Positions 1 through 45,661 of a DNA stretch of 45,661 nt are shown in pieces. The stretch lies in assembly GCA_021203185.1 (NCBI GenBank), contig JAJQBR010000046.1:1-45661 (forward strand). Reading direction: 5' to 3'. Numbering within the stretch: position 1 is the first letter of the stretch; each line of letters opens with the position of its first letter. This DNA is from Clostridiales bacterium (lineage in GTDB: Bacteria; Bacillota; Clostridia; Oscillospirales; Oscillospiraceae). A program made the position numbers and the translations under genes. The notes below the pieces were generated by a model. It was not told where the DNA came from. It ran no database searches and worked only from the letters and a program-made list of their open reading frames with translations.

Positions 1-552
1 GAGATGTGGGTCACCGAGTCCGGCGACGCCGGCGGCGGCGGCGACACCTGGGCCTCCACCTTCCTGGATGTGTTCCGCACCCTGAACGAGCTGGGCAGCT
101 TCTCCACCGTGACCAGCGGCGTTATCTTCCACAACACCCTGGCCTCCTCCGATTACGGCTTCCTGGCTCGTCAGGTCTTTGACCCCCGGCCCAACTACTT
201 CGCCGTACTGCTGTGGAACCGCCTGATGGGTACGACTGTCTACGACACCGGCGAAGCGGTGCGGGAGGGCGCCCACGTCTACGCCCACAGCCGCAAGGAC
301 GGCAAGCCCGGCGTGGTTTATCTGGTCATCAACACCTCCACCACCGAGGCCACCACCGCCGAGCTGCCCAAAGATGCCCAGCGCTACACCCTGGAAGGAC
401 TGGACGGCAAGCTCCGCGCCACGGTGATGACCCTGAACGGCCAGCCGCTGGTTCTGGGCGAGGGCAACAGCCTGCCCGCCATGGAGCCTGTAGCTCAGAG
501 CGCCGGTCCCATCACCTTCGCCCCCGCCACCTGCACCTTCCTGGTGCTGTAA
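1..552 (+). CDS. Heparanase-like glycoside hydrolase family 79, C-terminal part
   Basis: The reading frame is open from base 1, so the gene begins before the window; 183 codons and a stop are visible. The start of the visible part (WVTESG followed by a glycine run) aligns by eye with the nucleophile region of heparanase-type GH79 enzymes, whose catalytic nucleophile is the Glu of a W-x-x-E-[ST] motif. The end (VMTLNGQPL, then LPAMEP, then a hydrophobic CTFLVL end) matches the C-terminal beta-sandwich of heparanase. GH79 enzymes cleave beta-glucuronides from glycosaminoglycans, arabinogalactan or small conjugates. The substrate cannot be told from this fragment. A terminator follows within 40 bases. 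The family call is fairly secure; the substrate is open. Confidence 0.72.
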   Translation, partial: EMWVTESGDAGGGGDTWASTFLDVFRTLNELGSFSTVTSGVIFHNTLASSDYGFLARQVFDPRPNYFAVLLWNRLMGTTVYDTGEAVREGAHVYAHSRKDGKPGVVYLVINTSTTEATTAELPKDAQRYTLEGLDGKLRATVMTLNGQPLVLGEGNSLPAMEPVAQSAGPITFAPATCTFLVL

Positions 553-587
553 AAGATTCTGACGGCACAAACATAACGTAACCAACA

Positions 588-629
588 AACGAGGTTCGGA
601 GCCTTTCGGGGTTCCGGGCCTCGTTTTTT
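588..629 (+). terminator. Intrinsic terminator after the GH79 gene
   Basis: ACGAGG at 589-594 pairs with CCTCGT at 619-624, with further pairing inside the loop, and a run of six T follows. It lies 36 bases after the GH79 stop codon and reads in the plus direction. Confidence 0.85.
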
Positions 630-699
630 GCTGCCAGGCTGGTCTATTTTCCCCGGTTTTGCATAGGGTTATCCCAGACGAATCAGAGGGAGGCGCGCT

Positions 700-1227
700 A
701 TGGAACAGCTCAAGGAACGGATCCCCATTGCGGAACTCAAACGCTGTCTGCTGCCGTTTGGGGCGGCGCTGCTGCTGGGGGTTGGATTGCACGGGCTGTT
801 CGGCCTTTGGCCCAGCATTTTGACGGAGTTTCTCGCCCCGGTGAACGAGAGCATTTGGGAACACGTCAAAATTATCTTCTGGCCCCTTTTGCTGGTGGAG
901 TTTGCCTTTTATTCCAAAGAGCGGCGCGCTGGCGGTTTGACCGCTGTCCTGCTGTGCTGCGCGGGGATGCTGATTATCGCGTGGAGCTATCATGTGGTGC
1001 TGGGCGGGCGGTTGCTGGCGGTGGATTTGGTGCTATTCGCGGCGACCATCGGCGCCTACTTCCCCCTGCGGCGGTGGCTGCCCGTCCCCCGGGGCAGTCT
1101 CTCCCTGCTGGTGGGGCTGTATATTCTGGCCATTGGTGTGCTGCTGGCGTTTACCCTGACCCCGCCGAGTGGGACACTGTTCAACGACCCCAGTTTGGCG
1201 GATGCCTGGGTGCATCTTAGCTGTTAG
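700..1227 (+). CDS. DUF6512-type integral membrane protein
   Basis: 175 codons encode a small membrane protein with about five hydrophobic segments. Residues near 45-55 contain PVNESIWEH, a motif I associate with the DUF6512 family of Bacillota, whose function is unknown. The ATG at 700 has a clear GGGAGG ribosome binding site 9 bases upstream. The last codons are odd: the reading frame runs into the left arm of a dispersed repeat, and the final AGC TGT TAG (Ser-Cys-stop) is repeat sequence, so the native C-terminus has probably been replaced. No operon partner is evident. The family call rests on memory of the motif. Confidence 0.7.
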   Translation: MEQLKERIPIAELKRCLLPFGAALLLGVGLHGLFGLWPSILTEFLAPVNESIWEHVKIIFWPLLLVEFAFYSKERRAGGLTAVLLCCAGMLIIAWSYHVVLGGRLLAVDLVLFAATIGAYFPLRRWLPVPRGSLSLLVGLYILAIGVLLAFTLTPPSGTLFNDPSLADAWVHLSC

Positions 1228-1393
1228 CTGTTGGCTTTTAGCTCTTAGTTTGGCGGTGCCTGGTTTTACGCGCTGCGCTTTGGGTTTACACGCTTTGCAA
1301 ACGGCTGTCTTTGCTCATCGCTTTCACTTTAAGCTATACGCTTTCGTGTGGAACTGCCTGACTAACAGCTAATGGCTAATAGCTAAAAGCTAA
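1217..1393 (-). repeat. Heptamer-armed dispersed repeat, copy A
   Basis: About 177 bp. The left arm is a tandem of TTAGCTG-like heptamers (1217-1257); the right arm holds the complementary GCTAATA/GCTAAAA heptamers (about 1363-1393), so the ends form an imperfect inverted repeat. Read on the minus strand, the middle resembles copies B-D, for example CCGTTTGCAAAG and AGCGCAGCGCGTAA. It overlaps the last 11 bases of the DUF6512 gene and ends 12 bases before the hypB promoter. Confidence 0.75.
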
Positions 1394-1405
1394 ATCATAA
1401 ACATC

Positions 1406-1434
1406 TTGTGTTTTCTGCGTTCCGGTGATATAAT
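1406..1434 (+). promoter_or_regulatory. Promoter for hypB
   Basis: TTGTGT (1406-1411), a 17-base spacer and TATAAT (1429-1434) form a good sigma-A type promoter 50 bases upstream of the hypB start. Confidence 0.7.
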
Positions 1435-1484
1435 GAATCGAATTTTAACGAGCGGTTCCCACGGAACCCTATGGAGGCGGAACA

Positions 1485-2147
1485 ATGGAAATCAAGGTCG
1501 TCAAGCAGGTCATGGAGTGGAACGAGGACGTCAGCCAGGCGGTCAAGGACCTGCTGACGGAGAAGCAGGTCTGTCTGGTCAACGTGATGGGTTCCCCCGG
1601 CGCGGGGAAAACCAACCTGATCATGGGCCTCATCCGGGCGCTGTCCCCCCGCTACCGGGTGGGCGTTATCGAGGGCGACATCGCCGGGCAGATTGACGCG
1701 GAAACCATGCAGGGCATGGGCGTCCCCTGTGTCCAGCTCCAGACCCAGGGGGCCTGCCACATCGAGGCCATGTCCATCCAGAACATCCTGCCCCTGTTCT
1801 CCCTGGACGATTTGGACGTGATTTTCGTGGAGAACATCGGCAACCTGGTCTGCCCTGCCGAGTTCAACATCGGCGAGGATTTCCGGGTGGCAGTGCTGTC
1901 CATCCCAGAGGGGGATGACAAGGTGGAGAAATACCCCCTGATGTTCGCCACCTGCGACGGGCTGGTGCTGCACAAGTACGATATGCTCCCCTACTTCGAC
2001 TTCGACCCCCAGCGAGTGACGGACAACGCCAAAGGCGTAAATCCCAACGTCCGGGTGTTCCCGGTGTCCTCCCGCACCGGCGAGGGCATGGAGCCGTTCG
2101 TGGCCTGGCTGACGGGCAAGGTGGAGGAAAAGCTGGGGAAAGCGTGA
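1485..2147 (+). CDS. hypB: Hydrogenase/nickel-enzyme maturation GTPase HypB
   Basis: 220 residues. HypB is a cytoplasmic SIMIBI-class GTPase that, with HypA, delivers nickel to [NiFe]-hydrogenase precursors. A P-loop GSPGAGKT lies at residues 36-43. Cys91-His92 (GACHIEA) and Cys123 (NLVCPA) have the same spacing as the metal site at the dimer interface of known HypB proteins. The N-terminal His-rich nickel store seen in some HypB is absent. The ATG at 1485 follows GGAGG at a proper distance. The gene stands alone between its own promoter and a terminator, with no hypA, hypC-F or hydrogenase genes nearby, so its partners must be elsewhere. The assignment is firm; the client enzyme is unknown. 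Confidence 0.93.
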   Translation: MEIKVVKQVMEWNEDVSQAVKDLLTEKQVCLVNVMGSPGAGKTNLIMGLIRALSPRYRVGVIEGDIAGQIDAETMQGMGVPCVQLQTQGACHIEAMSIQNILPLFSLDDLDVIFVENIGNLVCPAEFNIGEDFRVAVLSIPEGDDKVEKYPLMFATCDGLVLHKYDMLPYFDFDPQRVTDNAKGVNPNVRVFPVSSRTGEGMEPFVAWLTGKVEEKLGKA

Positions 2148-2150
2148 TAA

Positions 2151-2185
2151 TGGCTAGTGGTTAGTGACTAGTGGCTAGTGGCTAG
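2151..2185. repeat. Five tandem TGGCTAG-like heptamers
   Basis: TGGCTAG, TGGTTAG, TGACTAG, TGGCTAG, TGGCTAG follow one another without gaps, starting 3 bases after the hypB stop codon. They resemble the heptamers in the arms of the larger dispersed repeats, but no core or opposite arm is present. Confidence 0.8.
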
Positions 2186-2210
2186 AGCAAAACAGCGAAA
2201 CACGAAAAAT

Positions 2211-2255
2211 GCGAGCCATACCCGGCGGAAGTGCCTGGCATGGCTCGCTTTCTCG
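2211..2255. terminator. Bidirectional terminator between hypB and cysE
   Basis: GCGAGCCAT (2211-2219) pairs with ATGGCTCGC (2240-2248). On the minus strand the stem is followed by ATTTTTCG, a good terminator tail for cysE; on the plus strand TTTCTCGTT follows, which may serve hypB. Confidence 0.8.
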
Positions 2256-2267
2256 TTACATATCCTC

Positions 2268-3212
2268 TTAAATTTCGTAGGTCCAATACTCGCTCTGGTC
2301 AGTGACATAAAACTCGTCCGGCTTATACAGCAGTTCCGGATTTCGGATGCTGACCCGCGTATGAGCGGGAACCGACTGGGTGATGAAGGCGTTGCCGCCG
2401 ATGATGCAGCCCTTGCCAATGACCGTCTCGCCCCCTAGGATGGAGGCGTTGGAGTAGATGGTCACGTCGTCCTCGATGGTGGGGTGGCGCTTGACGTTGC
2501 GCAGGCCCTGGCCCGCTCTGGTCGACAGGCCGCCCAGGGTGACGCCCTGGTAGATTTTCACCCGGTCGCCGATGGTGGTGGTCTCCCCGATGACCACGCC
2601 GGTACCGTGGTCAATGAAGAAATACCGCCCAATAGTGGCCCCGGGGTGGATGTCGATGCCGGTCTGCCCATGTGCGTGTTCAGTCATAATGCGGGGGATC
2701 AGCGGCACTTTCAGCAGGTGCAGCTCGTGGGCCAGCCGGTTGACCATGATGGCGTAGAAGCCGGGATAGGAGAAGATGATCTCGTCGGTGTTAAAGGCGG
2801 CGGGATCCCCCTCGAAGCCCGCCTGGATGTCCATTTTCAGGTAGTCCCGCAGCCGGGGCAGGGTGTCGAGAAACTGCTCGGTCAGCCCCGCAGCCACTTC
2901 TTTTCGCTCCCGCTTGGGCAAATCGGCGTAGTCCTCGCTGTGGAGCAGGGCCAGGGTAATCTGGTCGGTCAGGTCGGTGTAGACCTCCTCCACCAGCCCG
3001 CCCAGCTCGTACTTGACAGCGAATTCGCTGACCTTTTTTCTGCCGAAATGGGCGGGAAAGAGGATGATTTGCAGCTTTTCCAGAATCCCGATGATAACGC
3101 GCTTGTCAGGCTGCAAATGGATGGACAGATTTTTCAGCCGATGCTCTCCCTCCGCGTCGGCCACGATATAGTCCACAATGCCTTTGATTTTGGACTCCAT
3201 ATCCGCAGACAT
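2268..3212 (-). CDS. cysE: Serine O-acetyltransferase, EpsC/CysE type
   Basis: 314 residues. It transfers acetyl from acetyl-CoA to L-serine, the first step of cysteine synthesis in the cytoplasm. An alpha-helical N-terminal domain of about 170 residues is followed by a left-handed beta-helix with hexapeptide repeats; the active-site region is DIHPGATIGRYFFIDHGTG. It has the longer N-terminal domain typical of EpsC-type enzymes of anaerobes. The ATG at 3212 follows GGGAGG by 8 bases. A consensus promoter lies about 75 bases upstream and a bidirectional terminator follows. No cysK is adjacent. No T-box-like leader is seen in the short 5' region. Confidence 0.93.
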   Translation of the reverse strand: MSADMESKIKGIVDYIVADAEGEHRLKNLSIHLQPDKRVIIGILEKLQIILFPAHFGRKKVSEFAVKYELGGLVEEVYTDLTDQITLALLHSEDYADLPKRERKEVAAGLTEQFLDTLPRLRDYLKMDIQAGFEGDPAAFNTDEIIFSYPGFYAIMVNRLAHELHLLKVPLIPRIMTEHAHGQTGIDIHPGATIGRYFFIDHGTGVVIGETTTIGDRVKIYQGVTLGGLSTRAGQGLRNVKRHPTIEDDVTIYSNASILGGETVIGKGCIIGGNAFITQSVPAHTRVSIRNPELLYKPDEFYVTDQSEYWTYEI

Positions 3213-3286
3213 AGGAACGACCTCCCTTGAACGGCGCCGGAGAACCGACCTGCGGCTCCCCTCCCGTACTCATTGCTATTGTTATG

Positions 3287-3315
3287 ATTATATGCGGTTT
3301 CCTGTGTTTTGTCAA
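3287..3315 (-). promoter_or_regulatory. Consensus promoter for cysE
   Basis: On the minus strand TTGACA (3315-3310), a 17-base spacer and TATAAT (3292-3287) give a perfect sigma-A promoter. The transcript leader would be about 70 bases. Confidence 0.88.
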
Positions 3316-3389
3316 CTGGTTTTACAAGTAGGTTAATGGGTAATTACTGTTTTACCCCGTGATTGCCCGCAGGAAACGGCATTTTCAGG

Positions 3390-3419
3390 TGGACAAATGA
3401 GGAGTAGGAATGTTACAAT
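3390..3419 (+). promoter_or_regulatory. Promoter for ruvX operon
   Basis: TGGACA (3390-3395), an 18-base spacer and TACAAT (3414-3419), ending 29 bases before the ruvX start. It is divergent from the cysE promoter. Confidence 0.6.
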
Positions 3420-3448
3420 AGAACGCAGAACGACAGGAGGGAACGCCC

Positions 3449-3889
3449 ATGCGCATTATGGCCATTGATTACGGAGACGCCCGAACGGGAGTCGCCATCT
3501 CCGACCCCACAGGGCTTCTGGCCGGCTACACCACCGTCATCTCCAGCCGGAAACAGGAGATTGTAGTGGAGCAGCTGCTGAACCTGATTGCAGAGCATCG
3601 GGTGGACGAGCTGGTGCTGGGCTACCCCAAAAATATGAACGACACCTGCGGGGAGCGGGCCGCCAAGAGCGAGGCGCTGGCGACAGTCCTGCGGCAGCAA
3701 ACCGGTCTGCCTCTGACCCTGTGGGACGAGCGGTTGACCACTGTGGACGCCCACCGCATCCTGTCGGAAAACGGACGCCGGGGCAAAAAGCGGAAACAGA
3801 CGGTGGACGCGGTAGCGGCCACGCTGATTCTGGAAGGATACCTGGGCCGCAGGCGCAACCAGAGAGAACGGGAGGAAACCCAATTATGA
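3449..3889 (+). CDS. ruvX: Putative pre-16S rRNA nuclease / Holliday junction resolvase-like RuvX (YqgF)
   Basis: 146 residues with an RNase H-like fold. The family is implicated in 5' maturation of 16S rRNA and was earlier proposed as a Holliday junction resolvase. Visible motifs are IDYGDARTG near the N-terminus (first catalytic Asp), LVLGYPKNM in the middle, the WDERLTT motif near residue 92 and a late Asp in the KQTVDAVAA helix. The start has a good AGGAGG site. The stop overlaps the next start (ATGA), so the downstream DUF1292 gene is translationally coupled, an arrangement common in Firmicutes. Confidence 0.93.
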   Translation: MRIMAIDYGDARTGVAISDPTGLLAGYTTVISSRKQEIVVEQLLNLIAEHRVDELVLGYPKNMNDTCGERAAKSEALATVLRQQTGLPLTLWDERLTTVDAHRILSENGRRGKKRKQTVDAVAATLILEGYLGRRRNQREREETQL

Positions 3890-4185
3890 TGCTGGACACG
3901 AACGACAACAAGGTGCTACTGAACCTGGAGGACCCATTTGGCCGCGTACAGGTCTACGAGCTGCTGGACATGGTGGAGTACAACCGGGAAGCCTTTGGCG
4001 TTTTCCTGCCCGCCGATGACCACGAGGGGGATGTGGCCATCCTCCGGCTGGTGGGCAAGGACGACCAGAAGGCGGAGAGCTACGCTCCGGTCAACGACGA
4101 GGATTTGGAGCAGGCGGTCTTTGACCTGTTTCAAATCAAGAACCTGGACGCCTTCGACTTCGGCGCGTCCGGCTTTGAACTGTGA
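3886..4185 (+). CDS. DUF1292 (YrzB-like) acidic protein
   Basis: 99 residues, strongly acidic, beginning MMLDTNDNKVLLNLED. It resembles the DUF1292/YrzB family, which sits directly after ruvX in many Firmicutes and has no known function. The chosen start, ATG at 3886, overlaps the ruvX stop codon and has GGGAGG 10 bases upstream; an ATG at 3889 is equally possible. It is followed after 12 bases by the lyxose isomerase gene, so the three genes probably share a transcript. Confidence 0.75.
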   Translation: MMLDTNDNKVLLNLEDPFGRVQVYELLDMVEYNREAFGVFLPADDHEGDVAILRLVGKDDQKAESYAPVNDEDLEQAVFDLFQIKNLDAFDFGASGFEL

Positions 4186-4197
4186 CGGGGGAAGAAC

Positions 4198-4887
4198 ATG
4201 AAACGCAGCGAAATCAACCGGGCGCTCCGGGAAATGGAGGCCATGTGTGCGCGGGAGCATTGCTATCTCCCGCCCTTCTGCCACTTCACCCCGGAGGAGT
4301 GGCAAACAAAGGGCCACGAGTACGATGAGGTTCGGGACTGTATGCTGGGCTGGGACATCACCGACTACGGCAGTGGCAACTTCGACAAAATCGGCTTCTC
4401 CCTCATCACCATCCGCAACGGCAACCGCGCTATGCCGGAGCGTTACCCCAAGGTCTACGCGGAAAAGCTGCTCTACCTGAAGGAAGGGCAGTATTCCCCG
4501 AACCACTTCCACTGGTACAAGACCGAGGATATCATCAACCGGGGCGGCGGCAACGTCCTCATCCGAGTGTACAACTCTCTCCCCGACGAGGAGATGGATG
4601 TTAGCAACCCGGTGACGGTGCATTGTGACGGGCGCACGTTCACTGTCCCCGCTGGGACGCAAATCCGCCTGACACCGGGTGAGAGCATCCATATCCAGCA
4701 GCGGCTGTACCACGACTTCACCGTGGAGCCGGGGACGGGGGCGGTGCTGCTGGGCGAGGTCAGCCAGTGCAACGACGACAACACCGACAACCGCTTTAAC
4801 CCGCCTGTCGGACGGTTCCCCACCATCGAGGAGGATGAGCCGCCCTATCGTCTGCTGTGCGGCGAGTATCCGCAAGCGAGCTGTTAG
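4198..4887 (+). CDS. D-lyxose ketol-isomerase (cupin type)
   Basis: 229 residues. It matches the cupin D-lyxose/D-mannose isomerase family, which interconverts D-lyxose with D-xylulose and, in some members, D-mannose with D-fructose, using a divalent metal. Likely metal ligands are His103 and His105 (NHFHWYKTED), Glu110 and His172 (LYHDF). GWDITDYGSG (51-60) and a late NDDNTDNRFNPPVGRFP motif are also typical. The last codons AGC TGT TAG come from the left arm of repeat B, so the original C-terminus was probably altered. It lies behind ruvX and DUF1292, an association I cannot explain functionally. No sugar transporter or kinase is adjacent. Confidence 0.87.
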   Translation: MKRSEINRALREMEAMCAREHCYLPPFCHFTPEEWQTKGHEYDEVRDCMLGWDITDYGSGNFDKIGFSLITIRNGNRAMPERYPKVYAEKLLYLKEGQYSPNHFHWYKTEDIINRGGGNVLIRVYNSLPDEEMDVSNPVTVHCDGRTFTVPAGTQIRLTPGESIHIQQRLYHDFTVEPGTGAVLLGEVSQCNDDNTDNRFNPPVGRFPTIEEDEPPYRLLCGEYPQASC

Positions 4888-5047
4888 CTGTTAGCCATTA
4901 GTTACGTGTTGCCAGTCCAAAGCGTACATCTAAAAAGGACGCTGAGAACGAGGCCAGCCGTTCGTAAAGCAATGCAATCGGTAATCGCAGCACGCAAGAA
5001 CAAAGCACCACAAAGCTAAGAGCTAAGAGCTAAAAGCTAACGGCTAA
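4879..5047 (+). repeat. Heptamer-armed dispersed repeat, copy B
   Basis: About 169 bp between two convergent genes. The left arm is AGCTG followed by TTAGCTG, TTAGCCA and TTAGTTA. The right arm is a tandem of GCTAAGA/GCTAAAA/GCTAACG heptamers. The core shares TGCCAGTC, CTAAAAAGGA, GCTGAGAAC and CCGTTCGTAAAG-like blocks with copies C and D. The arms contain the stop codons of both flanking genes. Confidence 0.82.
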
Positions 5048-5597
5048 CAATCGCGTCATATCGGCGGTTGAGCAGCTTCCAGATGATTCCGCTGCCTACG
5101 AATCCCACCAAACACCCGGCCAATACATCTGTGGGGTAATGAACGCCCACATAGAGCCGGGAGAAGGCCATCAGTGTTGCCAGCGCCAGCGTCACCCACC
5201 GCAGCCACCGGAACCTCCGCTCTTTCAGGCCCATCCAGTAGGTGTGGGCCGCCGCGAAGGAGGAGCAGGCATGGCCCGATGGGAAGGAATAAGAGGTGGG
5301 CTGTTTCACCAGCGTGGTCAATTCCGGGATAACCCAGAAGGGCCGGGACCGCTGCATCAGTTCCTTCAAAATCAGGTCGTTGAAGATATAACACAGCAGC
5401 AGGGCCAGCAGCGCCATCCACCCCGCCTTGCGGGTGTCGGGCCGGAACAGGAGCAGCACGGAGAGAATGATCCACATGGTTCCGCAGCCGCCGAAAATGG
5501 TCAGGGGGATCAGAAACAGGGACAGCGGGGCGCAGCGCAAATGCTCCTGCAAAAAGAGCAAAACGCTCCCGTCTAGCTGCTGAAACAAAGCGAACAT
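5037..5597 (-). CDS. PAP2-family membrane phosphatase
   Basis: 186 residues with about five transmembrane segments. The three phosphatase motifs are visible: KELMQRSRP (K-x6-RP), PSGH in SFPSGHACSS, and SRLYVGVHYPTD (SR-x5-H-x3-D). Such enzymes dephosphorylate undecaprenyl pyrophosphate or lipid phosphates at the outer face of the membrane; undecaprenyl-pyrophosphate phosphatase (BcrC-like) is plausible but unproven. I chose the ATG at 5597 because AGGAGG precedes it at a normal distance; an upstream ATG at 5639 lacks a site. The stop codon, in GTT AGC CGT TAG, lies in the right arm of repeat B. Confidence 0.88.
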   Translation of the reverse strand: MFALFQQLDGSVLLFLQEHLRCAPLSLFLIPLTIFGGCGTMWIILSVLLLFRPDTRKAGWMALLALLLCYIFNDLILKELMQRSRPFWVIPELTTLVKQPTSYSFPSGHACSSFAAAHTYWMGLKERRFRWLRWVTLALATLMAFSRLYVGVHYPTDVLAGCLVGFVGSGIIWKLLNRRYDAIVSR

Positions 5598-5704
5598 ACA
5601 CGACCTCCTGAAAAAACATCGTAAAACAACTGACGACATGATACAACAGGGCAGGCCCCCCTGTCTATTCCAATTTGCTTTTCGTTTACAAAAAATTTAC
5701 CTAC

Positions 5705-5901
5705 GGAAGCTCTGATTAAATGGCCCTGGATGGCTGGGCGAGCAGATTTTGCGCAAATCGAGGCGTAAAATTGCAGAAATACTTTGTGTATTTTAAGATT
5801 TTACAACGACAGGGAGGAGCGCAGCTCCGGAAGTGCCCTTGCGGCAAGAGTTGCACGAAATATGCCATCCAGACGCCGGGAGTTATTTAAGCAGAGTTTC
5901 C
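5705..5901. mobile_element. MITE-like element 1
   Basis: 197 bp without a gene. The ends form an imperfect inverted repeat: GGAAGCTCTGATTAAATGG at the left and, on the other strand, GGAAACTCTGCTTAAATAAC at the right. The inside contains a 48-base core (5761-5808) that matches the core of the element at 14855-15097 at 41 of 48 positions. No clear target duplication is seen. It ends 22 bases before the glycosyltransferase start and may carry or displace that gene's promoter. Confidence 0.65.
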
Positions 5902-5923
5902 CAACATTGCGAGGTGCTGTCCT

Positions 5924-7024
5924 ATGGCTCAAATCATCTGCGTCTCCCCTTCCCACTGGGGCGAGGAACCGAATCGGGTCGGGAACCTGGTGCGGTGGCT
6001 TCCACAGGCGGAGGTGCTGTTTTTTGAGCCTGCTCAGTCCCGGTTTTCCAGTCTGCGCCGCCCCAGGGAGGGCGGCAGGGTGGCGGAACAGGTGCTGGCC
6101 TTCACCCTGCCCGCCAGCGTCCCCGCCAACGAGGAGGCCCCCACCCGCATTGCCCGGCGGAGCCGACAGAACGCCGCTTTTATCCGCCAGTGCATGGCGG
6201 AACACGGCTTTGACCGTTCGGTGCTGTGGCTCCGCTGTCCCGATCAGGTAGAATTGGCCTTTCTATTGCCGGAGTGCGGTGGGCTGATTTACGACTGCGA
6301 CCGGAACTGGCCCCAGTTCCCCCCCGAATGGGAGGCATCGCTGGCCGGAGAAGCGGACGTGGTCTTTGCCGCCTCAGAGCAGTTGCAGGACCGGATGAGC
6401 CAGTACAGCGACAACGTGGCCCTGTTACCCAACGGGGTGGACTACCCGCTGTTCTCCCAGGCCGCCGCAGCGTATCCCACCGCCCCAGCAGATTTGTCCC
6501 GCATCCCTCAGCCGATTTTTGGCTATCTGGGCCGGGTGGACGATTTCACTCAGCTTGGCCCCGCCTATCAGGCCGCCGCAGCTCATCCGGAGTGGAGCTT
6601 TGTGTTCGTTGGCCCCATCTCCCGGCAGAACCCCGGCTATTCGACCATGCGCAAGCAGAAAAACGTGTTCTTCCTGGGCGAGAAATCCCTCCCCTCTCTG
6701 TCCCGGTATCTGGCGGGCTTCGATGTGTGCTTCACGTTGCTGGACGAGAGGAACCCCGCGCCGCCCCTGGCCTCGGAGCAGCTTTACCAGTATCTGGCCT
6801 CCGGCAAGCCGATTGTAACCATGCTCTCCGGGAACGGCGAACCCTTCTACGCCGATGTGGTGTACACTTCCCATTTCGACATCGAATTTGTCAGCGCCTG
6901 CGCCCTGGCGCTGGAGGAGGACGGCAACGCCTTCGCCCGGCGGCGCACCGCCTACGCCGCCGCCGCCGACTGGCGGCTGCGGGGCCGCTACCTGGCCCAG
7001 ATGTTCGACGCTAACGGATTTTGA
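5924..7024 (+). CDS. Glycosyltransferase, TuaH-like
   Basis: 366 residues with a GT-B layout. An N-terminal Rossmann-like half contains YDCDRNWPQF near residues 122-131. The VALLPNGVDYPLF linker is typical of retaining GT4/TuaH-like enzymes. The C-terminal half has FGYLGRVDDF, VFVGP, NVFFLG and a donor-site region around PLASEQLYQYLASGKPIV with the expected Glu. Such enzymes add a sugar to cell-wall or exopolysaccharide precursors in the cytoplasm. No other polysaccharide gene is adjacent, so the acceptor is unknown. The start at ATG 5924 has GAGGTG 7 bases upstream. The gene begins directly after MITE-like element 1. Confidence 0.75.
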   Translation: MAQIICVSPSHWGEEPNRVGNLVRWLPQAEVLFFEPAQSRFSSLRRPREGGRVAEQVLAFTLPASVPANEEAPTRIARRSRQNAAFIRQCMAEHGFDRSVLWLRCPDQVELAFLLPECGGLIYDCDRNWPQFPPEWEASLAGEADVVFAASEQLQDRMSQYSDNVALLPNGVDYPLFSQAAAAYPTAPADLSRIPQPIFGYLGRVDDFTQLGPAYQAAAAHPEWSFVFVGPISRQNPGYSTMRKQKNVFFLGEKSLPSLSRYLAGFDVCFTLLDERNPAPPLASEQLYQYLASGKPIVTMLSGNGEPFYADVVYTSHFDIEFVSACALALEEDGNAFARRRTAYAAAADWRLRGRYLAQMFDANGF

Positions 7025-7073
7025 CAGAGCGCCGCAGTCCTCTCTCCTGTTCGTTCTCCCACATTCAAGCGAA

Positions 7074-7120
7074 ACGCTCAACAAGGCCGCCGTTTTTTCG
7101 GCGGCGGTTGTTCAAGCGTA
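7074..7120. terminator. Long hairpin after the glycosyltransferase gene
   Basis: ACGCT, AACAA and CCGCCG on the left pair with CGGCGG, TTGTT and AGCGT on the right, around a loop of six T. No U-rich tail follows on either side, so termination efficiency is uncertain. Confidence 0.45.
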
Positions 7121-7149
7121 CAAAGTTGAACAAAGCCCCCTCTCTCCCC

Positions 7150-7178
7150 TTGAAAAGCCGCTGTTTTTGGGATAAACT
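7150..7178 (+). promoter_or_regulatory. Promoter of the purE operon
   Basis: TTGAAA (7150-7155), a 17-base spacer and TAAACT (7173-7178). It leaves a leader of about 220 bases before purE. Confidence 0.6.
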
Positions 7179-7179
7179 A

Positions 7180-7404
7180 TTGCCAAACAAGGGTTGGGAG
7201 GGGTTGTCGTATGACAAATGTGCAGCGCAGCGGACGTATTGTCGGCGTGGCGTCCGTCCGTTTCCCCTTCCCCCTCTATCAGTCTATCCTATGAACCAAA
7301 GCAGGCAGAAGTTCCACTCTGCTTGTTTTTTTTGCGGCGGCGCACTCAGCAATGACTGCGCTGTCGCCCGCTCCCATCACTATATCGCTCAGGAGGTTTT
7401 TTCA
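7180..7404 (+). promoter_or_regulatory. Structured purE leader with attenuator-like hairpin
   Basis: This 380-base gap before purE holds no gene but much structure. GGGAGGGG (7196-7203) can pair with CCCC-TT-CCC (7264-7272), closing a three-way junction whose arms are TTGTC/GACAA (7204-7208, 7213-7217) and CGGACG/CGTCCG (7231-7236, 7251-7256). Downstream AAGCAG (7299-7304) pairs with CTGCTT (7319-7324) and is followed by eight T (7326-7333), an intrinsic terminator inside the leader. A further GC-rich hairpin lies just before the purE ribosome binding site. The layout is that of a transcription attenuator or riboswitch. I recognise no known aptamer: the purine, PRPP/ykkC and ZTP consensus blocks are not visible. 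Confidence 0.5.
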
Positions 7405-7896
7405 ATGAAAAAAGTTGCTGTGATTATGGGGTCCGACAGCGACCTTCCCGTTATGAAGGACGCTGTGGACAAGCTGAAACAATTTGGTATCCCCTACGAA
7501 ATCCACGTGATTTCCGCCCACCGCACCCCCGCTGCGGCGGAGCAGTTCGCCTCCACCGCCGCTGAAAAGGGTTTCGGTGTACTCATCGCCGGGGCAGGCA
7601 AGGCCGCCCACTTGGGCGGGGTGCTGGCCGCCTATACCACCCTCCCCGTTATCGGCGTCCCCATCAAGACCTCTATGATGGGCGGGCTGGACAGCCTGCT
7701 TTCCATCGTACAGATGCCCTCCGGTATCCCCGTGGCCACGGTGGGGGTCAATGGCGCGGCCAACGCCGGTATCCTGGCCGCCCAGATGCTGGCCCTGGAG
7801 GATCCCTCCCTGGCCCAAAAGCTGGCCGATTTCAAGGCGGAGATGGCCCAACAGGTGGCTGAAAAGGACGCAAAGCTCCAGGCCGAAGGCATTTGA
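7405..7896 (+). CDS. purE: 5-(carboxyamino)imidazole ribonucleotide mutase PurE
   Basis: 163 residues. PurE converts N5-CAIR to CAIR (class I), or AIR plus CO2 to CAIR (class II), in purine synthesis. MGSDSDLPVMKDA, SAHRTPAAAEQF and DSLLSIVQMPSGIPVATV are signature blocks. The usual G-M-AAHL-P-G loop reads GKAAHLGG here. No purK is present in this operon, so class II behaviour or a distant purK are both possible. The start at ATG 7405 follows CAGGAGG; longer in-frame upstream starts would run through the leader and are rejected. It is the first gene of the operon. Confidence 0.95.
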   Translation: MKKVAVIMGSDSDLPVMKDAVDKLKQFGIPYEIHVISAHRTPAAAEQFASTAAEKGFGVLIAGAGKAAHLGGVLAAYTTLPVIGVPIKTSMMGGLDSLLSIVQMPSGIPVATVGVNGAANAGILAAQMLALEDPSLAQKLADFKAEMAQQVAEKDAKLQAEGI

Positions 7897-7960
7897 ATCC
7901 AAAGCACAGCGTGTCGCGTAGCCTATCCCATTTTTTGATTTTGGAAAGGAACGATTTATC

Positions 7961-8677
7961 ATGGAAAAACTGGAACAGCTCTATGAAGGCAAGGCCAAAA
8001 AGGTGTTCGCCACCGACGACCCCAACGTGGTTATCGTGGACTATAAAGACGATGCCACCGCGTTCAACGGCCTGAAAAAAGGCACCATCGTGGGCAAGGG
8101 CGTCATCAACAACAAGATGTCCAACTTTATGATGCAGAAGCTGGAGGCCGAGGCAGGCGTCCCTACCCACTTCATCCAGCAGCTCTCCGACCGGGAGACT
8201 GCGGTGAAAAAGGTCTCCATCGTCCCGCTGGAGGTCATTGTCCGCAACATCTCCGCCGGTTCCTTCGCCAAGCACTACGGCGTCCGGGAGGGCATCGTTT
8301 TTGACGAACCCACCATCGAGTTCTCCTACAAAAACGACGACCTGGGCGACCCCCTGCTGAACGCCTACCACGCCGTGGCGCTGAAGCTGGTCACCTGGGA
8401 CGAGGTAAACCTCATCAAGGATTACACCTTCAAGGTCAACGCCTTTTTAAAGTCCTACCTGAAGGGCATCGGCATCGACCTGGTGGACTTCAAAATCGAG
8501 TTCGGCAAGACCGCTGATGGCCAGATCGTCCTGGCCGATGAGATCAGCCCCGACACCTGCCGCCTTTGGGACGAGAACACCCACGAGAAGCTGGACAAGG
8601 ACCGCTTCCGCCGGGATATGGGCAACGTGGAGGACGCCTATCAGGAGGTCATGCGCCGCCTGATGGGGGAGGCTTGA
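7961..8677 (+). CDS. purC: SAICAR synthetase PurC
   Basis: 238 residues. PurC joins CAIR and aspartate using ATP to give [21 protein letters not shown] (ATP-binding start), [20 protein letters not shown], and [15 protein letters not shown] are the family signatures. Length is normal for the bacterial monofunctional enzyme. The start has an AAAGGA site 11 bases upstream. It follows purE after 64 bases and precedes purF by 38 bases, as in many clostridial pur operons. Confidence 0.96.
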
Positions 8678-8715
8678 TTGCTCCGTCCCCTCTTTCGCCC
8701 CGTTTGGGAGGAACC

Positions 8716-10215
8716 ATGAACCACAACGCCATTCTACCCGAAAATCCCGACAAGCCGCACGAGGAATGCGGCGTGTTCGGCATCATCAAGGCCCATGCGC
8801 CGGGGGAACCTGCGGGCAGCGACCCCACCTTCTCCCGTGATCCGGCCTTTGACACCTATAACGCCCTCTACGCACTCCAACACCGGGGGCAGGAGTCCTG
8901 TGGCATCGCCACCTGTTCCCCCAACGGTATTTTGAGCCTGCACAAGGGCAAGGGGCTGGTGCCGGAGGTGTTCGCCAGCCGGGACCTGCAAAAGATGGCC
9001 GGGGCCACCGCCGCCATCGGCCACGTTCGCCACGCCAACGACCTGATGGACGCCAACCCCAACAACGCCCAGCCCATCGTGGCCCACCACGCCTCCGGCT
9101 CCATCGCCCTGTGTTACAACGGCAAACTGGTCAACAGCGCCGCCCTGAAAACCGAGATGGAAAGCCGGGGCGCCATCTTCCAGACCACCAACGACGCGGA
9201 GATCATCACCAATCTCATTGTCCGGGAACACCTGCGCACCAACACCCTGGAGGACGCGGTACTCAACGCCATGGAGTACATGATTGGGGCTTTCTCCATC
9301 GTGATGATGGATCGGGAAACCCTCATCGCCGCCAGGGATCCCAACGGCATCCGTCCCCTTTGCGTGGGCAAGGTGGGGGACTGCTATGTGTTCTCATCCG
9401 AGTCCTGCGCCATCCAGTCCCTGGGCGGCACGATGATTCGGGACATCGCGCCGGGCGAGGTAGCGGTTGTGTACCATGGGGAGTTGAAAAGCTATCAGTG
9501 CGCCGTGCGCCACGCCAAGTCCGCCCTGTGTATGTTCGAGCTGATTTACTTCGCCCGGCAGGACTCCGTCATCGACGGCGCGCCGGTGGGCGTCGTCCGG
9601 GAGGAAGCGGGGCGCTGCCTGGCCCGCTACGCCAACACGAAGGCCGATTTGGTGGTGGGGGTTCCCGACTCCGGCATTGTGGCCGCCATGGGCTACGCCA
9701 AGGAGTCCGGCATCCCCTATGGCATGGGGCTGATGAAAAACCGCTACATCCAGCGGACGTTCATCCAGAGCCGGAAAATTCAGCGGCAGAAATCCATCCG
9801 CATCAAGCTCAACGCCATGAGCGCCGTGGTCAAGGGGAAACGCCTGATTCTGGTGGACGACTCCATCGTTCGGGGCGGCACTATGGCCCGCATTGTTCAG
9901 TTGCTGCGGGACGCGGGAGCCACCGAAGTCCATGTGAAAATCACTGCGCCGCCCTTCGTCCACGCCTGCTATTATGGCACAGCCATTCCCAACGAGCGGC
10001 ACCTGGCCGCCCACGGCAGGACGGAGGAGGAGGTCTGTCGGCTCATCGGCGCGGACACTCTGCAATATATGCCTTTGGACGGACTGGAGCATCTGTCTCA
10101 AAAGCTGAACCTGCGGTACTGCGACGCCTGCTTTTCCGGCAACTACGTCCTGCCCATCCCCAAGCTCCGTTCCGAGCCGCTCTACTCTGTCACCTATCCT
10201 GAGGAGGAAACCTGA
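8716..10215 (+). CDS. purF: Amidophosphoribosyltransferase PurF
   Basis: 499 residues. PurF makes phosphoribosylamine from PRPP and glutamine, the committed step. It has an N-terminal Ntn-type glutaminase domain with nucleophile Cys18 (EECGVFG) behind a 17-residue propeptide, and a C-terminal phosphoribosyltransferase domain with the PRPP loop LILVDDSIVRGGT. Cysteines at SALCMFE, VHACYYG and RYCDACFSGNY fit the [4Fe-4S] cluster ligands of Bacillus-type PurF. The ATG at 8716 has GGGAGG 6 bases upstream; a longer frame starting inside purC is rejected. The next start is only 2 bases after the stop. Confidence 0.96.
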   Translation: MNHNAILPENPDKPHEECGVFGIIKAHAPGEPAGSDPTFSRDPAFDTYNALYALQHRGQESCGIATCSPNGILSLHKGKGLVPEVFASRDLQKMAGATAAIGHVRHANDLMDANPNNAQPIVAHHASGSIALCYNGKLVNSAALKTEMESRGAIFQTTNDAEIITNLIVREHLRTNTLEDAVLNAMEYMIGAFSIVMMDRETLIAARDPNGIRPLCVGKVGDCYVFSSESCAIQSLGGTMIRDIAPGEVAVVYHGELKSYQCAVRHAKSALCMFELIYFARQDSVIDGAPVGVVREEAGRCLARYANTKADLVVGVPDSGIVAAMGYAKESGIPYGMGLMKNRYIQRTFIQSRKIQRQKSIRIKLNAMSAVVKGKRLILVDDSIVRGGTMARIVQLLRDAGATEVHVKITAPPFVHACYYGTAIPNERHLAAHGRTEEEVCRLIGADTLQYMPLDGLEHLSQKLNLRYCDACFSGNYVLPIPKLRSEPLYSVTYPEEET

Positions 10216-10217
10216 AC

Positions 10218-11264
10218 ATGAACACCAACAGCAAATCCGCTTCCTACGCAGCCGCCGGGGTGGATGTGACCGCCGGATACGAGGCGGTGGACCGCATCAA
10301 GCCCCTGGTCGCCTCCACTTATATCCCCGGCGTACTGGGGGATCTGGGCGGCTTCGGCGGCCAGTTTGCCCCGGACTTCACCGGCATGAAACGCCCTGTG
10401 CTGGTCTCCGGTACTGACGGCGTGGGAACCAAGCTGAAGCTGGCTTTTTTGATGGACAAGCACGACACCGTGGGCATCGACTGCGTGGCCATGTGCGTCA
10501 ACGACATCATCTGCGGCGGCGCCATGCCCCTGTTCTTCCTGGATTACATCGCCTGCGGCAAAAACGTCCCCAGCCGCATTGAGCAGATCGTCAAGGGCAT
10601 CACCGATGGCTGCAAGATGTCCGACTGCGCCCTGATTGGCGGCGAGACCGCCGAAATGCCCGGCTTTTACCCGGAGAATGAGTACGACCTGGCCGGGTTC
10701 GCCGTGGGCATGGTGGACGCAGACAAGCGCATCGACCCTGAAACCCGGATGAAAGAGGGCGACGTGCTGCTGGGCATGACCTCCAGCGGCGTCCACTCCA
10801 ACGGCTTCTCTCTGGTCCGCAAGGTGCTGGACATCGAAAACCACTGGGACGATCACTATGACGAGCTGGGCAACTCCCTGGGCGCGGAGCTGCTGCGGCC
10901 CACCGTTATCTATGTCCACGCCATCCGCCAGCTGCTGGCTGCCGGGGTGGACATCCACGGTATCAGCCACATCACCGGCGGCGGCTTCTACGAGAACGTT
11001 CCCCGCATGATGAAAAAAGGGCTGACCGCCGTCATTGACACCCGCTCTTTCCCCCGCCTGCCCATCTTCGACATCATCCAGCGGGCCGGGGACATCCCCT
11101 CCAGAGATATGTACAACACCTTCAACATGGGCATCGGCATGATCGTCGCCCTGCCAAAGAACCAGGCGGGTCTGGCCATGGGTACCGCTGTCCGCGCCGG
11201 ACAGCACGGCTTTATCATCGGCTCCGTCAAGGCGGGAGACGTCGGCGTGGAGGTGCTGTTCTGA
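10218..11264 (+). CDS. purM: Phosphoribosylformylglycinamidine cyclo-ligase PurM (AIR synthetase)
   Basis: 348 residues. PurM closes the imidazole ring, converting FGAM to AIR with ATP. Family blocks include SYAAAGVDVTAGYEAV near the start, LVSGTDGVGTKLKLAF, DCVAMCVNDI, GGETAEMPGFY and SGVHSNGFSLVR. The GAGGAGG site for this gene lies in the end of purF. The stop codon shares one base with the purN start, so the two are translationally coupled. Confidence 0.96.
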   Translation: MNTNSKSASYAAAGVDVTAGYEAVDRIKPLVASTYIPGVLGDLGGFGGQFAPDFTGMKRPVLVSGTDGVGTKLKLAFLMDKHDTVGIDCVAMCVNDIICGGAMPLFFLDYIACGKNVPSRIEQIVKGITDGCKMSDCALIGGETAEMPGFYPENEYDLAGFAVGMVDADKRIDPETRMKEGDVLLGMTSSGVHSNGFSLVRKVLDIENHWDDHYDELGNSLGAELLRPTVIYVHAIRQLLAAGVDIHGISHITGGGFYENVPRMMKKGLTAVIDTRSFPRLPIFDIIQRAGDIPSRDMYNTFNMGIGMIVALPKNQAGLAMGTAVRAGQHGFIIGSVKAGDVGVEVLF

Positions 11265-11887
11265 TGGTGCGCATCGCTGTGCTGGTGTCCGGCGGCGGCA
11301 CCAACCTTCAGGCCCTTATCGACGCCCAGGCCAGAGGGGAAATTAAGAACGGCCAAATCGCCGCCGTGATTTCCTCCTCCCCCACCGCCTTCGCCCTGGA
11401 GCGGGCGGCAAAGGCGGGTATCCCCGGCTATGTGGTGAACCGGAAGGACTACGCCGACAACCAGGCCATGTCCGTGGCCCTTGTCAAACTGCTCAAAGAG
11501 CTGGACATCGGCCTGGTGGTGCTGGCCGGGTTTATGTACGTCCTTACCGAAGAGATGATTCACGCCTACCCCAACGCTATTATCAATATCCACCCCGCCC
11601 TCATCCCCTCTTTCTGCGGGGAGGGCTATTATGGGCTGCACGTCCACGAGCGGGCGCTGGAATACGGCGTCAAGCTCTCCGGCGCCACCGTCCACTTCGT
11701 CTCTGAGGAGTGCGACGGCGGCCCCATCATCCTGCAAAAGGCCGTAGCCGTCAACGAGGACGACACTCCCGCGACCTTGCAGCGCCGCATCATGGAGCAG
11801 GCGGAATGGATTCTGCTGCCCCAGGCTGTGAGCTTATTCTGTGAAGGGCGGCTTTCCGTAGAAGGCCGCATCGTTCACATTCGCTGA
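11264..11887 (+). CDS. purN: Phosphoribosylglycinamide formyltransferase PurN
   Basis: 207 residues. PurN formylates GAR with 10-formyl-tetrahydrofolate. VLVSGGGTNLQALIDA is the phosphate-binding start. NIHPALIPSF supplies the catalytic Asn-x-His, and GATVHFVSEECDGGPII contains the catalytic Asp. Starts on the last base of purM and is followed after 2 bases by the DUF1796 gene. Confidence 0.95.
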   Translation: MVRIAVLVSGGGTNLQALIDAQARGEIKNGQIAAVISSSPTAFALERAAKAGIPGYVVNRKDYADNQAMSVALVKLLKELDIGLVVLAGFMYVLTEEMIHAYPNAIINIHPALIPSFCGEGYYGLHVHERALEYGVKLSGATVHFVSEECDGGPIILQKAVAVNEDDTPATLQRRIMEQAEWILLPQAVSLFCEGRLSVEGRIVHIR

Positions 11888-11889
11888 CC

Positions 11890-12615
11890 GTGCTGGAACG
11901 ACTGCTGCACGGGTTCAACCGGCCAAAGACGGCCTGGCCCACGCATTTCGACACCATTGTCAGTCTGGGCTTCAACTGCGAGGTCAGCTTCCGCATTCAG
12001 GACCATCTGGACGGCAAACTGGACTCCTACCCCTTCTCCTGGTGCTACGTCTACGGAGACGCGGACCTGCCCCGGTGCATGGAGTACCCGGAGACTATTC
12101 TTTCCGGCGGGGTGGAGCTGCAAAGCAACGGGATGTTCCTCTGCAAGACCACCCACCTCTCCTTCCACGGCAAAACGCCTCTGGAGCAGCTGCGGCTGCC
12201 CGACGGCAGGGAGGATCCCCAGGCCGTGGTGCAGGCCATGCAGGAGCTGCGGGGCCGCATGGCCCACCTGGAGTATAAATTCCAGCGGCTGCTGGAGGGA
12301 GACCGCACCACTCTGTTTGTGATGAAAAACGCCAAAATCGCCCTGGACCCGGAAGGAGCCGTCAACGACGTGGCGGCGCTGGCCCTGTGGCTGGAACAGC
12401 ACTACCGGGGCGGGAATTACCTGCTGGTGGTGGTGACCGAGCGGGCCTACGCACTCCCCCGGCTGACCCGGCTGGAAAATGACCACCTGGCCTTCCGCAC
12501 CGTCTCCGCCTTCGCCAAAGAGGGACAGGCCCAGTCCGGCGGCGACCAGGCAGGGTGGGCGGTCATCTTCGACGAGTTTGACCGGGATCGGTACGCCCTG
12601 CGGATGTTTCAATAA
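11890..12615 (+). CDS. DUF1796 family protein (putative papain-like cysteine peptidase)
   Basis: 241 residues, GTG start 2 bases after purN, so expression is tied to the pur operon. The block SLGFNCEVSFRIQDH, followed by DSYPFSWCYVYGD, matches DUF1796, a family annotated on structural grounds as papain-like cysteine peptidases. In that reading Cys in FNCEV would be the nucleophile. No signal peptide or membrane segment is visible. I know no role for this family in purine metabolism, and similar proteins occur in polysaccharide loci. The function is therefore unknown; the family call is from memory of the motif. Confidence 0.65.
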   Translation: MLERLLHGFNRPKTAWPTHFDTIVSLGFNCEVSFRIQDHLDGKLDSYPFSWCYVYGDADLPRCMEYPETILSGGVELQSNGMFLCKTTHLSFHGKTPLEQLRLPDGREDPQAVVQAMQELRGRMAHLEYKFQRLLEGDRTTLFVMKNAKIALDPEGAVNDVAALALWLEQHYRGGNYLLVVVTERAYALPRLTRLENDHLAFRTVSAFAKEGQAQSGGDQAGWAVIFDEFDRDRYALRMFQ

Positions 12616-12667
12616 TTTGTGACCCTTTTACGACTGTTTCGCGCCCTGGGCGCATTGGGAGGTTCCT

Positions 12668-13375
12668 ATGAAAAAACTGGACATTGCCACCGAACTGAAA
12701 TACAACCCCTATCCTGGCCGGGGTATCCTGCTGGGCCGCAGCGCGGACAACACCCAGGCGGTCATCGCCTACTTCATCATGGGCCGCAGCGTGAACAGCC
12801 GCAACCGGGTCTTTGCCGTCACCGAGGACGGCATCCGCACCCAGGCGTTTGACCCCGCCAAGATGGTGGATCCCAGCCTGGTCATCTATCACCCCGTCCG
12901 GTACTACGAGGGCAAGACTATCGTCACCAACGGCGACCAGACCGACACCATCTGGCAGGCGTTCCAGGAGGGCAACTGCTACCGCCATGCTCTGCTGACC
13001 CGAACCTTTGAGCCGGACGCACCCAACTACACCCCCCGCATTTCCGGCGTGGTGAAGCCCGACGGCAGCTATAACCTGTCCATCCTCAAGAGCGCCGACG
13101 GTGACCCCTCCTGCTGCTGCCGGTACTTCTACGAGTACGGCGCCCCCATTGCCGGGGAGGGCCGGTTCCTCCACACCTACATGGGCGACGGCGACCCCCT
13201 CCCCTCCTTCGAGGGAGAGCCGGAGCGGGTGGGCATCACCGCCGCCACCGCCGGGGAGCTGGCCGACCTGCTGTGGGACAGCCTGAACCGGGAGAACAAG
13301 GTCTCCCTGTTCGTGCGGTATATCGACCTTGCCACCGGCAAAACCGACGATGTCATCAAAAACGTCAACGAATAA
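12668..13375 (+). CDS. IMP cyclohydrolase, PurO type
   Basis: 235 residues. The N-terminal YNPYPGRGILLG block and the Asn-rich active-site region around MGRSVNSRNRVF are those of PurO-type IMP cyclohydrolases, first known from archaea and also found in some clostridia. The enzyme closes the purine ring of FAICAR to give IMP. It replaces the missing cyclohydrolase domain of the shortened PurH encoded next in the operon. The ATG at 12668 has GGGAGG at proper distance. A dispersed repeat lies between this gene and purH. Confidence 0.85.
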   Translation: MKKLDIATELKYNPYPGRGILLGRSADNTQAVIAYFIMGRSVNSRNRVFAVTEDGIRTQAFDPAKMVDPSLVIYHPVRYYEGKTIVTNGDQTDTIWQAFQEGNCYRHALLTRTFEPDAPNYTPRISGVVKPDGSYNLSILKSADGDPSCCCRYFYEYGAPIAGEGRFLHTYMGDGDPLPSFEGEPERVGITAATAGELADLLWDSLNRENKVSLFVRYIDLATGKTDDVIKNVNE

Positions 13376-13414
13376 TTATTTCCGACGTTCTCTTTGAATC
13401 AGCCGCGTGGTAAT

Positions 13415-13590
13415 AAGCTATTAGCTATTAGCCATTAGCTGTTAGCCACGCTCTGCCAGTCTAAACCGAATCGCTAAAAAGGAATCTGAAAACAAAACCA
13501 CCCGTTTGTAAAGTAATGCAAACGGCAAGCGCAGCGCGTAATGCTTAGAACCGCAAAGCTAATAGCTAAGAGCTAACAGCTATCAGCTAT
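13415..13590 (+). repeat. Heptamer-armed dispersed repeat, copy C
   Basis: About 176 bp inside the pur operon. Left arm: AGCTATT, AGCTATT, AGCCATT, AGCTGTT. Right arm: GCTAATA, GCTAAGA, GCTAACA, GCTATCA, GCTATCA. The two arms can form a long stem in the transcript. The core contains TGCCAGTCTAAA, CTAAAAAGGAA and CCGTTTGTAAAG, as in copies B and D. Confidence 0.82.
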
Positions 13591-13640
13591 CAAGCTGAGC
13601 AATCATAACTACCAATTCACTCATCTGGGAGGCTGTGAAC

Positions 13641-14816
13641 ATGAAAGAACTGGAACTGAAATACGGCTGTAACCCCAACCAGAAGCCCTCGAAGATCTAC
13701 ATGGCCGAGGGCGAGCTGCCCGTCACCGTCCTCAACGGCAAGCCCGGCTATATCAACTTTATGGACGCTTTCAACTCCTGGCAGCTGGTCAAAGAGCTGA
13801 AAGAGGCCACCGGTATGCCCTCCGCCGCGTCCTTTAAACACGTCTCCCCCGCCGGGGCCGCCGTGGGCAAGCCCCTCAGCGACATCGATCGGGCCATCTA
13901 TTTTGTGGACAAGGACGCGGAGATCACCCCCATCGCCGCCGCCTACATCCGCGCTCGCGGCGCGGACCGGCTCTGCTCCTACGGCGACTGGGCCGCCCTC
14001 TCCCATGTCTGCGACGCCGCCACCGCCGCCTACCTGAAAAACGAGGTCTCTGACGGCATCATCGCCCCCGGCTACACCGACGAAGCCCTTGCCATCCTCA
14101 AAACCAAGAAAAAGGGCAACTACAACGTCATCCAAATCGACCCGGACTATGTACCCAAGTCCCAGGAGCGGCGGGAAATTTTCGGGGTGGTCTTTGAGCA
14201 AGGCCACAACTTCCTGAAAATCGACGAGGAAATGCTCTCCAACATCGTCACCGACAGCAAGGAGTTGCCCCAGGCCGCCAAAATCGACCTGATCGTGGCC
14301 CTCATCACCCTGAAATACACCCAGTCCAACTCCGTCTGCTACGTCAAGGACGGCCAGACCATCGGCGTGGGGGCAGGTCAGCAGAGCCGCATCCACTGCA
14401 CCCGTCTGGCCGGGGACAAGGCCAACAACTGGTGGATGCGCCAGCATCCCAAGGTGCTGGGCCTCCAGTTCGTGGACGGCATCCGCCGCCCCAACCGGGA
14501 CAACGCCATCGACGTGTACACCTCCAATGAATACGAGGATGTGCTGGCCGAGGGCGTGTGGCAGGAGAACTTCAAGGTCAAGCCGGAGGTGCTGACCGAG
14601 GAGGAGAAAAAAGCCTGGGTCGCCCAGATGAGCGACGTGTCCTGTGGCTCCGATGCCTTCTTCCCCTTCGGGGATAACGTGGAGCGGGCGTTTAAGTCCG
14701 GCGTGAAGTATATCGCCGAGCCGGGCGGTTCCATCCGGGACGACAACGTCATCGCGGCCTGCAACAGCCACGGCATTACCATGTGCTTCACCGGTATCCG
14801 GCTGTTCCACCACTGA
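13641..14816 (+). CDS. purH: AICAR formyltransferase (PurH without the IMP cyclohydrolase domain)
   Basis: 391 residues against about 510-530 for bifunctional PurH. Only the AICAR transformylase part is present: it transfers a formyl group from 10-formyl-tetrahydrofolate to AICAR, giving FAICAR. The catalytic Lys-His pair is visible in FKHVSPAGAAVG. The C-terminus (MCFTGIRLFHH) is complete and the N-terminal MGS-like cyclohydrolase domain is absent, not truncated: an ATG with GGGAGG 9 bases upstream begins the domain cleanly. A GTG at 13635 sits too close to the ribosome binding site. The missing step is supplied by the PurO-type gene upstream. Confidence 0.92.
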   Translation: MKELELKYGCNPNQKPSKIYMAEGELPVTVLNGKPGYINFMDAFNSWQLVKELKEATGMPSAASFKHVSPAGAAVGKPLSDIDRAIYFVDKDAEITPIAAAYIRARGADRLCSYGDWAALSHVCDAATAAYLKNEVSDGIIAPGYTDEALAILKTKKKGNYNVIQIDPDYVPKSQERREIFGVVFEQGHNFLKIDEEMLSNIVTDSKELPQAAKIDLIVALITLKYTQSNSVCYVKDGQTIGVGAGQQSRIHCTRLAGDKANNWWMRQHPKVLGLQFVDGIRRPNRDNAIDVYTSNEYEDVLAEGVWQENFKVKPEVLTEEEKKAWVAQMSDVSCGSDAFFPFGDNVERAFKSGVKYIAEPGGSIRDDNVIAACNSHGITMCFTGIRLFHH

Positions 14817-14822
14817 TTGTTC

Positions 14823-14850
14823 AGGGCAGGGGTCACTCCCCTGCCCTTTT
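14823..14850 (+). terminator. Terminator of the purE-purH operon
   Basis: AGGGCAGGGG (14823-14832) pairs perfectly with CCCCTGCCCT (14838-14847) and is followed by T residues. It begins 7 bases after the purH stop codon. Confidence 0.92.
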
Positions 14851-14854
14851 CGGT

Positions 14855-15097
14855 TATAGGTGACACCGCACAATTCGGCAAAAGTGGATTGCGCAGAAAA
14901 TTTTCGGCTGCGACTCGCATGGCCTAAAGGCCATAGCTCCCTGCATTTGCGCTAAAGAGGAATCGGCCATTCGCCAGCGCTTCAGAACAAGGCGCAAAAA
15001 CGCAGGAATACTTTGTGTATTTCAAGTTTTTGCAACGCAGTTATGGCGGAAATTTGCCGCAAGACACCGCAGCTCTAATTGTGCGGGGTTACCTATA
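14855..15097. mobile_element. MITE-like element 2
   Basis: 243 bp without a gene. TATAGGTGACACCGCACAATT (its first 20 bases begin at 14855) is repeated in inverted form at 15077-15097 with two differences. The interior includes a perfect small hairpin around GGCCTAAAGGCC and a 48-base core (14990-15037) shared with the element at 5705-5901. No transposase is present. It separates the pur operon terminator from the dCMP deaminase gene; together with that terminator it fills the 363-base gap. Confidence 0.72.
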
Positions 15098-15132
15098 GAA
15101 AATTGGGGCTGTTCACCGGTGGGAAAGTCGTG

Positions 15133-15138
15133 TATAAT
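15133..15138 (+). promoter_or_regulatory. Likely -10 box for the dCMP deaminase-purD unit
   Basis: A perfect TATAAT 41 bases before the start codon. The -35 region (TGTTCA-like near 15110-15115) is weak and lies only about 13 bases beyond MITE-like element 2. Confidence 0.45.
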
Positions 15139-15179
15139 GAATTTGTCATGACACGAAAGATTGCAAACGGAGGATGGAT

Positions 15180-15668
15180 ATGGCCAGACGAGACAAAATC
15201 AACTATTACCTGGACCTGGCGGACGTGGTTTCCAAGCGGGGGACCTGTCTGCGCCGCCGCTACGGGGCGGTCATCGTCAAAAACGACGAGGTCATCTCCA
15301 CCGGCTATGTGGGCGCACCCAGAGGGCGGAAAAATTGCACAGACTTGGGCTATTGCATCCGGCAGCAACTGAAAATCCCCCGCGGGGAGCGGTACGAGCT
15401 GTGCCGAAGCGTCCACGCCGAGCAGAACGCCATTATCAGCGCCGAGCGCAACAAGATGATTGGCGCGACCATGTACCTCTCCGGGCGGGAGGCCGTCACC
15501 GGGGAGTATATCAAGAACTCCAACAGTTGCTCTCTGTGCAAGCGGTTTATCATCAACGCGGGCATCAAAAACGTCTTTATCCGGGACACAGAGGACGAAT
15601 ACCGGGAGATTCTGGTGCAGGACTGGATCGACAACGACGAGTCGCTGGAGGGGACATTCGGATACTGA
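15180..15668 (+). CDS. Deoxycytidylate (dCMP) deaminase, ComEB-like
   Basis: 162 residues. A zinc-dependent cytidine-deaminase fold enzyme that converts dCMP to dUMP for thymidylate synthesis. Zinc ligands are His79 in the HAEQN motif (with catalytic Glu81), Cys117 and Cys120 (SCSLCKR). CLRRRYGAVIVKND is the typical N-terminal block. I place the start at ATG 15180 because GGAGG at 15169-15173 abuts the other ATG at 15174 but is well spaced for 15180. It precedes purD by 44 bases and probably shares its transcript. Confidence 0.88.
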   Translation: MARRDKINYYLDLADVVSKRGTCLRRRYGAVIVKNDEVISTGYVGAPRGRKNCTDLGYCIRQQLKIPRGERYELCRSVHAEQNAIISAERNKMIGATMYLSGREAVTGEYIKNSNSCSLCKRFIINAGIKNVFIRDTEDEYREILVQDWIDNDESLEGTFGY

Positions 15669-15712
15669 TTGACGCGTTTTTTACACGATTCTAAAAAACA
15701 GGAGTGTTTCAA

Positions 15713-16975
15713 ATGAAAGTATTAGTGGTAGGCGGCGGTGGCCGCGAACACGCCATCTGCTGGAAGCTGGCCCAGTCCCCCAAGGTGACGGAGCTGTACT
15801 GCGCTCCGGGCAACGCGGGCATCGCCCAGCTGGCCACCTGCGTCCCCATCGGGGCCACAGATGTGGCGGGGATGGTGGCATGGGCCAGGGAGAACGCCAT
15901 GGATTTCGTCATGGTGGCCCCGGATGACCCGCTGGCCCTGGGCATGGTGGACGCCATGGAGGAGGCGGGTATCCGCACCTTCGGCCCCCGGAAGAACGCC
16001 GCCATCATCGAGGCATCCAAGTCCTTCTCCAAGAATTTGATGGCGAAGTACCACATCCCCACTGCAAAGTACCAGACCTTCACCGAGGAGCAGGCCGCGC
16101 TGGACTACATCGACGCTCAGGGCGCACCCATCGTGGTGAAAGCGGACGGTCTGGCCCTAGGCAAGGGCGTCACCGTGGCCGCCACGGTGGACGAGGCCAA
16201 GCAGGCCGTCCGGGAGATGATGGAGGACGGCAAGTTCGGCGCTTCCGGCTCCACCGTGGTCATCGAGGAGTGCATGACCGGCCCGGAGGTAACGGTGCTG
16301 GCCTTTGCAGACGGGGAGCACGTCGTCCCCATGCTGTCCTCCCAGGACCACAAGCGGGCCTTTGACGGCAACCGGGGCCCCAACACCGGCGGCATGGGTG
16401 CCTTCGCCCCCTCCCCCAACTACACCCCGGACATCGCCCGGCGCTGCATGGCGGAGATTTTCCGGCCCACCATCCAGGCCATGAAGGCGGAGGGCCGTCC
16501 CTTCAAGGGCGTGCTGTACTTCGGCCTGATGCTGACCCCCGACGGCCCCAAGGTGGTGGAGTACAACGCCCGCTTTGGCGACCCGGAGACCCAGCCCCTG
16601 CTCTATCAGCTGGACACCGACCTCTTTGACATCTTCAACGCCTGCGTGGACGGCGCCCTGGACCAAATCGACATCCAGTGGAAGGACGGCGCGGCCTGCT
16701 GCCTGGTGCTGGCCTCCGGCGGCTATCCCCTCGGCTACGAGAAGGGCAATGCCATCTCCGGCCTGGACCAGGTGAAGGACGCCTATGTGTTCCATGCGGG
16801 TACCAAGTTCGGCCCCAACGGGGAGTACCTGACCAACGGGGGACGGGTGTTGGGCGTCACCGCCCGGGGCGCGACCCTGGCCGAGGCCGTGGACAACGCC
16901 TATGCCGCCGCCAAGCTCATCACCTGGAAGGATATGCACTTCCGCACCGACATCGGCAAGGTGTGGGTGGAGTAA
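15713..16975 (+). CDS. purD: Phosphoribosylamine-glycine ligase PurD (GAR synthetase)
   Basis: 420 residues. PurD joins phosphoribosylamine and glycine with ATP, the second purine step. ATP-grasp fold: MKVLVVGGGGREHAI at the start, GTP-like loop region VVKADGLALGKGV, RGPNTGGMGAFAPSPNY, and VEYNARFGDPETQPLL with metal-binding residues. The ATG at 15713 follows AGGAG at a normal distance; a GTG 9 bases upstream is less likely. purD is separated from purE-H by a MITE-like element and the deaminase gene. purB, purL, purQ and purK are not in the window. Confidence 0.96.
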   Translation: MKVLVVGGGGREHAICWKLAQSPKVTELYCAPGNAGIAQLATCVPIGATDVAGMVAWARENAMDFVMVAPDDPLALGMVDAMEEAGIRTFGPRKNAAIIEASKSFSKNLMAKYHIPTAKYQTFTEEQAALDYIDAQGAPIVVKADGLALGKGVTVAATVDEAKQAVREMMEDGKFGASGSTVVIEECMTGPEVTVLAFADGEHVVPMLSSQDHKRAFDGNRGPNTGGMGAFAPSPNYTPDIARRCMAEIFRPTIQAMKAEGRPFKGVLYFGLMLTPDGPKVVEYNARFGDPETQPLLYQLDTDLFDIFNACVDGALDQIDIQWKDGAACCLVLASGGYPLGYEKGNAISGLDQVKDAYVFHAGTKFGPNGEYLTNGGRVLGVTARGATLAEAVDNAYAAAKLITWKDMHFRTDIGKVWVE

Positions 16976-16989
16976 GCCCCTAAAACATG

Positions 16990-17034
16990 AGCAAATCCCT
17001 CCAACCGTGTGGTTTGCGGTTGGAGGGATTTGCT
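16990..17034. terminator. Terminator shared by purD and the S51 peptidase gene
   Basis: A perfect 17-base-pair stem: 16990-17006 (AGCAAATCCCTCCAACC) with 17018-17034, loop of 11 bases. It sits between convergent genes; plus-strand tail CTTTC, minus-strand tail CATGTTTTA. Confidence 0.82.
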
Positions 17035-17037
17035 CTT

Positions 17038-17694
17038 TCAGTTCGCTTTCTCCGGCAAAAACAGCCGCACCCGGCCCATCGGCGTGACGCAGTCCCCCTG
17101 CACCAGCAGGCCGCCGTCATTGTACATGGCAAAGACGGGTTTCCCCTGCTCCTGCCGCACCCGGTCGATGCTGACGTGCTGTAGGTCGGTCTCCCGGTAG
17201 TGAACCTCGATGTAAAACCGGTCCAGCATATCCATGCCGGACTGATAGACGAAGGTGGGATAGTCCTCGTCCGGGGTGATGTGGTAGCGTTTCATCTGCA
17301 CCATGGCCCCGGCACTGCACCCCATGACGATACCGCCGAACTGTTCAATCAGCGCTGTCAACTCCCACCGGCCCAGCCGGTACATCATATGGTCGGGCCA
17401 GCCGCCGGTGAAAAACAGAATGTCGCTGCTTTCGATTTTCTGCCGGGCGGTCTGGGGCGTGTCACGGAACCAGTTGACCAGTTCCACCTGCTCCGGTCCG
17501 ATGCCATAGTGGGCGAAAGCGGGGAGCAGGTCCTGCCGATGGCCCTCTGTGGCGGCCTGGGTCTCGTCCATGCCTGCGTTGAAGGACAGAGCCACCACTG
17601 TGGCCCGCATTTCGGGCTTCAAAATCCGTTCCAGCCACGCTGCCGCCCACGGTTCCTGAAAGGCGTAGGTGTTCAGCAAAACGTTGGTTCTCAT
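17038..17694 (-). CDS. Peptidase family S51-like protein (dipeptidase E / cyanophycinase fold)
   Basis: 218 residues. The nucleophile elbow GCSAGAM with Ser127 and the preceding FFTGGWPDHMM block fit family S51, serine peptidases that cut Asp-X dipeptides or cyanophycin. A late His in the IEVHYRE or LQHVS region may complete the active site. No signal peptide, so cytoplasmic. It is transcribed after ysxC but behind a terminator, so it may have its own weak promoter. The specific substrate is not predictable. Confidence 0.8.
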   Translation of the reverse strand: MRTNVLLNTYAFQEPWAAAWLERILKPEMRATVVALSFNAGMDETQAATEGHRQDLLPAFAHYGIGPEQVELVNWFRDTPQTARQKIESSDILFFTGGWPDHMMYRLGRWELTALIEQFGGIVMGCSAGAMVQMKRYHITPDEDYPTFVYQSGMDMLDRFYIEVHYRETDLQHVSIDRVRQEQGKPVFAMYNDGGLLVQGDCVTPMGRVRLFLPEKAN

Positions 17695-17717
17695 GTTGTA
17701 CTCCTTTGTTCAGACCA

Positions 17718-17751
17718 AACAGGCCCTTTTCGCAGAGGAAAAGGGCCTGTT
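17718..17751 (-). terminator. Terminator downstream of ysxC
   Basis: AACAGGCCCTTTTC (17718-17731) pairs perfectly with GAAAAGGGCCTGTT (17738-17751) around a 6-base loop. On the minus strand it follows ysxC by 8 bases and ends in GTTTGG. Confidence 0.8.
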
Positions 17752-17758
17752 GCGGTTG

Positions 17759-18346
17759 TTATCCCTTCGCCAGACAGCCCAGGACGATGCTTAACAGCTC
17801 CTGCTTGCCTGTCCCCTTCTCGGCGGAGAAGGCCACCAACGGCACGTCCTCCCCCAGTTCCAACGTCTCCCGGATGCGGGCCAGGTTGGGTTCCACCTCG
17901 GACTTTTTCAGCTTGTCCAGCTTGTTGGCCACCACCGCGAAGGGGCAGCCGGTGTCCTTGAACCACTGGGCCATGGTGCAGTCGTCGGCGGTGGGTTTGT
18001 GCCGGGCGTCCACGATGAGCAGGCCCAGAGTGATTTGCTCGTCGGCAAAATACGCCTCCATCAGCTGGCCCCAGCGGTCCCGCTCCGTCTTGGAGACCTT
18101 GGCGTAGCCGTAGCCGGGCAGGTCCACCAGATAAAAGCTCTTGTCGATGAGGAAATAGTTGACCTGGCGGGTCTTTCCGGGGGAATTGCCCACCCGCGCC
18201 AGGTTTTTGCGGTCCAGCAGCCGGTTGATGACCGAGGACTTGCCCACGTTGGAGCGGCCCGCCATGGCGATTTGCGCCCGCCCGTCATGGAGGAAGTCCC
18301 CCGCTTTGGCGGCAGAGCGCACATATTCCGTGTTGTGAAGATTCAT
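17759..18346 (-). CDS. ysxC: Ribosome biogenesis GTP-binding protein YsxC/EngB
   Basis: 195 residues. A TRAFAC-class GTPase needed for late assembly of the 50S subunit. G1 is GRSNVGKS at 30-37, G2 lies in GKTRQVNYF, G3 is DLPGYG, G4 is NKLDK, and G5 is in FSAEKGTG. It is the last gene of the tig-clpP-clpX-lon-ysxC series and starts 7 bases after the lon stop codon. Confidence 0.96.
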   Translation of the reverse strand: MNLHNTEYVRSAAKAGDFLHDGRAQIAMAGRSNVGKSSVINRLLDRKNLARVGNSPGKTRQVNYFLIDKSFYLVDLPGYGYAKVSKTERDRWGQLMEAYFADEQITLGLLIVDARHKPTADDCTMAQWFKDTGCPFAVVANKLDKLKKSEVEPNLARIRETLELGEDVPLVAFSAEKGTGKQELLSIVLGCLAKG

Positions 18347-18353
18347 GGTTCCC

Positions 18354-20786
18354 TCACTGTTGAATGGTCAGGCCCTGTTCCGGCCCGTTGTGTTCCACCG
18401 GAAGCAAAGGGGCTTCCAGCTTCTTTTCCTCCGCCTTGCCGATAGGCAGGGAGATGAGCGCCTCGGCCAGCACCGCGTCCACTTGAGCGGCGGTGACGAA
18501 GCGCAGCGCCCCGGCCACGGTGGGGTCGATTTCCTCCAAATCCTTTTCGTTGTCTCTGGGGATAATGACGGTTTTCATCCCGGCCCGGTAGGCCGCCATG
18601 GTCTTTTCCCGCAGGCCGCCGATGGGCAGCACCCGGCCACGCAGCGTCACCTCGCCGGTCATGGCCACATCCGCTTTCACCGGCGTGTTGGTCAGGGCGG
18701 AGACGATGGCAGTGGTGATAGTGACCCCGGCGGAAGGCCCGTCTTTAGGGACGGCCCCCTCCGGGAAGTGGATGTGGATGTCCCGATTCTGATAGAAATC
18801 GGCGGGAACCCCCAGCCTGTCCGCAGCGGAGCGGATATAGGAGATGGCAGAGTGGCAGGACTCCTGCATGACGCTGCCTAAGTTGCCGGTAGGCTCCACC
18901 TTACCGGTGCCGGGCAGCACGTTGACCTCTACCTCCAGCATTTCGCCGCCCACGGAGGTCCAGGCCAGGCCGTTGACCACACCCACCTGGGGGGTGCGGC
19001 TGTACCGCTCCCGGTGGTACTTGCGAACACCCAGAAAGTCCCCCAGGTTGTCCCCATTGACGGTGACCCGTTTGGTCTCGCCGCTGACCAGCTGCATGGC
19101 CGCCCGGCGGCATAGCCGGGCCAACTGCCGTTCCAACTGCCGCACGCCGGATTCCATGGTGTACCCGGCGATGATCTCCCGAATGGCGTCGTCCGTGACC
19201 CGGAAGTTGCGTCCGTTGACACCGTGGCGCTTCATCTCTTTGGGCAGCAGGTGGCGGCGGGCGATTTGCAGCTTTTCCTCGTCGGTGTAGGAGGACAGCT
19301 CGATGACCTCCATCCGGTCCCGCAGAGGGGCGGGCACCGCACCCAAATCGTTGGCGGTGGTGATAAACAGCACATCGGACAGGTCGAAGGGCAGCTCCAA
19401 AAAGTTGTCCCGGAAGGTGGCGTTCTGCTCGGCATCCAGCACCTCCAGCAGCGCGGAGGAGGGATCGCCCTTGTAGTCGTTGCCCAGCTTGTCCACCTCG
19501 TCCAGCAAAATCAGCGGGTTAGAACTGCCCGCCTTTTCCACGGCCTTGATGATCTGGCCGGGCATGGCCCCGATATAGGTCTTGCGGTGGCCGCGAATCT
19601 CCGCCTCATCGTGGATGCCGCCCAGGGAGATGCGGGCCATTTTCCGGTTCATGGCTTTCGCCAGGGACGAGGCGATGGAGGTCTTGCCCACGCCGGGAGG
19701 CCCCGCCAGGCAGATAATCTGCCCCCGCAGGTCCGGGGCCAGTTTGCGTACTGCGATGAACTCCAAAATGCGCTCCTTGACCTTTTCCATGCCGTAGTGG
19801 TCGGCGTCCAACACCTTCCGGGCCGCATCCACGTTGACCCGCTCCCTGGTGCGCTTGTTCCAGGGCAGATCCAGGCACACGTCCAGATAGTTGCGGATAA
19901 CCGACCCCTCGGCAGAACCGAAAGGCTGCTTTGCCAGCCGTTTCAGCTCTTTGTTGAGCTTTTCCTCCACCTCCTGGGGCAGATGGGCCTGAGCGATCTT
20001 GTCGGCGTACTCCCGGATGTCGCTGTCGCCGTCCTCCTCTTCGCCCAACTCGCCCTGAATGACCTTCAGCTGCTCCCGGAGGTAATACTCTTTCTGGACC
20101 TGGTTCATATGGGCCTGCATTTTGTCATCCAGGTCATGTTCCAGCTCCAGTACCTCGCCCTCTCGCTTGAGGATGGCGTTCAGCTTTTCCAGGCGGCGGA
20201 GGGGCCGCACTTCGTCCAGAATGCTCTGCTTGTCCTCAGTGCGGATGGCGATGTTCTGGGCAATGAAGTCCGCCAGATAAGCTGGGTCCCGGCTGGCGAT
20301 AACCGTCAGCACCACTTCCGGGGCCATTTTGGGGGAAAGCTCGGCGTAATGTTCAAACAGCTCGTAGGTCTGGCGCAGCACCGCTTCGCTGCGCAGGGTG
20401 CCGGAAACAGTGATGTTGGGGATTTTCTCCACGGCGGCGATGAGATAGGGGTTGGTCTCTCGCAGCTCTACCAACCGGGCGCGGGACAGGCCCTCCACCA
20501 TAATGCGGACATTGTCTCCCGGCAACCGGAGCATCTGACGGACGGCCACAATGGTACCCATGCCGTATAAGTCCTTCTGTTCCGGCTCCTCTATGGCTAA
20601 ATCTTTCTGTGTCACCAGAAAGATGGTGTCTCCATCTTCCATGGCGACGTTCAGCGCCCGGATAGATGCCTCCCGCCCCACGTCGAAGTGGACGGTCATG
20701 CCGGGAAAAATCGTCAGCCCCCGCAGGGCCATCGCGGGCAGTTCTGTTGTATTGGTGACAGGTTCGGAAATCAGTTCTTCGTTCAT
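18354..20786 (-). CDS. lon: ATP-dependent protease LonA
   Basis: 810 residues, the usual LonA length. Domains in order: N-terminal substrate-binding LON domain ([14 protein letters not shown]), coiled-coil helical region, AAA+ module with Walker [10 protein letters not shown] near residue 365 and Walker B around [10 protein letters not shown], and a C-terminal protease domain with the Ser-Lys dyad (GPSAG near 684 and REKTMAA near 726). It degrades misfolded and regulatory proteins in the cytoplasm. The ATG at 20786 has AGAGGA upstream; an in-frame extension to 20912 runs through the leader and is rejected. Lies between clpX and ysxC, the Bacillus-like order. Confidence 0.96.
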
Positions 20787-20915
20787 GGTCAGATTCCTCT
20801 TAACAATGAGAAAGGCGCAGGGACACAGAGCGAACACGCCCAGGCCCCTGCGTAGAGCTTCTCCTGGGCGGTATCGCCCTGGGATTTTTGTTTTACTGGT
20901 TCGTTGTACCACCGT
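20787..20915 (-). promoter_or_regulatory. clpX-lon intergenic region with competing hairpins
   Basis: 129 bases on the minus strand. CGCCCAGG can pair with CCTGGGCG further on, while CGCAGGG within that loop can pair with a later CCCTGCG; the two pairings exclude each other. No U-tract follows, so this is not an obvious terminator. No CtsR-like heptad repeat or CIRCE element is visible. Confidence 0.3.
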
Positions 20916-22250
20916 TTAGGATGCGTTGCCCCGGCGGCGTTTTTTGACCTCCTGGGCGGTTCCGCTCACTGTTCGGCGGGGCGGCAGCCGACGGGTCTGG
21001 CTGGGATTCCGCTCGATCAGCGGCTCCCCGGTGTGGCGGACACAGTCGGCGGTGATGGTCACCTTGGTGATGGTGGGGTCGGAGGGAACCATATACATCA
21101 GCTGGTTCATGGTGTCCTCCACCACGGCCCGCAGTCCCCGTGCACCGATGCCCCGATCCTGGGCGACCTCCGCGATGACCTCCAGCGCCTCAGGCTGGAA
21201 CTCCAGTTGTACCTGGTCGTACTCCATCAGCTTCTGGTACTGTTTGACCAGAGCGTTTTTGGGCTGGGTCAAAATCTGCACCAGCTGATCCCGGTCAAGG
21301 GCGCTGAGGGTGGTAATGACCGGCAGGCGGCCAATCAGTTCGGGGATGATGCCGAACTTCAACAGGTCGTGGGGCTGCAGCTCCTTCAGCAGGGAAGTGG
21401 CCTGCTTCTCCTTCTTGCTCAGCAGCTCACCGCCGAAGCCGATGCTGGTGCGGTCGGTTCGATCCTCAATGATTTTCTCAATGCCGTCAAAGGCACCGCC
21501 GCAGATAAAGAGGATGTTGCTGGTGTCCACCTGGATGAACTCCTGGTGGGGGTGCTTGCGCCCGCCCTGGGGCGGCACGTTGGCGACAGTCCCCTCCAGA
21601 ATTTTCAGCAGGGCCTGTTGAACCCCCTCGCCGGAGACATCCCGCGTGATGGAGGTATTCTCGCTCTTGCGGGCGATTTTGTCAATTTCATCCACGTAAA
21701 TGATGCCCCGCTCGGCCAACTCCACGTCGTAGTCGGCGGCCTGCACCAGGCGCAGCAGAATGTTCTCCACGTCGTCGCCCACGTAGCCCGCTTCGGTCAG
21801 GGTGGTGGCGTCGGCAATGGCGAAGGGTACCTTCATCATCTTGGCCAGCGTCTGAGCAAAGAGGGTTTTGCCGCAGCCGGTTGGTCCCAGCAGCAGGATG
21901 TTGGACTTTTGCAGTTCCACGCCGCCGTCGTCCTTCATCCCGTAGCGGATGCGCTTATAGTGGTTGTAGACCGCCACGGACAGGGTGACCTTCGCGTCCT
22001 CCTGGCCGATGACGTACTGATCCAGCACAGCGCGAATCTCCTGGGGAGTGGGCAGTTCATCCAGAAAATCGTCCCCCACTCCCTCCGATTCGTAGTAGTC
22101 GCCCATGGTGTCGTCCAGGATGCTATTGCACAGGCCAACACACTCGTTGCAGATATACACGCCAGGCCCCGCGATGATTCGCCGGACCTTATCCTGGCTT
22201 TTGCCGCAGAAGGAGCAGCGGATGTTGTGCTTATCGTCGTTTTTCGCCAT
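20916..22250 (-). CDS. clpX: ClpX ATPase subunit of ClpXP
   Basis: 444 residues. A hexameric AAA+ unfoldase that feeds tagged proteins to ClpP. The N-terminal zinc-binding domain has four Cys (IRCSFCGKS and ICNECVGLC). Walker A is GPTGCGKT, Walker [12 protein letters not shown], and the ClpP-docking IGF loop is seen in RTSIGFGGE. The C-terminal tail is longer and more basic than usual (RRLPPRR and KKRRRGNAS), with no known meaning. Start ATG 22250 follows AAAGGAAA. It lies 74 bases after clpP. Confidence 0.96.
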
Positions 22251-22324
22251 ACTTGCTTGTTTCCTTTCCCTCTTTCAGAGGGGGAGCAGAGACGGTGCCG
22301 CCGCTGCCCCCATTCAGGGCTGGA

Positions 22325-22906
22325 TTACCGGTTATAAATGACCTGGTCGATCAGGCCATACTCTTTGGCCTCCTCAGCGGTCAGCCAGTGGTCCCGTTCG
22401 GTTTCGGCCTTGATGGTTTCCACCGGCTTGCCGGTGTTGGCCGCCAGGATGCTGTTCAGGTTCTGTTTGATTTTCAGGAAATGCTCTACGTCGATCTCCA
22501 TGTCCGTGACCTTCCCCTGGGTGCCGGCGGAGGGCTGGTGAATCATGATTTCAGAGTTGGGCAGGGCGATGCGCTTGCCTTTGGTTCCGCTGGAGAGCAG
22601 GAAAGCCCCCATGCTGGCGGCCATGCCGCTGCAAATGGTCTGCACATCGCACTTGATATACTGCATGGTGTCATAAATGGCCATGCCCGCCGTCACACTG
22701 CCGCCAGGGCTGTTAATGTAAAGCTGGATGTCCTTGTCGGGGTCCTGGGCCTCCAGGTAGAGCAGCTCCGCCTGGATAACCTGGGCCTGGGAGTCGTCCA
22801 CCTCACCGGCCAGAAAGACGATGCGGTCGTTCAGCAGCCGGGAAAAAATGTCGTAAGAACGCTCCCCACGGTTGGTCTGTTCCACTACATAAGGTACTAA
22901 GCTCAT
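22325..22906 (-). CDS. clpP: ClpP protease subunit
   Basis: 193 residues. The serine protease chamber of ClpXP. The catalytic triad is Ser98 (GMAASMGAF), His123 (MIHQPSAG) and Asp172 ([18 protein letters not shown]), with normal spacing. I choose the ATG at 22906 because AAGGAG precedes it by 6 bases and [10 protein letters not shown] is the usual N-terminus; a longer frame to 22984 is rejected. Confidence 0.96.
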
Positions 22907-23047
22907 GAGATACTCCTTTTGCATAGAGGAAACTCCATCCAGGTCTATTGAATCGGAGCTTCCAAATGGGCAGCTCTGCGTCATATGCGCAGCGCCACCC
23001 TGGGAAAACGCGGTTCGTCCGCCGGACGGTTCTGCCCGGCAGACACT

Positions 23048-23074
23048 ATTATATCCCGCCAGCGGGAAATTATA
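23048..23074 (-). promoter_or_regulatory. Possible clpP promoter region
   Basis: Two TATAAT hexamers on the minus strand (23074-23069 and 23053-23048) flank a CCCGC/GCGGG inverted repeat, about 150 bases before clpP. Neither has a good -35 box, so the call is weak. Confidence 0.3.
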
Positions 23075-23084
23075 CCGTTAAGGA

Positions 23085-24494
23085 TTAGTCCTCCACGGAC
23101 TCCTCGGCGGCAGACTCTTCGGTGGACTCGGAGACCTCGGCCACTTCGTCGGTCAGATCAGTGGCCTCGGCAGCAGGATCTTCGGCGGGTTCGGCAGCCT
23201 CGGTTACTTCGTCGGTCAGCTCTGTAACTACGGCGGAGCCGTAAATCAGCTTGGTGGCCTTGTCCGTCTTGACGCTGTAGGCCAGCTGTTCGTCGGTAAC
23301 GGCGGTGCGGATTTTGTCCTCTTCCATGTCGTATTCCTTGGCCAGCTTCTCCACCTCGGCCTGGATTTCTTCCTCGCTGGCCTCGAAGCCCTCGGCGGCC
23401 ACAACCGCCTCCAGCACCAGATCCTGCTGAATGCCGCGCAGAGCGGAGGGGCGCATATTCTCCCGGAACTCGGTCATGTTGCTGCCCATCATGCTCAGGT
23501 ACTGCTCCAGGGTCACGCCCATACCGGAGACGCGGCTCTCCATATTCTGCATCTGCTTGTCCAGCTCATATTCCACCATCGTGTCCGGGACTTCCATTTC
23601 GGCGGCCTCGATGACCTGGTTCATAACGGCAGCCTCAAACGCCTGCTGCGCGTTGTCGGCCTTGCGCTTTTCCACTTTAGCGCGCAGGTCGGCTTTCAGC
23701 TCGTCCAGGGTCTCGAACTCAGAGACATCCTTGGCAAACTCGTCGTCGATCTCCGGCACGTCGTCAGCCTTGACCTCGTGGAGCTTGACCTTGAACACGG
23801 CGGGCTTGCCGGCCAGCTCCTCCGCGCCGTACCCGGCGGGGAAGGTGACATTGATGTCCTTCTCGTCACCGGCGGACATGCCGACGATCTGCTCCTCGAA
23901 GCCGGGGATGAAGGAGTGGGAGCCGATTTTCAGGCTGTACTGCTCGCCCTTGCCGCCCTCGAAGGGCACGCCGTCCAGAAAGCCCTCGAAGTCGATGATG
24001 GCGGTGTCGCCGTCCTCCACGGGGCGCTCCACGGTCTCCTGGGTGGTGGCGCGGGAAATCAGGGGCCGCATCTCGTCCTCCACGTCCTGGTCGGTGACCA
24101 CGACAGTGTCCTTAGCGGAGGCGACGCCCTTGTACTGGCCCAGCTTGACCTCAGGCTTGACGCCCACGGTAGCGGTGAACTGGAAGCCGTCCGCGCCAAC
24201 GTGTTCGATGTTCAGCTGGGGATAGCCCACCACGTCCAGGTCGGCCTCTTTGATGGCGTCCTCCAGGGCCTGGGGATACAGGTCGTTGATGGCGTCCTCA
24301 TAGAAAATGGTTTCGCCGTACATCTTCTCGATGAGCTTACGGGGCGCCTTGCCCTTGCGGAAGCCGGGAACGGACATACTGCCTTTGGCCTGGCGATAGA
24401 CCTTGTTCACCGCAGCGTCAAATTCCGCCGCACCCACCTCGATGGTCAGGACGACAGTGCTTTTCTCTTTCTTTTCCACGTTTTTCAGATTCAT
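23085..24494 (-). CDS. tig: Trigger factor (ribosome-associated chaperone)
   Basis: 469 residues. A peptidyl-prolyl isomerase and chaperone bound at the ribosomal exit tunnel. The ribosome-binding signature is GFRKGKAPRKLIEK near residues 45-58. The FKBP-type domain spans about 155-245 (DGDTAIIDFEGFLDGVPFEGG), followed by the helical C-terminal domain. The last ~55 residues are an unusual acidic tail rich in Glu, Ala, Ser and Thr with TDEV repeats. The ATG at 24494 follows AGGAGG; a longer frame to 24521 is rejected. It heads the tig-clpP-clpX-lon-ysxC series. Confidence 0.95.
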   Translation of the reverse strand: MNLKNVEKKEKSTVVLTIEVGAAEFDAAVNKVYRQAKGSMSVPGFRKGKAPRKLIEKMYGETIFYEDAINDLYPQALEDAIKEADLDVVGYPQLNIEHVGADGFQFTATVGVKPEVKLGQYKGVASAKDTVVVTDQDVEDEMRPLISRATTQETVERPVEDGDTAIIDFEGFLDGVPFEGGKGEQYSLKIGSHSFIPGFEEQIVGMSAGDEKDINVTFPAGYGAEELAGKPAVFKVKLHEVKADDVPEIDDEFAKDVSEFETLDELKADLRAKVEKRKADNAQQAFEAAVMNQVIEAAEMEVPDTMVEYELDKQMQNMESRVSGMGVTLEQYLSMMGSNMTEFRENMRPSALRGIQQDLVLEAVVAAEGFEASEEEIQAEVEKLAKEYDMEEDKIRTAVTDEQLAYSVKTDKATKLIYGSAVVTELTDEVTEAAEPAEDPAAEATDLTDEVAEVSESTEESAAEESVED

Positions 24495-24648
24495 GGGTCG
24501 TTTCCTCCTGGATGGCCCCAACGGGGCGCATGATTTATCGCGCCCGCCGGTGATTTCCGGCGCAGACGCAAAATTAGATACAAAATCCTACAAGCGATAA
24601 TTTTAACAGATATGCACGGAGATTTCCACCGTTATTTTGCATATTTTT

Positions 24649-25338
24649 TTAAAATTCTAAAATTCTTTTGGGTACGAAGTTCAGATAGTCGGCGGAAATG
24701 AGGGAAAACCGCGTTCCGTTGTGGTTTCCCTCCACCGCCAGGCGGATGCTGGGGCCGTGGAGATGGGCAAAATAGCACTGCCGCACCTGATACCGCTCCA
24801 ACAGCTCCAAAATCTCCGGGCAGCGGTAGCCCTGGTAGATGGGGGGATAGTGGAGAAAGACGATTTTCTCCCGGTCTCCCGCCGCCAGGAGAGAGGTTTC
24901 CAGACGCATGACCTCCCGGCGGAGCATTTTCTCGTTGTGGCCGCCCTTTTCCTCGTCCAGGAACCAGCCCCTTGTGCCGCAAAGGGCCACGTCCCCGTAG
25001 AGCAGGCAGTTGTTGTGGAGCAGCTCAAATCGAAAACCGTGTTCCTGAAAGAAGCGGTTCATCTTGCTGGCGGTGGTCCACCAGTAGTCGTGGTTGCCCT
25101 TGAGCAAAATCTTCCGCCCGCCGGGCAATGCGTCCAGAAAGGCGAAGTCCCGCAGGCTCTCCTCCAGGGACATCCCCCAGGACAGGTCTCCGCAAAAGAC
25201 CACGGCATCCTCCGGCGCTACGCACTGGAACCCGGCCAGCAGTTTGTCCACATAGCCCACCCAGTTGCCGCCGAACACTTCCATCGACTTGGGACTGCTC
25301 AGGGACAGGTGAGGGTCGCCAATCGCGTAAAGCGCCAT
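24649..25338 (-). CDS. Calcineurin-like metallophosphoesterase
   Basis: 229 residues. Dinuclear metal motifs in order: GDPHLS (Asp8, His10), FCGDLSWG, LKGNHDYWW, and FLHYPP with FAHLHG near the C-terminus. Such cytoplasmic enzymes hydrolyse phosphoesters; the substrate is unknown. It starts 11 bases after the threonine synthase stop codon, so it is likely in the same transcript. Confidence 0.85.
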   Translation of the reverse strand: MALYAIGDPHLSLSSPKSMEVFGGNWVGYVDKLLAGFQCVAPEDAVVFCGDLSWGMSLEESLRDFAFLDALPGGRKILLKGNHDYWWTTASKMNRFFQEHGFRFELLHNNCLLYGDVALCGTRGWFLDEEKGGHNEKMLRREVMRLETSLLAAGDREKIVFLHYPPIYQGYRCPEILELLERYQVRQCYFAHLHGPSIRLAVEGNHNGTRFSLISADYLNFVPKRILEF

Positions 25339-25349
25339 GCCGCCCTCCT

Positions 25350-26837
25350 TTACCGCAGGAAGTCGTTGACCACCGATTTCATCTCGCTCTTGTCGGTGTA
25401 CGAGGTGAAGCGAACCTCTTTGTCCCGCAGCGTCGCCAGGGGCGCAGGAGCCGGTTCGCCGGTCACCTCGGCCAACTGATCCAGCAGCGCTGTTCCTGTC
25501 CGCAGGTGACGAACCCCCAGGGCGTCCAGCACGGCGTTGCCAAACTTGAAGGGGCTGGCGGTGGAGGCCACCACGGTGACGGTCTCATCCTCGGTCTCCT
25601 TCCGGTAGTCCGCCAGCACCTTAAAAGCCACAGCGGTATGGGTGTCGATGAGATAGTCCTCCCCCCGCTTCATGGCAGCGATGGCGGCTTTGGTGGCGGT
25701 TTCATCGGCGTACCCGGCAGCGAACTCCCGCTGGAGCTTCTGGAAAATGCTGTCGCTGACCTGATATCGGCCCTCCCGGCTCAGTTCGTCCATATAGGAG
25801 GCCACCAGCTGGTCGTCCTCCTCTGAGAGCAGGTAGAGCAGCCGCTCCAGGTTGCTGGAGATGAGGATGTCCATGGAGGGGGAGACCGTGTTGTAGAACT
25901 GCCGGTTGCGGTCATAGACGCCGGTGTTGATGAAATCGGTGAGAACGTTGTTGCTGTTGGAGGCGCAAATCAGCTTGTTCACCGGCAGCCCCATCTGCTT
26001 GGCGTAGAACGCCGCCAGAATGTTGCCGAAGTTTCCGGTGGGGACGCAGATGTTGATGGCCTCGCCGGGCTGAATGGCCTCCTCCCGCAGCAGGTCGCAG
26101 TAGGCGGAGATATAGTAGACGATCTGCGGCAGCACCCGGCCCCAGTTGATGGAGTTGGCGGAGGACAGGAAGTAGCCCCGCTGGGCCAGCTCCTCCCGCA
26201 GCGCCTCATCGGAGAACAGGGTTTTCACGCCGGTCTGGGCGTCGTCAAAGTTGCCGATGACGGCGCTGACGCCCACGTTGTCTCCCTCCTGGGTGGCCAT
26301 TTGCAGCTGCTGAATTTCGCTGACGCCGTTCCGGGGGTAAAAGACCAAAATTTTGGTTTGATCCACGTCCTTGAAGCCCTCAAGGGCCGCCTTGCCGGTG
26401 TCGCCAGAGGTGGCCACCAGAATGCAGGCGGTCTTTTTCTCGTTGTTCTTTTTCAGCGAGAGGGAGAGCAGATGGGGCAGCATTTGCAGCGCCATGTCCT
26501 TAAAGGCGCAGGTGGGACCGTGCCACAACTCCAGGCAATACGTGCTGTCGTCCACCTTGCGTACCGGCGCCACTGCCTTGGTGTCGAACTTATCGGGGCC
26601 GTAGGCCGCAGCCGCAGCGTGGCTCAGCTCGAAGCTGGTGAAATGCTCCAGATACATCCCCATCACGTAGACAGCCCGCTGCTGATAGCTCATATCTTTC
26701 AGCATCATCAGTGCGCTGCCCGGCAGACGGGGAATCACCTGGGGGACAAACAGACCGCCCTCACGGGACAGGCCCTGGGCGATGGCCTCCGCCGGGGTGT
26801 ATTGCAGGGTTTTGTTACGGGTGCTCACATAGTACAT
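25350..26837 (-). CDS. thrC: Threonine synthase
   Basis: 495 residues, the longer class with an N-terminal extension as in E. coli and yeast. It converts O-phosphohomoserine to threonine using PLP. The Schiff-base Lys is Lys113 in HGPTCAFKDMALQ; ATSGDTGKAALEGF and VPTGNFGNILAAFYAKQMGL bind the cofactor phosphate and substrate. The start overlaps the end of the dipeptidase gene by 13 bases, so the two are co-transcribed. No other threonine genes and no T-box leader are near. Confidence 0.95.
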   Translation of the reverse strand: MYYVSTRNKTLQYTPAEAIAQGLSREGGLFVPQVIPRLPGSALMMLKDMSYQQRAVYVMGMYLEHFTSFELSHAAAAAYGPDKFDTKAVAPVRKVDDSTYCLELWHGPTCAFKDMALQMLPHLLSLSLKKNNEKKTACILVATSGDTGKAALEGFKDVDQTKILVFYPRNGVSEIQQLQMATQEGDNVGVSAVIGNFDDAQTGVKTLFSDEALREELAQRGYFLSSANSINWGRVLPQIVYYISAYCDLLREEAIQPGEAINICVPTGNFGNILAAFYAKQMGLPVNKLICASNSNNVLTDFINTGVYDRNRQFYNTVSPSMDILISSNLERLLYLLSEEDDQLVASYMDELSREGRYQVSDSIFQKLQREFAAGYADETATKAAIAAMKRGEDYLIDTHTAVAFKVLADYRKETEDETVTVVASTASPFKFGNAVLDALGVRHLRTGTALLDQLAEVTGEPAPAPLATLRDKEVRFTSYTDKSEMKSVVNDFLR

Positions 26838-27763
26838 ACTTGTCTCACCGTCCTCATCAGATTGTTGAAAAACAGGTCTTTGACCAGGGACTCCGGGTAG
26901 TTATGCAGCAGCAGCGTCTCGTAAAGGTCCGCCCAGCTCCACACGCCGGCATATCCCTGGGGCAGCCGGTCACATCCGTCCCAGTCGCCGCCCAGGGCCA
27001 CATTCTTTTCCCCGCCCAGGGAGAGAAAGTGTTCCAGATGGGCCAGCAGGGTGTCGCCGGTCACAGCGCCGTCGCCCAAAAAGGCGGCATAGGCGTTCAG
27101 GCCCACCACGCCATGATTCTTCATTATGGCAGTAAATTGTTCGTCCGTCAAGTTCCTTGTATGAGAAAAGACGGCGCGGCTGTTGGAATGGCTGGCCATG
27201 ATGGGCTTGGTCGCCGTCTCCATCACGTCCCAGAACCCCGGGTCGGACAGGTGAGATACGTCCACCAGCATCCCCAGCTGCTGCATTTTCCGCACATATT
27301 CCACTCCCAGGGGGGTCAGACCCTGTTCGGGGTGGTCTATGTGACTGCCGGAGAGAGCGTTGGCATGGTTCCAGGTCAGGTTCACCGCCCGAACGCCCTG
27401 GTCATAGGCTTTTTGCAGTCCCTCCAGAGAGCAGTCGATCAGTTCCGCCCCCTCCACTGAGAGGAACGCCGCCACCTTGCCCTGGCTCATGGCGTCTTTG
27501 GCCTCCCGGGCGGTGCGGCAGTGCTGGATGCGGTCGCGGAACGTTTTGCACTCCTTCTGGAAAATTTTAAACTCCCGCTTGACCACCGATTTTGTCATGG
27601 GCAGGGAGGAATCCCAAAAGATGGCAAAGAACTGGGCCTGTTGGCCGAAGTCCCCCACCCGGTTCAAATCCCACTGGCCGCTGTTGCCCGCCAGCCGCTC
27701 CATGGGCATCCGGGCCAGGCGGCTGATGGTGTCGCAGTGGCCGTCAAAAACAGATGGTTTCAT
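26825..27763 (-). CDS. Membrane dipeptidase-type (M19) peptidase
   Basis: 312 residues. The N-terminal DGHCDTISRL supplies the His-x-Asp zinc ligands of the M19 renal dipeptidase family; VEGAELIDC, LTWNHANALSG, LVDVSHLSDPGFWDV and MASHSNSRAV are further signatures. These enzymes hydrolyse dipeptides, including some D-amino acid forms. No signal peptide, so probably cytoplasmic despite the family name. I choose ATG 27763, 9 bases after GGAGG; a TTG at 27772 touches the binding site. It is followed by thrC with overlap. Confidence 0.9.
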   Translation of the reverse strand: MKPSVFDGHCDTISRLARMPMERLAGNSGQWDLNRVGDFGQQAQFFAIFWDSSLPMTKSVVKREFKIFQKECKTFRDRIQHCRTAREAKDAMSQGKVAAFLSVEGAELIDCSLEGLQKAYDQGVRAVNLTWNHANALSGSHIDHPEQGLTPLGVEYVRKMQQLGMLVDVSHLSDPGFWDVMETATKPIMASHSNSRAVFSHTRNLTDEQFTAIMKNHGVVGLNAYAAFLGDGAVTGDTLLAHLEHFLSLGGEKNVALGGDWDGCDRLPQGYAGVWSWADLYETLLLHNYPESLVKDLFFNNLMRTVRQVCTM

Positions 27764-27768
27764 TTGGT

Positions 27769-28155
27769 TCAACCTCCACTTCCGTCGAAGGCATTGGGGT
27801 AATAGTGAATTTCCGGCTGGAAGGTGTCCGTCCCCTGCGGGGCGTAGACCTCCGCCACGTCGAACCGGGGCTGACGATGTTCCTCCGGGTGTTCTTGTAA
27901 GTAACTCTCCGCCGTCAGCAGCAGCTTCCGCTGCTTGGATGCGCTCACTGCCTCCCGAATTTCCATATAGGAGCGGGAGCGTCGGGTCTTAACCTCCACA
28001 AAATAGAGTTCCTTCTCCGTGGCGGCAATGATGTCGATTTCCCCGTAGGGACAGCGCCAGTTGGCCGCCAGGATGGTGACGTCCTGGCGCTCCAACGCCC
28101 TGCGCACCTGCCGCTCTCCCCACTGGCCCAGCCGGGCCGATGCGCCGCCGGTCAC
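27769..28155 (-). CDS. UPF0102 (YraN) nuclease-fold protein
   Basis: 128 residues. The restriction-endonuclease-like motif is visible: RLGQWGERQ, then GEIDIIAATEKELYFVEVKTR (Asp and the E-x-K pair). The family is found next to rnhB in many bacteria and its role is unsettled. The start codon overlaps the rnhB stop (ATGA), so expression is coupled. Confidence 0.9.
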   Translation of the reverse strand: MTGGASARLGQWGERQVRRALERQDVTILAANWRCPYGEIDIIAATEKELYFVEVKTRRSRSYMEIREAVSASKQRKLLLTAESYLQEHPEEHRQPRFDVAEVYAPQGTDTFQPEIHYYPNAFDGSGG

Positions 28156-28769
28156 AGCTTTTTCAGAAAGGTCTTGCGGTGGATGGGACAGGGGCCGTAC
28201 TGCCGCAGCAGCTCATAGTGAAGTTTGGTTGGGTAGCCCTTGTGCCGCTGGAACTGGTATTGGGGATATAACTCCGCCATTTCCAGCATATAGTGGTCCC
28301 GGCTGACTTTTGCCAGAATGGACGCGGCGGCGATGGAGGCTGACAAGCTGTCTCCCTTTACAACTGTTCGGTTGGGGATGTGAATGCCTTGGCTGCGGTT
28401 GCCGTCGATGAGGGCGAAGTCCGCCGCCGGGTCCAGCTGCTGGATGGCCCGGTCCATCGCCAGCATCCGGGCGTTGAGGATATTGATTTCGTCAATTTCC
28501 TGCTCCGTGGCCCAAGCCACTGCCCAGGCAATGGCCTGCTCTTTGATTTGCCCAAACAGCACTTCCCGGCGCTTTTCAGTCACTTTTTTAGAGTCATTGA
28601 GATACGGCAGGTCGTAATCCGGCGGCAAGATCACCGCCGCGCCATAGACCGCCCCGGCCAGGGGGCCGGCCCCGGCCTCGTCCGCGCCGCAGACGGCTTT
28701 CCACCCGGCGGCGTAACACTCCCGCTCGATGCGCCAGCGGTCGATTTGCTCGGTTTCCTGCTTTTTCAT
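28152..28769 (-). CDS. rnhB: Ribonuclease HII with altered GRG motif
   Basis: 205 residues. It cuts RNA in RNA-DNA hybrids and single ribonucleotides in DNA. Acidic residues: Asp30-Glu31 (GADEAGAGPLAG), Asp in ALIDGNRS and a further Asp in KVSRDHYM. The motif that normally reads G-[RK]-G after DEA, which contacts the ribose 2'-OH, reads G-A-G here (residues 33-35). The bases GGG GCC GGC are clear. Start ATG 28769 overlaps the ylqF stop by 4 bases; a longer frame within ylqF is rejected. Confidence 0.92.
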   Translation of the reverse strand: MKKQETEQIDRWRIERECYAAGWKAVCGADEAGAGPLAGAVYGAAVILPPDYDLPYLNDSKKVTEKRREVLFGQIKEQAIAWAVAWATEQEIDEINILNARMLAMDRAIQQLDPAADFALIDGNRSQGIHIPNRTVVKGDSLSASIAAASILAKVSRDHYMLEMAELYPQYQFQRHKGYPTKLHYELLRQYGPCPIHRKTFLKKL

Positions 28770-29725
28770 CGGCTGAACTCCCCTGCCGCGGGCGGCGTCT
28801 CCAGTGTAAAGCGTCCCAGCTTGCCAGAGCGATATTCCTCCAGCAGCACCCGGCTCATCCGCTCGGTGTCCACCTCGCCGCCGGAAATCAGGAACCCCCG
28901 GTTCCGCCCAGCCTGCTCCACCAGCGCCCAACTGTCAAAGTCCGGCGGGATGTCCAGCTTGTAGCGGACGGACACCGCCTCCGGGTAACGGCTTGCCAGC
29001 AACTTCATCAGGTGGTTGGCCAGGGTCTCCACATCTAATATAGTATCTTTCACCGCCCCGGTAAAGGCCAGATACATCCCCACAGCAGGGTCCTCAAACT
29101 TGGGCCAGAGGATGCCCGGCGTGTCCAGCAGGTCCAGCCCCTCGTCCACGTTCACCCACTGCTTGCCTCGGGTGACGCCGGGGCGGTTCTGGGCGATGGC
29201 GGACTTCCGGTTAGCGACCTTGTTGATGAAGGTGGACTTGCCCACGTTGGGGACCCCAACCACCATCACCCGCACCGGACGGCCCAGCAGGCCCTTCTCC
29301 CGCCAGCGTTCGATTTGGTCCTTCAAAATCGCCTTGACCACCGGGGAGAACTGCTTCACCCCTGCGCCGGTTTTGCAATCCGTCTGGAGGACGGACATCC
29401 CCCGGCTGCGGAAGTATTCTGCCCACCGCTGGTTCATGGCGGGGTCCGCCTGATCCGCCCGGTTCAGCAAAATCAGCCGGGGTTTGCCCTCCACCAGTCC
29501 GTCCAAGTCCGGGTTCCGGCTGGCCAGGGGGATGCGGGCGTCGATGATCTCCACCACCAGGTCCACCAGCTTCAAATTCTCCTGAATCATCCGGCGGGTC
29601 TTGGCCATGTGGCCGGGATACCACTGGATGTTCATAGCGTCCTGGTTCTGCGGGGGTTCCTTTTTTGCGGGGCGGGCCTTGCGGGGGTTGTTGTTTGAGC
29701 CGCCCCGGTTCTGTCGCTTTTTCAT
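28766..29725 (-). CDS. ylqF: Ribosome biogenesis GTPase YlqF (RbgA)
   Basis: 319 residues. A circularly permuted GTPase that promotes late 50S assembly. The conserved start MNIQWYPGHMAKTRR lies at residues 31-45; G4 LLNRADQAD precedes G1 GVPNVGKSTF, and G3 is DTPGILWP. The first 30 residues are a basic, Lys/Arg/Asn-rich extension not usual in the family. The ATG at 29635 would give the canonical length, and neither start has a strong ribosome binding site, so the N-terminus is uncertain. It follows rplS behind a terminator and overlaps rnhB. Confidence 0.93.
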   Translation of the reverse strand: MKKRQNRGGSNNNPRKARPAKKEPPQNQDAMNIQWYPGHMAKTRRMIQENLKLVDLVVEIIDARIPLASRNPDLDGLVEGKPRLILLNRADQADPAMNQRWAEYFRSRGMSVLQTDCKTGAGVKQFSPVVKAILKDQIERWREKGLLGRPVRVMVVGVPNVGKSTFINKVANRKSAIAQNRPGVTRGKQWVNVDEGLDLLDTPGILWPKFEDPAVGMYLAFTGAVKDTILDVETLANHLMKLLASRYPEAVSVRYKLDIPPDFDSWALVEQAGRNRGFLISGGEVDTERMSRVLLEEYRSGKLGRFTLETPPAAGEFSR

Positions 29726-29748
29726 AGTGTTCCATTCATACTCTGTGC

Positions 29749-29775
29749 AAAAAAGGAGCGGTTGCCCGCTCCTTT
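29749..29775 (-). terminator. Terminator after rplS
   Basis: On the minus strand AAAGGAGCG, a short loop, CGCTCC and then a run of T. It lies between rplS and ylqF, so ylqF depends on read-through or its own promoter. Confidence 0.85.
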
Positions 29776-29791
29776 GTTCTGCTCCAGGAAA

Positions 29792-30133
29792 TTACAGCTT
29801 CTCCTTGACCTTGGCGGCCTTGCCCACCCGGTCGCGCAGATAGTACAGCTTGGCCCGACGGACCTTGCCGCGGCGGACAGTCTCCACCTTGACGACGTTG
29901 GGGGAGTGGACGGGGAAAACCTTCTCCACGCCCACGCCGTAGGAGATGCGGCGGACAGTGAAGGTTTCGGCCACACCGCCGTGCTTCTTGGCGATGACGG
30001 TACCCTCAAAGACCTGAATACGTTCTTTGGCGCCCTCTTTGATCTTGACATGGACGCGAACCGTGGAGCCGATCTCGATCTTCGGCACATCGGTTTTCAT
30101 GTTCTGCGCGTTCAGCGTTTCAACGAGATTCAT
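29792..30133 (-). CDS. rplS: 50S ribosomal protein L19
   Basis: 113 residues, normal length. The family blocks [47 protein letters not shown] and [16 protein letters not shown] are all present. It sits at the 30S-50S interface. AGGAGG lies 9 bases before the ATG. It heads the minus-strand series rplS-ylqF-rnhB-yraN-dipeptidase-thrC. Confidence 0.97.
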
Positions 30134-30237
30134 GGTTTGTTTCCTCCTGTGATTATAGGTGTTCTTGCCCGCTGGGAACCTTGTCCCGCTCCACTTGGGG
30201 GCTGTGGCAGAGGACCACCCTTTGTTCAGACCGGTAT

Positions 30238-30266
30238 ACTATATCACATCTGAAATGGAAATGCAA
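30238..30266 (-). promoter_or_regulatory. Promoter of rplS, with about 100-base leader
   Basis: On the minus strand TTGCAT (30266-30261), a 17-base spacer and TATAGT (30243-30238). The leader (about 30134-30231) contains GC-rich inverted stretches. An autoregulatory L19 leader is known in Firmicutes, but I cannot confirm its consensus here. Confidence 0.65.
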
Positions 30267-30345
30267 GAGATTTTCGCGGAAAACATTTGCTTTTTCGTTC
30301 TGATTTTCGCCGGACGGGCATAGGTCAGGGACAGGAGGCGATGCA

Positions 30346-30777
30346 ATGGTGAGGACCTACGGGACAAAAGGACATCCGCCCCAGCGGGAGCGGAACCGGC
30401 GGCGTTCCTCCGCCGGGTGGGGTGCGCTGGCCCGTCTGCTGACGGCGGTGGGACTGTTTCTCGTCTGCTTTGTGGGCAAGACCCGGTTTCCTCAGCAGAC
30501 GGCGGCGTATCAGCAATATCTGACAGAGGCGCTGACCGGCTCCACCGACTTTCGGGCCGCTTTTTCCGCTCTGGGGGAGAATCTGGCGCAGGGCGGCGAC
30601 CCGTTGGAAGCGGTGGGCGACTGGTGCGTGGCGGTGTTCGCCCCGGCGGAGACGGCGGTGGACGAAACCCTGCCCACAGCAGCAGAAGCGATTTTGGCAG
30701 AGGAGGTCGCGTTTTTCCTGACCTGGGACGGGGACGCGGAGACCCTCTGCGCCCACCTGCTCCCCGGCGCAACATGA
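30346..30777 (+). CDS. Single-pass membrane protein, possible SpoIVFA-like partner
   Basis: 143 residues. A basic N-terminus of about 27 residues is followed by one transmembrane segment (about 28-47, LARLLTAVGLFLVCFVGK), then an acidic region of about 95 residues, probably on the far side of the membrane. I recognise no domain; the LytM/M23 domain of Bacillus SpoIVFA is not visible. Its stop overlaps the start of an M50 protease (ATGA), exactly the position of spoIVFA before spoIVFB, so a partner or inhibitor role is an inference from context. Good GGAGG site before the ATG. Confidence 0.6.
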   Translation: MVRTYGTKGHPPQRERNRRRSSAGWGALARLLTAVGLFLVCFVGKTRFPQQTAAYQQYLTEALTGSTDFRAAFSALGENLAQGGDPLEAVGDWCVAVFAPAETAVDETLPTAAEAILAEEVAFFLTWDGDAETLCAHLLPGAT

Positions 30778-31364
30778 CCGTCCGCTTCGACCGCCGGGGG
30801 CTGACCATCGGCCGGGTGACGCTGACGGCGGATTTCCTCTTTCTGCTGGCGCTGCTGCTCTATACAGGGGTGGGGCCGGTGCTGGGCTGCTGCGGTCTGG
30901 CCGCCGCTCTCCACGAGACGGGTCACATCCTCTGCTGTCGAGTACTGGGCGTTCCCGTCCGCCGCCTGCGGCTGTCGCTGGTGGGGGCGGAGCTGGACCT
31001 GGGCGGGCGGTGCCGCAGCGGAACAGAGGAATGTCTGGTGGCGCTAGCCGGGCCGTTGGTCAACCTGATAACGGCGGTTCCTGCCCTGGCCGCTCCCCTT
31101 CCCGGACAGTTGAATTATCTCTTTGCCGGGGCCAGTCTGATGCTGGCCCTGTTCAATCTGCTCCCCGTCCTCCCATTGGACGGCAGCCGTGTCCTCCACG
31201 GCGCGTTGTCTGCTCTCTTTCCTTTGGATAGGGCGGACCGGGTGACGGCGGGACTTTCCCGGCTGCTGAAACTGGCGCTGCTGCCAACCGGGGGGTGGTG
31301 CGCGGTGCGGGGGAATCCTTCGCTGCTGGTGGTGGCGGTGTGGCTCATTCTATCGGAAATTTGA
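30774..31364 (+). CDS. SpoIVFB-like site-2 protease (M50)
   Basis: 196 residues, mostly membrane-embedded. The zinc motif HETGH is at 47-51, and the third ligand Asp136 is in NLLPVLPLDGSR. Length and lack of a PDZ or CBS domain fit compact SpoIVFB-type enzymes, which cleave pro-sigma-K in the mother cell during sporulation. In many clostridia this gene precedes the TIGR03960/TIGR03936 pair, as here, which supports the assignment. The start overlaps the upstream stop, so the two proteins are made together. A more general M50 role cannot be excluded. Confidence 0.8.
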   Translation: MTVRFDRRGLTIGRVTLTADFLFLLALLLYTGVGPVLGCCGLAAALHETGHILCCRVLGVPVRRLRLSLVGAELDLGGRCRSGTEECLVALAGPLVNLITAVPALAAPLPGQLNYLFAGASLMLALFNLLPVLPLDGSRVLHGALSALFPLDRADRVTAGLSRLLKLALLPTGGWCAVRGNPSLLVVAVWLILSEI

Positions 31365-31383
31365 CCTTCCTGCAACACAATAC

Positions 31384-31412
31384 TTGTTTTTTTCTGTACA
31401 ATCAGGTAAAAT
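31384..31412 (+). promoter_or_regulatory. Possible promoter for the TIGR03960 gene
   Basis: TTGTTT (31384-31389), a 17-base spacer and TAAAAT (31407-31412), 62 bases before the start codon. Confidence 0.45.
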
Positions 31413-31474
31413 GGTCAGGACAACACTGGCCCAGTGGAATACTCTCCACACGGCCTCAAAAGGCAGGAACCGAT

Positions 31475-33319
31475 ATGGACCCCAAACTGGAACGCATTTT
31501 GCTCCGGGTGCAAAAACCGGCCCGCTACACCGGCGGAGAATACAACGAAATCATCAAGGATAAGGCGGAAGTAGACACCCGCTTTGCCTTCTGTTTCCCC
31601 GACACCTACGAAATCGGAATGTCCAACCTGGGACTGCGCATCCTCTACGGCGTCATCAACGAGATGGACGGTGTCTGGTGTGAGCGGTGCTTCGCCCCCT
31701 GGGGGGACATGGAGGACGAACTGCGCCGGGCGGGTCTCCCCCTCTACGCTTTGGAGAGTGGTGACCCCCTCTCCGCTTTTGACATGGTGGGCTTCTCCCT
31801 GGGTTACGAGATGGCCTACACCAATGTGCTGAATATGCTGAACCTGGGCGGTATCCCCCTCCACAGCGACCAGCGGGGCGAGGACGACCCCATCGTGGTG
31901 GCAGGCGGCACCTGCGCCTACAACGGGGAACCGCTGGCGGATTTCATTGACCTGTTCATTCTGGGCGAGGGCGAGGATGTCAACTGCGAACTGATTGAAC
32001 TGTACCGCCAAGTCAAGCGGGAGGGTGGCAATCGGCTGGCCTTCCTGGAGCGGGCGGCGCAGATGCAAGGCATTTATGTTCCCGCTTTCTATGACGTGTC
32101 CTACAACGAGGACGGCACCGTCCGAACCATCACGCCCACCCACGGCGCGCCAGCTTTGGTGACAAAGCGCATTGTCCGGGACATGGACAAGTCCTATTAC
32201 CCCACCCACACCATCGTCCCCTCCACGGAGATCGTCCATGACCGGGTGATGCTGGAGGTGTTCCGGGGCTGCATCCGGGGCTGCCGGTTCTGTCAGGCGG
32301 GGTACTGCTACCGCCCTGTCCGGCCCAAGAGCGTCCGAACCCTGGTGGAGCAGGGCATTGAGTCCTGTAAGGACTCCGGCTATCAGGAGGTAACACTTTC
32401 CAGCCTGTCCTCCAGCGACTACCGGGGGTTGGAGGCGGTCTGTGACGGCCTGCTGGACTACTGCGAACCCCGGAACATCAACCTGAACCTCCCCTCCCTC
32501 CGGGCGGATGGCTTCTCCATGTCGCTGATGCAGCGGCTCCAGCGCTCCCGCAAAAGCTCCATCACCTTCGCGCCGGAGGCGGGTACTCAGCGGCTCCGGG
32601 ACGCCATCAACAAGAACGTCACCGAGGAGGACCTGTTAAAGTCCTGCCAGACGGTGTTTGAGGGCGGATGCAGCGCGGTCAAGCTCTACTTTATGCTGGG
32701 CCTTCCCACCGAGACCGATGAGGACGTGGTGGGCATCGCGGATCTGGCCCAAAAGGTCTACTGGACCTGGCGGAACCACGCCGCCAGCCGCGCCCGTGGT
32801 GTGCGCATCACCGTTTCCACCTCCTTCTTTGTCCCCAAGCCCTTCACCCCCTTCCAGTGGGAGGAGCAAATCTCCATGGAGGAATATCAGCGCCGGGTGA
32901 ATCTGCTGCGGGGGGCTATTCACAACAAATCCATCCAGTACAACTGGCACGAGACCGACACAAGCTATATCGAGGCGGTGCTGGCCCGGGGCGACCGGCA
33001 TCTGGGTCAGGCGCTGGAGGAGGTCTGGCGCACCGGCGGCAAAATGGACTCCTGGAGCGACTATTTCTCCTTCCAGCGGTGGATGGATGCCTTTGCCGCC
33101 ACCGGCACCGACCCGGACTTTTACGCCCGGCGGGAGCGCACCCGTTGCGAGGTGCTGCCCTGGTCCATAATTGACGTGGGTGTGCGGCCCGACTACCTGT
33201 GGCGGGAGCGGGAACAGGCGTACCAGTCCGCCATCACCCCGGACTGCCGGGTGAAGTGTATGGGCTGCGGCGCGGCCAAACTGATTCCCGGCGGGGTCTG
33301 CGACGAAGACAGGAGGTAA
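31475..33319 (+). CDS. TIGR03960-type B12-binding-domain radical SAM protein
   Basis: 614 residues. An N-terminal region of about 240 residues resembles a cobalamin-binding fold; the radical SAM core carries Cys266, Cys270 and Cys273 (RGCIRGCRFCQAGY), the C-x3-C-x2-C that binds the [4Fe-4S] cluster. A C-terminal CMGCGA motif offers two more cysteines. The family is widespread in clostridia, is paired with TIGR03936/DUF2344, and has no settled function; a role in RNA modification has been guessed from its neighbours. The ATG at 31475 begins the conserved sequence MDPKLERILLRVQKPARY; upstream in-frame starts are rejected. Confidence 0.88.
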   Translation: MDPKLERILLRVQKPARYTGGEYNEIIKDKAEVDTRFAFCFPDTYEIGMSNLGLRILYGVINEMDGVWCERCFAPWGDMEDELRRAGLPLYALESGDPLSAFDMVGFSLGYEMAYTNVLNMLNLGGIPLHSDQRGEDDPIVVAGGTCAYNGEPLADFIDLFILGEGEDVNCELIELYRQVKREGGNRLAFLERAAQMQGIYVPAFYDVSYNEDGTVRTITPTHGAPALVTKRIVRDMDKSYYPTHTIVPSTEIVHDRVMLEVFRGCIRGCRFCQAGYCYRPVRPKSVRTLVEQGIESCKDSGYQEVTLSSLSSSDYRGLEAVCDGLLDYCEPRNINLNLPSLRADGFSMSLMQRLQRSRKSSITFAPEAGTQRLRDAINKNVTEEDLLKSCQTVFEGGCSAVKLYFMLGLPTETDEDVVGIADLAQKVYWTWRNHAASRARGVRITVSTSFFVPKPFTPFQWEEQISMEEYQRRVNLLRGAIHNKSIQYNWHETDTSYIEAVLARGDRHLGQALEEVWRTGGKMDSWSDYFSFQRWMDAFAATGTDPDFYARRERTRCEVLPWSIIDVGVRPDYLWREREQAYQSAITPDCRVKCMGCGAAKLIPGGVCDEDRR

Positions 33320-33324
33320 GAATG

Positions 33325-33484
33325 AGCTGTTAGCCATTAGCTGTTAGCTGTTAGTCAGGCACTGCCAGTCGAAAGCGAACAGCTAAAAAGGAAGCTGAGA
33401 ACCAAACCAGCGCTTCTACAGCGCTGTCAGTGATAAATTAGCACCACAAAGCTAAAAGCTAATAGCCAAGAGCTAAAAGCTAAA
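33325..33484 (+). repeat. Heptamer-armed dispersed repeat, copy D
   Basis: About 160 bp between the radical SAM gene and its usual partner. Left arm AGCTGTT, AGCCATT, AGCTGTT, AGCTGTT; right arm GCTAAAA, GCTAATA, GCCAAGA, GCTAAAA, GCTAAAA. The core shares CACTGCCAGTC, CTAAAAAGGAAGCTGAGAAC and AAACCAGC with copies B and C. Just before it stand GGAGG and ATG (33312-33324), which look like an orphaned start site. Confidence 0.82.
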
Positions 33485-33497
33485 ACGGAGGTAACCT

Positions 33498-34172
33498 ATG
33501 GCAATGCACAAAAACAGGCTGCTTTTTTCCAAAAGCGGGCGGGCCTGCTACATCTCCCACCTGGATCTGATGGCCACTTTCCAGCGCTCGTTCCTCCGCT
33601 CCGGAGTGGAGATTTGGCAGACCGAGGGTTTTAACCGCCATGTGTTCGTCTCCATCGCCCTGCCCCTGAGCCTGGGGTACTCCAGCGACTGCGAAATTTT
33701 GGAGTTCAATCTGGAATCCGCTTTCTCCTTCGATGAGGTGGTGGAACGGCTGAACCGGGCGCTGCCGGAGGGGATTCACGTCCGGGAGTGTTACGAGGCA
33801 AAAATCCCCTGCAAAAAAATCGTGGATTTGGACTGGACGGTGACAATGGAGTACGACGACGGCGTTCCCGCAATCGCCCCCGCCGCCCTGCGAGAGCTGT
33901 TGGGTCGGGAGAGTTGCGTCATTCAGAAGAAATCCAAGAAGGCCAAACGTGGCTATACCGAGCTGGACATCATCCCCATGGTGAAGGGCTGGTCGCTGGA
34001 GGAACAACCGGACAAGCTGATTTTCTCCGCCCGTCTCGCCGCCCAAAATCCTGGGCTGAACCCCGCCTTAATCATCGACACGCTGGCTGCGGAAGCGCCA
34101 GAGGCCAGGCCCGACTTCGTCCGCTGCCACCGAAACAAGGTCTACGGCGAGGGCGGCACGGTGTTCCGATGA
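33498..34172 (+). CDS. TIGR03936/DUF2344 radical SAM-linked protein
   Basis: 224 residues. The N-terminal block LLFSKSGRACYISHLDLMATFQRSF, with the SHLD motif, is typical of DUF2344. The family always accompanies or is fused to TIGR03960 radical SAM proteins; its reaction is unknown. In many clostridia rng and rplU follow, but here a terminator ends the unit. GGAGG lies 8 bases before the ATG, right after repeat D. Confidence 0.88.
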   Translation: MAMHKNRLLFSKSGRACYISHLDLMATFQRSFLRSGVEIWQTEGFNRHVFVSIALPLSLGYSSDCEILEFNLESAFSFDEVVERLNRALPEGIHVRECYEAKIPCKKIVDLDWTVTMEYDDGVPAIAPAALRELLGRESCVIQKKSKKAKRGYTELDIIPMVKGWSLEEQPDKLIFSARLAAQNPGLNPALIIDTLAAEAPEARPDFVRCHRNKVYGEGGTVFR

Positions 34173-34207
34173 AATCCGCGCACGAACAGTCCTATAATTG
34201 CCTATCA

Positions 34208-34265
34208 GAACCCCCTGTGACACGTTTCCAGAAGCCCGAATGAAACGCGGCACAGGGGGTTCTTT
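34208..34265 (+). terminator. Terminator after the DUF2344 gene
   Basis: GAACCCCCTGTG (34208-34219) pairs perfectly with CACAGGGGGTTC (34251-34262), with an inner GTTTC/GAAAC stem, and TTTG follows. Confidence 0.82.
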
Positions 34266-34318
34266 GCGCGCTTCTATAACCCCCAGAATTTGTTATCCTT
34301 CCCTGTAGAAAACCATCC

Positions 34319-34335
34319 AAATTCTATTCAAATTT
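34319..34335. promoter_or_regulatory. Shared 17-base motif, copy 1 (upstream of the two-component system)
   Basis: AAATTCTATTCAAATTT, partly palindromic (AAATT...AATTT). A second copy at 36680-36696 differs at one position. It ends 4 bases before the -35 box of the response regulator promoter, a typical position for an activator site. Confidence 0.55.
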
Positions 34336-34339
34336 ACTC

Positions 34340-34369
34340 TTGTTTGCGGCATATCTCCTGTGCTATACT
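34340..34369 (+). promoter_or_regulatory. Promoter of the two-component operon and structured leader
   Basis: TTGTTT (34340-34345), an 18-base spacer and TATACT (34364-34369). The leader up to 34527 holds no convincing gene; it can form a GGCG/CGCC hairpin near 34383-34396 and a GACAGAC/GGTCTGTC-type stem near 34406-34440. Together with the terminator and motif this accounts for the 355-base gap. Confidence 0.6.
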
Positions 34370-34527
34370 GATTTTGATTATTGGCGGAAATCGCCTTTCG
34401 CTGCGACAGACAAAACATAAATCAGTCCACAGGGTCTGTCACAACTGCGTATCGCCATTCTATTTAGGATAAAACTCATGCAAACGGTCAACCACCGTAG
34501 AACCTTCGTAACATATGAGGTGGTTTT

Positions 34528-35274
34528 ATGCATTTCGTTATCGTAGAGGATATAGAGGCAGACAGGAATCATCTGATGGATCTCATCAGAAACGACTGCG
34601 CCGCCCACGATGAAATCGTGGAATTTTCGGTTTACTCCAGTGCGGAGGACTTTCTGGCGGACTTCCGCCGGGGGTTTTGCAGCGCCGTCTTTCTGGACAT
34701 TATGCTGGGCAAGGGGATAACCGGCATTGACGCGGCCTGGAAGGTTCGGACACTGGACGAATATCTGCCGATTGTTTTTACCACCACGGAAAAGGGGTTC
34801 GCCCTGGACAGCTACGGCATCCACGCCCTGGATTTCCTGGTTAAGCCGGTTCAGCAGGAGGCCATTCCCTGGTGCATGGGGCGGCTGCGGGAGGCGGCAG
34901 CTGCCCCGGAATACCTGGACGTCAAGGTAAAAGACGCAGGCGGAAGTACGTTCCTCACCCGGAGCGTTCTGTTGGACGAGCTGATCGACATCGAAGCCGT
35001 CCCACGGGGCTGTGTGCTACACACCGTAAAAGAGGATGTGTTCACGGCGCAGAAGCACATGGAGCTGAAAGAACTGATCCCAAAAACCGGACGCTTTTTT
35101 GAGTACGCCCGGGGAATGTCCGTCAACTTTTCCTTTGTCGTCTCCGTCAGCCTCAAGGGAGACATCCTCCTGAAGGACGGACGCCGCCTTTTTTGCAGCA
35201 GGCGGAAAACAAGGGAGACCATCGAGGCGTACCAGCGGTTTCAGTTTGCGCAGCTGCGCGCAAAGGGGGTCTGA
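34528..35274 (+). CDS. LytTR-family response regulator (AgrA-like)
   Basis: 248 residues. Receiver domain 1-120 with acidic pocket (VEDIEAD), phosphoacceptor Asp57 (VFLDIML), Thr/Ser region FTTTEKG and Lys106 (FLVKPV). The C-terminal half fits a LytTR DNA-binding domain (VLHTVKEDVFTAQKHMELKEL then FFEYARGMSVNF then LKDGRRLFCSRR). Such proteins bind pairs of short direct repeats upstream of -35 boxes. GAGGTGG lies before the ATG. The sensor kinase gene starts 2 bases after the stop. No agrB or agrD peptide gene is seen nearby. Confidence 0.88.
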   Translation: MHFVIVEDIEADRNHLMDLIRNDCAAHDEIVEFSVYSSAEDFLADFRRGFCSAVFLDIMLGKGITGIDAAWKVRTLDEYLPIVFTTTEKGFALDSYGIHALDFLVKPVQQEAIPWCMGRLREAAAAPEYLDVKVKDAGGSTFLTRSVLLDELIDIEAVPRGCVLHTVKEDVFTAQKHMELKELIPKTGRFFEYARGMSVNFSFVVSVSLKGDILLKDGRRLFCSRRKTRETIEAYQRFQFAQLRAKGV

Positions 35275-35276
35275 GG

Positions 35277-36593
35277 ATGGAAAGGTTTCTGGCCGTATTC
35301 TGCTTCGCAACGGCAGGCACTCTCCCCTACCGGGTGCTGGCCTATTACCCCTTTCGGAAGCAGCTCCGTTTTCCCATCTGGACTGTCATTCTGATCATCG
35401 GCATCGCCCAGCTGACCCAATCGTTCCTTTATGCGCTGCTGTCGGCACGGGGTGGCAACGGAGTGACCCTCATAGAGGGCATTTTTGCGCCGGCCTGTTT
35501 TGTCATCTACTGCATCTGCATCCGGGCAGACCGATGGAAGATACTGTTCCTTTATGTCTTTGTCTTTGACTATATCTCCCTTGTGTGGGGGACGGCGCGG
35601 TATCTGGAGTGTCTGCTCTTTTATGACCCTGATATGACCTTTGACACGCTGCGAAGCATGGCGTTCCAACTGATTATCCTGGGCGTGACCGTCCCGTTCA
35701 TCGCTCTGTTCCTCAATCGCACCAAAGACAAGGTGTTCTCAACGGAGGCGCCTACCTTCTGGCGGGTCATCTGGATTTTGCCGACCCTGACCACGTTGAT
35801 CGTTCAGCTCTATAACGGGAACCATACCGCAGAAAACGTACATCAGCTTCGGTTTTTCCTCTCTTATATCCTGCTGTTCCTGGAGATGTTCGCCGTTTAC
35901 TATGTCCTGATTCAGGCGCTGGACGTCATTCTACATGAGGCCGCGCTGGAAGAAAAAGCCGCGCAGCAGGAAACTCTCCTGGCCCTCCAGCGCACCCAGT
36001 ACAGCCAAATCTCTCGCTACATGGACGAAACCCGGCAGGCGCGGCACGACCTGTCTCAGCATCTGCGGCTCATCAACCAGTACCTGAACACCGGGGATCA
36101 GGACGCCCTCCGGGAATATGTGGAACGCTATCAGGACGCTCTGCCGCCGGAGAAGAACGTCTTTTTTTGCAAAAATTACGCCGTCAACACCATCGTCAGC
36201 TACTATTACGAGGAGGCACTCCAGTCCGGCATCGACTTTTCCGCAGGCCTGGACCTGCCGGAAGAGCTGCCCATCAGCGAACCGGAATTTTGCTCCATGC
36301 TGGGCAATCTGCTGGAAAACGCCCTCCTCTCCTGCCGGGATACCGTAGGCGCTGCGCCCTTTATCCGCGTTCTGGCCAAGACCCAGGGGGACACTTTGCT
36401 GCTGGCCATCGACAACACCTGCCTGCGAGAGCCGACCTGGGAGGACGGAAAACTCCGCTCCTCCCGGCATGACGGATTCGGGCTGGGAACGGCTTCGGTG
36501 CGTACCATTGCCTCCCATCACAACGGCACGGTCTTTTACACCTGGGCGGACGAGGTATTTTACGCCTCTGTGTCGCTGGCGCTGTCCTGTTGA
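35277..36593 (+). CDS. GHKL sensor histidine kinase (AgrC-like, HPK10)
   Basis: 438 residues. About six transmembrane segments cover residues 5-215, with no large extracellular domain, as in peptide or membrane sensors. A coiled coil (222-250) leads to the phosphoacceptor His257 in RQARHDLSQHL, followed by a GHKL ATPase domain with N-box GNLLENALLS and glycine motif HDGFGLGT. The ATG at 35277 lies 2 bases after the regulator stop codon, so the pair is translationally coupled; an earlier in-frame start would overlap the regulator. The signal is unknown. Confidence 0.88.
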   Translation: MERFLAVFCFATAGTLPYRVLAYYPFRKQLRFPIWTVILIIGIAQLTQSFLYALLSARGGNGVTLIEGIFAPACFVIYCICIRADRWKILFLYVFVFDYISLVWGTARYLECLLFYDPDMTFDTLRSMAFQLIILGVTVPFIALFLNRTKDKVFSTEAPTFWRVIWILPTLTTLIVQLYNGNHTAENVHQLRFFLSYILLFLEMFAVYYVLIQALDVILHEAALEEKAAQQETLLALQRTQYSQISRYMDETRQARHDLSQHLRLINQYLNTGDQDALREYVERYQDALPPEKNVFFCKNYAVNTIVSYYYEEALQSGIDFSAGLDLPEELPISEPEFCSMLGNLLENALLSCRDTVGAAPFIRVLAKTQGDTLLLAIDNTCLREPTWEDGKLRSSRHDGFGLGTASVRTIASHHNGTVFYTWADEVFYASVSLALSC

Positions 36594-36679
36594 CACTCCG
36601 TGGCAGACAGGTCGATACCGGTGAAATCTGTGAAAATCCCCCAGCTCTGATTATGGCAAATTGCACAAAAATAGCGCGT

Positions 36680-36696
36680 AAATTCTATTAAAATTT
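36680..36696. promoter_or_regulatory. Shared 17-base motif, copy 2 (upstream of the receiver-like gene)
   Basis: AAATTCTATTAAAATTT, 16 of 17 positions identical to the copy at 34319-34335. It lies 50 bases before the -35 box of the next promoter, so its position relative to that promoter differs from copy 1. Confidence 0.5.
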
Positions 36697-36745
36697 GGAA
36701 CTGCATACCGTTTACGCAGGATTTTGACCGTTCAGACAAAATCCC

Positions 36746-36774
36746 TTGAAAAAAGCCCCTCAAAATGGTACATT
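36746..36774 (+). promoter_or_regulatory. Promoter of the receiver-like gene
   Basis: TTGAAA (36746-36751), a 17-base spacer and TACATT (36769-36774), 74 bases before the start codon. The rest of the 255-base gap holds only the shared motif. Confidence 0.55.
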
Positions 36775-36848
36775 AAATCTGGAAATGGGATACTTGGAGA
36801 ATGTGGCATACTTCTCATAGCCCCATGAACCAGAAACGGAGGGGGAGC

Positions 36849-37280
36849 ATGGTTCGGTTTGTGATTTACGCAGACAGTGAGGAGGACACCAAATCACTGA
36901 TTCCCCTTCTCCGCGAAGAGGCCCGCAAACGGGGCAAGTGGGCCTTGATCCAGCCCTATGTTGGACAGGAAGCCTTGCCTCGCTACCTTTCCTTTGTCAA
37001 GAGGAATCCCTATCTGGTCATGGTCGTGGCAACGCGTGGCAGCAACGGGCGGACAATTGCTACTAAAATCCGGGAAAACAATCCCCTTGCCCGGATGCTC
37101 TGGTTCTCCGACCCGGACAACTGTGTGTATTCCTACCGAATCCATGTGACCTGCTTCGGCCTGCTCCCCCCCACCGAGGAGGGCGTCGCTCTCGCCCTGG
37201 ACGCCTGCGAACTCTCCTCTGAAAAACCGCCCACGGACAGCCAGGGCAAAAAACGGAACGTCCCCTCTACGCATGAGTGA
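36849..37280 (+). CDS. Stand-alone degenerate receiver-like protein
   Basis: 143 residues. The order of predicted strands and helices suggests a receiver fold: VRFVIYADSEEDTKSL with an acidic cluster, a third strand YLVMVVATRG, an IRENNPLARMLWFSD strand, and a CFGLLPPTEEG strand where receivers have the LLKP turn. The phosphoacceptor Asp at the end of strand 3 and the conserved Lys are both missing, so phosphorylation is not expected. No output domain follows; the last ~25 residues are polar. ATG 36849 has GGAGGGGG just upstream; the longer frame from 36801 is less likely. It lies behind an AgrA/AgrC-like pair with a shared upstream motif. The fold is an inference. Confidence 0.55.
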   Translation: MVRFVIYADSEEDTKSLIPLLREEARKRGKWALIQPYVGQEALPRYLSFVKRNPYLVMVVATRGSNGRTIATKIRENNPLARMLWFSDPDNCVYSYRIHVTCFGLLPPTEEGVALALDACELSSEKPPTDSQGKKRNVPSTHE

Positions 37281-37331
37281 CCCTAAACGCTGTTTGCTCA
37301 GTAGAAAGGTTCCCTCAAAACGGCGCAAAAC

Positions 37332-37372
37332 ACCCCCTTCAAATCCCGGCGCTGACCAGATTTGAAGGGGGT
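37332..37372. terminator. Bidirectional terminator, end of the sulfoquinovose-type locus
   Basis: ACCCCCTTCAAATC (37332-37345) pairs perfectly with GATTTGAAGGGGGT (37359-37372). On the minus strand it is followed by GTTTTG and lies 40 bases after the isomerase stop codon; on the plus strand it can serve the receiver-like gene. Confidence 0.85.
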
Positions 37373-37412
37373 TGCTTATAGCTTCCTTTCGGAAGGAGAA
37401 CCGCGTCTGCAA

Positions 37413-38753
37413 TCAGAACTTGCAGACCTCTGCCTGCAGCATATGCCCCAGCTTTTCCAGTTCGTTGGCTACGCTGTCGTAAATGACCACAAAATGCGGC
37501 TCCCAGCCACCCTTGACGCTGCCATAGACCACGTCCTTAGCGGGGGCGTCTGTTTTGACCACGATGGAGGTGCCGCAGAACTGCTTGGGCTTATCCAGAG
37601 CCGCGCCTTCCGCCAGGAAGAACCGGAAGCTGCCGTCCGGCTTGCGTCCCACCCGGAAGATGGTAACGTGGTCGCAAGCCTGACAGCCAAAGTCCATGGT
37701 GGGGCCGATTTTCCGGTTGGGATGGACGCCTACCGCCGCGCCGGTGTCCTTCCGGGCCAGTGAGCAGGCCGCCATGCCGCAATGCCAGAAGGTGACGGTT
37801 CCCTCCTCCTCGTCCATGGAGACGGGGTCGCCAAAGAAGGTGGCCTTGCCGGAGAGCTGGGAACCGATGTACATGGACAGCGCACCGTAGGCGTCCGATT
37901 CGCAGCTGGCGGCAGTGCCGTTTGCGTTCAGCAGCGACAGCACCGTACACACCGGTGTACCGAAGGAGGTGAAAAAGTCCGGCCAGCACCGGGAGGAAAT
38001 GGCTCCCACGCCGTTGTTCTGTACATACGCCTTGTATGCCTTGTACAGCCGAGCAAAATCCACCACGTTTTTCTCCGGGGTCTTGTCCAACCCCACCAGA
38101 GTCGCTTTTGCCTCGGCCAGCTCCTCGGCGCAGTCGTCAGCGGTGTACCCCTTAGCCACGTCGATGAGTTCTCTGGCCTCGATGGATTCCAGCGTAACGC
38201 CAAAGACGCTCATCATCTCCGCGTCCAGCGCCCGACCAAAGCCGAAGCCCTGCGGCGTGTGGCCGATGGAGGCCATCTTCAGGTGAGTCAAATCCACTTT
38301 CACCTTCGCGGCGCGGATGGCGGCGTTCAGCTCGTCGCGGACTTCTGCCTCGCCGGGGCCGCCAAAGATGTACTCAAACTGTCCCTCTCCCCGGAACGCC
38401 TGAATGGTGTTGGCGGCAGAATAGGCCCCGGTCAGGGAGTTCAGGCGCAAGCGGCCTCCGTCAATGACCGGCTCCCGCAGGGTCCACAGCAGGATGGGGC
38501 AGGAAAAGCGCTTGAGAACCTCGCTGGCATAGGCGGCGTTGGCAAAGGTGATGTTTTGCAGCACCACCAGATCCGGGGAAAGGCCGTCCAGATAGGCGGT
38601 CAGGTCGTCCAGTGTCAGCAGCATTTTCTCCGGGCAGACGGCGGCATCGGTCAGCGACCGCAGCAACGAAACAGACTGATCAAACTGAATCTGAGCGCTT
38701 TCCAAATGAAAGGTGCCGACGCCAATCGGCACATAGGCTACTTGGAATCCCAT
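37413..38753 (-). CDS. L-fucose/arabinose isomerase-fold protein, candidate sulfoquinovose isomerase
   Basis: 446 residues. The sequence fits the fucose-isomerase-like superfamily: an N-terminal Rossmann-like part with SPDLVVLQNITFANAAY, and a C-terminal metal-dependent part with SSRCWPDFFTSFGTPVC and ASCESDAYGALSMYI, whose acidic residues could bind the metal. In the transaldolase sulfoglycolysis pathway, as I recall, a protein of this superfamily (SftI) converts sulfoquinovose to 6-deoxy-6-sulfofructose. Position as the last gene of a unit with a sulfoquinovosidase-like GH31 supports that role. Another aldose or inositol-type substrate cannot be excluded. GGAGG lies 8 bases before the ATG. 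Confidence 0.72.
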   Translation of the reverse strand: MGFQVAYVPIGVGTFHLESAQIQFDQSVSLLRSLTDAAVCPEKMLLTLDDLTAYLDGLSPDLVVLQNITFANAAYASEVLKRFSCPILLWTLREPVIDGGRLRLNSLTGAYSAANTIQAFRGEGQFEYIFGGPGEAEVRDELNAAIRAAKVKVDLTHLKMASIGHTPQGFGFGRALDAEMMSVFGVTLESIEARELIDVAKGYTADDCAEELAEAKATLVGLDKTPEKNVVDFARLYKAYKAYVQNNGVGAISSRCWPDFFTSFGTPVCTVLSLLNANGTAASCESDAYGALSMYIGSQLSGKATFFGDPVSMDEEEGTVTFWHCGMAACSLARKDTGAAVGVHPNRKIGPTMDFGCQACDHVTIFRVGRKPDGSFRFFLAEGAALDKPKQFCGTSIVVKTDAPAKDVVYGSVKGGWEPHFVVIYDSVANELEKLGHMLQAEVCKF

Positions 38754-38882
38754 GAGAGGTTCCTCCTTTACTGTGATTTCACCGTTGATTGATTTAGAGA
38801 ATCATCAAATGATGTTTTGAAAAAGGCAACCCGCCCATCAGAGGAACGGGTTGCCGGAATTGGATGGGTCAGGAAATCAGGA

Positions 38883-40529
38883 TCAGGCGTCGCTGTCGGT
38901 TTTCGTGTCAGCGTCCTCCTCACTGTCGTCCGTGCCGCCTCTGGCGGGACGGGGACCCCACTTGTTGTGTTCAGTCTGGTCGATGGCTTCCGCGTCGAAC
39001 TTCTGGTGGTTGGCGGCCATTTCCGCCTCCTGCTCGGCGTTGGCCTTTTCAATGCGCTTATTCAGACGCATCATGGAGACCAGCAGCACCACGGTCAGGA
39101 TCAGGATGACCAGGGAGATGGGACGGCGGAAGAAGATGGTGTAATCCCGGTCATAGCTCATGGAGGCAGTGACAAAGTTCTTCTCCATAATGCTCTCCAA
39201 AATCATACCCAGCATCAGCGGCGTGTTGTCGATGTCCAGCAGCGTCAGAATGTAGCTGAACACCAAGATAGCGGCGGTCAGCACCAATTCCTTGGTGTTG
39301 TTGGTGGCCGCAAACGCACCGGCGAAGCAGAACATGATGATGGCAGGGGCCAGGTAGGTGTACCGCACCTGGACGATTTTCGCCACGGCGCGGGTCAGGG
39401 CCAGGCCGAAAGGAGCCAGGAAGATGTTGGCCACCAGCAGGCCGAAGATGATGGTGTAGGCCATGACGCCCTGCTTGGTGAACAGGGTGGGGCCGGGAGT
39501 GATGCCGTGAAGGACGAAAGCGCCCAGCAGCAGGGCGGTGACGCCGTCGCCGGGGATACCCAGGGTCAGCAGGGGAATCATGGCGGAGCCAACCACCGCG
39601 TTGTTGGAGGACTCAGCGGCGGCGATGCCTTCCAGACAGCCCTTGCCGAACTCCTCCGGGTGCTTGGAGGTGCGGCGCGCCTCGTTGTAGCACAGGAACT
39701 GGGCCACGCCGCCGCCCACGCCGGGCATGGCGCCCAAAACGGAAGCGATGCCGGAGGACCGCAGACAGGCGGGCAGGATGGACTTGGCCTCCTTCATGGT
39801 CAGGCCCTCTTTGTCGATCTTGTTGGCGTCGTCCAGTTTGCCGCCGGCCAGCTTGAAGTCCCGGAGCTTCATAACCACCTGGGTCAGCGCAATCAGGGCA
39901 ATCATGGCGGGCAGGATGTCGATGCCGTATTTCAGCGTTTTCAGGCCAAAGGAGAAGCGGGAAACGCCGGTGACGGAGTCCAGACCGATGCAGCCCATCA
40001 GCAGGCCAATCATGCCGGAGATGATGGCCTTGGGCAGGCTGCCGCCGGAAACGCCGGCAATCAGGGAGATGCCCAGAATGCCCATGGCGAAGTATTCCAC
40101 CGAGGTAAAGTTGGCGACCAGCTTGGCGATGATCTGTGCGCACAGCAGCAGCAGAATGGCGGAGAACAGACCGCCGAAGGTGGAGGCGAACAGGGAGGTA
40201 TCCAGCGCCTTCTTGACCTTGCCCTTCTTCGCCAGGGGATAGCCGTCGAAGGTGGTGGCAATGGCCGAGTTGGTGCCGGGGGTGTTCAGGGTAATGGCCG
40301 AAATCGACCCGCCGTACATACCGCCCACGTAGACGGCCAGCAGCAGGATGATGGCGGTGGCCGCGTCGTCAAAGGTGTAAGTCAGCGGCAGCATCAGCAC
40401 GATACCCAGCGTGACGCTCAGGCCGGGGATACAGCCTACCACCATGCCGATGGCCAGGCCGATACAAATCATGGCGATGTTGGTCAGGGTGAATGTCTGG
40501 ATAAAAGCAGCTCCAATATCTGCAAACAT
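38883..40529 (-). CDS. tctA: Tripartite tricarboxylate transporter large membrane subunit, TctA
   Basis: 548 residues with about 11-12 transmembrane segments. The signature GCIPGLSVTLGIVLMLPLT near residues 33-51 and a second half-repeat GAMPGVGGGVAQFLCY define the TctA family. The C-terminal ~50 residues are a charged cytoplasmic tail. TctA forms the ion-driven channel of secondary transporters that use a TctC binding protein, mostly for organic anions such as citrate. It starts 6 bases after tctB. Given the neighbours, an anionic sugar such as sulfoquinovose or its glycoside is a reasonable substrate guess. Confidence 0.93.
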   Translation of the reverse strand: MFADIGAAFIQTFTLTNIAMICIGLAIGMVVGCIPGLSVTLGIVLMLPLTYTFDDAATAIILLLAVYVGGMYGGSISAITLNTPGTNSAIATTFDGYPLAKKGKVKKALDTSLFASTFGGLFSAILLLLCAQIIAKLVANFTSVEYFAMGILGISLIAGVSGGSLPKAIISGMIGLLMGCIGLDSVTGVSRFSFGLKTLKYGIDILPAMIALIALTQVVMKLRDFKLAGGKLDDANKIDKEGLTMKEAKSILPACLRSSGIASVLGAMPGVGGGVAQFLCYNEARRTSKHPEEFGKGCLEGIAAAESSNNAVVGSAMIPLLTLGIPGDGVTALLLGAFVLHGITPGPTLFTKQGVMAYTIIFGLLVANIFLAPFGLALTRAVAKIVQVRYTYLAPAIIMFCFAGAFAATNNTKELVLTAAILVFSYILTLLDIDNTPLMLGMILESIMEKNFVTASMSYDRDYTIFFRRPISLVILILTVVLLVSMMRLNKRIEKANAEQEAEMAANHQKFDAEAIDQTEHNKWGPRPARGGTDDSEEDADTKTDSDA

Positions 40530-40535
40530 AACTTA

Positions 40536-41003
40536 TCAACCTCCAAACAGTTCGCCCGTAGGCAGCGGAATGTTGAAAATGTTCTTAAACATCAGGTAAA
40601 TCAGAATGGAAGCGATGACAATGTAGACATAAACCGGCCATTTTCGCTCACCGCAGAAGAATACGATGGCGATAAAGGTGACGATGGATGCGGGAACGTA
40701 GCCAATTTGGATGATGAGTACCACGTAGACGCACAGCATCGCAATGAGAATGATGGCGGGTCTTTCCCTCTGCCAGTCGAACTCAACGATTTTTTCTTTC
40801 TTAAAGACCAGGCTCTGCACCAGCAGTACGACGGAGAAGATCAGCATGATCACCAGGCAGATGCCGGGGATAATGCGGGGACTGGGCGCGCCGGAGTCAT
40901 AAGCAGGCTCCCGCACCTGACTGGGCAGCAGGATCAACAAAATCAAGCTGGCCAGACCCATGATAATGCCGCTCCAGAGGTACGTCCTGATTTTGAATTT
41001 CAT
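40536..41003 (-). CDS. tctB: Tripartite tricarboxylate transporter small membrane subunit, TctB
   Basis: 155 residues with four transmembrane segments (about 8-27, 45-63, 85-118 as two, 125-143), the TctB pattern. The PRIIPGICL motif after the first loop is typical. The ATG at 41003 is preceded by GGGGAAA; a longer frame from 41042 is rejected. The partner of TctA in the same unit. Confidence 0.88.
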   Translation of the reverse strand: MKFKIRTYLWSGIIMGLASLILLILLPSQVREPAYDSGAPSPRIIPGICLVIMLIFSVVLLVQSLVFKKEKIVEFDWQRERPAIILIAMLCVYVVLIIQIGYVPASIVTFIAIVFFCGERKWPVYVYIVIASILIYLMFKNIFNIPLPTGELFGG

Positions 41004-41192
41004 AGGAATTTCCCCTTTCCGCAGGAATGGAACCGGACACAAACGGGCGTATCCACGGGGACGGGCCGGTCACTGGCCGGGCCGCCCCCGAAAAAACGCC
41101 GCTCCCCTCCTGCCGGAGACCCGCCCCGTAAAGAGACGGGCCTCACTGACAGGAGGTAAAAAAGGAATGAAAAACAGGGAAGGGACAGGGGA
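41004..41192 (-). promoter_or_regulatory. tctC-tctB intergenic region with GC-rich hairpins
   Basis: 189 bases on the minus strand. CCCGT/ACGGG and a larger GGCC-rich inverted repeat (near 41078-41097) can form hairpins, without a proper U-tract. Such structures often lower expression of membrane subunits relative to the binding protein; that role is an inference. Confidence 0.35.
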
Positions 41193-42272
41193 TTATTCAG
41201 CGCTCAGAATGTCGTAAGCGTTAAGAGCCTTGACGCAGGCTTCGTCCATGAAGGTAACCGCTTCTTCGCCATAAATCTGGAAGTTGTTCAGCAGGACGGA
41301 ATCAATCCACTCGTAGTAATCGGCCTCAGCCCAGACGTTCTCGGTAATCTCGATCATGTCGTTGTAGAAGTCCTCGTCGCATCCGGTGTGTGCGGCCAGC
41401 ATACCGCCGCCGGGCAGGATGGAGCTGGAGAAGTCGGTATCAGCGTCCAGTTCAGCAGCCTTGGTGTCGCCAGCCACGGTGGGAACAGTGATGGCGTCGC
41501 CGTTTTCGTCCACGAAGCCGGTGAACTCAGTGTCAGAGAAGGCCAGGATGGGGATCAGAGTGCCAGCCTCGACCTCGTCCTGCGCGGCCTGGGTGGAGCC
41601 AACGAATACGTCGACCTCGCCGTCGGTCAGGCCCTTCTTCTGCTCGGCGCCGCCGTCATAGCCGGAGACGACGGTCACGCTGCCGCCCATCTGAGCCAGC
41701 AGGGAACCCAGCGCCAGATGCGGGTCAGACAGGGGGTTGCCACCGGACATCTTGATGCCCTCGGTCTGGGCTTTCTCCAGGATGCTCTCCAGAGACTGAT
41801 CGGGAGTGGTGTAGAGGATCCAGGTACGGTCGTCGATGGAACCGACAGCAGTAAAGTTGGCACGATCGAAGTCCACTTCCTCGGTGCCGTAGGTAGTACC
41901 CAGGTCGGCACGGTAAGCCAAGCCATAACCGTAGACCAGCAGATCCATGGTGTCGGCGTCCTCATCCGCGAACTGGGTCGCAGCGGAGAAGCCGTCGCCG
42001 CCGGTGACGTTGGTGACGATGAAGTTGTAATCAGACTGAATGGTGTTGGCTACCTGCGCATACTTACGGGCAACCGCGTCAGCGGTGCCGCCGGTGCCGT
42101 AGCCGCAGATGATGGTGACGGTGGTGCCGCCGTTGGAGACGGTTTCTTCCTCTTCCTCGGTAGCGGTGGACGAATCAGTGGTGGTGTCATCGGAGCTGGA
42201 GCTGGAAGAGCTGCAGGCTGCCAGTGACAGGATCATGGCCAGGGCCATAATCAGGGCGAGTAGTTTCTTCAT
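41193..42272 (-). CDS. tctC: Tripartite tricarboxylate transporter substrate-binding lipoprotein, TctC
   Basis: 359 residues. A lipoprotein signal peptide (MKKLLALIMALAMILSLAAC) puts lipidated Cys20 at the outer face of the membrane, followed by a Ser/Thr/Glu-rich linker to about residue 50. The rest is a TctC/Bug-type two-lobe binding protein: IICGYGTGGTADAVARKYAQ is the first ligand loop, ANFTAVGSIDD and SGGNPLSDPHLALG follow. TATGGAGG precedes the ATG at 42272. It captures the substrate for TctAB. The gene is separated from the upstream glycosidase by a structured 267-base gap. Confidence 0.9.
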   Translation of the reverse strand: MKKLLALIMALAMILSLAACSSSSSSSDDTTTDSSTATEEEEETVSNGGTTVTIICGYGTGGTADAVARKYAQVANTIQSDYNFIVTNVTGGDGFSAATQFADEDADTMDLLVYGYGLAYRADLGTTYGTEEVDFDRANFTAVGSIDDRTWILYTTPDQSLESILEKAQTEGIKMSGGNPLSDPHLALGSLLAQMGGSVTVVSGYDGGAEQKKGLTDGEVDVFVGSTQAAQDEVEAGTLIPILAFSDTEFTGFVDENGDAITVPTVAGDTKAAELDADTDFSSSILPGGGMLAAHTGCDEDFYNDMIEITENVWAEADYYEWIDSVLLNNFQIYGEEAVTFMDEACVKALNAYDILSAE

Positions 42273-42539
42273 TTTTTTACCTCCATAAATAAAATGAATT
42301 GTGGGACGACAACACCTCGCACTTCGGCGGCGATTTGTTGTGTGCGAAGCGATTTGGCACGTCAAAGCGAAAAGCTGAGACTAGGAGCGTATCCCCGTGG
42401 GGATCTCAGACTTTTGCCAGATCGTGACGAACCGCTCCAGCATACACGCTGCGGCGCTCTTTGCGCGGTGTTGTCTGGCATATTTCTCCGGCGGGAAGGA
42501 AGCCCCCGCCGTAAAGAACAGGGTTTGAGGGTTTACAGG
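42273..42539 (-). promoter_or_regulatory. Structured gap between GH31 gene and tctC
   Basis: No gene is seen. On the minus strand a CGGCGGG/CCCGCCG hairpin follows the GH31 stop codon. Further on CTGAGA and TCTCAG (42409-42404 and 42380-42375) pair around an inner ATCCCC/GGGGAT stem and are followed by CTTTT, a terminator-like structure. A possible second promoter for tctC would lie beyond it, but no good -35/-10 pair stands out. Confidence 0.4.
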
Positions 42540-44546
42540 TTATTTTGCGTACTTCTCCCGAATCCCGTCCAGCAGGGCGGCCCAGGGAGAGTTTTTCTTG
42601 TAGAACACCGGGGTATCGCCCAGCGGCGCAGCGACAGTGTGGGTTCCCTTGCCGTAGGCTTCGCCGCTCCACAGGTGGAGCCACTCCCCTTCCGGCAGAT
42701 AAACCTCCCAGTCCGTCACGCCGGACTGCCACACCGGGGCCACCAGAATATCCGGCCCCAGCAGGTACTCAAACTGGTTGGTGTAGCACGCCTCGTCGTC
42801 CTCGTTGTGGAGGAACAGGGGCCGCTGAACGGGGAGGCCCTTTTGGGCGTTTTCCGCCGCCAGCGCCTTGAGGCAGGGGGTCAAAGCGGTGTAAATTTTC
42901 ACCAGCCGGGCCAACTGCGCCATGCAGTCCTCATCGTCGTAATACTGGAAGTTCTGCTCCGGGCGGTTGCACTCATGGGTGCGCATGACCAACGTAAAGG
43001 CCGCCATCTCCGCCCAGCGGAGAAACAGCTCTTTGGTGCGGACGTTTTCGTACATGGAGGTGTAGCCGCCAATGTCGCTGTGGGTCAGCCCACAGCCGCT
43101 CATACCGGCGCTGAGGGCGGCGCAGATGACGGTGCAAAGCCCGTCGTGCCGGGAGAAGTCCACCGACTGATCCCCCGCCCACAGCAGTGGGCAATATTTC
43201 TGGCTGCCGGTCCCTCCGGCCCGCATGAAGTAGACCACCTGACCCCACTTGTCGGTTTCCACCAGGGCGTCGTGGTTGCACCTGGCCCACAGAGTCGGCC
43301 AGCGGTTGTGTTCCAGCATGGGGGAATTGCCGCTGGCAAGGCAGATGTCATCGGTGGGGAGGTATTCCCCAAAGTCGCACATATAGCCGTCCATGCCGAT
43401 GTCCAGCATATTCTTTTTGATGACGTTGTCCTTATACCAGGCGTAAGCCTTGGGGTCAGTCAGGTCAATGACGCCACATTCAAACTCCCCGAAGTCCACC
43501 AGATAGGTGCTGCCGTCGGCGCGTTTGGCGAAAACGTCCGCCTTCTCCGCCGCCGGGAACAGATCGCCGCCGGTGCAGAGATAGGGGCTGATGTAGCCCA
43601 GGAAACGGATGCCCCTTTTGTGCAGCGCGGCAATTTGTCCCGGCAAATCGGGATACAGCGCCGTGTTGTAATGCCAGTCCCAGCGCAGCCGCTTGCCAAA
43701 GGAGGTGTAGCGGATACCGGCCCAATCCTGGCACCACACGCCGGAGACGGGAATCCCCGCCGCAATAGTTCTGTCCACCAGACCAAAGGACCGCACGCTG
43801 CCCCCCTGAACGCCTACGATGAGACCGTTATAAATCCAGTCAGGCAGTTCCGGTTGATGGCCCAGGAGAGCGGTCAGTTTCTCCAGCAGCGCCGGAAAGG
43901 TCTCCGCCGCCTCAATGCGGATGCTGGCCGGAACCTGCCAGAATTGCAGCTCGTGGAAGGTTTCGTTGCGGAAGTCGAAGTCCGCATAGGAGGATGCGTC
44001 CGCGTGGAGGTAATAGTGCCGGGAGGACACGAAGGTGGGCTGGGGATAGTTGGTGTTGTAGTAGTCGCCGCCACCCTTGCAGTCCTGGTCGTACCGCCAG
44101 GTCAGGTAGGTGGATTTGTCCCGTCCCACCCCCGGCTCAGAGGTCCACAGGGGGAAATGACGGCCCCGCAGGTCGAAATAAGACATCTGCTCGCCGCAGC
44201 CGTAGCAATGCTCTCCCTGTTCCGCCTGAACGCGGAACCAAAAGCGGTTGACAGCGGGGTTTTTCTGCGCAAAGGTCAGGGTGACGCAGTCCCCATCCTG
44301 CCGGACGAGGGCGGTCAGTTCATTTTCAAAGTTCAGCAGCAGACCGTCTTTGGTCTGCTCCGCGTCGGATATCATCAGGGGGCGGCGCTCGGTGACATAG
44401 TCTCCGATGGTGAAGTTGCCCCGGTACATCTCCACCGATTCGCTGCCCTGGCCCACATAAATCATGGGGCAGGCTTTTGTTGAGGTTAAAAGGGTATGTT
44501 TGCCGTATTGCAGGGTAAGATCCAGGCCATTGCGAATGAGTTCCAT
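42540..44546 (-). CDS. GH31 sulfoquinovosidase (YihQ/SftG-like)
   Basis: 668 residues, close to the 678 of E. coli YihQ. It should cleave alpha-sulfoquinovosyl glycosides such as sulfoquinovosyl glycerol. Nucleophile Asp391 is in MCDFGEYLPTD and acid/base Asp459 in LLWAGDQSVD. The sulfonate-binding residues of YihQ (Gln288, Arg301, Trp304, Tyr508) have counterparts at Gln273 (WCQDW), Arg286 (FGKRLRW), Trp289 and Tyr495 (HSDIGGYT), with a constant offset of 13-15. No signal peptide, so cytoplasmic: glycosides must be imported intact. ATG 44546 follows GAGAGGT; a longer frame to 44693 is rejected. It follows DUF4867 after 56 bases. Confidence 0.88.
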   Translation of the reverse strand: MELIRNGLDLTLQYGKHTLLTSTKACPMIYVGQGSESVEMYRGNFTIGDYVTERRPLMISDAEQTKDGLLLNFENELTALVRQDGDCVTLTFAQKNPAVNRFWFRVQAEQGEHCYGCGEQMSYFDLRGRHFPLWTSEPGVGRDKSTYLTWRYDQDCKGGGDYYNTNYPQPTFVSSRHYYLHADASSYADFDFRNETFHELQFWQVPASIRIEAAETFPALLEKLTALLGHQPELPDWIYNGLIVGVQGGSVRSFGLVDRTIAAGIPVSGVWCQDWAGIRYTSFGKRLRWDWHYNTALYPDLPGQIAALHKRGIRFLGYISPYLCTGGDLFPAAEKADVFAKRADGSTYLVDFGEFECGVIDLTDPKAYAWYKDNVIKKNMLDIGMDGYMCDFGEYLPTDDICLASGNSPMLEHNRWPTLWARCNHDALVETDKWGQVVYFMRAGGTGSQKYCPLLWAGDQSVDFSRHDGLCTVICAALSAGMSGCGLTHSDIGGYTSMYENVRTKELFLRWAEMAAFTLVMRTHECNRPEQNFQYYDDEDCMAQLARLVKIYTALTPCLKALAAENAQKGLPVQRPLFLHNEDDEACYTNQFEYLLGPDILVAPVWQSGVTDWEVYLPEGEWLHLWSGEAYGKGTHTVAAPLGDTPVFYKKNSPWAALLDGIREKYAK

Positions 44547-44602
44547 AAGTAAGACCTCTCTTTTCTCTGGACACGAATGTGCCTCATTAATAATCAAAAC
44601 AA

Positions 44603-45271
44603 TTAATAATAAAGCACTTTGTTCTCTCCCAAAAGACCGGGGAAAGCTCCCTGGCGGATGAGCGGCTCCCGCTCCGGGTGGGCAATGACCCATTTGTTGG
44701 TCTGGAGGAGCAGACGGCTCTCCGGGTCAGCGGCGACGGCTTTTTCCGCCAACGGCGTGTTAGTCCCACAGGGCAAAACGACAATCGCCTTGAACCCCTC
44801 ATCCGTCACCCGGCAGGGGGACAGGTGCAGTGTGGTCTGGTACAGCTCGATGGCAGTTCCCTGCTCCACGAAGAACACCTCAGCGTCCTCCACCCGGTAG
44901 GTGTTATCCTGGATCAGCCAGACGTGGCCCAGCACCAGCATCAGGTCGGTGACGGCCACGTTGATCTCGCTGCCCTTGTGGTACTCAAAGCCGTTATAGG
45001 TGGTGTTGCGCCCGTTGCAGTAGCCCACCTGGATGGGCATTCCGCCGTAAAACACCGCTTGCAGCTGCTCTGTCACGGGATCCTGCTCCATCTCCGGCAC
45101 TGAGGCCAGGTAGATGTTCCCATTTTCCGGGATGGGGGTTTGCTGCTCCATATACGCAGTCAGGCCGGAGAAATCATAGCCTTCGATCACACGCCCGTAG
45201 GTGGCAAAGGCAGGCTCCCGGACAGAGCGCACAGGGACATCGTTGACCTGGTTCAGCCGTTCGAGGGTCAT
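44603..45271 (-). CDS. DUF4867 family protein (SftX-like)
   Basis: 222 residues. The motifs FEYHKGSEINVAVTDLML and a cupin-like series (VEDAEVFFVEQGTAIELYQTTLHLSPC) match DUF4867, a family of unknown function. As I recall, a DUF4867 gene (sftX) accompanies the transaldolase-type sulfoglycolysis genes of Firmicutes. A cupin fold could suit a sugar mutarotase, isomerase or binding protein; this is a guess. ATG 45271 has AAGGAG 10 bases upstream; a longer frame to 45403 is rejected. First gene visible in the unit, about 270 bases downstream of a strong promoter. Confidence 0.78.
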   Translation of the reverse strand: MTLERLNQVNDVPVRSVREPAFATYGRVIEGYDFSGLTAYMEQQTPIPENGNIYLASVPEMEQDPVTEQLQAVFYGGMPIQVGYCNGRNTTYNGFEYHKGSEINVAVTDLMLVLGHVWLIQDNTYRVEDAEVFFVEQGTAIELYQTTLHLSPCRVTDEGFKAIVVLPCGTNTPLAEKAVAADPESRLLLQTNKWVIAHPEREPLIRQGAFPGLLGENKVLYY

Positions 45272-45539
45272 ATTTGTTCCACTCCTTCTCTCCCCGCTCC
45301 CCTTTATGCAGGGGAAACACGGTCCCTCGTTCCTGCGTATTACATCATACTTCCAATTTTTCAGTTTCGCTAATACAAAAAAACAGTATCTCGATATCAA
45401 CAAAAACTATAGCATAGGACGATCTGCGGGGCGGAATTATAATTATTTTATTGAATTAATTAACCTTTTCTGAAAAAATCACGTTGGCCTTTCCATTTCT
45501 GGTGGCAATATGACCAATCGCTCTCGGTTTCTATCCCTT

Positions 45540-45568
45540 AATATATAGTTATTTTGCACCATTGTCAA
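45540..45568 (-). promoter_or_regulatory. Near-consensus promoter of the sulfoquinovose-type locus
   Basis: On the minus strand TTGACA (45568-45563), a 17-base spacer and TATATT (45545-45540). The region 45272-45661 has no gene; it is much more AT-rich than its neighbours. An alternative TTGATA followed by a TGTATT-like box lies nearer the gene (about 45392-45367), and the dyad-like CTCGATATCAAC at 45391-45402 could be an operator. GGACTTTT (45597-45604) and AAAAGTCC near 45633-45640 form an inverted repeat, possibly the terminator of the gene beyond the window. Confidence 0.68.
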
Positions 45569-45661
45569 GGGCGAATTTGATTTGATTTTCGTTTCGGACT
45601 TTTCACTAAATTCTTTCAATCTTTTTTGTGCAAAAGTCCCATAGTGAGCAGGCCACTTTTC

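Follow-up and report, generated by a model that had tools for sequence, protein, structure and literature searches.

A predicted sulfoquinovose locus with a tripartite tricarboxylate-type transporter in a clostridial genome, and a candidate second half of its pathway on another contig

Sulfoquinovose (SQ) uptake in Clostridia is poorly settled. In the available parts of three articles SQ import is assigned to SftA or to ABC carriers, and some genes of the sulfosugar clusters are drawn white, without function (PMC12330013, PMC11659671, PMC8397734). A locus in a 45,661-nucleotide stretch of DNA (the window; contig JAJQBR010000046.1 of GenBank assembly GCA_021203185.1, Clostridiales bacterium) raises the question of how SQ is imported and what becomes of it afterwards. 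The original prediction, made from the sequence of the window, was that six genes form an SQ locus served by a tripartite tricarboxylate-type transporter (TTT).

The six genes were found on the minus strand, from 45271 to 37413, at the places claimed for them and in the order DUF4867, GH31 sulfoquinovosidase, tctC-tctB-tctA and AraA/FucI-fold isomerase (Table 1); beyond the DUF4867 gene the contig continues upstream for 390 bases and then ends. Chance neighbourhood was ruled out, as the gene order is repeated in several genera. A near-consensus promoter had been predicted upstream; the match itself stands, while the number of promoter-like sites in the region (3, against 3.2 in shuffles) is not above chance. 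Terminator-like sites numbered 14 in the region and 8.0 (sd 3.0) in shuffles, and a hairpin near-identical to the one between tctA and the isomerase gene stands 3' of tctA in genome G015 (L221). The terminator scan covered loops of up to 8, and the hairpin downstream of the isomerase gene is absent from its list; it was read from the sequence and is perfect, as predicted, and is followed by only four T. An Rfam scan of the window gave 0 matches.

Table 1. Features of the locus in the window (minus strand throughout)
Feature	Position	Strand	Basis
Promoter-like site TTGACA-17-TATATT	45540..45568	-	11/12 match; 269 bases 5' of DUF4867 gene
DUF4867 (SftX-like) cupin-family protein, 222 aa	44603..45271	-	PF16161
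GH31 sulfoquinovosidase (predicted), 668 aa	42540..44546	-	PRK10426; PDB match 6pnr; YihQ residues
TctC-like solute-binding lipoprotein	41193..42272	-	fold match to TctC/Bug proteins; alignment
TctB, small membrane subunit	40536..41003	-	PF07331
TctA, large membrane subunit	38883..40529	-	PF01970; tree
Terminator-like hairpin between tctA and isomerase gene	38825..38855	-	12 pairs then TTTTT
AraA/FucI-fold isomerase, predicted sulfoquinovose isomerase	37413..38753	-	NCBIfam, alignment, model
Hairpin, likely terminator	37332..37372	-	14 perfect pairs, loop 13, then TTTT; read from sequence

The GH31 protein passed the family cut-off of NCBIfam PRK10426 (927 bits against 553) and contains, as had been claimed, the sulfoquinovosidase residues, namely equivalents of all seven E. 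coli YihQ positions Q288, R301, W304, D405, D472, Y508 and H537, which we take to be catalytic and sulfonate-site residues. No signal peptide was seen by eye at its N-terminus. The best PDB match was 6pnr (1014 bits), a deposit code that the available part of PMC11968277 gives for E. rectale SftG. Assignment of the product as a predicted sulfoquinovosidase of the YihQ/SftG type is well supported by its sequence. The DUF4867 protein scored 255 bits against PF16161 (cut-off 28.7), its closest solved structure was 9gyy (245 bits), and it carries the metal-site pattern E-x-H-x3-E (EYHKGSE) and TTLH; ligand residues of the B. megaterium DUF4867 protein are given in the accessible text of PMC11968277. 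Its gene company suggests a putative activity on 6-deoxy-6-sulfofructose (SF).

The isomerase had no match in Pfam and scored 408 bits against NCBIfam SftI (NF048012), below the curated cut-off of 700. Isomerases in complete clusters likewise score only 411-425, which places the protein in a separate subgroup that is not filed as SftI equivalog. Its structure model (pLDDT 93.8) matched L-arabinose and L-fucose isomerases, in agreement with the predicted fucose-isomerase fold. E285, D309, H324 and H420 were invariant in 33/33 aligned rows (33 sequences chosen from those found); we assume E, E/D, H, H to be the metal-ligand pattern of AraA/FucI. From the isomerase set, L176, L178 and L180 (same loci as L066, L035 and L034) and genes under 1150 bases (L071, L078) were omitted. 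The protein has the AraA/FucI fold, as judged from model and alignment, and is a predicted sulfoquinovose isomerase. The expected company of sulfoquinovosidases, which was followed in part, was found: 43 of the 59 loci, and 16 of the 18 that carry a TTT, had a GH31 match within 10 kb of the isomerase gene; the two TTT loci without one, L034 and L037, are on contigs that start inside the tct genes.

The score under the SftI cut-off would also fit a locus in which the GH31 enzyme and the isomerase act on some other sulfosugar or sugar acid, as would the presence of DUF4867 beside non-sulfo sugar genes, both on contig C87 of the same genome and in a published network (PMC11968277, as far as its available text goes). 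Such a substrate has a close to negligible probability in view of the full residue set of the GH31 enzyme and of the sulfoglycolytic-type transaldolase or transketolase gene that is found within 10 kb in 42 of the 59 isomerase loci. It is further opposed by [Clostridium] clostridioforme AGR2157 (L083), which has the same cluster with tctCBA between GH31 and isomerase genes; one strain of this species is reported to grow on SQ, and the importer named in the literature, as far as available, is another one. The reading as an SQ locus with GH31, DUF4867, a relative of the SQ isomerase and a TTT importer is well supported, as originally proposed.

TctA (PF01970, 453 bits) and TctB (PF07331, 65 bits) were recognized by Pfam, and TctC had no Pfam match; the best PDB matches of its model (pLDDT 87.7) include TctC, Bug27, TphC, MatC and BugD. 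TctC has an N-terminal lipobox (LSLAAC, read by eye) and 374 database relatives at E <= 1e-5; 45 rows chosen from those found were used for the structure alignment. Encoded together, TctA, TctB and the TctC binding protein make up a complete TTT. It resembles TctABC transporters in TctA and TctB by Pfam and in TctC by fold, and differs from them by a TctA clade of its own, by a TctC that escapes Pfam and by the predicted substrate, a sugar sulfonate instead of a carboxylate. In the tree, SQ-type TctA formed one clade on a long branch (19 rows, support 100/100) with 18 other TctA outside. Of 30 fetched loci 28 were used (L211 and L216, shorter than 300 aa, were left out); 8 of these were SQ loci again and 20 were entered as 'other', among them L200 and L210, two SQ-type tct copies that each lie on a separate contig. 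A member of a generic TctA set was ruled out by this clade and by the fact that the TctA of the window is the sole TctA match in its genome.

The survey for the gene set beside tct genes found tctA at 16 of 50 isomerase-bearing reference loci; at L040, GH31 and isomerase genes occur without a tct gene between them. No link between a TTT and sulfosugars was found in the literature searched, in line with what had been stated. Carboxylates are the best-known substrates of TTT families, and a TTT paired with a binding lipoprotein has the layout of an uptake system. A second importer was recognized within 10 kb in 0 of 18 TTT loci at the cut-offs used, against another importer in 29 of 41 non-TTT isomerase loci; the cut-offs were fixed after inspection of the loci and drop a 54-bit ABC-ATPase-like match in L044 and L077. 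Going by linkage, uptake of SQ or of its glycerol glycoside is the likely role of the TTT. Alternatively, the TTT could export a sulfonate product or take up some other anion, such as a short sulfonate, with SQ entering by an unseen carrier. The known carboxylate substrates, the carriers named in the literature as cited above, and a lyase-type gene 3' of a tctA copy in genomes G015 and G027, which would fit isethionate, speak for this alternative; it is nonetheless unlikely, given the uptake design, the missing second importer, an export-type TauE or EamA permease in 15/18 TTT loci, and SftT in 9/18, which are transaldolase clusters. We know of no transaldolase route that makes isethionate. 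Conserved in both Lachnospiraceae and Oscillospiraceae, and in clusters of the transaldolase as well as the transketolase type, the TTT importer opens SQ uptake to a direct test on a single binding protein and, if the prediction is true, extends the known TTT substrates to sugar sulfonates.

As to the fate of SQ, the locus had been regarded as a reduced transaldolase-type locus, whose cell imports, cleaves and isomerizes SQ and then hands on or excretes SF. The window locus indeed has, besides DUF4867, only genes for these three steps; SftT accompanies the TTT at the 9 loci mentioned, and L066 (sister genome G020) has upstream genes resembling pyrC, pyrF and pyrK by eye in place of SftT and the reductase. 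This account became very improbable when the genome, which is 98.5% complete, gave 0 matches to transaldolase PF00923 and none to PF14833 (sulfolactaldehyde-reductase type, PF03446+PF14833); in control genomes (n=14) PF00923 was detected in 10 and PF14833 in 9, and both were missing in 7 of 10 genomes searched, own included. Contig C74 of the genome instead encodes a split transketolase, an RpiB/LacAB isomerase, an Fe-alcohol dehydrogenase and an EamA permease in one gene set, and this transketolase module is also present in G009, G015, G020, G027 and the genomes of L036 and L037. Because transaldolase and reductase are missing, the C74 module is present and both halves are joined in relatives, a predicted transketolase-type SQ pathway (sulfo-TK) is quite probably split here, with its first half in the window and its second on C74.

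Gene content and order, family membership, a genome-wide search that found no transaldolase, co-occurrence and linkage in relatives are the observations behind the following scheme, in which all substrates, the direction of transport and regulation are predicted. The TTT would import SQ or its glycerol glycoside, the GH31 enzyme would cleave the glycoside and the isomerase would convert SQ to SF. The split transketolase (SqwGH-like) would transfer two C2 units from SF to glyceraldehyde-3-phosphate, with the RpiB/LacAB-type isomerase (SqwI-like) acting between the two transketolase steps; isethionate would then be formed from sulfoacetaldehyde by the reducing action of the dehydrogenase (SqwF-like) and leave the cell through the EamA permease. 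Neither transaldolase nor phosphoketolase for return of xylulose-5-phosphate to glycolysis was found in the genome. In the phosphoketolase profile search (9 genomes) the only match, in G009, was barely over the cut-off, covered 115/364 positions and adjoins a transketolase match.

Five C74-type genes (73-88% identity) adjoin isomerase and tct genes in L036, L037 and L124; the last belongs to G009, of the same genus, in which a different contig bears a single PF00923 gene. In Oscillibacter L039 and L076, genes for both transketolase parts and the dehydrogenase are followed on one strand by DUF4867-GH31-TauE-tctCBA-isomerase, and linkage of the transketolase set to the SQ isomerase was also seen in L182-L187. 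In G020 a single contig carries both halves, at a distance of 67.5 kb; in G025 the dehydrogenase (70%) is present, and no isomerase or transketolase was found nearby. Over 59 relatives, the isomerase occurred in 6, an SqwF-like gene in 6 and both in 5 (Fisher p 7e-6, kinship ignored). The reference-locus search used one protein as query and covers close relatives; two database searches scored only candidates sharing most words, 120 being listed in each. Transketolase alone was dropped as a marker, a relative at E <= 1e-50 being present in 229 of 250 family genomes. The C-terminal part (TKc) from C74 shares 54-61% identity with ordinary TKc of genomes without the isomerase, and 46-48% with the TKc found at SQ loci of family genomes, G166 among them. 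Similarity does not group it with the SQ-locus transketolases as a whole rather than with ordinary ones, and its function is predicted from linkage. In 8 family genomes with the 54-61% TKc and no isomerase, dehydrogenase, RpiB or EamA genes stood beside TKc in 0/8. Leaving aside the genome's own, the nine best TKc matches provided these 8 controls, G200 being omitted; some of their contigs are short (L248, 5.6 kb).

Predicted steps and enzyme families are like those of sulfo-TK (SqvD, SqwGH, SqwI, SqwF, SqwE) in Clostridium sp. MSTE9 and Caproiciproducens/Faecalicatena (PMC12890257, PMC11659671, PMC13219744, in the parts available). Identities to F. jeddahensis (L053) and C. sporosphaeroides (L079) were 63-65% for the isomerase, 54-56% for both transketolase parts and 58-60% for RpiB. 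Differences are the TTT instead of ABC carriers, two unlinked gene sets, the EamA permease in place of TauE, and a dehydrogenase only 39% identical to that of F. jeddahensis; for Faecalicatena, the available text names a drug/metabolite-type permease as candidate exporter. DUF4867, GH31 and isomerase are shared with the transaldolase clusters (SftT, SftR, SftI, SftG, SftX) of E. rectale, B. megaterium and Enterocloster clostridioformis (PMC11968277, PMC12330013, as far as accessible), from which the present genome differs by lacking PF00923 transaldolase and the PF14833 reductase type. With an upper half retained and a lower half exchangeable, sulfoglycolysis may evolve by module swap.

Contig C164 encodes a glycyl radical enzyme of the IslA/HpsG type (NF048011, 1483 bits against a cut-off of 1000; PDB matches 5ymr, 7kq3 and 6lon with 1199, 1183 and 1146 bits), and an activase that scored 369 bits against NF048010 (cut-off 430 not reached). 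Isethionate or DHPS is the candidate substrate; compared with IslA/HpsG sulfite-lyases, the C164 enzyme stands out by a genome that also has the predicted sulfo-TK pathway. In the two sister species G015 and G027, the place of the isomerase gene after a tctA copy is taken by the glycyl radical sulfite-lyase-type gene, with a ROK regulator beside it, which suggests desulfonation in the same cell. The tctA copy, the common hairpin and the ROK regulator suggest that the lyase may have been recruited into the SQ regulon. Conversion of SQ to sulfite has been described, in the sources partly available, as divided between two partners, one that ferments the sulfosugar and one that respires the sulfonate. 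We tentatively propose, at somewhat less than even chances, that one fermenter could import SQ by the TTT, form isethionate by the split sulfo-transketolase pathway and cleave it to acetaldehyde and sulfite by the predicted C164 lyase; if so, one organism could free sulfite from the sugar of a major plant sulfolipid without a partner. The search for sulfite reductase gave a short AsrC-like protein below threshold (134.6 against 324.1), the gene of which lies, by eye, in an apparent sulfur-assimilation cluster.

The DUF4867, GH31, tctC-tctB-tctA and isomerase genes were confirmed on the minus strand at 45271-37413; 390 bases lie between the first gene and the end of the contig, which the window spans entirely (C196 of G000; genome of 2.48 Mb in 198 contigs, completeness 98.5%). 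Two hairpins were located, one between tctA and the isomerase gene and one 3′ of the isomerase gene. The nearest solved structure to the GH31 protein was 6pnr, and all seven YihQ positions checked were conserved in it; the position of YihQ R301 is Q in many more distant loci. The predicted structure of TctC, which had no Pfam match, showed the TctC/Bug binding-protein fold, and that of the isomerase the L-arabinose/L-fucose isomerase fold. The isomerase matched the SftI model with a score under the cut-off, and its E285, D309, H324 and H420 were invariant (33/33 aligned rows). Immediately 3′ of the operon, the opposite strand encodes a LytTR-like response regulator with a sensor kinase-like partner and a short regulator similar to the LytTR-like one (all recognized by eye). 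A second DUF4867 gene of G000 (L131), encoding the same metal-site motif as that in the window, has on one side the gene of a distantly related AraA/FucI-type isomerase and on the other that of an FGGY-type sugar kinase (kinase by eye).

Coordinates of the operon and of other loci
Feature	Location	Coordinates	Strand	Remark
DUF4867	window	45271-44603	minus	first gene in transcription order
GH31	window	44546-42540	minus	second gene
tctC	window	42272-41193	minus	third gene
tctB	window	41003-40536	minus	fourth gene
tctA	window	40529-38883	minus	fifth gene
Isomerase	window	38753-37413	minus	sixth gene
Regulator genes	window	34528-37280	plus	
IslA/HpsG-type glycyl radical enzyme + activase	L235 (G000:C164)	8751-12117		
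IslA/HpsG-type glycyl radical enzyme + activase	L221 (G015)	1706-5084		
IslA/HpsG-type glycyl radical enzyme + activase	L236 (G027)	1431-4848		
tctA 3′ end + hairpin	L235 (G000:C164)	8365-8497		
Isomerase, transketolase, kinase	L126 (G000:C158)	660-5296		
Second DUF4867 locus	L131 (G000:C87)	3720-7359		
AsrC/NirB-like locus	L246 (G000:C153)	377-5295		
Fe-alcohol dehydrogenase locus	L190 (G025:C5)	8751-12158		

The original prediction, a sulfoquinovose (SQ) cluster of the transaldolase type reduced to import, cleavage and isomerisation, was supported for an SQ locus with GH31, DUF4867, isomerase and a tripartite tricarboxylate transporter (TTT); the reduced transaldolase type was abandoned, as a genome-wide profile search of G000 gave no match to PF00923 (transaldolase) or PF14833 (reductase) and a transketolase module was found on contig C74. 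The best reading is a TTT-fed, split pathway of the sulfo-transketolase type. Among the 10 genomes searched, PF00923 matched in G009, G061 and G062 and PF14833 in G061 and G062; neither matched in G000, G015, G020, G027, G035 or the genomes of loci L036 and L037. The C74 module, retrieved via transketolase searches, comprises in one row an EamA permease, an RpiB/LacAB isomerase, transketolase N and C subunits and a SqwF-like Fe-alcohol dehydrogenase (Fe-ADH). Phosphoketolase (PF09364) was not found in the whole G000 genome; a sedoheptulose-bisphosphate route is one option for the return of pentose phosphate to glycolysis.

All five genes of this type adjoin ROK, isomerase and tct genes in G009 of the same genus (L124) and in L036 and L037, and in Oscillibacter (L039, L076) both transketolase subunits and Fe-ADH lie upstream of DUF4867. 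The module is separate from the isomerase locus in the sister genomes G015, G020 and G027, as in G000, with 67.5 kb between the two on one contig of G020. Across the 59 relatives, matches to the isomerase at E below 1e-100 occurred in G000, G009, G015, G020, G027 and G035, and matches to Fe-ADH at E ≤ 1e-90 in the first five and G025 (co-occurrence, Fisher p 7e-6); independent events are few, since four of these genomes carry nearly identical copies of the locus. The isomerase was found in 9/250 family genomes; a transketolase subunit was within about 1.5 kb of it in 7/8 other than G000, the exception being G035 (contig end). In eight control family genomes, drawn from the nine best C-subunit matches without isomerase, Fe-ADH, RpiB or EamA was never beside transketolase. 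Assignment to the sulfo-transketolase type rests on linkage, because the C74 C subunit is 54-61% identical to ordinary C subunits vs 46-48% to those of SQ loci (G166 and others). In G025 (L190), the gene of an Fe-ADH sharing 70% identity with the SqwF-like protein lies beside aminotransferase-like (by eye) and TauE-like genes, with no isomerase or transketolase nearby, perhaps a taurine-to-isethionate route. Another row in G000 (L126) combines an AraA/FucI-type isomerase (NF048012, 96 bits), a split transketolase and a GlpK-like FGGY kinase, a putative sugar route of similar enzyme logic.

An isomerase scan of reference genomes yielded 50 loci of close relatives, 16 with tctA; the window, L124, L125 and L182-L187 brought the set to 59 loci, which were classified according to importer and pathway. 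The 18 TTT loci carried transaldolase (9), the transketolase set (5) or neither within reach (4: the window, L066 and, at contig ends, L034 and L074). DUF4867 was present in 15/18 and GH31 in 16/18, the misses (L034, L037, L124) being loci cut at contig ends; the missing part of L037 was located on another contig of the same genome (L222). At the cut-offs used, importers of the MFS_2, SSF or ABC types were found within 10 kb in none of the TTT loci and in 29 of the 41 non-TTT loci; in the remaining 12 none was recognised. Clusters with TTT and transaldolase (C. transplantifaecale, Oribacterium, C. aminophilum, C. clostridioforme) have the order SftT, reductase, DUF4867, GH31, TauE, tctC, tctB, tctA, isomerase, ROK regulator. 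The available text of PMC12330013 describes degradation of SQ to DHPS by E. clostridioformis YL32 (SftT 09315, SftR 09310, YihQ 09300, SftI 09270) and names SftA as importer. Judged from locus-tag spacing, the YihQ-SftI gap leaves room for tct genes, and L083, a locus from that species, has them at this place. Among the matches listed from open-access literature, as far as their text was available, the only TTT paper with the term sulfoquinovose was one on taurine.

The isomerase tree, built from 57 rows and 2 outgroup rows, placed TTT loci in two groups with good support (13 and 9 rows), which also include L035 (cut), L040, L045 and L049, where no tct gene is in view. In the 13-row group, the Oscillibacter and window groups, both transketolase-bearing, make up one set (97/93) next to loci with transaldolase. 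The simplest story is that the upper half was kept and the lower half exchanged. The SQ-type TctA (19 rows) grouped in one clade (100/100) that excluded the 18 other TctA; only one TctA was found in G000.

Genes for a glycyl radical enzyme, its activase and a ROK regulator come directly after a tct copy in G015 (L221; partial tctC, tctB and tctA, 92% DNA identity to the window over 2.9 kb) and after an incomplete tctA bordering a contig end in G027 (L236). Two tct copies are likely in G015 and G027, because both also carry a tctA 3′ end 5′ of the isomerase (L035, L034), with the limits that contigs break there and that G015 has one full TctA. The ROK beside the glycyl radical enzyme is 54-55% identical to that adjoining the isomerase in G009. 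On C164 of G000, the enzyme and activase (97%) are preceded by roughly 130 bases from the tctA 3′ end and by the tctA hairpin (91-96% to 38816-39024 of the window), probably left over from a tct copy since lost. The C164 enzyme passed NF048011 (HpsG type, 1483 bits) and matched IslA structures and 6lon about equally; its activase did not reach the NF048010 cut-off. Among the 59 relatives, only G000, G015 and G027 had the enzyme at this level (not G020 or G009), other matches being 29-36% identical. Both HpsG and IslA can cleave isethionate, according to the available text of PMC13219744. Isethionate is the likely substrate of the C164 enzyme, because no DHPS route was found in G000; the literature, in the text available, pictures cross-feeding between organisms. 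Elsewhere in G000 (L246), an AsrC/NirB-like sulfite reductase-type protein, possibly a sink for sulfite, is encoded in the same gene row as proteins resembling thioredoxin, TusA, ThiS, ThiF and JAMM (by eye).
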